This document shows positions 1-32,926 of a DNA stretch of 32,926 nucleotides, in pieces. The notes beneath the pieces were generated by a model. That model searched no databases and was not told the origin of the DNA. It worked only from the letters and a program-made list of their open reading frames with translations. The stretch comes from a virus. Made by a program: the position numbers and the translations under genes. The number at the start of each line of letters is the position of its first letter. The first letter of the stretch is position 1. The DNA lies in the IMG/VR virus record IMGVR_UViG_3300021090_000076, positions 1 through 32,926 of that record, one strand, 5' to 3'.

Positions 1-1
1 T

Positions 2-493
2 CGTCCGCGCTGGAACGCCACCATCCTGGTCGTACCAGGCAGCGCATCCGACAAAGCGGTCAACGCCGCGATCAAGAAGGCCGCCGAACTGGAGTACAAG
101 GATAAGGCCGACGCCAACCTGAAGAATTTCGCGGGACAGAAAAATCAGTATTGCTATCTCAGTGGCGATACTCGCGAGTACGAAGGCTACGCCGGGATGA
201 TGGCGCTGTCCGCTCACCGCAACGCCAAGACGAAGAACGGCAGCGCAGCCCCTCGCCCGGCGATCATCGACCGCGACACCTCGCCACTGACAGCCGATGA
301 CGGCAAGCCGTATGCTGGCTGCTACGTGAAAGCGAAGGTCAGCATCTACTGCCAGTCCGGGGAGAACCCTGGCGTGCGTGCCTCCTTCTCGGTGATTCAG
401 TTCGTGAAGGACGGCGACGCCTTCTCGGGTAGCGCTCCGAGTGTTGCAGGCTTCGAAGACCTGGGTGCGCCACCGGAAGATGATCTGGCGTAA
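2..493 (+). CDS. DUF2815-type phage ssDNA-binding protein (3' part)
   Basis: The reading frame is open from the left edge, so the N-terminus lies outside the window; 163 codons are visible before TAA. The visible protein starts RPRWNATILVVPG and contains KNQYCYLSGDTREYEGYAGMM followed by an SPLTADDGKPYAGCYVKAKV segment and an acidic tail (GAPPEDDLA). That central pattern and the acidic C-terminus match the DUF2815 family, OB-fold-like ssDNA-binding proteins of phage replication modules that are functionally compared with T7 gp2.5. Acidic tails in such proteins usually contact partner replication enzymes. A family A polymerase lies about 0.9 kb downstream on the same strand, which fits a role in replication or recombination. 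The family is recognised by pattern only. Confidence 0.8.
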   Translation, partial: RPRWNATILVVPGSASDKAVNAAIKKAAELEYKDKADANLKNFAGQKNQYCYLSGDTREYEGYAGMMALSAHRNAKTKNGSAAPRPAIIDRDTSPLTADDGKPYAGCYVKAKVSIYCQSGENPGVRASFSVIQFVKDGDAFSGSAPSVAGFEDLGAPPEDDLA

Positions 494-520
494 GCATCAA
501 GTCCTCACCTTCGGGCGAGG

Positions 521-619
521 GCCAACAGAAAGCGATCCTGCTTTCAAAGCTCGACAGCTGTGACAAAACGAAAAATTGCCAGCTGCTTGTCCGAGACTGT
601 AGGATCGCTCTCTGTTGGT
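521..619. repeat. Long imperfect inverted repeat with nested stem
   Basis: The left arm 522-539 (CCAACAGAAAGCGATCCT) pairs with the right arm 601-618 (AGGATCGCTCTCTGTTGG) at 17 of 18 positions, with a G-U pair possible outside at 521/619. Inside the 61-base loop, CTCG (550-553) can pair with CGAG (592-595) and CAGCTG (555-560) with CAGCTG (580-585), leaving an A-rich tip. As RNA this would be one long rod. There is no T-run after it, so it is not a standard intrinsic terminator. Confidence 0.7.
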
Positions 620-664
620 GGCGCCAAGCTGAAATGACCTCAACCACGTCAAGGGGCTGGATGG

Positions 665-674
665 TTCAGTAGAG
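665..674 (+). repeat. Direct repeat TTCAGTAGAG, copy 1
   Basis: Ten bases identical to 815-824; allowing two changes the match extends to 14 bases (GGTTCAGTAGAGCG here, GTTTCAGTAGAGTG there). The motif resembles a tRNA D-arm and is followed here by a 5-base stem with a 7-base loop, but no T-arm or acceptor stem can be built. Function unknown. Confidence 0.45.
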
Positions 675-814
675 CGTTCTCGGTAGGAATCCGAGCGCCA
701 TCAACTTCAAACACATAGAGGGGGCGGTGTTCCTAGTGTCACCCAACGTGCGAATGAAAAAGCCACACGACATAAAGGCCGGGATGCTCAACACTCTATC
801 CCTCGTGATCTTGT

Positions 815-824
815 TTCAGTAGAG
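815..824 (+). repeat. Direct repeat TTCAGTAGAG, copy 2
   Basis: Second copy of the ten-base motif, 150 bases after the first and 93 bases before the next start codon. It may be a protein-binding site or part of a structured RNA; nothing in the sequence decides between them. Confidence 0.45.
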
Positions 825-917
825 TGCCAGAAGCGCGTACGCAACCTGCTCACCGCCCGCAAGTTATTAGGCAGGTAATCCCGGCAACGGCTTTACAACG
901 AATTTATGGAGCGAGTG

Positions 918-1178
918 ATGGAAGAAAAGAAACTACTCGGATGGACTCTTGAAGAGTTCGCCTTCGCCGCGGAGAAATACCGCGAGAAGACGGGCAAGAA
1001 TCCGCTGTCCACTCTCGAAGGCGCGTGCGATGTTCAAGCGTACTGGGTTGTGGCGCACAACAACCGCACCCCCAAGGCAGCGCTGCTCCTGTCGCAACCC
1101 CGTAAGCCGCTTGACCTTGGCTGGGCGAAGGCGCTGTTCCAGAAAGTGTGGGCCGCCATGGAGCGCAATAATGGGTGA
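918..1178 (+). CDS. Small hypothetical protein
   Basis: 86 aa, starting MEEKKLLGWTLEEFAFAAEK. The ATG at 918 is preferred to the in-frame ATG at 906 because GGAG (908-911) sits six bases ahead of it. The protein is helical and charged at the N-terminus, has no Cys cluster or membrane segment, and has a Trp-rich C-terminal half (LGWAKALFQKVWAAMERNNG). I do not recognise a family. It is the first gene of the polymerase operon and overlaps the next gene by eight bases, so translation is probably coupled. A role around replication is suggested only by position. Confidence 0.65.
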   Translation: MEEKKLLGWTLEEFAFAAEKYREKTGKNPLSTLEGACDVQAYWVVAHNNRTPKAALLLSQPRKPLDLGWAKALFQKVWAAMERNNG

Positions 1179-1395
1179 GATTGCTGACTACCTGGCGGAC
1201 AGGATGCTCTTTCCTCACTATCACCGAGGTGATTCCCTCCGCCGCGTGGCGACCGAGAACGTCACTTGCAAGTTCTGCGGCGCCGAGGGGTTGCGTTGGA
1301 GACAATGCGGAGAGAAGCATTACCTTACGAACCCCGACCTATCCACCCACGTCTGCGCGCCGAATCTCAAAGGCTTCGAGGGCTTAACGAAATGA
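1171..1395 (+). CDS. Small Cys-containing putative zinc-binding protein
   Basis: 74 aa starting MGEIADYLADRMLFPHYH. Cysteines at residues 33, 36, 46 and 62 (CKFC then two single Cys) form a plausible zinc ribbon with CxxC as the first knuckle. GGAG about seven bases ahead of the ATG supports the start. The gene overlaps the end of the upstream gene and its stop overlaps the polymerase start (ATGA), so it is tightly built into the replication operon. Small zinc-ribbon proteins of this size are common next to phage polymerases, but no specific function can be given. A competing 70-aa frame over the same bases has no Cys pattern and no ribosome site. Confidence 0.65.
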   Translation: MGEIADYLADRMLFPHYHRGDSLRRVATENVTCKFCGAEGLRWRQCGEKHYLTNPDLSTHVCAPNLKGFEGLTK

Positions 1396-3557
1396 GCCAC
1401 ACCATAGCCAACGAACTCTTCGCCGACCTGGAGACGTTCTCAACAATAGACCTGAAGCGCTGCGGCACACACCAATACGCCACTAAATCGGAAGTGATGC
1501 TGTTTCCTTACGCCATCGGCGAGGGCGAGGTGAAGTGCTGGGACCTCACAACCGACGGGCCGATACCCGACGATCTGCGCGAGGCGATGGAGGATCAAGA
1601 GCGCCGCACTGTCTGGCACAACGGCGGCATGTTCGACCTCACAGTGCTGAACGCCGTGGGCGGTCTGTACGACATCCCGCCGCTACCGCACTCGCGCGTG
1701 TTCGACACGATGGCCTGCGCCTTCGCGCACTCGCTGCCTGGATCGCTGGACACGCTCTGCGCAGTGATGGGCGTCGCCGCCGACAAGGCGAAGCACAAGG
1801 AAGGTAAAGCGCTGATCCAGCTGTTCTGCAAACCCCGCCCCAAGAATTCAAAACTGAGGAGAGCTACAAGTGAAACACACCCCGAAGAGTGGAAACGATT
1901 CATCGACTACGCCAAGGCGGACATCTCCTCCATGCGCGAAGTCTACCGGAAAGTCCCGCGCTGGAATTACCGCGGCTTCGAGTACGACCTCTGGCTTTTG
2001 GACCAACGAATCAACGCGCGCGGCGTGGCCGTCGATACTGCCCTTGCACGAGGCGCTGTTGTGGCTGCGGAACGAGCAAAAGACGTACTTGCATCACGGG
2101 CACAGATACTGACCGAGGGTGCCGTCCAGGCCACCACGCAGCGCGACAAGCTGATTGAACACCTGCTGGAGAGTTACGGCGTGCATCTGCCCGACTTGCA
2201 AATGGACACCATCGAACGTCGGCTGAGCGATCCCGATCTTCCCGTCGCGCTGCGAGAACTGCTCGCCAACAGGCTGCAAGCCAGCACCACGAGCGTCAGC
2301 AAGTATGGGACACTGCTTCGCTGCACCTCGGCGGATGGGCGCCTGCGTGGGTTGCTGCAGTTCGACGGCGCGGCTCGCACCGGACGTTGGTCTGGTCGCA
2401 TGTTCCAGCCGCAGAATTTGAAGCGCCCAGACATGAAGCCGAAGGACATCGAGTTTGGCATTGATGTCATCAAGTCGAACGCCTGCGAGTTCTTCTATGA
2501 CGACGTGATGCAAGTCGTGTCGAACGCCGTGCGGGGGTGCATCATCGCGCCGCCAGGGAGCAAGCTGTTCGTCGCCGACCTGTCGAACATCGAAGGCCGC
2601 AAGGGGGCATGGGTCGCGGGCGAAGACTGGAAGCTCCAGTATTTCCGCGACTACGACACCATAATTGGCTGGGGCACGGACAAGAAGGGGAACCCGAAGG
2701 CCATTCGGAAGGTAGAATTTGACAACTACATGATGGCCTACAGCAAGTCTTTCAACGTCGCGCCCGAGGTAGTGGAGGACAACAAGGAGAACGGTGACGG
2801 CACGATGCGCCAGATCGGCAAGGTGCAGGAACTCATGCTACAGTACGAAGGCGGCGTCGGCGCGTTCGTCACAGGCTCGGAAACGTACCGAATTGACCTG
2901 GACGACATGGCCGCGAAGGCGATGCCGCTCCTCCCGGAAGACGTGGTGAAAGAGTCCAGAGATTTCTTGAAGTGGATGCTGAAGCAGCGCCGCTCGACTT
3001 ATGGGCTGCCCGACGATGTGTACGTCGTCTGCAATGCACTGAAGATTTTGTGGCGCGCAGCGCATCCCGCAATCTCTTCACTCTGGCCTGAGCTTCAAGA
3101 CGGATTCAGAAATGCGGTAGCCCACCCCGGCGAGTGGTTCGTTGTCCACCGTGTAGCCTTCCGCAAGGATGGCGCCTGGCTGCGCGTGCGCTTACCGTCC
3201 GGTCGCTTCCTGTGCTACCCCTCACCCCAGGTTGACGAGAAGGGCGGTTGCAGCTACATGGGCATGAACCAGTACACGCGCCAATGGCAGCGCCTTGGAA
3301 CTTATGGCGGCAAGCTCTTTGAGAACATCTGTCAAGCATCGGCCCGCGATGTGATGGCGCACGCGATGCCCATCGCGGAGGAGCAGGGGTACAATGTCGT
3401 GCTCACCGTGCATGACGAGCTTATCACCGAGGCGCCCGACGATCTGGATCACAGTGTAGAAGGCCTGGCGGGGATCATGGCCACGGTGCCGTCGTGGGCG
3501 GAGGGGTTGCCCCTCGCGGCTGCGGGGTTCGAGGCTTATCGTTATCGAAAGGACTGA
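1392..3557 (+). CDS. Family A DNA polymerase with 3'-5' exonuclease
   Basis: 721 aa replicative polymerase of the Pol I/T7 type. The exonuclease domain shows all three motifs: DLETFS (Asp12, Glu14), HNGGMFD (76-82) and Y173xxxD177. The polymerase domain shows GRWSGRMFQPQNL (331-343), motif A with ADLSNIEGR (Asp396), motif B R473xxxK477xxxL481xxxY485, and motif C HDE (674-676), so both activities should be intact. There is no 5'-3' exonuclease domain, as is usual for phage enzymes. The position equivalent to E. coli Pol I Phe762 is Leu481. The ATG at 1392 is chosen because the exonuclease motif begins right after it, GAGGG precedes it, and it overlaps the upstream stop; an in-frame start further upstream would add unrelated sequence. 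It should act with the upstream ssDNA-binding protein and the downstream helicase. Confidence 0.95.
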   Translation: MSHTIANELFADLETFSTIDLKRCGTHQYATKSEVMLFPYAIGEGEVKCWDLTTDGPIPDDLREAMEDQERRTVWHNGGMFDLTVLNAVGGLYDIPPLPHSRVFDTMACAFAHSLPGSLDTLCAVMGVAADKAKHKEGKALIQLFCKPRPKNSKLRRATSETHPEEWKRFIDYAKADISSMREVYRKVPRWNYRGFEYDLWLLDQRINARGVAVDTALARGAVVAAERAKDVLASRAQILTEGAVQATTQRDKLIEHLLESYGVHLPDLQMDTIERRLSDPDLPVALRELLANRLQASTTSVSKYGTLLRCTSADGRLRGLLQFDGAARTGRWSGRMFQPQNLKRPDMKPKDIEFGIDVIKSNACEFFYDDVMQVVSNAVRGCIIAPPGSKLFVADLSNIEGRKGAWVAGEDWKLQYFRDYDTIIGWGTDKKGNPKAIRKVEFDNYMMAYSKSFNVAPEVVEDNKENGDGTMRQIGKVQELMLQYEGGVGAFVTGSETYRIDLDDMAAKAMPLLPEDVVKESRDFLKWMLKQRRSTYGLPDDVYVVCNALKILWRAAHPAISSLWPELQDGFRNAVAHPGEWFVVHRVAFRKDGAWLRVRLPSGRFLCYPSPQVDEKGGCSYMGMNQYTRQWQRLGTYGGKLFENICQASARDVMAHAMPIAEEQGYNVVLTVHDELITEAPDDLDHSVEGLAGIMATVPSWAEGLPLAAAGFEAYRYRKD

Positions 3558-3558
3558 T

Positions 3559-4179
3559 ATGTACGAGGTAAAAAGCGTTCCAGTTGCGTTGATAAAGCCT
3601 TTCATTGAGGAGCACCACTATAGTAAGAGCATCAACGGCTGCAAGGTTAGTATGGCTTTTGCTCTCTACGAAGACTCCGAGATAGTCGGCGCGGTTTTGT
3701 TCGGCCCTCTCTCCACTACGGCGTGGAAACGCTATGGGGAAAGGGAGAGTGACGTTGTTGAACTGCGTAGACTGGTGTGCCTCAACCGCTGCCCCCGCAA
3801 CACTGAATCGTGGCTAATTGCAAAATGTCTGCGCGCGCTGAAGAGACACACAACGTACCAAGTCTGCGTAAGCTACGCCGATCCCTACCACGGTCATATC
3901 GGTGTTATCTACCAAGCGTCAAACTGGCATTATGAGGGACAGACAGCGCCCGATGTTTTAATCCAAACACCCGAGGGCAAGCAGTACCATTCTCGCGCCC
4001 TCCGAACGAAGTACAAGGGGGATTTTAAGCCCTTTGCAAAACGGTTACAGAAAATGCGGGAGGATGGCGTTTTACTGGAGGTATCCGTGCCGGGCAAGCA
4101 CATCTATACATACACTCTGAGAGGCATTCAAAGGCCCTCTCGGTTGCCTTACCCCAAAATAAATTTGACAAGCGTTTAG
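3559..4179 (+). CDS. Mom-like DNA-modifying acyltransferase, copy 1
   Basis: 206 aa, starting one base after the polymerase stop. It resembles the Mu Mom family, a GNAT-related fold that converts adenine in phage DNA to a methylcarbamoyl-type derivative and so blocks restriction enzymes. Family-type features are an N-terminal HHYSK (19-23), GAVLFGP (44-50), ELRRLV (68-73), the core SYADPYHGHIGVIYQASNW (105-123), and a C-terminal GKHIYTY (179-185). A second, divergent copy lies at 5627. Base composition is visibly less GC-rich than in the polymerase gene, which hints at separate ancestry. The last four residues (LTSV) are encoded by the -35 region of a promoter for the next genes. Family assignment is by motif recognition; the modified base and acyl donor are unknown. 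Confidence 0.8.
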   Translation: MYEVKSVPVALIKPFIEEHHYSKSINGCKVSMAFALYEDSEIVGAVLFGPLSTTAWKRYGERESDVVELRRLVCLNRCPRNTESWLIAKCLRALKRHTTYQVCVSYADPYHGHIGVIYQASNWHYEGQTAPDVLIQTPEGKQYHSRALRTKYKGDFKPFAKRLQKMREDGVLLEVSVPGKHIYTYTLRGIQRPSRLPYPKINLTSV

Positions 4180-4194
4180 CATGTGCTGTACTAT
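4165..4194 (+). promoter_or_regulatory. Sigma70-type promoter, copy 1
   Basis: Perfect -35 TTGACA (4165-4170), an 18-base spacer and -10 TACTAT (4189-4194); TGTACT two bases earlier is an alternative -10. It is 34/38 identical to the promoter at 8971. The -35 lies inside the last codons of the upstream Mom-like gene and the stop TAG lies in the spacer. It should drive the small-gene cluster starting at 4230. Confidence 0.8.
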
Positions 4195-4229
4195 GGCTGC
4201 ACGCTGTCAAACCAACCAAGGAGAACAAC

Positions 4230-4361
4230 ATGAAAACCACCTACCTGAAGCAACTGACTGCCAAAGCAAAACGCCGCAGCGCATGGGCGAGCATCATCCC
4301 TGCTTCGCAGATCGCCAAGCCCTACACTGGCGTGATCCGCCACGTCGGCACCGCTTACTAA
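4230..4361 (+). CDS. Very small basic protein
   Basis: 43 aa, MKTTYLKQLTAKAKRRSAWA at the start and ending VIRHVGTAY. It is the first gene after promoter copy 1 and has a strong ribosome site (AAGGAG, 4218-4223) seven bases ahead of the ATG, which is the main evidence that it is real. It is Lys/Arg-rich in the first half (KAKRR) and has no membrane segment. First genes behind strong host-type promoters in phages often encode small host-takeover or inhibitor proteins, but there is no sequence evidence for that here. The first 15 bases of coding sequence are identical to those of the gene at 4693. Confidence 0.65.
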   Translation: MKTTYLKQLTAKAKRRSAWASIIPASQIAKPYTGVIRHVGTAY

Positions 4362-4369
4362 AAGTTTCA

Positions 4370-4440
4370 GCACCCGAAACGCAGAAGATACCCGCCGTCG
4401 AGTGGGTTCCTGTGAAGGCTCGAAGTAGGGTGCCTTTTTA
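4370..4440 (+). terminator. Possible weak terminator or attenuator
   Basis: GCACCC (4370-4375) can pair with GGGTGC (4428-4433), which is followed by CTTTTTATT. The stem is only six pairs across a 52-base loop, so this is a weak candidate; the GC stem followed by a T-run in an otherwise compact operon is the reason to list it. Confidence 0.2.
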
Positions 4441-4459
4441 TTCTGAAGGAGAATCAAAA

Positions 4460-4696
4460 ATGAAAGCTTTTCTTTGGCCGTTTTTTATCTCTGCCCTCTG
4501 TGGTGTGGGGCTGGCGCATCCCGCCTTTGGGAAGATTCTAGTCTGCGCGGCTGTGGCGGGTGCACTGTATGTGGTGCTCAAGTATCCACGAGTGCTAGGG
4601 GACCTTGTGGTGCTAGCGGCACAAGGCATTGCCGGGGCAACAATCATGTTCGCCCTTTGCCTTCCATTCTACGGCTTGAGGTACGCTTTCCAATGA
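4460..4696 (+). CDS. Small integral membrane protein
   Basis: 78 aa, beginning MKAFLWPFFISALCGVGLAH. Almost the whole protein is hydrophobic, with likely membrane helices at about residues 3-20, 25-40 and 48-70 separated by short basic turns (KYPRVLG). GAAGGAGA lies seven to ten bases before the ATG. The stop overlaps the next start (ATGA). No family is recognised. It could act in the inner membrane, for example in superinfection exclusion or host takeover, but that is only suggested by being a short membrane protein in a delayed-early-type cluster. Confidence 0.65.
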   Translation: MKAFLWPFFISALCGVGLAHPAFGKILVCAAVAGALYVVLKYPRVLGDLVVLAAQGIAGATIMFALCLPFYGLRYAFQ

Positions 4697-4848
4697 AAAC
4701 CACCTACGTCGTGGGCTATACCTTCCAAGGAGGCTGCGCCTCAACTGCCCGTTTCACCGAGCAGCGCAAGGCCTTTCGATTCATGGCCGACCTGATTGCA
4801 TCAGGCTATATCGAAATGACTTTGAAAGTTGAAAGGAGAGTGACATGA
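4693..4848 (+). CDS. Small hypothetical protein
   Basis: 51 aa, beginning MKTTYVVGYTFQGGCASTAR and ending EMTLKVERRVT. The start is set by the ATGA overlap with the preceding membrane gene, and the stop overlaps the next start in the same way. The sequence reads like a short beta strand followed by an amphipathic helix (TEQRKAFRFMADLIASG) and another strand, so a small alpha/beta fold is likely. No family is recognised. The opening 15 bases repeat those of the 43-aa gene at 4230. Confidence 0.6.
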   Translation: MKTTYVVGYTFQGGCASTARFTEQRKAFRFMADLIASGYIEMTLKVERRVT

Positions 4849-5039
4849 GCCACGAATTCAAGCACCCCATCATCGGGCAAGAAGCGGTAACGCGATACGG
4901 CCTTGGTCGGGTAGTTAAATGGAAGGACAAATTCCCCGAGCAAAGCATCACTGTCAAGGATTATGTCGGTGGGGTGGAACATGCCTTCTCGCCGCACAAT
5001 GTGCGCCTCGTGAAGATCGTCTTCGAGGACGAGGCATGA
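4845..5039 (+). CDS. Small hypothetical protein
   Basis: 64 aa, MSHEFKHPIIGQEAVTRYGL at the start. GAAAGGAGA sits just upstream of the ATG and the start overlaps the previous stop (ATGA). The pattern of short alternating hydrophobic stretches with IGQEAVTRYGLGRVVKWKD suggests a small beta barrel of the SH3-like kind that begins many chromatin or RNA-polymerase-binding domains, but this is a fold impression, not an identification. The C-terminus is acidic (VFEDEA). Translation is coupled to both neighbours. Confidence 0.6.
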   Translation: MSHEFKHPIIGQEAVTRYGLGRVVKWKDKFPEQSITVKDYVGGVEHAFSPHNVRLVKIVFEDEA

Positions 5040-5209
5040 CCGCTTGCTCTTCCACCCAGTGTCACGCGCGAGGCCTGTGCTACCGCGCTACCCAGACAAA
5101 GAACGCGCTCGACTTCGCACCGCTGATCGTCGAAACACCGGAAGGCCCTGCGTGCCCTATGTTCGTGTGCGCATATAAAGTTTTTGAACAGGAGGCTTGC
5201 TGTGACTAA
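5036..5209 (+). CDS. Small Cys-rich protein, putative zinc binder
   Basis: 57 aa with eight cysteines, including CSSTQCHARGLC near the start, CPMFVC in the C-terminal half and CC two residues before the end. The spacing suits one or two metal-binding knuckles. The ATG overlaps the upstream stop (ATGA), and the end runs eight bases into the nuclease gene that follows. It is the immediate partner of the VRR-NUC gene in the operon, so a nucleic-acid-linked role is possible. No named family is recognised. Confidence 0.6.
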   Translation: MTACSSTQCHARGLCYRATQTKNALDFAPLIVETPEGPACPMFVCAYKVFEQEACCD

Positions 5210-5630
5210 GTTCACCCTGCCCGAAGGCGTTGCGCCGAAGCCGAAGAAGTTCCATGAGCGCGAGAGTGCGGTGGAAAACCATCTCGTCTACCGCACGAAG
5301 TCGCGAGGCGAGATCGCGTACAAGTTCACCAGCCCGCAACGGCGCAGTGTGCCGGATCGTTTGGTGCTGGGTGATATGCGAGCCGCGGGGGTAAAACTGC
5401 GGAGGCTTCTAGCCTCGTGCGGCGTCGCAACGGCCCTCGTCGAGGACGCCGTGCGGGATAGACAGGCGGCGGAGATTGTGGCGGAGATGATCCACTTCGT
5501 CGAGTTGAAAGCAACAGGCGCGAAGCCCACCGAGTTGCAAGAGCGCGAGCACGCGAAGTTGCGCGAGCGCGGGTTCACTGTGCTGGTGATCGACAGCAAG
5601 GCAGAAGTTGACAGGAGGTATCCGAAATGA
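5202..5630 (+). CDS. VRR-NUC domain nuclease
   Basis: 142 aa, GTG start at 5202 with AGGAGG (5190-5195) six bases ahead; the in-frame TTG at 5184 lacks such a site. Motifs of the PD-(D/E)XK VRR-NUC family are present: Glu21/Glu25 in the first helix, GEIAYKF then RRSVPDRLVL (Asp52), VELKATG (Glu101, Lys103) and Q113xxxH117 followed by RERGFTVLVID. These enzymes act on branched or structured DNA and are standard in phage replication modules. Between the PDRLVL strand and the ELK strand lies an Arg/Ala-rich helical insert of about 40 residues, where many family members have only a few. The stop overlaps the second Mom-like gene (ATGA). Confidence 0.88.
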   Translation: MTKFTLPEGVAPKPKKFHERESAVENHLVYRTKSRGEIAYKFTSPQRRSVPDRLVLGDMRAAGVKLRRLLASCGVATALVEDAVRDRQAAEIVAEMIHFVELKATGAKPTELQEREHAKLRERGFTVLVIDSKAEVDRRYPK

Positions 5631-6301
5631 CTTTCCACTTCGTCGTTAACCCTCCTCGGGAAGAGATAAAAAGACTGATATTGACACACCATTATTCAAA
5701 GCGCATGCCCTCTGGGTGCATGTATTCCTTCGGCTTGCGCGATGGTGGAGGACTCCTTGTAGCTGCGATAACTTTCTCCTCCCCTGCGGGGCGTTGGCAC
5801 GAACCCGTCGTTGAACTGAGCCGACTTGTTCGCGTGGAGGCGGACGGCATACCACTGGTGTCTTTGATCTCTCGCAGTGTTCGCGAGATCAAGAAAGCAA
5901 GAAAGCACGATCTTATAATTTCGTTTGCGGATAGCACCCACGGCCACCACGGCGGAGTCTACCAGGCAGCCTCGTGGAACTATTCACACACCAAGGTGCC
6001 CGCCATCGACGGGTTCGTTGTGGATGGTCTGTTCGTTCCTTCTCGCACTTGCAACACTCGGTGGGGGACTTGCTTGGCCAGAGAACTGCCAAGGATACTT
6101 GCGCTCCGGGGGGTAGTCGCCATACCCCATCGCGATTCGGGAAAGCATGTGTACTGGAAAGCCTTGTCTCGCTCTGGCGAACAAAAGGCCCTCGCATTAC
6201 ACCTCGATAAAAGGGAGTACCCCAAACCCCTACTACGCCCGGTCACATACTCATGGCAGCGTTTTCGTGCATCGAGAGACAACGCCAATGACAAAGCGTA
6301 A
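5627..6301 (+). CDS. Mom-like DNA-modifying acyltransferase, copy 2
   Basis: 224 aa, translationally coupled to the VRR-NUC gene. It shares the framework of the copy at 3559: HHYSK (21-25), a GCMYSFGL strand, ELSRLV (63-68), SFADSTHGHHGGVYQAASW (99-117) and GKHVYWKAL (172-180). The two proteins differ in length and over most residues, so they are diverged paralogues rather than a recent duplication. The family precedent is Mu Mom, which modifies adenine in phage DNA and protects it from restriction. The C-terminus is longer, with a basic KREYPKPLLRP segment not seen in copy 1. The end overlaps the helicase start by 14 bases. Substrate and donor are unknown; a non-DNA acyltransferase role is less likely. 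Confidence 0.78.
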   Translation: MTFHFVVNPPREEIKRLILTHHYSKRMPSGCMYSFGLRDGGGLLVAAITFSSPAGRWHEPVVELSRLVRVEADGIPLVSLISRSVREIKKARKHDLIISFADSTHGHHGGVYQAASWNYSHTKVPAIDGFVVDGLFVPSRTCNTRWGTCLARELPRILALRGVVAIPHRDSGKHVYWKALSRSGEQKALALHLDKREYPKPLLRPVTYSWQRFRASRDNANDKA

Positions 6302-7697
6302 AGTCTTCACGCCTCACGGCTACCAGGACCTGATAATTGCGCACGCCTCGCAGGTTCCGCGCAGTGCGGTGTTCGCTGGGATGGGCTTAGGAAAAACGGT
6401 GAGCACGCTCACGGTGATAGACAACCACATCCTGTGCGGCGAGAGCCACCCTACCCTGATCGCGGCGCCGTTGCGCGTTGCCAAGACGACATGGCCGGAA
6501 GAGGCGAAGAAGTGGGACCACCTGCGCAACATCTCCGTGGTGCCAATCGTGGGTAGCGAAGCCGAGCGACGCGCGGCACTGAAGACAGACGCCAGCGTCT
6601 ACACGACGAACTACGAGCAGCTGCCGTGGCTGATCGACCACTACGGCGAGCGCTGGCCTTTTCGCAACTTCGTCTCCGACGAGTCCACGAAGCTGAAGTC
6701 TTTCAGGCTGCGCCAGGGTGGCGCACGCGCACAAGCCCTCGGGAAGATCGCGCACACGAAGATCAAGCGCTTCACCGAGTTGACGGGCACACCAGCACCG
6801 AACGGACTGCAAGACTTGTGGGGTCAAATGTGGTTCATGGATGCGGGCCAACGACTCGGGCGCACCTTCGAGGCATACAAGCAGCGGTGGTTCAAGCCAT
6901 CCCCTGACGGGTACGGATCGGTGCCGCTGCCGCACGCGCAGGAAGAGATCGAGAACCTGTTGCGCGACATCTGCATCACCATCGACGCGAAGGATTGGTT
7001 CGACCTTGAGGAGCCGATTGCCACGCCGGTGTATGTTGACCTGCCGATCAAGGTGCGCAAGCTGTACCGCGACATGGAGAAAGACCTGTTCATGCAGTTC
7101 GATGGCCACGAGGTTGAGGCCTTCAACGCGGCGGCGAAGACGCAGAAGCTGCTGCAACTTGCGAGCGGCGCGGTATACATAGACCCTGATGCCGACAACG
7201 ATTACCATCCGAAAAGCAAAGAATGGAAGGAGGTGCATGATGCAAAAATTCAAGCACTGGACGACATTATCGAAGAAGCCGCCGGTATGCCTGTTTTGGT
7301 GGCCTACCATTTCAAGAGCGACCTTGCTCGGTTACAGCGAGCGTTCCCTAAAGGTCGGCAGCTTGACGCTGATCCTGCGACGATTGCGTCGTGGAATGCG
7401 GGGCACATTCCTGTTTTATTCGCTCACCCAGCATCGGCAGGGCACGGCCTTAACCTTCAGGATGGCGGAAACATACTGGTCTATCTCAGCCATGATTGGA
7501 ACTTGGAAAATCGGCAGCAGATTCTCGAACGCATCGGGCCTGTGAGGCAGATGCAATCTGGGCATGATCGTCCGGTGTTCGTGTACAACATTATCGCCCG
7601 CGACACCGTGGACGAAATAGTCATTGCAAGAGTCGAAGGCAAAGCAACACTGCAAGAGTTGTTCTTGCGGGCAATGAAGAAGGCGCTTGGGCGATGA
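6288..7697 (+). CDS. SNF2-type (SF2) helicase/ATPase
   Basis: 469 aa. Walker A is AGMGLGKT (30-37), motif II is DEST (131-134), motif III is LTGTPAPNGLQDLWGQM (165-181), and the C-terminal RecA-like domain carries AGHGLNLQ and QILERIGPVRQ (motifs V and VI). This set is typical of phage SNF2-like helicases, which translocate on duplex DNA and are found beside VRR-NUC nucleases in many phage replication modules; the pair probably works together at replication or recombination intermediates. The ATG at 6288 is chosen because the product then begins with the Q-motif region (TPHGYQDLII); it overlaps the upstream gene by 14 bases and has only a weak ribosome site, so coupling is likely. The stop overlaps the HNH gene by four bases. 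Confidence 0.93.
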   Translation: MTKRKVFTPHGYQDLIIAHASQVPRSAVFAGMGLGKTVSTLTVIDNHILCGESHPTLIAAPLRVAKTTWPEEAKKWDHLRNISVVPIVGSEAERRAALKTDASVYTTNYEQLPWLIDHYGERWPFRNFVSDESTKLKSFRLRQGGARAQALGKIAHTKIKRFTELTGTPAPNGLQDLWGQMWFMDAGQRLGRTFEAYKQRWFKPSPDGYGSVPLPHAQEEIENLLRDICITIDAKDWFDLEEPIATPVYVDLPIKVRKLYRDMEKDLFMQFDGHEVEAFNAAAKTQKLLQLASGAVYIDPDADNDYHPKSKEWKEVHDAKIQALDDIIEEAAGMPVLVAYHFKSDLARLQRAFPKGRQLDADPATIASWNAGHIPVLFAHPASAGHGLNLQDGGNILVYLSHDWNLENRQQILERIGPVRQMQSGHDRPVFVYNIIARDTVDEIVIARVEGKATLQELFLRAMKKALGR

Positions 7698-8296
7698 CCA
7701 CCAAGTACCAAAAACACTACGATGCATTGGTCGAGCGTGCTAGGCACCGCGCGATTGAAGGATACTGCGAGCGCCACCACGTCCTACCTCGGTGCATGGG
7801 TGGCGACAATGACCCACGCAACCTTGTTCGGCTCACAGCAGAAGAGCACTATGTAGCACATCAGCTACTTGTGAGGATGTACCCGAGCGTTGGGGGCTTA
7901 GCAACGGCTGCGGTACGTATGGCACGGCAGTGTAGTGGGAACAAAGCGTATGCTTGGCTAAGGCGGCGCCATGCAGAAGCAGTGTCCCTGCGCGCCAAGG
8001 GGAACCGGTATGGCCTCGGCTACACCCGCACGGAAGAAGAACGCGCGCGCATATCCGCCGCACTAAAAGGGCGAAAGAAATCCGTTGAAACAAAGAGGCG
8101 CATGTCCAAAGCACAGTGTGGAAACAAAAAGGCTTTTGGACTGAAGAGGGGTCCCCCGACGGCTGAGCACAGAGAAAAGAACGCTGCGGCGCGCAGGGGT
8201 AAAAAGATGCCGCCCAGGACGGAAGAGCATAAGGCTAAAATTTCTGCTGCAAGAATATCTTACTTTGAAAGGCTACGCCATGAACGAAACATGTAA
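7694..8296 (+). CDS. HNH homing-type endonuclease with NUMOD3-like repeats
   Basis: 200 aa. The N-terminal nuclease contains CERHHVLPRCMGG (25-37), Asn43 and EEHYVAHQLL (51-60), the usual HNH metal and catalytic pattern. From about residue 107 the protein carries repeated S-x-E-type DNA-binding segments (YTRTEEERARISAALKG, SVETKRRMSKAQ, TAEHREKNAAARRGK, TEEHKAKISAA) of the NUMOD3 kind found in free-standing phage homing endonucleases. It overlaps the helicase stop by four bases and the next gene by 17, so it has settled in the operon without disrupting either neighbour. It is probably a selfish element that cuts related phages lacking it. No intron is visible. Confidence 0.9.
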   Translation: MTTKYQKHYDALVERARHRAIEGYCERHHVLPRCMGGDNDPRNLVRLTAEEHYVAHQLLVRMYPSVGGLATAAVRMARQCSGNKAYAWLRRRHAEAVSLRAKGNRYGLGYTRTEEERARISAALKGRKKSVETKRRMSKAQCGNKKAFGLKRGPPTAEHREKNAAARRGKKMPPRTEEHKAKISAARISYFERLRHERNM

Positions 8297-8744
8297 AGAG
8301 TCAAACCCTAAAGACAAAATCGGCAGCAAGAAGGCGCCAATGTCCACGCTCCCCGCCGGTGTGCTCGCCGAGATCGGCGTGGCCATGATGGAAGGCAAAG
8401 CGAAATACGGTGCATTCAACTATCGCATTGCCGGCATCCGCTCCTCTGTCTACTACGACGCGCTCATGCGGCACATCATGGCGTGGTGGGAAGGTGAAGA
8501 CATCGACCCCGCTTCTGGCCTGCCGCATGTCGTCAAGGCGCTGTCCACCCTTGTCGTGCTGCGCGACGCACAACGCAACGGCATGGTGAATGACGACCGC
8601 CCGCCGATCAGCCCCATCGACTACGACGACCTCAATGCGAAGACGGCAGCGATCATCGAAATGCACAAGGACAAGTCGCCACGCCAGTACACCCGCGACG
8701 ATCCCGTGGTGCCGCTGGAGGAGAGAACAAATGGGACAAACTAA
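8280..8744 (+). CDS. dATP/dGTP pyrophosphohydrolase-like protein (DUF5664 type)
   Basis: 154 aa. The pattern SNPKDKIGSKKAPMSTLP, then GKAKYGAFNYR (39-49), SVYYDALMRHIMAWWEGED (56-74) and a later His83 matches the all-alpha NTP pyrophosphohydrolase-like domain annotated in phages as dATP/dGTP diphosphohydrolase N-terminal. Related enzymes (MazZ) feed 2-aminoadenine synthesis in Z-genome phages, but many phages have this domain without the PurZ partner, and none is present here. The ATG at 8280 follows GAAAGG; a TTG at 8265 is a possible longer start. It overlaps the HNH gene and the next gene. A role in adjusting nucleotide pools, perhaps linked to the Mom-like enzymes, is an inference. Confidence 0.75.
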   Translation: MNETCKESNPKDKIGSKKAPMSTLPAGVLAEIGVAMMEGKAKYGAFNYRIAGIRSSVYYDALMRHIMAWWEGEDIDPASGLPHVVKALSTLVVLRDAQRNGMVNDDRPPISPIDYDDLNAKTAAIIEMHKDKSPRQYTRDDPVVPLEERTNGTN

Positions 8745-8985
8745 ACTCGGTTCCTTTATCGAAGCATGTGTGAATGTCTTCATCGGCTTCTGGATCAACT
8801 TCGTCGCGAACCTCCTGATCCTACCGCTGTTCGGCTTTTCCAGCCTGACGCTGGCGAACAACTTCTACATTGGCCTGCTTTACACCGTGATTTCGGTTGT
8901 GCGGTCCTACGCAGTACGCAGATGGTTCAACGCGAAGATGCACGCGGCGGCGGAAGGCTGGGCGCGGCGCTTGACAAGCGTTTAG
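8731..8985 (+). CDS. Small membrane protein (DUF7220-like)
   Basis: 84 aa, MGQTKLGSFIEACVNVFIGF at the start. Two hydrophobic helices (about 12-33 and 41-57) are followed by a basic VVRSYAVRRWFNAKM segment. This arrangement, with NFVANLLILPLFGF between the helices and RSYxxRRxFN after them, is a widespread phage protein that I believe is filed as DUF7220; its function is unknown. GGAGGAGAG precedes the ATG. It overlaps the upstream gene by 14 bases. Its last residues LTSV are encoded by the -35 element of the second promoter copy, as in the Mom-like gene at 3559. Confidence 0.75.
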   Translation: MGQTKLGSFIEACVNVFIGFWINFVANLLILPLFGFSSLTLANNFYIGLLYTVISVVRSYAVRRWFNAKMHAAAEGWARRLTSV

Positions 8986-9000
8986 CTTATGCTGTAATAT
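8971..9000 (+). promoter_or_regulatory. Sigma70-type promoter, copy 2 (tRNA promoter)
   Basis: Perfect -35 TTGACA (8971-8976), an 18-base spacer and -10 TAATAT (8995-9000); TGTAAT at 8993 with a 16-base spacer is an alternative. It is nearly identical to copy 1 at 4165, and its -35 again overlaps the end of the upstream gene. The expected start site, about 9005-9009, is right at the mature 5' end of the tRNA. Confidence 0.85.
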
Positions 9001-9009
9001 GCCTGCACA

Positions 9010-9085
9010 GGTTGGGTAGCTCAGCGGTAGAGCAGAGTCCCTTATAAGGCTTTGGCCGGTGGTTCGAGTCCACCCCCAACCACCA
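9010..9085 (+). tRNA. tRNA-Ile(UAU)
   Basis: The acceptor stem GGTTGGG (9010-9016) pairs perfectly with CCCAACC (9075-9081), followed by A and an encoded CCA. The D-arm is GCTC/GAGC (9019-9033) and the T-arm GGTGG-TTCGAGT-CCACC. The anticodon loop CTTATAA (9041-9047) gives anticodon TAT, reading AUA, a codon that is normally rare in GC-rich hosts. The anticodon stem is irregular (AGTCC/GGCTT has one mismatch and one G-U) and there is one extra base between D-arm and anticodon stem. It lies directly behind promoter copy 2 and upstream of a coding gene, so the transcript must be processed at its 3' side. Confidence 0.88.
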
Positions 9086-9100
9086 AACAAGGAGAAGAGC

Positions 9101-9364
9101 ATGCACACGCATTGTCGTTGGAAAAACGCTCACCCTCGCGACTATAAGATCGACGATACCGCGATGCTCGCTTTCGTCGCCCTGCTGGTGTTCTCGCCGT
9201 TCCTGCTCGTGGCTGTGTGGGCCTATGCGATGTTCGAGGCAGGCACTTTGCTGCGCCGCAAGTGCTACCTACAAGCGGCGGCGTACCTGCTGCTCACCCC
9301 AGTGTTCACTCTCGCCGAGTGCCCTGGCTACTTCAAAGCGCGGTGGTTGCGCATAGCCGGGTGA
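9101..9364 (+). CDS. Small membrane protein
   Basis: 87 aa, beginning MHTHCRWKNAHPRDYKIDDT. Two hydrophobic segments (about 23-47 and 57-74) are separated by a basic RRKCYLQ turn. AAGGAGAAG lies just ahead of the ATG at 9101, 15 bases after the tRNA CCA, so the gene is read from promoter copy 2. The middle portion (LLRRKCYLQAAAYLLLTPVFTLAECPGYFKARWLR) has a pattern I cannot assign to a known family. An inner-membrane location is likely; function unknown. Confidence 0.6.
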   Translation: MHTHCRWKNAHPRDYKIDDTAMLAFVALLVFSPFLLVAVWAYAMFEAGTLLRRKCYLQAAAYLLLTPVFTLAECPGYFKARWLRIAG

Positions 9365-9453
9365 ACCCTACCTACAAAATACAGCATCAACCCCATTTAC
9401 CCGACGGTTTCGATCAGGCAAGATGTGGCCAAGATCAACCGAAGGAGAACACC

Positions 9454-9549
9454 ATGAGCGCCAACCAGAAAGACTTTGAAGCAATTGTAAAGCTCGAAGA
9501 AGAGAATCGTAAACTTGAAGAAGCTGCAAAGCACGATCCCGTGCAGTAG
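9454..9549 (+). CDS. Micro-ORF, 31-aa acidic helical peptide
   Basis: 31 aa, MSANQKDFEAIVKLEEENRK at the start. It is supported by a strong ribosome site (GAAGGAGA) about six bases ahead of the ATG and by matching spacing to the next gene. The sequence is strongly charged and helical (heptad-like KLEEENRKLEEA), so it could form a short coiled coil. It is too short to classify, and the assignment as a gene rests on the ribosome site. Confidence 0.45.
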   Translation: MSANQKDFEAIVKLEEENRKLEEAAKHDPVQ

Positions 9550-9563
9550 TCAAGGAGAACAAA

Positions 9564-9899
9564 ATGACGCAACTTATCGGACACAACAGCGAAGGCAACT
9601 CGTTCATTGAACCCGTTGTGGGCGTGCGCTACTGGGTCGAAACCCTCGCGCCCAGCAAGCAGGTCCTTATGCGCAAAGCCCCCTCGTTCCTTGGCAAAGG
9701 CGCGGTGATCCTCACCGCCCCCGTCGTCATTCTAACCCGTACCCCCTACGGCACACCGAAGGTGGAGTACCTGAACGAAGACAGCACGGAAAAAGAAATC
9801 GAGGCCTTCACGCGCAAGTACACCCTGGACACCCAGCAGAGTAAGTGGTGCTTCGCAGCACTTGAAGAACTCTCGCCGGTCGTAGGGGAAGAATCGTGA
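9564..9899 (+). CDS. Hypothetical protein
   Basis: 111 aa, beginning MTQLIGHNSEGNSFIEPVVG. AAGGAG precedes the ATG. The protein contains alternating beta-type segments (VRYWVETLA, GAVILTAPVVILTRTPYGT) followed by an acidic helix (EDSTEKEIEAFTRKYTLD). It has no membrane helix or Cys cluster. No family is recognised. The stop overlaps the GTG start of the next gene. Confidence 0.65.
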   Translation: MTQLIGHNSEGNSFIEPVVGVRYWVETLAPSKQVLMRKAPSFLGKGAVILTAPVVILTRTPYGTPKVEYLNEDSTEKEIEAFTRKYTLDTQQSKWCFAALEELSPVVGEES

Positions 9900-10276
9900 G
9901 GCCTGACGGGGGTGGGCGGGGTGCCTTTCTGCTGGCCATCCTGCTTGGCGCCTTGGCCGTCTTCGCGTCGGATCGCGCCGCAGCGCTGGAGCAGGACAAG
10001 CAGCAGCATATCGCAATCTCCGCTCTGCTTGGCATGGCCGCAGCCATAGCGCTTGAAGATTCTGATCACCCGATCTTGTACGGCGCGGTAGTGGCTACCT
10101 TGCCCGGTGTTGTGAAGGAACTGTACGACGCCCGCCATCCGCGCAACCATACCGCAAGCGGCGCTGATCTGGTCGCCGACGTAACAGGAGCCGTGACCGG
10201 GGCATGGATCGGACACCACCTGCAGCTGCGGGCGCATCGTAATAGCGCGGAAGTCAAGTTCACGGGGGAGTTTTAG
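9896..10276 (+). CDS. YfiM/DUF2279-like exported protein
   Basis: 126 aa, GTG start at 9896 with AGGGGA upstream. The N-terminus has a hydrophobic stretch (AFLLAILLGALAVFA) ending near AAALEQ, typical of a signal peptide. The mature part shows DKQQHIAISALLG, VVKELYDARHPRNHTASG and ADLVADVTGAVTGA, the pattern of the YfiM/DUF2279 group of small periplasmic or lipoprotein-like proteins. No lipobox Cys is seen, so it would be periplasmic or anchored by the N-terminal helix. Phage copies are known but their role is not established; an effect on the envelope is the natural guess. Confidence 0.65.
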   Translation: MRPDGGGRGAFLLAILLGALAVFASDRAAALEQDKQQHIAISALLGMAAAIALEDSDHPILYGAVVATLPGVVKELYDARHPRNHTASGADLVADVTGAVTGAWIGHHLQLRAHRNSAEVKFTGEF

Positions 10277-10278
10277 TC

Positions 10279-10479
10279 ATGTGGATACTGAGGATACTAT
10301 TCGCCGTTACCGTGCTGGTCGCCTTCAGAGCGGGTATTGAATACCAAAAGCAGCAGCCTCTGGGCGACTTGGCGAAACGCAGCATAGCCATCGAGTACGC
10401 CTGCGGCCCTGGCCAAAACTGGCGCATGATGAAGTTCTTCTGCGGGTCGATACCGAAAGACGAAAGGAAGTCAAAATGA
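10279..10479 (+). CDS. Small single-pass membrane protein
   Basis: 66 aa, MWILRILFAVTVLVAFRAGI at the start, one N-terminal membrane helix followed by a polar segment with CGPGQNWRMMKFFCG, where two Cys could form a disulphide if the C-terminus is periplasmic. GGGGGAG lies ahead of the ATG, two bases after the upstream stop. It overlaps the next start. The topology (helix, then short periplasmic tail with paired Cys) would suit an envelope-acting peptide, but no family is recognised. Confidence 0.6.
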   Translation: MWILRILFAVTVLVAFRAGIEYQKQQPLGDLAKRSIAIEYACGPGQNWRMMKFFCGSIPKDERKSK

Positions 10480-10715
10480 GCGAAGAAAATACACGGGTAT
10501 TCGAGCTTGAAGCAGAGCGCGACGAGCTTCGTGCGCAGGTAGCCAAGATGCTCGGGCAGTGCCTAGACCTACGTTGCCAGCTTCAAGAAGCGAGAGCAGT
10601 CATAGCCGAGGGGGAGCGCACGCACTGGGAAAGACTCCTTGCACTTCAAGTCTCCCGCCATAAAGCGTCTTTGCTTTCTACCGAACATGGCGTTCAAAGT
10701 GGGGGCCATCTTTGA
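10476..10715 (+). CDS. Small coiled-coil protein, last gene of the + block
   Basis: 79 aa, beginning MSEENTRVFELEAERDELRA. The first 50 residues carry a clear heptad pattern (ELEAERDELRAQVAKMLGQ), so a coiled coil is likely; the C-terminal third is not helical. GAAAGGAAG lies just ahead of the ATG. It is the last gene of the rightward block and its 3' end runs 38 bases into the oppositely oriented endolysin gene. Function unknown. Confidence 0.55.
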   Translation: MSEENTRVFELEAERDELRAQVAKMLGQCLDLRCQLQEARAVIAEGERTHWERLLALQVSRHKASLLSTEHGVQSGGHL

Positions 10716-11010
10716 AGGACTTCCAAAACATCCCAGCGCGATTGAGCGGGTTCAAACTCTCCCAGTAATGCCCAAGTTCTTCGGGGTAGCAGAGCGCGCC
10801 TTCTTTGAAGAAATGCAGATCAGCAGCGCACTTCTTCAAGTGGTCCGACAGCATGGTCTTGCTGCTTCCCCGCTGCACGTACAGCGCCTGCATCTCAGGC
10901 GGGCGTAGAACCTCCCCCCAGCGCACTTCATATCCGAGTTCGAAGGCTCGTAGCACGAGCTTGACGAGATCGCGGCTAAACGCTTCCTGGTGCTGTCCGA
11001 GTGCCATCAT
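10678..11010 (-). CDS. M15-family peptidoglycan endopeptidase (endolysin)
   Basis: 110 aa, beginning MMALGQHQEAFSRDLVKLVL. It carries the M15 D-Ala-D-Ala peptidase pattern: substrate-side Arg36 in VLRPPEM, zinc ligands His57 and Asp64 in SDHLKKCAADL, and the final His104 in DGPHFE. It cleaves peptide bonds in the host wall at the end of infection. There is no signal peptide, so release depends on the holin encoded just upstream on this strand. The ATG at 11010 overlaps the holin stop and has AAGGGGGA ahead; a second ATG follows at once. The 3' end overlaps the opposing gene at 10476-10715. Confidence 0.9.
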   Translation of the reverse strand: MMALGQHQEAFSRDLVKLVLRAFELGYEVRWGEVLRPPEMQALYVQRGSSKTMLSDHLKKCAADLHFFKEGALCYPEELGHYWESLNPLNRAGMFWKSFKDGPHFERHVR

Positions 11011-11537
11011 TCCCCCTTCGTCTGCTTCCAGCCTTGGTACAGGTCGATACCCTTCTCGACGGTGCGCCCGACGAAGTACGCGGCGACCATCGTGGTCAGG
11101 AGCGATCCAACAAGGGATAAGTATCCGTCGGGGATTACCTTGCCGAAGAGTGCTGCGATCAGCAGCAGATCGAAAGCGATGAAGGTGTGCACCAGTGCGA
11201 GCGGGCGAACATTCTTCGATAGCCACGAGTCGGAAAGCATGTCGGCCTCCCAGCGTTTAGTCACCGCATCCTGGGCGACCTTCTCACCTTCAAGGCTGAG
11301 CTTTTCTTTTTCGATGCCAAGTTCAAGCAGGCGTTCTTCGTGCTCGAATTGCGCCTCGCGAAGCTGCGCAGCCTGCTCAGGGGAGAGCGGCTTGCCTTCC
11401 TCTGGCAGCTTGATGCCTAGTGTTTCCTCGACTTTCGCTTTGCCCTTCGCAAGGACGGCGTTACCCAGGAGATTCAGCCCGTTGGAAAACAAATCCTTAA
11501 CCAGGGGTGATAGCGCTGCGGCGATTAGTGGGAGCAC
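11007..11537 (-). CDS. 3-TM holin (GTA-type Holin_3TMs)
   Basis: 176 aa, GTG start with AGGAGG seven bases ahead. It has a weakly hydrophobic N-terminus (MLPLIAAALSPLVKDLF), a long charged coiled-coil middle (about 50-95), then SWLSKNVRPLALVHTFIAF (104-122) leading into two strong helices (about 112-131 and 142-160) and a basic tail. The SW-x-x-K-x-x-RP entry to the first helix is characteristic of the gene-transfer-agent-type 3-TM holins. It should form the inner-membrane lesions that let the endolysin reach the wall. It overlaps the small upstream membrane gene by 13 bases and the endolysin start by four. Confidence 0.88.
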   Translation of the reverse strand: MLPLIAAALSPLVKDLFSNGLNLLGNAVLAKGKAKVEETLGIKLPEEGKPLSPEQAAQLREAQFEHEERLLELGIEKEKLSLEGEKVAQDAVTKRWEADMLSDSWLSKNVRPLALVHTFIAFDLLLIAALFGKVIPDGYLSLVGSLLTTMVAAYFVGRTVEKGIDLYQGWKQTKGE

Positions 11538-11809
11538 GATTCATCCTCCTTGCGTCTGTTGCGGTGCGCAATACACCCAGCTTCTTCGATTACTTTCACC
11601 CGAGCGTGAAGGTCGTTCAAATCTTCACCAAGATCGGTGCGGATCGCCGTCATTGTGTCGCGTAGCTCGCCTAGTGCGCCGGTTACCTCGACCTTGAAAC
11701 TGTCCATACCGGAGATCAGGCGCACGACGAAGTATCCCACGATGCCCAGTAGCATCACGATGATGCCCACCCCAAAAAGCCAGATGAAAGTTTGTAAAGA
11801 TTCCGGCAC
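11525..11809 (-). CDS. Small membrane/coiled-coil protein of the lysis cassette
   Basis: 94 aa, GTG start preceded by GGGAGG. One N-terminal membrane helix (FIWLFGVGIIVMLLGIVGYF, 8-27) is followed by an amphipathic helical region (FKVEVTGALGELRDTMTAIR and onward to VKVIEEAG) and a charged tail. This topology is seen both in accessory lysis proteins and in inner-membrane spanin subunits. No outer-membrane lipoprotein partner is encoded alongside, so a spanin assignment is not secure. Position between tail spike and holin supports a role in lysis. Confidence 0.6.
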   Translation of the reverse strand: MPESLQTFIWLFGVGIIVMLLGIVGYFVVRLISGMDSFKVEVTGALGELRDTMTAIRTDLGEDLNDLHARVKVIEEAGCIAHRNRRKEDESCSH

Positions 11810-11818
11810 GGTGCCTCC

Positions 11819-13927
11819 CTAGATGTCGAGTTTCCACAAGAAAATAAGCCCGCCTACAGGCGCGGCCACATTCGTCACCAAGTCAAAAGTCGTTGCGGTG
11901 ATGTTCGCGACCCACCACGATCTAGGTACTTGGGCTGCGGTATCCGCACCCGCGCCGTCGGGGTCGTAGGTATATGCCCAGTCCATTATTGGTGTGACAG
12001 AGATTTCGCCAGCGGTCGGTGTTTTGAAGCCGTTGTGCGTTACCGTTACCGAAGTCGCAGCCTGGGGGATTGCGCGTTGTATATCGTTGTATTGGGACAA
12101 ACCAACGAAGCCAGGGTGTACCAGCTTCACGGAGTATGTGTCTATTGTCCCCGCCATCGTTCCCGTGTTCGAGAATGCCGTGGACCCAACCACATTGCTG
12201 CTCGCGTCAACCTTGTAATCGTTGTACAGAGATGTGCCTGAGTTCAGCCAACTCAAATAACAATCGCGGATATTCAGGGCGAAATGGCAATGCGCAGAAC
12301 TCACCGAGTTGAACGCAACATCCGCCGCGTTGTTGAAATTGTAAATCTTCAAGTTCACATCTGCGGCATCGGCGTTGTTCTTGAAAGCGGTCCCGTTTTG
12401 CGCGCCTGCACCGACGATGACGCCTGCAGCGATTGTCAGGCCGTGTCCTGTGTTGTAAATAGATCCTGCAGATGCCTTGGACACAGAGTGTCTGCACAAA
12501 CCGATATTGGTGCCAGTCACGCGGTTTTCAAAGTTCCAATAAAGACCTGACAGATTGCTGTCGTTTCCGTAGCCTTCAAGATAATTGACATTGGTATAAA
12601 ATGCACCGATCCAATTGGCGCTAGAGGTTTCAAAAATAACACCGCTCTTGTAATTGCTTTCGCCGGACAGCTTGTTGAACATCATCTGTGTCTTACACAC
12701 TACGCCGTTGCCAGTGCTGGCATAGCTGTGAACTGTGCCATTCACGTAGGTGATGCCTTGATACACGTTGATCTTGCCGTCGAACACCACGCCGTCATAG
12801 ACGCCATCCTGTCCTGCCAACGCAGAATAGATGTCTCCAATTGGCTGGTCGTGCGGCCCCCGGTAGATGACGTTCTCCTGCCCGCTCTCCCACACTTGCA
12901 GCTTGCCAATGTACCCTTCCGGCTGGTCATCAGGCACAGCTTCGCCACCCTTGTAGGCGCACTCGGAGTAGAAACCCACGCCCTTGCATTTCACGATCTG
13001 AACGTCGTACCCGATGTGGTACTTCTTGCCGTATATGGCTACACCCCCCGCGACCGTTTGGTTCGCACGATTGCCGTCGAAGCGGATGCCGTCGAAGCCG
13101 AAGCCGGTAGGCACGCCTTCGGACACCGACCACTTGTTTTGCAGGGTGAGTGTCGCGAAGTCTTTAGTCTGGAGGACGTTGCTGTTCGCCGCCGGGCGCA
13201 ATTTGATGACGGTGTTCGCCGATCCGGCTCCGCGCAGGTACACCTTAGCGGGCAGCACGAGCGCCGCGCCAATGCTGTACGTCCCCCTCGGAAGGTCAAG
13301 GACGCCGCCGCCCGCGGTTTCGAGGGCGTTAATCTGGGTCTGGATAGCAGCGCGCACGTCCAGCGTCTCGGTGCCCGCAAGCACGTCGTCCTGCTGTGTT
13401 TTCGTGAAGCCGTCGAAGACATAAGCGTCCGACCGTAGGCTGGAGACCGCGAGGCGGCGGAGGCTTGCGGAAACGGAATCCCATATCGGGAATTCATCCG
13501 CCCCAACAGGGAGGGCCTTCAAGGTAGTGGCATGAGTCAGCGCGGCGATGTCGGCGCCGAACGCGGTGGCGGATACCGCAAAGGTGATACTGGTAGTTCC
13601 TGGAGTGTTCGGGTTGGCAGAAGTGACACGCCACTGGGTAATGGCGTTGACGGTGCCCTCGTTTACGTTGACTGAGGTACCCTTCACCACATCCCGCGCG
13701 CCGTCGAAGTCGGGGGAGCGTGCCCACGCGCCGGATTGCACGTCGTAAATGCCATTCAGGGTGGTGTCAGCCTCATCTTTACGCAGGACACGATCCCCAG
13801 CTACAAGCGCCACACCGTCTACCGTCTGCGCGCCCACCGCCGTCACCGGCCCCGTCGTGGCGGCGCGCACCGGCGCTTTAATGCCCAGGGTGCCAATCAA
13901 CCCGTTGACGCGATCTGTTTCTGCCAT
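11819..13927 (-). CDS. Tail spike/fibre with pectate-lyase-type beta-helix
   Basis: 702 aa. The N-terminal ~130 residues (PVTAVGAQTVDGVALVAGDR, later DTTLNGIYDVQSGAW) are a structural module common to phage tail fibres and serve to attach to the virion. Around residues 190-235 AIQTQINALETAGGGVLDLP followed by RGTYSIGAALVLPAKVYLRG marks the start of a pectate_lyase_3-type right-handed beta-helix, which usually trims or binds host capsule or O-antigen. Many Asn/Gly-rich turns follow, as expected for a beta-helix, and the C-terminal part has short beta repeats suited to trimerisation. It is the receptor-recognition protein and the region most likely to vary between relatives. GAGGAG lies ahead of the ATG. 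Confidence 0.85.
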   Translation of the reverse strand: MAETDRVNGLIGTLGIKAPVRAATTGPVTAVGAQTVDGVALVAGDRVLRKDEADTTLNGIYDVQSGAWARSPDFDGARDVVKGTSVNVNEGTVNAITQWRVTSANPNTPGTTSITFAVSATAFGADIAALTHATTLKALPVGADEFPIWDSVSASLRRLAVSSLRSDAYVFDGFTKTQQDDVLAGTETLDVRAAIQTQINALETAGGGVLDLPRGTYSIGAALVLPAKVYLRGAGSANTVIKLRPAANSNVLQTKDFATLTLQNKWSVSEGVPTGFGFDGIRFDGNRANQTVAGGVAIYGKKYHIGYDVQIVKCKGVGFYSECAYKGGEAVPDDQPEGYIGKLQVWESGQENVIYRGPHDQPIGDIYSALAGQDGVYDGVVFDGKINVYQGITYVNGTVHSYASTGNGVVCKTQMMFNKLSGESNYKSGVIFETSSANWIGAFYTNVNYLEGYGNDSNLSGLYWNFENRVTGTNIGLCRHSVSKASAGSIYNTGHGLTIAAGVIVGAGAQNGTAFKNNADAADVNLKIYNFNNAADVAFNSVSSAHCHFALNIRDCYLSWLNSGTSLYNDYKVDASSNVVGSTAFSNTGTMAGTIDTYSVKLVHPGFVGLSQYNDIQRAIPQAATSVTVTHNGFKTPTAGEISVTPIMDWAYTYDPDGAGADTAAQVPRSWWVANITATTFDLVTNVAAPVGGLIFLWKLDI

Positions 13928-13955
13928 GGTGTTTCTCCTCTTCTGCCAATACTAT

Positions 13956-13974
13956 CGGAGCCTTGCGGCCTCCG
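13956..13974 (-). other. Hairpin in the gap between the giant gene and the tail spike gene
   Basis: CGGAG with CC can pair with GG and CTCCG around a TTGC loop, with one bulged C. It begins three bases after the giant gene's stop codon. No T-run follows on the - strand, so it is more likely an RNA stabilising or processing stem than a terminator. Confidence 0.4.
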
Positions 13975-13977
13975 CAA

Positions 13978-16900
13978 TCACTTTCTTGGGGGGCCTACTA
14001 CCGCCGCTTCGGGGCCTGCCTCGCCTTCCAGCCATGCCTTCGCCCCCATTGTGGTGTCCGATATTTGCTTGCCGGGGAGGCCTATGGCGAAGCTGGTCCC
14101 CATGATGATGCTCTTCAAGTCCTTGTCGTCACCCTCGCCCGTTGCTACGTCATACAGAGACTTGGTGCCCCTACCTACTCCCTCGAAGGCGGACTGCACC
14201 GGAGTCAACTTCAACCCGTAATTCTTGACATCGCTGTCGAATTGTGCCCAAGTGAAGGTGCCTACGTCCCGCACCAGAGGGACCATGGCTAACCCATAAG
14301 CCGCTATCGCGCGCGAGTATTTACCAAGCCACTTCTCGGGGTCTTCGTCCGGGTCGTCTTTCTTGAAAATCATTGCGGTCAGCACAGCCGGTAGAACCAC
14401 GATCACCATGAAATCCTTGGTGAAACGCGCCACTGCAAGGGAGGGATTCGTCTTCAATTCGTGCTTGCTGATTACCCCGCTGCGTACCAACATGCCAAGC
14501 TGCGAATTGAAATAGCTGTAAAACATGGTGAATACCTTTTTCAGCTGCCCGTATCCGCCATGGCCCGACATTACCTGGGCAACGTCCAGTTCGCGCCCGG
14601 AGCCTTGCGACTGACGTACCGTGTGGTCGGCATAGTCTACGGCCTTCGATGTGTCGTTCTCGAATTTCTTCATGCCCTCGGAGAAGGCGGCATTCCATAC
14701 CGGCACGCTGGTGCCCTTGTCCACGGTGGACATCAAGATCAGCCATGAACTGGTATCCGGTAGGTAATCAAGAACACCCTTTCCAACAGTCATCTTTTTC
14801 ACGTCATTTTGCAGGTCGCGGTCGAAGGAGCTATGCCGGTTGCGCATGTACTCAGACTGGGATAAGGCGAAATCATACCGCTCTTTCATCTTCGGGCTGT
14901 AGAACAGCGCGATCTCTTTCGCCAGCCTGCCGGGGTTCACCCGCGCAGTCGCCGACACGAAGCCGGTGAAGTTCTGCAGCGCGGTGCTCACCCCGGACAT
15001 AAGCGTGACGACCGTATTCTTGCGAGCGACACTGAGCGTTTTCTCAACGAAGCCGGAAGGATTGCGGGGAGGAGCCGCGATCTCGCGCACGCGAGTAACC
15101 AGTGCGCGGTAAGCCGGAGTCCCCGCGGCTGTCTTTATCGTGTTCTGCACCCGCACGTCGTTCAGCATACGCATCGTGTCGGCCACAGCCTCGCGGTAGG
15201 CGATGTCATGTACCGTCTCAGACACGGCTTCAGCGAACACCCCAAGATCGAGCCGCGGGCGCATGGTGACGTTCTGCTTGCGCTCCGTGCTGGCGCCTTG
15301 GCCAGTCTTCGCCGACATACCCATTCCGCCGCCGAGCAGTTCCTTGACTGCTGCGCCTTCGTCTAACCTCTGTGCGCGCTCGTCAAGGTTCGTGTCGTAC
15401 TTCAAGCGGAAGTAGCCGCCGCGGTATTTCTTGCCTTGGTGTTTCACCTCCACGGCTTCGACCTTGGGAGGCGACTTGCCGCGAGTCCGGTCATTCAACT
15501 CTTTCAATTCCGGCCACAGGTCGTTGTCAAACAAGTCCCAGATGCCTTGGGCAAGGGTCATATCGCGCTCGTCCAGCAGGTTCACGATGTCCTCCTGCTT
15601 CTTCTCGCTCCAGCCGTAGTTCGCCAGCCGCTCGCGGCCTTCAGCATTCCCGTGAAGCAGGGCCACGACCAGCGCGTTCTCTCGGGTTAGGCTCATGCCG
15701 ATGGGGGTACCGATGTCCTTGCGCGCGAAGTCGTAGCGCTCTTTCACGCTGTACTGGCCAAACAGCGGGGCCATCTTGGAGTAGATGTCGCCAATACGTG
15801 TAGCCTTCCAGTCTGCGCGCTTGCTCATGCGTCCCAGCAGCGACTCGTGCGCCAGTCCGAACTCGCCGCCTTCAAGCAGGTTTACCAGAGTCTCAGCGTT
15901 CAGGAACTCGCCCATGAACTTGTCGCCGAGATCGCCGACTTTATCCTTGAAGTGCTTGACGAACTTCGGCGACATGCCTAGGGGTTCGCCATCCAGCGCG
16001 AAGGCTTCCGGGTGGAACTGGCGAATACGCTCCAACAGGGCGGTGCGCTCTTCCTTGAACTTCATGCCACGGATGGCCTGGTACTGCGTCTCTTCCCGGC
16101 GAGCCAGCATTTCAAGCTGCTTGATCGCGTCTACTAACCCGCGGAACTCTTCGACCGTCATTTCTTTGTACGACGTGCGGTTCGCCTCGTTCAGAATCCA
16201 AGCCGGGATGTCGGGCATCACGGCAGATATGCGCTCCGACTCGGCGGCCAGCCATTCAGCCAGAGGCGTGCGCTTCTGGTCAATCTCCTTAAGCGCGGTG
16301 CTCTTGCGCAGGTCGAAGCGGGCCAGCAGTTCGTTCAGTTGGATCAGGTACTCGCCGCGCATGTTCTTCTGGGCGGCGGCCTTCTGCGTGCGCGTCATGT
16401 GGTCTACACCCTTACGCACCTCTTCCTGCGCGTCCTGCGCAGCCTTCGCCAGCCGATTGTTTAGCAGAGCCGAGCGTTGTGCGCGCTGTGCCGCCTGCAC
16501 GTCCTTGGCCGCCTTCTTCAGCACTTCCTTGCTCGCCTTCGTCTCAGCGGCGATGTACTGCGCCGGGTGCAAGTCGCGCACCTTCTTCGCCGCGATAGCT
16601 TGATCAGCTGCGTCTGTTGCCGCCTTCTGAATCTGCGAGGCGGGCAGCTTCGAGTTCGACAGCATCTTCAAGCCGGTAGCCATGAAGCGCGCACGCGCCT
16701 CGTTATGCACAGCTTCGTTGGCTGCATCTTCAACCGCGCGGTCGTCAACCATGTCGCCGTAGCGCTCCAGCATGCGCTGGTCGATCAGGCCCGTGATCTT
16801 GTCTTTCGGATTCTCGCCGTCGATCAGTTCGCGGATCAGCGCGTCACCCGAGCGGAAGCCGAACATATCCGCCACCAGATCGGGATGCAGGCCATCAGCT

Positions 16901-19900
16901 TCGGTCATACCGCGGAGCTTCGAAATGTCGGGACGAGCAAGCATCGTCTCGGGATACAACTCGGCGACGATACCACGGTTCAGGCGGAAACCTTCGGCAG
17001 CTTGGATGCTCTCGCCGTCGGGGCCAGTGGTCGTGCCCTTGCGCAGGAATGCGCGGGCCTGATTGATCGGCTCTGCGTTCACCTCGGCGGTCACTTCGGC
17101 GCGAACTTCTTTGCGCTTGCTGGAGGCTTCACGCTGCAGCTTCTTCAACTCTTGCGACTTGGCATTCGACAGCCACTTCATATCGCGCAGCGAACGGCGC
17201 TGCAAGTCGTCACCCGCGTCGTCCCCCGCTGCGAGATGGAGTGCGAGATACGCGGCCTTGTCCTTCGAGTTAGCTGCTTCGATCATAGCTTCCGTCATGC
17301 CGGTGCGGCGCTGCACGGTGGCGATGGCTTCTTCCGAGGCAAGCATACGGTCGAATACTCCGCGCACTTCGTCGGTTAGTTCGACGTTCAAGTTCGTGAT
17401 GGTGCGATAGACGTGCAGCAACCAAGTCTTGAAGGATGCGAAGATCGAGCGCAGATCATTCGAAGGTGCCTTGCCTTCAAACAGGTACGCCTCGAAGCCT
17501 CGCGCGAACTTCTCATGGTGCGAGCGCTTCTGCTCGAAGGAGAGCGCGTTCCACTCGGTCAGGTCCTTCACACCGAACCAGTTCAGTACCTTCGTGAAGT
17601 CGTCGCGCATCTCCGGCGTGGCGCGCGGATCGCTCGCGAGCGCTGCTTCCGTTTCAAGGAAGAAGTGCCCAGTCTCGTGTAGGAACGTGGTCAGGTCGGC
17701 ATCTTTCAGCAGGCTGATCGTAAGCGTGTCAGGGTTGAAGGTGCCGCGGTTTTTCTGGAACAGCGGCTGTCCTTGCAGCGCGATCTCGCGCATCTGCGGC
17801 GTGACCTCGAGGGTAGGCTGCACATTCAGCGCGTTCTCTTTGCCTTTGTCGGATAGTTTACCGAAGCCGGGGTTGGTTTTAAGCCCTATCACCTGCCCGC
17901 CGCCCAGCTTCTTCGCTACTTGGTTCGCAACCTTCGCAAGGATCGCAGGCTTGCCAGAGGGATCGAGTCCAGCCGTGTCGCCGTAGAACTTCGTCATGCC
18001 GAGGTCGGCGACGACAATATCCACCCCCTTGATGTGCCCGCTTTGATTCGGGTCTTCGATGATGCGCTTCGCCATCGTCTTGCCGATAGCGGCAGAGAGA
18101 TCATTCTCGCCGTAGTTGGTATTCGCGCGCTCGCTTGCACCCTTCATCGCGATGATGTGAATCTTCCCATCCTCGGACTTCTCCCACACGATCTCGTCAA
18201 CTTGCTTGCGTAGACCGTAGGACCAGCGATGTGTTTGCTGGCCGCCGGTTGTCCATGAGATCAGGTCAAAGCCACCCTTCGCGGCTTGGTGGATCGCGTC
18301 CTTCATCACGAGGCCAACCCATGCATCGGTTGACTCTACGAAGGCGCCAGGTGTAACTGGCTTGGTCCTTTCCAACGCGGTAACCTCATCCTGGATGGCG
18401 GACTCTTCCGAACGGAGTTCGTACCACGCCTCAGACTGGCCGTTAGCTTCGCGCTCCTTGATGCCCTCGCGGTGCTTAGCATCCAGCTTCCGCTGCAAGG
18501 CTTCATGCTTCCGCGCCAGTTCGAACGCCGTCATCTCGCCCGGAATCATCACAGTCTTCGCGCGTTGGATGTACTCCATCGCATCTGCTAGGTCCGGGTA
18601 GTGCGAACGCGCGATGCGGAATACCTGGTCGGGAGCTTTGATGATCCACTCAGCCTCCGCGATGCGCAGCTTGCCTTGTTCCGCGGCTTCCTTCGTGGTG
18701 AACATCTCTCCAGGGTAGGCGTTCAAGTCATCTTCCGTGTGCAGGTGCCAGAACTCTACCTGGTCTTTCACCAGCCCCTTATCCCTTGTGTGGGTGTACC
18801 CGCTGCGGTTGTTGATCCTTGATACCCTGATCTGCGCTAATGCCTCGGCACCACTCTCCGCCGTTGCGGCTTCATCCAGCACGAGTTCGTCCGCCGCGTA
18901 GCGCTTCGCCACTTCAGGACGATCACGTCCCTGCTGCGCCCAATCCGACTGCACCTCTTCAATGAAGTACACCTTCGCTGCCGTGCGGCCTTCAGCCTTC
19001 ATGCGCGCGGCGAGTTCAGGGAATTCTTTTTCAATGGCCTCGAGGGGAACTTCGCGGTCGTCTACGCGCGAGTGCCCGATGATGTTGTCGTCGCCGAAGT
19101 GGTTGGTATAGCTGAACGTCTCGCCTTTGTGCGACTTGTTCAGCAGCAGGCGCTCGCGGTAGTTCTCGCCGCCGGAGAGCTTGTAGCTTTCGAACTTCGG
19201 AGCTTCTTCGTCATCGACTTCGGAAAGGCCGTACTCGTTGTCTAGGAATTCACGGATCGCGGATTCGATGTCGGCGCCGTCGATGTTGCGGCCTGAGACT
19301 TCGACGCTCTTGTTCGACTCGTGAGCGTACAGGTAGTGCTCGCCGTAGCTGTTCGACCATGTGAAGTTGAAAGTGCGCCCGCCAGCTTCGACTTCGACGC
19401 TGCTGTTCTGGGGCGAATCGCTGTCCCCCCAGTAGCTTTCGCGCTCCTGTTCGAAGGCGCCCTCCACGAGTTTTTCAAACAGCTTGTACCCTCTAGTACC
19501 TTCCGTTTTCTGTGCGCTCTGGCCTGGGCCACTTTCGTTTATGTATCCCCCCACAGCCTCGACGGCGGTGTCAATGCTGCCATCTTCGTCCGCGATGCCC
19601 TCCAACCCGCTGCGCAGTTCGTCCTCACCCATTGAGCGCACGCGATCTTGCGCATGTTCTCGCAGCCAGTCCTCGTCTGGTTCTTCCGTTTCCCATTGGC
19701 CAAAAGTGAAGTCGAACTCGGCCACGGTGCCTTCGCCGCCGTAGACACGCGGCTCCACCGTGACGGCGTTCTCTTTCAAGAAGTCGGTGATCTCTTCCTT
19801 GGTGACGACCTTGGAAGGCTGGTACAGGCGCACGTCGGCCCTAGTCGGTGCCTCCGGCTTCGGATCGGTAGCGGGTAACGCGCGATACGTCACGCTGTCT

Positions 19901-22900
19901 TCGCCAACGACGTGCCAACTGTCGGCCTTATCTTTGCGAACTTCAAGCCATTCTTGCAGGCCGGTGTACTCAATCTCCATTGGCTTGACGCCTTTCTGCG
20001 TCAAGCTCTTGAGAGTGCCGAGCCATTGATCCGGCGAGGCCTTGGCCAGCTTGGTTTCTTCGAACGCGCGGGTCAGGGCGCTATAGAAAGGCGGACGTTC
20101 TCCTGGGGGTTCCGACTGATAAAGGAGTCGTTCGGCTCCGGGAAGCTGTTCCAGTGAGAGCCGAGCCATCTCAGCAAATACGGTACGTCGAGTTTCCCCT
20201 TTTGCCGAAAGTAGGGTGTTCGCGAAAACCGTTCTTTTAGCAGAGGCCAAGCCAGGCGCACCTTCTCTTCGTACCTGGTCAGGGTTCCGTCGGGCCTTGG
20301 CGACGAGTCCTGCAAGATCGGCAGGAGCGCCTGTATCTCGGGCGATGAATTCACGTTGCGTAAAATCGAAGTAGACATTTTTCAACTCCGGTATGTCGAG
20401 GTTGGCTAAATTATACGACGCATTTAGCATTTGTTCAACATTATTTTTTGAGTCGTCAGTCCAGTTGATCTTCAGGCCAGTCTCTTGTTCCATAAAATCA
20501 ATCTGCTTCGGGTGCAAGCGCATGTAACTGGTGTCGCCGGATTGCAGGGCGTGCGACAGCAAATTCTCCAGACGGCGCTTGATGCCGGCCACCGAGATGC
20601 CTTGCGCGTCGCCGTGGAAGACGAAGCCATTCGCCTGCGCGAAGTCGAGCAGCGCCTTGTAGACGCCAGAACCACCGCGGCCTTCGCCCCAACGGGTGAT
20701 GTCAATCTGCATAGAACGGTCGGCCATGTCGAGATAGACCGCCGCGCTGCTGTTCCCGCTCACGATCTCATAGGCGAACCCTCCGGCAGGGAGACGCTGC
20801 GTGCCTTCGTGCCGTTTCGTGATATTCTTCACCGAGGTGTCCACCATGCCCTGCATCACGGCGTCGAGGGTGTCGCTCAGCGCGCGTTGAAGACCTGGTG
20901 CGTCGTCGGCGAAGGCTTTCACCTGGGTGGTGCCGTACTGCGCAGCCGTCTCGCTGGCTGCGTACATCGCCCAGAGCTTGCGCAGGTCGGCGAGGTCTTG
21001 CTGTTCCAGCTTGCCGGTAGGAGGCAGCGTCTCGGCGACTTCGTTCAGGGCTTGGGCATACTCTGTTGCCCTGGGCGGGATGTCCACTTCCACGTCCCGC
21101 GTCGCATCACCCAGCAGCACGCCGACGCCTTGATTGCCGAATCCTTCTTTGATGTAGTAGCCATCGAAGCCGGCCTCGACGACTGCGGCCTCGAAGGCGT
21201 TCGGCTCACTTGGGAACCCGAGGGGGTTCTTCGCGCCGTCGTAGACGTTGTCCAGCGTCAACTCGTGGCGGAAGGCACCCACACCCGGCTCGGGGCGCAC
21301 GCCTTGGCCCTCGTCCACGTAGAACGAGACGCGCTGCCCTATCTTCGGGCGTGCGTTCGGGTCACCCAGGCGGCGAGCTTCCGCGCCTTTGATGCCGGTG
21401 CCATACATGCGCCCTGACAGCGAACTGCGCGGCGCGCGGGAGAAGTGCACAACCTCGACGGTGACGCTGCCTACGCGCTCGTCGGAGGCGGGCAGCGTCT
21501 TGCCGAAGTCGATCTCCACAGCGAACGTCGCGCCGGTGGAGGGGATCGTGCTGTAGAAGTCGCTCGGGGCCTTGGCGTGCACCGTGACGCTCTTGGCAGA
21601 GTTCACTGTCCCGTCGGCGTTCACGAAGCCATCGCGCGTGAGCACCGCTTGCTGGCCATACTTGCTGCCGAGTTCATTCGCTTGCTCGCGTGTGATCCCG
21701 GTGATGGCTACCAAGTTCTCTACGTTGCCGTACTTGCCCTGAACATCCAGGTACTGCACGCCCATCGCATCCAGATCGGCTTTCAGTTCGGCGCTGCGCT
21801 GCGCATTCTCTTCAGGAGAAAGCTGCTGCGCGTTCGGATTCTCCGCTGTCATAATTGCCCAGTCGGCTTTCCGCAACAAGTCCTTGACGCTGTTCGGTTT
21901 GAAGTCGTCGAGTGTTGCCTTGCGCACCTTTGCGCGACGGCGGAAGCCGTAGTCGCTGGAAGCTGGTGAGGTTTCGGTGGCCACGTACGCGGGCGCAGAA
22001 TTGTAGCCGAGTAGTCGCAGCGCACGCGCACGGTGTTGTCCCTCAGCCACGTACGCTTGCTTTCCTACAGGGCGCGCCACGGTCAGGGGGGTGATCTCTC
22101 CGCTTGCTTTGATCTCCTCAGCCAGCGCGGCGATGCGCCCCCTCCCTTCTGGTGAATTCAACTCGGCAGAATCTTGCAGTGCTACGTCGTCGAAGCTCAC
22201 CTCAACCACTCCGGGCGTGATCTCGAAGGGCTGATCGGCGAAGGCCGATGCGGCCTGCACCGAGACATCTTCCCTTGCCTCGCGCAGGGTCAGCCCTTGG
22301 AAGTCGCTGATCGCCTTATCCACCTTCTGCTGTTCCAACTCCGCGCCACCAGTGCGCTCGGCTTGAACCTTGATGTCGAACTGCGCCAGCAACTCGGAAG
22401 GCTTGACGCCCAGCTTCTGTGCGCGAGTGATGAAGTACGCCTGCTGCAGCGCCGCGTACTTTTTGTTCGCGTCCGGGGTGAAGCGCTGCGCGCCTTCGAT
22501 GCGCGAGTACAGCGTATCGAACACCTGCTTGGCATCCACCTGGAATTCAGCGTCCTGTTCCTTCTCGGCCAGCAGCTGATCGGCCTCGGCCTTCATCCGC
22601 TCGGTTTGGCCTTTAGTTTCTTCCTGCATTTCGGTGAGGGTCATACCCCCTGCTTCTAGCTTTGCGCTCGGCTCTATCGCTGGCGCGAGTTCACTACCCG
22701 CGATGTGCGCCAGGTAGTCCTCAATTGGTACACGCACAAAGCCGTCAAGGCTCGCAGCATCGCCGATCTGACTTACTATCTCCGGCATGTCTTGCGCGAA
22801 CTTCTGCTGTACTTCGATGGACGCTTGAGCCAGCGCGTTGTGGAGGGCGTTGCCCTCGACAAACACTTCCTTCAGATCGGACTCTTCAGCCAGTGTTTTG

Positions 22901-24354
22901 ATAAAAGATTTCAGTTGCGCGGGATCGCGCTCGCGCAGCTTCGCCGCCGTGGCGGCTTGGCTCAGCTGGGTAAGCGCTTCGTGCGACGCTTCGGCGTGAC
23001 GTAGCTTTCGGTCGTCTACTTCCTTGTCCCCCAGCCAAGTGCTGAGTCCCGCTACCGTGCCGCCCGTTAGGCCCCCTACTAATGCGCCCTGCATCGCAGC
23101 CTCGCCTACCCCCTCCAGCACTTTCTGCGAGGGATCAACCCCCAGCATAGCGAGGTTCGCGCCGAGTTGTTCTACGGGCGACTGGATACCCTCAGTGCCC
23201 GCTTCGACAAGGGCACCCTTCCCCGCTGCTTTCAGCACTTTTTTGTGTTGGGTGAACGCTTCCGCAACGAAGCGCCCTGCGGCTACGTTCACCGCCGCGT
23301 CGGCAAGACCAGCGATCACGCCCGCCGTCTCCCCCACCTCGGCGGCGGCTTTCACCTTGGCCGCCTCAGGGCTAAAACCCTGGGTGATTAGTTCCGCGTA
23401 CCGAGGGGACTCTTCCGGCTTGGCCGCCAGCTTTGCCGTCGCTTCCTCTGTGGTCTGGAGTTTCTGCATGGAGTAGCCTACCGCACCTTCGCCCGCCGCC
23501 CCAGTCATGGCCGCCGCTTTTGTTGTCGCCGCCTTCACCGCGTCGGAAACAAAGGCGTCCTTCGCGGCGCCCGCAAGCCCCTGCTTTTCCGCCTCAGCCA
23601 GCGCCGATGTTTGTGCGCCCCGCGCGGCCCCCCGAGTAACGAGAACAGTCAGCGCCAGCGCGACCGTGGTAGGCAGCGAACGCATGGCGTCACCGAGAAC
23701 TTTCACAGGAGACAGATACGCCGCCTTCTCGGTATCCGTCGTGGCATACTCAAGCCCCGCGTACCTGTCCGGTGCGTCGCGTATCACGTCAGTGCTCGCC
23801 CCCTGCAGGTTGCGCGCAAAGCGCCCCATTGCGCCCGCTGCGTTTTCTTCGCGGAAGCGCTTCAACCCTTCAGGATCGTTCTTGTAGAGTACCGCTGCTT
23901 CTTGATCCGAAGTCACGAAGCCAAGGGCGGAACCCGCTGTAGCGGTTAAGTCTACCGCGGTAGCTGTGAGGGAGAGTACTCCTGAAGCGAGGCTACGCCT
24001 CGCGTAGCCAAAGGCATCCTCAAGGTGTTTCATCCCGTCGGTATCATCGCTCACCAACGCCGCAAGGTTCGCGTCGGTCAACGCCGATGCGGTCTTCGGG
24101 TGAGATTGTACGAGGCTGGGAAGGTCGATGTCTTGCATCTTCGCACGGCGCTCGGCCTCGACCTTCACCGCGGGGTCAGTGGCAATCAGTAGGGGATCGA
24201 AGCCTGTCTTGCGTGATATGGCGTTGTAACGCGCCATTTCGTCAGGGTTCTGGGTGATTGCCTGGTGCATCGACGCCGTAGCGCGGATGCTTGTTTGGTC
24301 TTCCTGCTCTTGCTTGAACTGAATCAGCGCTGCATCCAAAGCGTCATCTGCCAC
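13978..24354 (-). CDS. Giant polyvalent internal virion protein (3458 aa)
   Basis: A 10.4-kb gene, GTG start with GGAGG ahead. Recognisable parts, in order: alanine-rich hydrophobic N-terminal stretches (about 121-150, 225-245, 415-435); a ParB-like fold with EGQHRARALRLLG (771-783); a domain starting VVHFS (968-972) and containing GTGIKGAEARRL, of the kind filed as ART-like in phage polyvalent proteins; a GRGGSGVYKALL segment near 1225; the paired IEEVQSDW (to 1805) and LISWTTGGQQTHRW (from ~2031) motifs of large phage polyvalent proteins; a zinc-metallopeptidase HETGH (2226-2230) with RGFEAYLFEG near 2285; long helical arrays; and a membrane-active C-terminal part (VIVVLPAVLTAMIF, about 3315-3330). 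Large proteins of this sort sit in the capsid and enter the host with DNA. Residue positions of the less obvious segments are approximate. Confidence 0.85.
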   Translation of the reverse strand: MADDALDAALIQFKQEQEDQTSIRATASMHQAITQNPDEMARYNAISRKTGFDPLLIATDPAVKVEAERRAKMQDIDLPSLVQSHPKTASALTDANLAALVSDDTDGMKHLEDAFGYARRSLASGVLSLTATAVDLTATAGSALGFVTSDQEAAVLYKNDPEGLKRFREENAAGAMGRFARNLQGASTDVIRDAPDRYAGLEYATTDTEKAAYLSPVKVLGDAMRSLPTTVALALTVLVTRGAARGAQTSALAEAEKQGLAGAAKDAFVSDAVKAATTKAAAMTGAAGEGAVGYSMQKLQTTEEATAKLAAKPEESPRYAELITQGFSPEAAKVKAAAEVGETAGVIAGLADAAVNVAAGRFVAEAFTQHKKVLKAAGKGALVEAGTEGIQSPVEQLGANLAMLGVDPSQKVLEGVGEAAMQGALVGGLTGGTVAGLSTWLGDKEVDDRKLRHAEASHEALTQLSQAATAAKLRERDPAQLKSFIKTLAEESDLKEVFVEGNALHNALAQASIEVQQKFAQDMPEIVSQIGDAASLDGFVRVPIEDYLAHIAGSELAPAIEPSAKLEAGGMTLTEMQEETKGQTERMKAEADQLLAEKEQDAEFQVDAKQVFDTLYSRIEGAQRFTPDANKKYAALQQAYFITRAQKLGVKPSELLAQFDIKVQAERTGGAELEQQKVDKAISDFQGLTLREAREDVSVQAASAFADQPFEITPGVVEVSFDDVALQDSAELNSPEGRGRIAALAEEIKASGEITPLTVARPVGKQAYVAEGQHRARALRLLGYNSAPAYVATETSPASSDYGFRRRAKVRKATLDDFKPNSVKDLLRKADWAIMTAENPNAQQLSPEENAQRSAELKADLDAMGVQYLDVQGKYGNVENLVAITGITREQANELGSKYGQQAVLTRDGFVNADGTVNSAKSVTVHAKAPSDFYSTIPSTGATFAVEIDFGKTLPASDERVGSVTVEVVHFSRAPRSSLSGRMYGTGIKGAEARRLGDPNARPKIGQRVSFYVDEGQGVRPEPGVGAFRHELTLDNVYDGAKNPLGFPSEPNAFEAAVVEAGFDGYYIKEGFGNQGVGVLLGDATRDVEVDIPPRATEYAQALNEVAETLPPTGKLEQQDLADLRKLWAMYAASETAAQYGTTQVKAFADDAPGLQRALSDTLDAVMQGMVDTSVKNITKRHEGTQRLPAGGFAYEIVSGNSSAAVYLDMADRSMQIDITRWGEGRGGSGVYKALLDFAQANGFVFHGDAQGISVAGIKRRLENLLSHALQSGDTSYMRLHPKQIDFMEQETGLKINWTDDSKNNVEQMLNASYNLANLDIPELKNVYFDFTQREFIARDTGAPADLAGLVAKARRNPDQVRREGAPGLASAKRTVFANTLLSAKGETRRTVFAEMARLSLEQLPGAERLLYQSEPPGERPPFYSALTRAFEETKLAKASPDQWLGTLKSLTQKGVKPMEIEYTGLQEWLEVRKDKADSWHVVGEDSVTYRALPATDPKPEAPTRADVRLYQPSKVVTKEEITDFLKENAVTVEPRVYGGEGTVAEFDFTFGQWETEEPDEDWLREHAQDRVRSMGEDELRSGLEGIADEDGSIDTAVEAVGGYINESGPGQSAQKTEGTRGYKLFEKLVEGAFEQERESYWGDSDSPQNSSVEVEAGGRTFNFTWSNSYGEHYLYAHESNKSVEVSGRNIDGADIESAIREFLDNEYGLSEVDDEEAPKFESYKLSGGENYRERLLLNKSHKGETFSYTNHFGDDNIIGHSRVDDREVPLEAIEKEFPELAARMKAEGRTAAKVYFIEEVQSDWAQQGRDRPEVAKRYAADELVLDEAATAESGAEALAQIRVSRINNRSGYTHTRDKGLVKDQVEFWHLHTEDDLNAYPGEMFTTKEAAEQGKLRIAEAEWIIKAPDQVFRIARSHYPDLADAMEYIQRAKTVMIPGEMTAFELARKHEALQRKLDAKHREGIKEREANGQSEAWYELRSEESAIQDEVTALERTKPVTPGAFVESTDAWVGLVMKDAIHQAAKGGFDLISWTTGGQQTHRWSYGLRKQVDEIVWEKSEDGKIHIIAMKGASERANTNYGENDLSAAIGKTMAKRIIEDPNQSGHIKGVDIVVADLGMTKFYGDTAGLDPSGKPAILAKVANQVAKKLGGGQVIGLKTNPGFGKLSDKGKENALNVQPTLEVTPQMREIALQGQPLFQKNRGTFNPDTLTISLLKDADLTTFLHETGHFFLETEAALASDPRATPEMRDDFTKVLNWFGVKDLTEWNALSFEQKRSHHEKFARGFEAYLFEGKAPSNDLRSIFASFKTWLLHVYRTITNLNVELTDEVRGVFDRMLASEEAIATVQRRTGMTEAMIEAANSKDKAAYLALHLAAGDDAGDDLQRRSLRDMKWLSNAKSQELKKLQREASSKRKEVRAEVTAEVNAEPINQARAFLRKGTTTGPDGESIQAAEGFRLNRGIVAELYPETMLARPDISKLRGMTEADGLHPDLVADMFGFRSGDALIRELIDGENPKDKITGLIDQRMLERYGDMVDDRAVEDAANEAVHNEARARFMATGLKMLSNSKLPASQIQKAATDAADQAIAAKKVRDLHPAQYIAAETKASKEVLKKAAKDVQAAQRAQRSALLNNRLAKAAQDAQEEVRKGVDHMTRTQKAAAQKNMRGEYLIQLNELLARFDLRKSTALKEIDQKRTPLAEWLAAESERISAVMPDIPAWILNEANRTSYKEMTVEEFRGLVDAIKQLEMLARREETQYQAIRGMKFKEERTALLERIRQFHPEAFALDGEPLGMSPKFVKHFKDKVGDLGDKFMGEFLNAETLVNLLEGGEFGLAHESLLGRMSKRADWKATRIGDIYSKMAPLFGQYSVKERYDFARKDIGTPIGMSLTRENALVVALLHGNAEGRERLANYGWSEKKQEDIVNLLDERDMTLAQGIWDLFDNDLWPELKELNDRTRGKSPPKVEAVEVKHQGKKYRGGYFRLKYDTNLDERAQRLDEGAAVKELLGGGMGMSAKTGQGASTERKQNVTMRPRLDLGVFAEAVSETVHDIAYREAVADTMRMLNDVRVQNTIKTAAGTPAYRALVTRVREIAAPPRNPSGFVEKTLSVARKNTVVTLMSGVSTALQNFTGFVSATARVNPGRLAKEIALFYSPKMKERYDFALSQSEYMRNRHSSFDRDLQNDVKKMTVGKGVLDYLPDTSSWLILMSTVDKGTSVPVWNAAFSEGMKKFENDTSKAVDYADHTVRQSQGSGRELDVAQVMSGHGGYGQLKKVFTMFYSYFNSQLGMLVRSGVISKHELKTNPSLAVARFTKDFMVIVVLPAVLTAMIFKKDDPDEDPEKWLGKYSRAIAAYGLAMVPLVRDVGTFTWAQFDSDVKNYGLKLTPVQSAFEGVGRGTKSLYDVATGEGDDKDLKSIIMGTSFAIGLPGKQISDTTMGAKAWLEGEAGPEAAVVGPPRK

Positions 24355-24372
24355 GGTGCATCCTCCAGAAAG

Positions 24373-26403
24373 TTATTTTGCGGCTTCCGCTGCTTTCATC
24401 TTGCGGTAGATGACCATTCTATCATCATCGCTTAGATTGCGCAGGCCGAGTTTTGCCGCCTTGGCGTCGATCTTTGCCGCCTCGTCAGCGGGGAGGGCAT
24501 ACCCTTGGGGAAGGGCCGCGCCTGGAACTTGTGCAGTGTTGGTACCAAATAGGAAGCCGGGTTTCTCGGCGGGGTAGGTCATGGCGAACTTCGTGATGAT
24601 GTTCTGCTTGTCCTTTTCAATGCTCAGACCTGGTTCGCCCGAAGCGCGGCGGCGCCCGATCTCCGCCTCGACGGCAAGGCGAATCTGGTGCTTGCGACCA
24701 GCAGCAGCGGACTTCGACACCCCCTTCATAAAGGGTTCAACCGTAGCTTCGAACAGATCAGCGTCTACCCGCGCGGCGGTGAACTTCTCCGGGTTGGTCA
24801 GATATTCTTGCTTGCGGCGCAGCAGATCGTCCACCCATTTCTTGCCGAGGTCGGGCGTAAGTGACATGATCGTGGCGGCATCGAAGTCCTTCAGCACATC
24901 GGGCGATGACATGAGCCGGTCGTACTGCTCGCGCGCTGCCGGGGATGCCTGCGCCATCTTGTCTTGGTCGCCCTGAGCACCTTCGATGTACGAACGCGCA
25001 GAAACGCGCCTACCCCCGAGAAGAGATAAGTCCTGCGGCGTGAGGTCACCTATCGACTTGATCCTGCCCGCATCAACTCTTTGCTGGATGTTCAGCAAAG
25101 CGTTCTCTTCCGTTTGACTCCGCGCGGTCTTCAAATCAGTGAACCACTGCCCCGCTTTTTCACGTGCGGCGTTGACTTGTTCAGGCGTGGCGTTCGGATT
25201 ATCCGCTCGGGCGATCCTCACGGCCATCTCTTCGGCTTCCAGTCGTGATGGCTCGACTACTCCACCACCGACAGCGAACGTCTTGCGCTTGTCTTCAACC
25301 GAAGCGCGCGTATCCTTCGGCACGAACTCGATCCACGATTTCACCGGAACGTTCGGGTCTTTCTTGTTTTCGCGCTCAGACTTCAGCGCTTGCAACTCGG
25401 CGTCCGCCAGTGCCTTCGGGCCGATCTCGTAGGCCGCCCAAGCCTTCTCGACATTCCCGCTGTACCTTTTCGTGAGATCGTTAAACCGGGTACGGTCCTC
25501 CTTTGTACCAGCCCCGAGGATCGCCACCGCTCGGTCGTAATCGGTAGGCATGACGCGATGCTTCATCGCATTCGACACCTTCTCCGCGGTAACAAGGGCA
25601 ATCTCCTGCCCCCGCGCGTGCCCCACCGCATCGCTCAATGACTGAGCCATTCGCGCCGGCATGATGTCCTTGTACTCTTTCAGGTACTCCTCCGCCGATT
25701 TGGCATCCCCCGCGGCCAAGGCCCCCCTTGCAGCAGAGTCAACCCCTTCGGCAACGGCTTCCTGTTTAGCCGCTTCAACGTCCACGTTTCCTCTGCGCTC
25801 CGCCTCGCGTCCTGTAGCTTCGCTTATGCGCTGCAGCGCCCCCGCCACAGCGACTGGGTTGTTCCAGTTCGCGCCAGCGTTGATTGCCTCGGTCTTCACG
25901 GTATTGGCGTGCGCCTGGCTGAAGTAGTCGTCCGTTTCCTTCAGCGAATGCGTCAATAGACCCGCTTGGAAGTCGAGCCTCATGCGCCCTAGCGCGGCGT
26001 TGTACTGCTCCTTCGCGTGTCCTGTCAGCTTCGCCCCGTTTCTCTCTCCGAGGGTTTCGAATTGCGTGTTATAGCTGTCGTAGAAATTCTCTCCATTCGC
26101 CCCCGGTTGCACGACGGCGGAGGAGCGCTGGTACAGATACCCTCCTTTCTTTCCTTCGGAGGGCTGGCCCATGCGGAGTTCAAGTTGGCCGCTCAGCGTT
26201 TTGTTGATCGCTTCGTCCGCCTGCGCTTTTTCGAGGCGGCGCTGTTCCTGATCCGCCTGTTGTTTGATGTTGGCGCCAAAGCCCGCAACCTGCTGGCCTA
26301 CCTGCTGGAGCGCTCGCCCGAATATCCCTGATTCGTGCTGAGCCACAGCCATAGATGGCTGGGGTATGAGTCGTGCCCTATCAACATCCGGTATGACTGC
26401 CAT
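24373..26403 (-). CDS. Internal virion protein, 676 aa
   Basis: Mostly helical, charged protein beginning MAVIPDVDRARLIPQPSMAV, placed between the gp14-like gene and the giant virion gene where T7-like phages encode internal core proteins (gp15/gp16). Residues 303-335 (DLTKRYSGNVEKAWAAYEIG is the core) look like the C-terminal end of a soluble lytic transglycosylase domain, normally RYxGDxxKALAAYNAGP, but no catalytic Glu region is present ahead of it. It is probably an ejection or core protein. GGAG precedes the ATG. It is followed closely by the giant gene. Confidence 0.75.
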   Translation of the reverse strand: MAVIPDVDRARLIPQPSMAVAQHESGIFGRALQQVGQQVAGFGANIKQQADQEQRRLEKAQADEAINKTLSGQLELRMGQPSEGKKGGYLYQRSSAVVQPGANGENFYDSYNTQFETLGERNGAKLTGHAKEQYNAALGRMRLDFQAGLLTHSLKETDDYFSQAHANTVKTEAINAGANWNNPVAVAGALQRISEATGREAERRGNVDVEAAKQEAVAEGVDSAARGALAAGDAKSAEEYLKEYKDIMPARMAQSLSDAVGHARGQEIALVTAEKVSNAMKHRVMPTDYDRAVAILGAGTKEDRTRFNDLTKRYSGNVEKAWAAYEIGPKALADAELQALKSERENKKDPNVPVKSWIEFVPKDTRASVEDKRKTFAVGGGVVEPSRLEAEEMAVRIARADNPNATPEQVNAAREKAGQWFTDLKTARSQTEENALLNIQQRVDAGRIKSIGDLTPQDLSLLGGRRVSARSYIEGAQGDQDKMAQASPAAREQYDRLMSSPDVLKDFDAATIMSLTPDLGKKWVDDLLRRKQEYLTNPEKFTAARVDADLFEATVEPFMKGVSKSAAAGRKHQIRLAVEAEIGRRRASGEPGLSIEKDKQNIITKFAMTYPAEKPGFLFGTNTAQVPGAALPQGYALPADEAAKIDAKAAKLGLRNLSDDDRMVIYRKMKAAEAAK

Positions 26404-26405
26404 TT

Positions 26406-26885
26406 TTAACTCCCACCCATACCGCCGCCCATGCTGCCTAGCATGGACCCGATACCGGATACTGAGGACCCAATGGCGGACCAGCGCGCAGCTTGCGCGT
26501 GGGCACGTCCTTCATATCTGCGAATTTCAGCCTGGTAATTCATGTCTTGTGCCTTCGACTCAGCATCGTACCTGCGCGTCGCAGCAGCGAGGCTACCCTC
26601 CGCGGCGTTCCTACCGATTATGTTGAGTACCGTGGGGTCCACCACGCTAGCTCCGCTCGCGCCCGCCACTGCAATAATGCGCGACTGGATCAGCCGCGCT
26701 TTGCGCAGTTCCTCCTCGCCCATAAATTGCCCCTGAGCGCGCAGTTGCGCAGCATTGCGGTCAAGCTGCCCCGCTTGCGCCTCGGCGGAGGCTTGTGCAG
26801 AGCGGCCCTCGAGATACGTGCCCGTGGAGCCAACGTTTGTGCCGACGCTCTGAACAATACCCCCTACCATTCCCATACTACTCAT
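26406..26885 (-). CDS. gp14-like internal virion protein
   Basis: 159 aa. Gly/Ser-rich hydrophobic ends (MSSMGMVGGIVQSVGTNVGS; IGSMLGSMGGGMGGS) flank a helical core with ARLIQSRIIAVAGASGASVV and GRNAAEGSLAAATRRYDAES. This is the pattern of T7 gp14-like proteins of podoviruses, which leave the virion first and form a channel in the host outer membrane. Position between the gp13-type gene and the large internal protein supports it. GGAGG lies eight bases ahead of the ATG. Confidence 0.8.
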   Translation of the reverse strand: MSSMGMVGGIVQSVGTNVGSTGTYLEGRSAQASAEAQAGQLDRNAAQLRAQGQFMGEEELRKARLIQSRIIAVAGASGASVVDPTVLNIIGRNAAEGSLAAATRRYDAESKAQDMNYQAEIRRYEGRAHAQAARWSAIGSSVSGIGSMLGSMGGGMGGS

Positions 26886-27234
26886 ATTGGTAAACCTCCT
26901 CCCCCCAGAATGAGGTGCCTACATGCGCAAAGCCAACGTGGCGAATGAAAGCATCTGCTGTAGGCTCGCCTACTGTTGCGTATGCTACCACACCGTGGTG
27001 CTCGGCGAGCGCTTTTCGCAACAGGCGAATGCCCTGCACGATGGCCCTCTTTTGATTCCTCGCCACAGCGCTTAATTCCGAAAAGCAAACGGGTTCGCCA
27101 TTGGCGAATCGGATGCCATAAAGCGCTTCCAGCGTGCCGTCTACTTCCATCACAAAAGCCTTGCATGAGTACGGCGGCAGGCCGCCAAACCATCGCTGCA
27201 GGTCTTCTTCCGTGGCGGGTCTACAGCTTGTCAT
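26878..27234 (-). CDS. GNAT-like protein in the T7 gp13 position (DUF2833-like)
   Basis: 118 aa, MTSCRPATEEDLQRWFGGLP at the start. The sequence pattern (PPYSCKAFVMEVDGTLEALY, then an R-N-Q-K-R pyrophosphate-loop-like stretch and AFIRHVGFAHVGTSFWGEEVYQ) suits a small acetyltransferase fold. In T7-like phages the equivalent gene encodes an internal virion protein needed for assembly. It overlaps the tail-tube gene by 14 bases and the gp14-like gene by eight. Catalytic activity is uncertain. Confidence 0.7.
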   Translation of the reverse strand: MTSCRPATEEDLQRWFGGLPPYSCKAFVMEVDGTLEALYGIRFANGEPVCFSELSAVARNQKRAIVQGIRLLRKALAEHHGVVAYATVGEPTADAFIRHVGFAHVGTSFWGEEVYQYE

Positions 27235-29884
27235 TTGTCTTGATGCTGATTATAGCCGCGAGGACGGTACATGGGCGCGGCGCCTGCGCTTCGAGGCACA
27301 GCCGTTCGTCGGTGCTATACGCGCCGTTGAATTCCAGCGATTCCTTGTCGTAGGATTCCCAGACGGTATCCGCCGGCGTGACCTCCCCATCCTCGACCAA
27401 TGGGAGATCGTCTAACTCATCAAAGCTCCGGCCATGCCGTAGGCCCAAGTAGTGGGTGTTTGCGAGGATCAGCGCGAGGTGATCTACCCTCTTCGTTTGC
27501 GCCAGCGCGGTACCCCCCTGCGCGGCGTGTGCGAGCTTCACGCTTTTAAATCTCGCACGGTAAGTCAGTCCGACCATCGCCTGGGTGACCGGAGCAAGTA
27601 GGGCAACCTCCCCGGCGGCGGAGACGGTGAAGGTACCGAGGTCTTTTCCGTCGGCCCAGCATACGACCGCCTTCCCCTTCAAATGTAAAAGGCCTGTGAG
27701 AGTCGCGCTTGGTGCAAAGTTGGTGATCTTGATATACGAGTCGGCCTGCTCATTCGCCAGTCCGCCGACGCAGCTGGCGTCGTGCGCCCACTTCTCCAAG
27801 TAGCGCACTGGGGTGCCGTTGACTACGCGCTGCACGACGTAATACACGTCATCCTGCTGCGCCGCGGGGAGGACAACCACGTCCTCAACAAGGCCGTCTG
27901 TCTCGACCAGCACCCAAGCATTAACATCCTCCAGCGGGTCGCGTACAAGCACGGCCACCTTACCGTCGCCACGCACGCAATGCAACCTCGTGTCGGGGTT
28001 GCGCTGCACTGCCATGCGCACGATGCTTGGCATCGCTATGTCGGGGCACATGGCTGACTCTTCTGTGGCCGCATGATTTCCGCTCGGAGCTGGAGACAGT
28101 GAGTAGACCCTGTGGCCCGATCTATCGACGAACATGACATTCTCGTCTACCTTGACAGCATCCACGTTTGCCGAACCACGGGAGGTGTACGCCTTGATGT
28201 TGAAATTCGTCGGGGTGATCGGCTCATCCAAAGACGACGAGCGCACCGAATGCTCGGCTCCCCCGCCGCCGAGAACCAACCTTGAAACGCTAACGGCCCA
28301 CTTAATGCCGTCTACCGGCCCAGAACCTAGGGACCTGATAATCGGCCCTGCGTCGCCCTCGAAGTCAATATCAAATGATTGAAAGCTGTCAGTAACGCTT
28401 AACCATGCCGTTGATTTTCCAGACCATCCGAGGCGCCCCTCGTGTAAGGCCACCGCTGAGGGGAATCCCCTGTGGTTAGACCACGCTCCCTCCGCCCACT
28501 CGACGGTGGGTTCCAGACTGCCTAACGCGCGCACAATGTTACCTGTCACAATGGTGGGGCTGGTGTACCCAGTGATTCGTACCGCGCCCGTGGTGGTGCC
28601 GTTGGCGTAGGTAACGGCGAGGGCCGCTGCACCCGAGGTATAACCCCCCGTCTTAAAGCCAATACGATAATAAACAATCTGATTGTCAAGGGCATCATTG
28701 AAGCTGATAGTGCCGTTTGTAGCGTACGTTGTGGTGGTGTCTTCCCACAGTCCAGGCTCACCAAGGGAGCGTTGCAGAGTCAGCGTGCCTACCCATACGC
28801 CTGAGCGCACTATGGTAAAGGCTCTCGATGCCCCTGTGCCAAACACCCGTATGTGACTTGTGTACGTGTCCTGCGCTATCAGATTCGCGGATACCTGCTG
28901 GCCTTGTGTGGTCATACTATACAGAGCGCCTACCTGCTGCTGCTTGAATACCGGGCGCGTCGCCGTTAGCGTAGCGGGGCCTACAAGAGCGCTTGGCGTC
29001 AGCGTTGTCGGCGTTACGTTGATCGTGAGGAAAGGGCCGTCGTAGGTCACATAGTCCACAACTCCCCAGCCGTTGCCCGCCCGGCGTTCTATGCGTTGCT
29101 GCCTAACCCCTGCGCAAGCGACAAACAGCACATCGCCTGATTGATCAACCCTTATGTCTCTCAGATGCGCTTCCGTCGTCCACGGCGTGGATACTTCCAA
29201 AACCCCGGCGTAAATAGTGACGGAATCCACAAGCCCAGGATATGCGTCTGCGTTCATTACCTGAACATAAAAGTCGCCCGTGGGGGCGAAAGCCAGCGTC
29301 GTAGTCCCCGGCTTGCACGACGTATCCGAAACGTATTCCTGCCCGGCCAACGTACTGCCGATGCGCACCACGCAGTCGCCCGAGGTAACCTTCACACTGA
29401 TCGCATGAGCGACGCCGTAGTCAACTGGGTCAACAGCAACAAGTTGATATCGAATAGCTTGGTTGGTTCCATCCCCCGTAAGCGACATGCTGCCGCTTGA
29501 CCATACCGAAGTGCAGCCAGCTTCATCAGCATCCGTCCAACTGGTGAGGTCCGTTGTAAATAGGCCATTGGTGATCGCTGTCAGAACTGTCGGAAAGGTA
29601 ACCAAGGCGTCATTTACCCAGAAGCGCGCAAAGCCAGGGATGAGTTCTACCAAAGCGGTGTCGTCCACCGCGAAGACGAATGGGAGATACCGAGCCACCG
29701 AGTTGTTGCGCGTGCTACCCACATAGCCCATACCGGGGCGAAGCGACATCGGCCCCAGTTTCTTCGGCATCCAATTGGTTTGCTCCTCCGCAGAAAGGGC
29801 CACGCGCTGCACGTCCACGCGAGCAAGCGCGTGGGGGCTTATGACGCCCCTGTTGAATGCGGTTAGAGGAACATTTTGGCGCAT
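27221..29884 (-). CDS. Tail tubular protein B-like (T7 gp12-like nozzle protein)
   Basis: 887 aa, MRQNVPLTAFNRGVISPHAL at the start. The opening (FNRGVISP, later EEQTNWMPKKLGPMSLRPGM) is the standard beginning of podovirus nozzle proteins, which form the tip of the short tail and bind tail spikes. The body is beta-rich with many propeller-like repeats. It follows the gp11-like adaptor on the transcript. A weak ribosome site precedes the ATG, suggesting coupling to the upstream gene. Confidence 0.88.
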   Translation of the reverse strand: MRQNVPLTAFNRGVISPHALARVDVQRVALSAEEQTNWMPKKLGPMSLRPGMGYVGSTRNNSVARYLPFVFAVDDTALVELIPGFARFWVNDALVTFPTVLTAITNGLFTTDLTSWTDADEAGCTSVWSSGSMSLTGDGTNQAIRYQLVAVDPVDYGVAHAISVKVTSGDCVVRIGSTLAGQEYVSDTSCKPGTTTLAFAPTGDFYVQVMNADAYPGLVDSVTIYAGVLEVSTPWTTEAHLRDIRVDQSGDVLFVACAGVRQQRIERRAGNGWGVVDYVTYDGPFLTINVTPTTLTPSALVGPATLTATRPVFKQQQVGALYSMTTQGQQVSANLIAQDTYTSHIRVFGTGASRAFTIVRSGVWVGTLTLQRSLGEPGLWEDTTTTYATNGTISFNDALDNQIVYYRIGFKTGGYTSGAAALAVTYANGTTTGAVRITGYTSPTIVTGNIVRALGSLEPTVEWAEGAWSNHRGFPSAVALHEGRLGWSGKSTAWLSVTDSFQSFDIDFEGDAGPIIRSLGSGPVDGIKWAVSVSRLVLGGGGAEHSVRSSSLDEPITPTNFNIKAYTSRGSANVDAVKVDENVMFVDRSGHRVYSLSPAPSGNHAATEESAMCPDIAMPSIVRMAVQRNPDTRLHCVRGDGKVAVLVRDPLEDVNAWVLVETDGLVEDVVVLPAAQQDDVYYVVQRVVNGTPVRYLEKWAHDASCVGGLANEQADSYIKITNFAPSATLTGLLHLKGKAVVCWADGKDLGTFTVSAAGEVALLAPVTQAMVGLTYRARFKSVKLAHAAQGGTALAQTKRVDHLALILANTHYLGLRHGRSFDELDDLPLVEDGEVTPADTVWESYDKESLEFNGAYSTDERLCLEAQAPRPCTVLAAIISIKTNDKL

Positions 29885-29890
29885 CTGGCT

Positions 29891-30535
29891 TTAACCCAGT
29901 AACGAGTTTCCATTCGTTCGGCCCCCGAAGGGCTGGTTTCCCCTACGAGAAGATGCCCATCCCCCCTCCGGTAGGAACTTGGTCGGCCCGGCCATCGCAT
30001 CCTTCGATAGCGAGTTCTTTAACAGTTGGGCGACATCTTTCTTCAACCCCTCTTTATCCGTAGCGTTGCCTTGGATGCGCCCGCTTGCCCGGAGCGCCGC
30101 CGATCCAGCGGTGTAATCCGCGAAAGATTCCGGCCAGAGCGATAAGTCGTTACCGTAGCTGGCGCCGTTGGACACGTACTCGATGTATATATCCTGCAAG
30201 GAGGCAAACCACTGGCCCGCCTCTTCCTGGTATTGCAGCAGTGGCGTTTGACAAAACTCGTCGGAGTAGACGCCAACAAGGCGGATGAAGTCCGTCGGCT
30301 TGTCGAAGGCATACTTATGCCCGAACGCCGGAGTCACGTCGGGGTTGTAGGTCAACTTCAACGTGCGCTTCGCGAACTTCCACTGCCCTGCTTCCAGGCA
30401 GGCATTCACAAGGCCTTCATTCCAGATATCGTCGAGTACGCGCCGGGGTTCCCTGTTTTCTGCAAGGGACGCCAGCTTACGCTCGCCGAGGTGCTGGGTC
30501 AGCGCCTTGTTGAAAATGCCTAACTTGGTGGCCAT
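29891..30535 (-). CDS. Tail tubular protein A-like (T7 gp11-like adaptor)
   Basis: 214 aa, MATKLGIFNKALTQHLGERK at the start. NKAL...LGER near the N-terminus, EPRRVLDDIWNEGLVNACLE, and GQWKFAKRTLKLTYN are the usual features of podovirus gp11-type adaptors, which join portal to nozzle. The C-terminal part ends in a Gly/Asn-rich tail (RRGNQPFGGRTNGNSLLG). The gene lies between a small structural gene and the nozzle gene, as expected. Confidence 0.88.
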   Translation of the reverse strand: MATKLGIFNKALTQHLGERKLASLAENREPRRVLDDIWNEGLVNACLEAGQWKFAKRTLKLTYNPDVTPAFGHKYAFDKPTDFIRLVGVYSDEFCQTPLLQYQEEAGQWFASLQDIYIEYVSNGASYGNDLSLWPESFADYTAGSAALRASGRIQGNATDKEGLKKDVAQLLKNSLSKDAMAGPTKFLPEGGWASSRRGNQPFGGRTNGNSLLG

Positions 30536-30541
30536 GATAGC

Positions 30542-31006
30542 TTACGCCAAGGCGCTGAGATCAGCTTCGTTGGCCTCAAGCCACTTGGCCGCATCTTCCT
30601 TGCTGTCAAGGCCTTCTTGCACATAGGCCTTGTCCGATGCGCGAATCACCGCCCATTTGCGCTGCGGGCCTTTGAACTCGACGCGGAAAGCTGCTTTGTC
30701 TTCCGGCTCTTTGACCTCGCTCAGTTTTGTGAACAACAGGGTTTGCGTCTTCGCGTGCAGCTTGGAGCAGCCAACCACCAGCAGTTGCGCGTACCACGCG
30801 CCGCCTTCGGGGATAACTTCGATAACATCGTAGAGCGCGAACTTCTGGGCTACGTGCGCCCAATACGCCGGCTCAAGTACGTCCTTGAACTGCGTCGAAG
30901 CCTCCGGCGTCGCACGATGGATATTGCGCGCAAACTCGGCGCCTTTGACACGATTCTGAGTGATCCTCGGGGACGTTACGTTCTTGGCTGCAGTGGGGGT
31001 GGACAT
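30542..31006 (-). CDS. Probable minor structural protein
   Basis: 154 aa, MSTPTAAKNVTSPRITQNRV at the start; the ATG at 31006 has AAAGGAG eight bases ahead, better than the in-frame start at 31039. The middle shows DVLEPAYWAHVAQKFALYDV and beta-type segments, and the C-terminus is a short helical domain (DSKEDAAKWLEANEADLSAL) that resembles a small DNA- or protein-binding helix pair. It is the first gene after the terminator at 31028. Located between decoration and adaptor genes it is most likely part of the virion, perhaps at the head-tail joint; no family is assigned. Confidence 0.6.
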   Translation of the reverse strand: MSTPTAAKNVTSPRITQNRVKGAEFARNIHRATPEASTQFKDVLEPAYWAHVAQKFALYDVIEVIPEGGAWYAQLLVVGCSKLHAKTQTLLFTKLSEVKEPEDKAAFRVEFKGPQRKWAVIRASDKAYVQEGLDSKEDAAKWLEANEADLSALA

Positions 31007-31027
31007 TCGACAATCTCCTTTACGTTG

Positions 31028-31056
31028 AAAAGGCCCCAAGTATAACCCTGGGGCCT
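31028..31056 (-). terminator. Rho-independent terminator after the capsid genes
   Basis: On the - strand, AGGCCCCA pairs perfectly with TGGGGCCT (eight pairs, ten-base loop) and is followed by TTTC after the last stem T, giving four T's. It stands 24 bases after the stop of the decoration-like gene and 22 bases before the next start codon. It should reduce transcription into the tail genes, letting capsid mRNA accumulate. Confidence 0.8.
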
Positions 31057-31079
31057 CCTAGTTGCAACCCCGCTACACC

Positions 31080-31370
31080 TTAATCGGTGTTGGTTGCGCT
31101 ACCGATCACGGTGCCGTCGGACAAGTCAACCGCGCCGGGGTAGGTAGCGCTGACGGTGATTACCTTGTGGGCGGTCAGTGCTGTGGCGTCGGTGGTGCTG
31201 TCCTTGTGGTACACGATGTCGCCAACTTTCATGCCCAACGAGCCGCCGTTGGTAATGAAGCCGGAGGTATCGGCAGCCGCGGTTGCGTCGGCGGATGCAT
31301 GGTACCAGATGCGCAAGCCGGCAACGGCTTGGGTAATCAGAACAGGCGGTTCGGAAGTGGAATAAGCCAT
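31080..31370 (-). CDS. Decoration/head-stabilising-like protein
   Basis: 96 aa, MAYSTSEPPVLITQAVAGLR at the start. A small beta-rich protein (IWYHASADATAAADTSGFIT, then GDIVYHKDSTTDATALTAHK) encoded right after the capsid gene, in the place and size range of phage decoration or head-stabilisation proteins. GAGGAGAA lies ahead of the ATG. The family is not certain; the call relies on position and beta-type composition. Confidence 0.65.
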   Translation of the reverse strand: MAYSTSEPPVLITQAVAGLRIWYHASADATAAADTSGFITNGGSLGMKVGDIVYHKDSTTDATALTAHKVITVSATYPGAVDLSDGTVIGSATNTD

Positions 31371-31399
31371 GGTGATTCTCCTCTCAAGTGTTTGGGTCA

Positions 31400-31419
31400 G
31401 CCCACCCCGAAGGGCAGGC
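31400..31419 (-). other. UUCG-capped hairpin between capsid and decoration genes
   Basis: On the - strand GCCTGCCC-TTCG-GGGTGGGC forms an eight-pair stem (two G-U pairs) with a very stable UUCG loop, six bases after the capsid stop. No T-run follows. It probably protects the 3' side of the capsid message or marks a processing site. Confidence 0.65.
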
Positions 31420-31425
31420 TACCGA

Positions 31426-32256
31426 TTACTGCGCTGCGAAAGCAGAGCCGTCGTGGTTGATGACTACCACACCGCTGTTTTGCAGCAGAGCGGAACCCAT
31501 GTACGCGCTCACCAAGCAGAACGAGTAATCGTTCTCTTTGTTGTAGTCCGCGTTGGTGGTGATGCCCCCGGAATTGATCGCGTGGCCGACTGCGCTCTTG
31601 TGGTACATGAAGCACTTCTCGGCTGCGGTTCCCTTGCCCGGCAGGTTCGGGTGAACGATCCAGTTCACACCAGCCCAGTTGAACATGGTCAGTTGACCGC
31701 TGAAAGGCTTGTTGTTCACGTAGTCGGCACTCGCGAACTCCTTGACCTGCATCAGGTATGCCTCGAACGCCGGGGTAATCAGCGCGGATACATTGCCGTC
31801 GAACGGCACCGCGTTGTTGCCCAGAATGGTCTTGGCATACAGGGACAGCGACAGGCTCGCGGTAGCAGCGACGCCGGTGTCTTGAGTGGCAGTGTTCAGA
31901 GTCGTGATGATGTCGGAATCGACCTTGCGATTCATAACAGCCATCGACGTTTCTTGCATGATGCGGCGGCCATCGCCTTGCGACGCGAACAGGTTGAAGC
32001 CGGTGCGAATCGGCTTATCATGCCATTCGACCAGAGTGGCAGAGCTTTGGGTCAAGTTGTCGGCACGACCGGGGATCAAGCCATTCAGGCCACGGGTGAC
32101 GGCTTCGGCAGAGCCGGAGTCGGCAACCAGGAAGGTCGCGGTGTTGCCTTTGATCTCGACTTCGGTGGTGACGGTTTGACGCGCCAGCGATTGGCGCTGT
32201 TCGAAGCCTTGAATAAATTCTTGGCGGTATTGCGTTTGGAAAGCGTGGTCAGACAT
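31426..32256 (-). CDS. Major capsid protein
   Basis: 276 aa, MSDHAFQTQYRQEFIQGFEQ at the start. The sequence MNRKVDSDIITTLNTATQDT, ALITPAFEAYLMQVKEFASA, and WIVHPNLPGKGTAAEKCFMY is the pattern of HK97-fold coat proteins of podoviruses (capsid-2 type), where the last is the usual beta-rich P-domain strand. Position directly after the scaffold gene and before a decoration-like gene supports the call. AGGAGA sits seven bases before the ATG. It should be the most strongly expressed gene of this block. Confidence 0.88.
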   Translation of the reverse strand: MSDHAFQTQYRQEFIQGFEQRQSLARQTVTTEVEIKGNTATFLVADSGSAEAVTRGLNGLIPGRADNLTQSSATLVEWHDKPIRTGFNLFASQGDGRRIMQETSMAVMNRKVDSDIITTLNTATQDTGVAATASLSLSLYAKTILGNNAVPFDGNVSALITPAFEAYLMQVKEFASADYVNNKPFSGQLTMFNWAGVNWIVHPNLPGKGTAAEKCFMYHKSAVGHAINSGGITTNADYNKENDYSFCLVSAYMGSALLQNSGVVVINHDGSAFAAQ

Positions 32257-32464
32257 GATGGGTTCTCCTCAATGTGAAGATAAAAAGTTTCTCTATCCGC
32301 AGCTTGGGGTATCCATCTTGCTGTCGTCGCTGGGTGCCCTTTCGGATCAGCAACTAGACCAACGGGGCCTTACTTGTCGGGTGGCTTTGGGGTACCAGGA
32401 TTTCAAGGTCCCTTCCCCCTCTACCAATGAAGCCAAAGCTATTCGAAGTGAACAGCCTTGTCAA
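32257..32464 (-). promoter_or_regulatory. Intergenic region with inverted repeat and possible promoter
   Basis: 208 bases without a gene between scaffold and capsid. TGGCTTTGG (32382-32390) and CCAAAGCTA (32433-32441) form a nine-pair repeat around a 42-base loop. On the - strand a perfect TTGACA (32464-32459) follows the scaffold stop, with TAGCTT (32441-32436) 17 bases later as a weak -10. A separate capsid promoter here would make sense but the -10 is poor. Confidence 0.3.
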
Positions 32465-32926
32465 CTACTTTTTCAACTTTGCTTGCACGTCCACCAGATC
32501 GCGGTACCGGGTCTGCATCTTCTCGGCGTTCGGACCCTTCCAATACTCGGAATTACGGTCGCCCATGAGCTTCGTGATGCTGGTCAACTCAGACTCAATA
32601 GCTTGTGCAGCATTGGTGCCAGAACCAGGAACTACCGTGGCAGTGGGGTTGACCTCGCGCGCCAGGTTGGCAAGCCAGCGCTGGATTTTCGGATTGCTGC
32701 CGAGCGGTGTCCCGTCGGCAAGCCGAGCACCCATAATAAGCGCTTTGCCGTCTTCAGGAATCTGCGTGAGCAAGCCATCGATCAGGTTCATGTTCAGCTT
32801 GTACTCGCTGCCCCACTCCTCGCGCATCTTCTCAGTGGACTCGTTGGTGAAAGCAGAATCCGCCTGGCGCAACTCAGTTACCTGCTGCTCCTGATTTTTG
32901 AAATACCACGCCAGCGTGTTCTTCAC
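32465..32926 (-). CDS. Scaffold-like head assembly protein (3' part)
   Basis: 153 codons up to the window edge; the frame is open there, so the N-terminus is probably outside. The visible part (EEWGSEYKLNMNLIDGLLTQ, ARLADGTPLGSNPKIQRWLA, then LAREVNPTATVVPGSGTNAA and a helical KMQTRYRDLVDVQAKLKK end) is the pattern of the C-terminal half of podovirus scaffold proteins, which guide coat assembly and leave or are cut from the procapsid. It lies directly upstream of the capsid gene on the same strand. The basic helical C-terminus is the usual coat-binding site. Confidence 0.75.
   Translation of the reverse strand: MKNTLAWYFKNQEQQVTELRQADSAFTNESTEKMREEWGSEYKLNMNLIDGLLTQIPEDGKALIMGARLADGTPLGSNPKIQRWLANLAREVNPTATVVPGSGTNAAQAIESELTSITKLMGDRNSEYWKGPNAEKMQTRYRDLVDVQAKLKK

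What the first reader, a model, noticed from the sequence alone, without database searches (positions are those of the whole stretch)
3559..6301. Two diverged Mom-like acyltransferases in one phage operon
Both proteins share HHYSK, an EL(R/S)RLV strand, a [SF]-x-ADxxHGHxGxVYQAxxW-type core and GKHxY, but differ over most of their length. Mu needs only one Mom to hypermodify its DNA. Two divergent copies flanking a small-gene cluster and a VRR-NUC gene suggest two modification specificities, a heteromer, or one copy recruited for another substrate. The pair could form an undescribed dual anti-restriction layer.
Basis: partly seen in the sequence, partly recalled or inferred. Interest (0 to 1): 0.75.

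Follow-up and report, generated by a model that had tools for sequence, protein, structure and literature searches.

The report
Two separately acquired phage Mom genes
This bacterial virus picked up two distantly related copies of Mom, an enzyme that chemically disguises viral DNA from bacterial defences; one copy looks fully working, while the other belongs to an unstudied branch and has uniquely lost an amino acid that the best-studied Mom appears to need.

Summary
Window 3559-4179 (MomA, 206 aa) and 5627-6301 (MomB, 224 aa) are both Mom-family proteins. Both score above the Pfam cut-off, both give confident GNAT-fold models, and the solved phage Mu Mom (8bv8) is the best PDB fold match for each. 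They are 32% identical and fall in two separate clades, so they are not a recent duplication. Clade B is almost absent from cultured phages.

A close relative (L219) has the same replication operon with neither gene. Its two junctions give near-exact empty sites, and 22 of 22 related records carry no Mom. Both genes also have foreign codon composition. They are therefore two independent cargo acquisitions. The VRR-NUC gene between them belongs to the old backbone, not to a Mom system.

MomA keeps every family-conserved residue. MomB keeps 27 of 28, but has valine where 169 of 169 other distinct Mom sequences have Ser or Thr. This is Mu Ser124; the PDB title calls S124A inactive. MomA is probably the working DNA hypermodification enzyme. 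MomB is probably not a second standard copy: it is donor-altered, weak, or a non-catalytic partner.

Multi-Mom phages recur in environmental viruses. No chemistry was tested.

The parts
3559..4179 (+). momA: canonical clade-A Mom protein, 206 aa. Inserted segment about 3554-4164; the last four codons (LTSV) and the TAG stop come from recipient DNA
   Evidence: PF25680 E 6e-37; fold match to Mu Mom 8bv8 E 1.5e-12; clade A, SH-aLRT 99; empty site in L219; keeps 28/28 family columns
3808..3810 (+). MomA Ser84 codon, equivalent of Mu Ser124
   Evidence: alignment column
4165..4194 (+). promoter-like element TTGACA-18-TACTAT overlapping the 3' end of momA, probably driving the downstream genes
   Evidence: the first 27 bases are identical in mom-less relative L219 at 6352; a second copy lies at 8971
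4230..5039 (+). small-gene cluster of the backbone, between momA and the VRR-NUC gene
   Evidence: partly conserved in L219
5184..5630 (+). VRR-NUC-type endonuclease of the replication module; backbone gene, not Mom-linked
   Evidence: phrog_93 E 8e-20; present in mom-less relatives; same module in BPP-1
5627..6301 (+). momB: clade-B Mom protein, 224 aa; inserted segment about 5616-6293
   Evidence: PF25680 E 5e-19; fold match to 8bv8 E 2.3e-10; clade B, SH-aLRT 97; empty site in L219; keeps 27/28 family columns
5858..5860 (+). MomB Val78 codon (GTG) at the position of Mu Ser124
   Evidence: Ser/Thr in the other 169 of 170 distinct Mom sequences
6288..7697 (+). SNF2-type DNA helicase, downstream border of the momB insertion
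   Evidence: SNF2-rel_dom E 2e-13; 95% identical in L219
1392..3557 (+). family A DNA polymerase, upstream border of the momA insertion
   Evidence: phrog_17 E 8e-99; 55% identical to Bordetella phage BPP-1

Best explanation
The phage carries two Mom-family GNAT-fold enzymes that entered a pre-existing replication operon (polymerase, small genes, VRR-NUC, SNF2 helicase) as two separate single-gene insertions from two old Mom clades. MomA is a canonical Mom: it most likely transfers a small acyl-type group from a CoA-type donor to adenine N6 in the replicating phage DNA, giving a modification like Mu's that blocks host restriction. MomB shares the fold and nearly all active-site residues but has Val at the Ser124 position, next to the predicted donor-binding loop. 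It therefore most likely has altered or reduced catalysis: another donor or target, or a partner/regulatory role. It is unlikely to be a second copy of the same activity. Shown here: family, fold, clades, insertions and the substitution. Inferred: activity, substrate, donor-loop position and anti-restriction role.
For: Both proteins pass the Mom profile cut-off. Confident models, pLDDT 95.5 and 92.4. 8bv8, Mu Mom, is the top PDB hit of both, with E-values about four to six orders better than any other GNAT. Two separate supported clades, A 99 and B 97. Empty sites at both junctions in L219, 76-89% identical over most homologous blocks. No Mom in 22 of 22 relatives sharing the replication module. 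GC3 of 0.60 and 0.59 for momA and momB against 0.72-0.76 for backbone genes. MomA keeps 28/28 and MomB 27/28 family-conserved columns. Ser/Thr at the Mu Ser124 column in 169 of 170 distinct sequences, Val only in window MomB. The 8bv8 title names S124A an inactive mutant.
Against: No activity or modified base was measured. MomB has a Ser at the next residue (Ser79) that could partly stand in for the lost hydroxyl. MomB otherwise keeps 46 of 48 clade-B columns, which also fits a fully active enzyme of changed chemistry. The Val codon is read from a single metagenomic contig. L219 could have lost both genes rather than the window having gained them, although 22 of 22 relatives lack them.
Confidence: 0.62

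Rival explanations
1. Both Moms are active DNA modification enzymes with different target-sequence specificities, which together cover more restriction sites.
For: Other multi-Mom records carry a clade-B protein with Ser/Thr intact plus another Mom. Tandem B-A pairs with overlapping reading frames recur in marine contigs. The clades differ in loops outside the invariant core.
Against: In this window MomB has Val at the Ser124 position, and S124A of Mu Mom is titled inactive.
Confidence: 0.22
2. MomB is a non-catalytic partner or specificity subunit of MomA (a Mom heteromer).
For: Conserved core but lost hydroxyl in only one of the two copies; recurrent adjacency of B and A genes elsewhere.
Against: momA and momB lie in separate junctions, probably under different promoters. 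Clade B occurs alone in most records. Complexes could not be modelled with the tools here.
Confidence: 0.15
3. MomB is a decaying gene on the way to loss, and MomA does all the work.
For: Loss of a residue conserved in all other sequences.
Against: Intact 224-codon frame; 27 of 28 family and 46 of 48 clade-B columns kept on a long branch. Free drift would be expected to hit more of them.
Confidence: 0.15
4. A Mom plus VRR-NUC restriction-modification pair, in which Mom protects phage DNA and the nuclease attacks unmodified DNA, as proposed for jumbo-phage Mom-nuclease fusions (PMC7824862).
For: momB overlaps the end of the VRR-NUC gene by 4 bases. Mom-REase fusions have been described.
Against: The nuclease is a backbone gene found in mom-less relatives and in the BPP-1-like module.
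Confidence: 0.04

Closest known systems
Phage Mu Mom (PDB 8bv8; NC_000929 Mup55)
   Same: GNAT fold, same invariant residues (Mu H58, Y59, S60, E108, L109, R111, S146, A148, D149, G156, Y159), whole-length profile match, YPK near the C-terminus
   Different: Mu has one Mom, controlled by the overlapping com gene. The window has two, outside Mu's branch of the tree, and MomB lacks the Ser124 equivalent
Mom of Salmonella phage FSL SP-031 (Cornellvirus)
   Same: About 51% identical to MomA, same clade A, next to the DNA polymerase gene in a polymerase-endonuclease-SNF2 module
   Different: Upstream rather than downstream of the polymerase; single copy in that record
Pseudanabaena phage Pan3 hypothetical protein Pan3_58
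   Same: 31.6% identical to MomB, E 4e-19, in the clade-B branch, near a VRR-NUC gene
   Different: The only cultured clade-B member found; annotated as hypothetical; has Ser at the Ser124 position
Multi-Mom environmental viruses (L050/L051/L063 tandem B-A; L026/L028; L057/L058)
   Same: A clade-B Mom together with another Mom in one record
   Different: Other replication modules (clamp loader, family B polymerase); Ser/Thr kept in their B copies

Membership tests
Mom (PF25680), MomA | profile score above curated cut-off | tested here: met
   127.7 bits against 27.1
Mom (PF25680), MomA | GNAT fold nearest to Mu Mom | tested here: met
   8bv8_A E 1.5e-12, TM 0.74/0.69
Mom (PF25680), MomA | family-invariant active-site residues including Ser/Thr at Mu Ser124 | tested here: met
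   28 of 28 columns, Ser84 present
Mom (PF25680), MomB | profile score above curated cut-off | tested here: met
   69.2 bits against 27.1
Mom (PF25680), MomB | GNAT fold nearest to Mu Mom | tested here: met
   8bv8_A E 2.3e-10, TM 0.64; clade-B-led profile hits only 8bv8 in the PDB, E 3.9e-22
Mom (PF25680), MomB | family-invariant residues other than Ser124 (HYS, EL.R, S.AD, G, Y) | tested here: met
   H22 Y23 S24 E63 L64 R66 S99 A101 D102 G109 Y112
catalytically standard Mom, MomB | Ser/Thr at Mu Ser124 | tested here: not met
   Val78; 169 of 169 other distinct sequences have Ser/Thr
Mom DNA hypermodification enzyme | modified adenine in virion DNA and restriction resistance | not testable with these tools
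   needs LC-MS of nucleosides and digestion of DNA
Mu-type mom regulation | Com-like translational regulator overlapping mom | not tested
   no dedicated search; no com-like overlap is evident because momA directly follows the polymerase stop codon
Mom-nuclease fusion / restriction pair | nuclease linked to Mom by descent | tested here: not met
   VRR-NUC gene present in relatives without Mom

The most novel reading that the evidence does not exclude
MomB is a Mom paralog that has left the standard reaction (Ser/Thr to Val at the otherwise universal position) and now either uses another donor or target or acts as a non-catalytic specificity partner of MomA, making this a first two-protein Mom system.
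Probability: 0.2. Interest if true: 0.72.

Novelty: new variant of a known kind. Interest (0 to 1): 0.5.

Why it matters
Mom's chemistry is still debated, and most Mom work concerns a single protein from phage Mu. This locus offers a natural pair: one canonical copy and one that differs from every other Mom examined at a residue that appears to be needed for activity, with nearly clean empty sites in a close relative. It also brings out a Mom clade that is widespread in environmental viruses, nearly missing from cultured phages, and repeatedly paired with another Mom. If the copies differ in specificity or donor, phages stack DNA disguises, which can be tested directly by expression and mass spectrometry.

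Tried and rejected
Recent duplication: rejected, because the copies are in separate supported clades. Chance motif sharing: rejected. Mom plus VRR-NUC restriction pair: rejected by synteny. MomB as an unrelated GNAT acetyltransferase: rejected, because 8bv8 leads the fold search by about four orders of magnitude and is the only PDB hit of the clade-B profile. MomB as plain pseudogene: disfavoured. Alignment shift as the cause of the Val78 result: considered; clade-B neighbours have the same length here (PL[ST]xLIS against PLVSLIS), so no gap is involved. The library did not hold the Mu Mom biochemistry paper that I looked up, and the searches made found no paper on paired Moms. A search for near relatives of the structural half in cultured phages gave nothing. 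Restriction-site avoidance was not tested because it would be weak evidence.

Full report
Observation. They are 32% identical over 186 residues, E 2e-16. Each passes the curated cut-off of Pfam Mom PF25680 (127.7 and 69.2 bits against 27.1) and matches PHROG 1384, Mom-like DNA modification protein. The window is an IMG/VR virus record of 32,926 bases with exactly two Mom hits.

Fold. AlphaFold2 models built from window and locus sequences are confident (MomB pLDDT 92.4, MomA 95.5). Against the PDB, the best match of both is 8bv8, titled 'Crystal structure of the phage Mu protein Mom inactive mutant S124A' (MomA E 1.5e-12, TM 0.74; MomB E 2.3e-10, TM 0.64). The next GNATs are at 5e-6 or worse. 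A clade-B-led profile finds 8bv8 as its only PDB hit (E 3.9e-22; clade B alone E 5e-6).

Two clades. A tree of 119 Mom sequences puts MomA in clade A (SH-aLRT 99) and MomB in clade B (97, 42 rows), with Mu Mom outside both. MomA's nearest relatives are about 80% identical; MomB's are under 50%. In cultured-phage records clade B is represented only by Pseudanabaena phage Pan3 (31.6%, E 4e-19), but it is common in IMG/VR and occurs in a few bacterial genome contigs: a Verrucomicrobiota MAG, Bradyrhizobium sp. Tv2a-2 and an Acetobacteraceae MAG.

How they arrived. The surrounding operon is a replication module like that of Bordetella phage BPP-1 (polymerase, endonuclease, small genes, SNF2 helicase). 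A close relative, L219, is 76-89% identical over most homologous blocks out to window 15933 and has the same gene order without either mom. At site 1, homology runs to window 3553 (L219 6328) and resumes at 4165 (L219 6352). It resumes at a promoter-like TTGACAAGCGTTTAGCATGTGCTGTAC that is identical in both, and the momA frame ends inside it, so its last residues LTSV and its TAG stop are recipient DNA. At site 2, homology runs to 5615 (L219 7950) and resumes at 6294 (L219 8004). All 22 records with the related replication module have no Mom at all. Third-position GC is 0.60 for momA and 0.59 for momB, against 0.72-0.76 for backbone genes. Two separate gains are the simplest reading. The VRR-NUC gene is backbone and predates both.

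Active site. MomA keeps 28 of 28 family-conserved columns, MomB 27 of 28. The one exception is the column of Mu Ser124: Ser or Thr in 169 of 170 distinct Mom sequences, Val (codon GTG, 5858-5860) only in the window's MomB. The neighbours read PL[ST]xLIS against PLVSLIS without a gap. Since the 8bv8 title names S124A inactive, MomB is probably impaired in, or changed from, the standard reaction. Its Ser79, one residue on, might partly compensate. Because almost everything else is conserved, simple decay is not the favoured reading.

Generality. Among Mom-bearing environmental records searched whole (not a random sample), 13 others carry two or more Mom genes. Several are tandem B-A pairs with overlapping reading frames (L050, L051, L063), and others are B with another Mom kilobases away (L026/L028, L057/L058). 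Their B copies keep Ser/Thr. In cultured-phage records a MomA search gave 294 places in 293 records, so paired Moms are rare there. No paper on paired Moms was found in the searches made.

Mechanism. MomA most likely acts as Mu Mom does, adding a small group to adenine N6 of phage DNA and so blocking restriction. The acyl-CoA and adenine-N6 reading comes from PMC7824862 and established knowledge, and was not tested here. MomB most likely has different or weakened catalysis, or a partner role. Which of these holds cannot be decided from sequence.

Verdict. This is a real, well-supported pair of Mom genes of independent origin, with a uniquely altered second copy. It is a new variant of a known kind. 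The dual anti-restriction layer remains a hypothesis.

Noticed in passing
window 7694-8296: NUMOD3/HNH homing endonuclease gene, also extra relative to L219 (window 7685-8285 against L219 9395-9538) and with low GC3 (0.56), so a third cargo insertion in the same operon.
   Followed up: partly
window 8971-9085: tRNA-Ile (anticodon tat) preceded by a second copy of the promoter-like element found at 4165; L219 also has a second copy of the element at 10224, but the window is longer than L219 at the tRNA.
   Followed up: partly
window 13978-24354, minus strand: 3458-aa protein with weak N-terminal similarity to the virion RNA polymerase family phrog_2206 (E 4e-14, residues 244-639) and a C-terminal half matching phrog_9880 of unknown function.
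   Followed up: no
L051 1301-6067 and L052 1014-5780: Three Mom genes of different types within 5 kb of one viral contig.
   Followed up: partly
L071 7731-8362, L072 7962-8593, L189 7962-8593: A clade-B Mom split over two overlapping reading frames in two viral contigs and an Acetobacteraceae genome contig: frameshifted gene or programmed frameshift.
   Followed up: no
L185 1486-2219: In Microbacterium phage Warren a tRNA-Gly gene lies directly next to the Mom gene; chance or a hint about the glycine-like donor.
   Followed up: no
L209 2787-6217: A Mom-carrying record has NAMPT-like and Nudix/cytidylyltransferase (NAD salvage) genes directly downstream of its Mom.
   Followed up: no
L136, L155, L160, L170: Several clade-A Mom matches are reported with TGA, TAG or TAA at or inside the match, which may point to phages with reassigned stop codons.
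   Followed up: no
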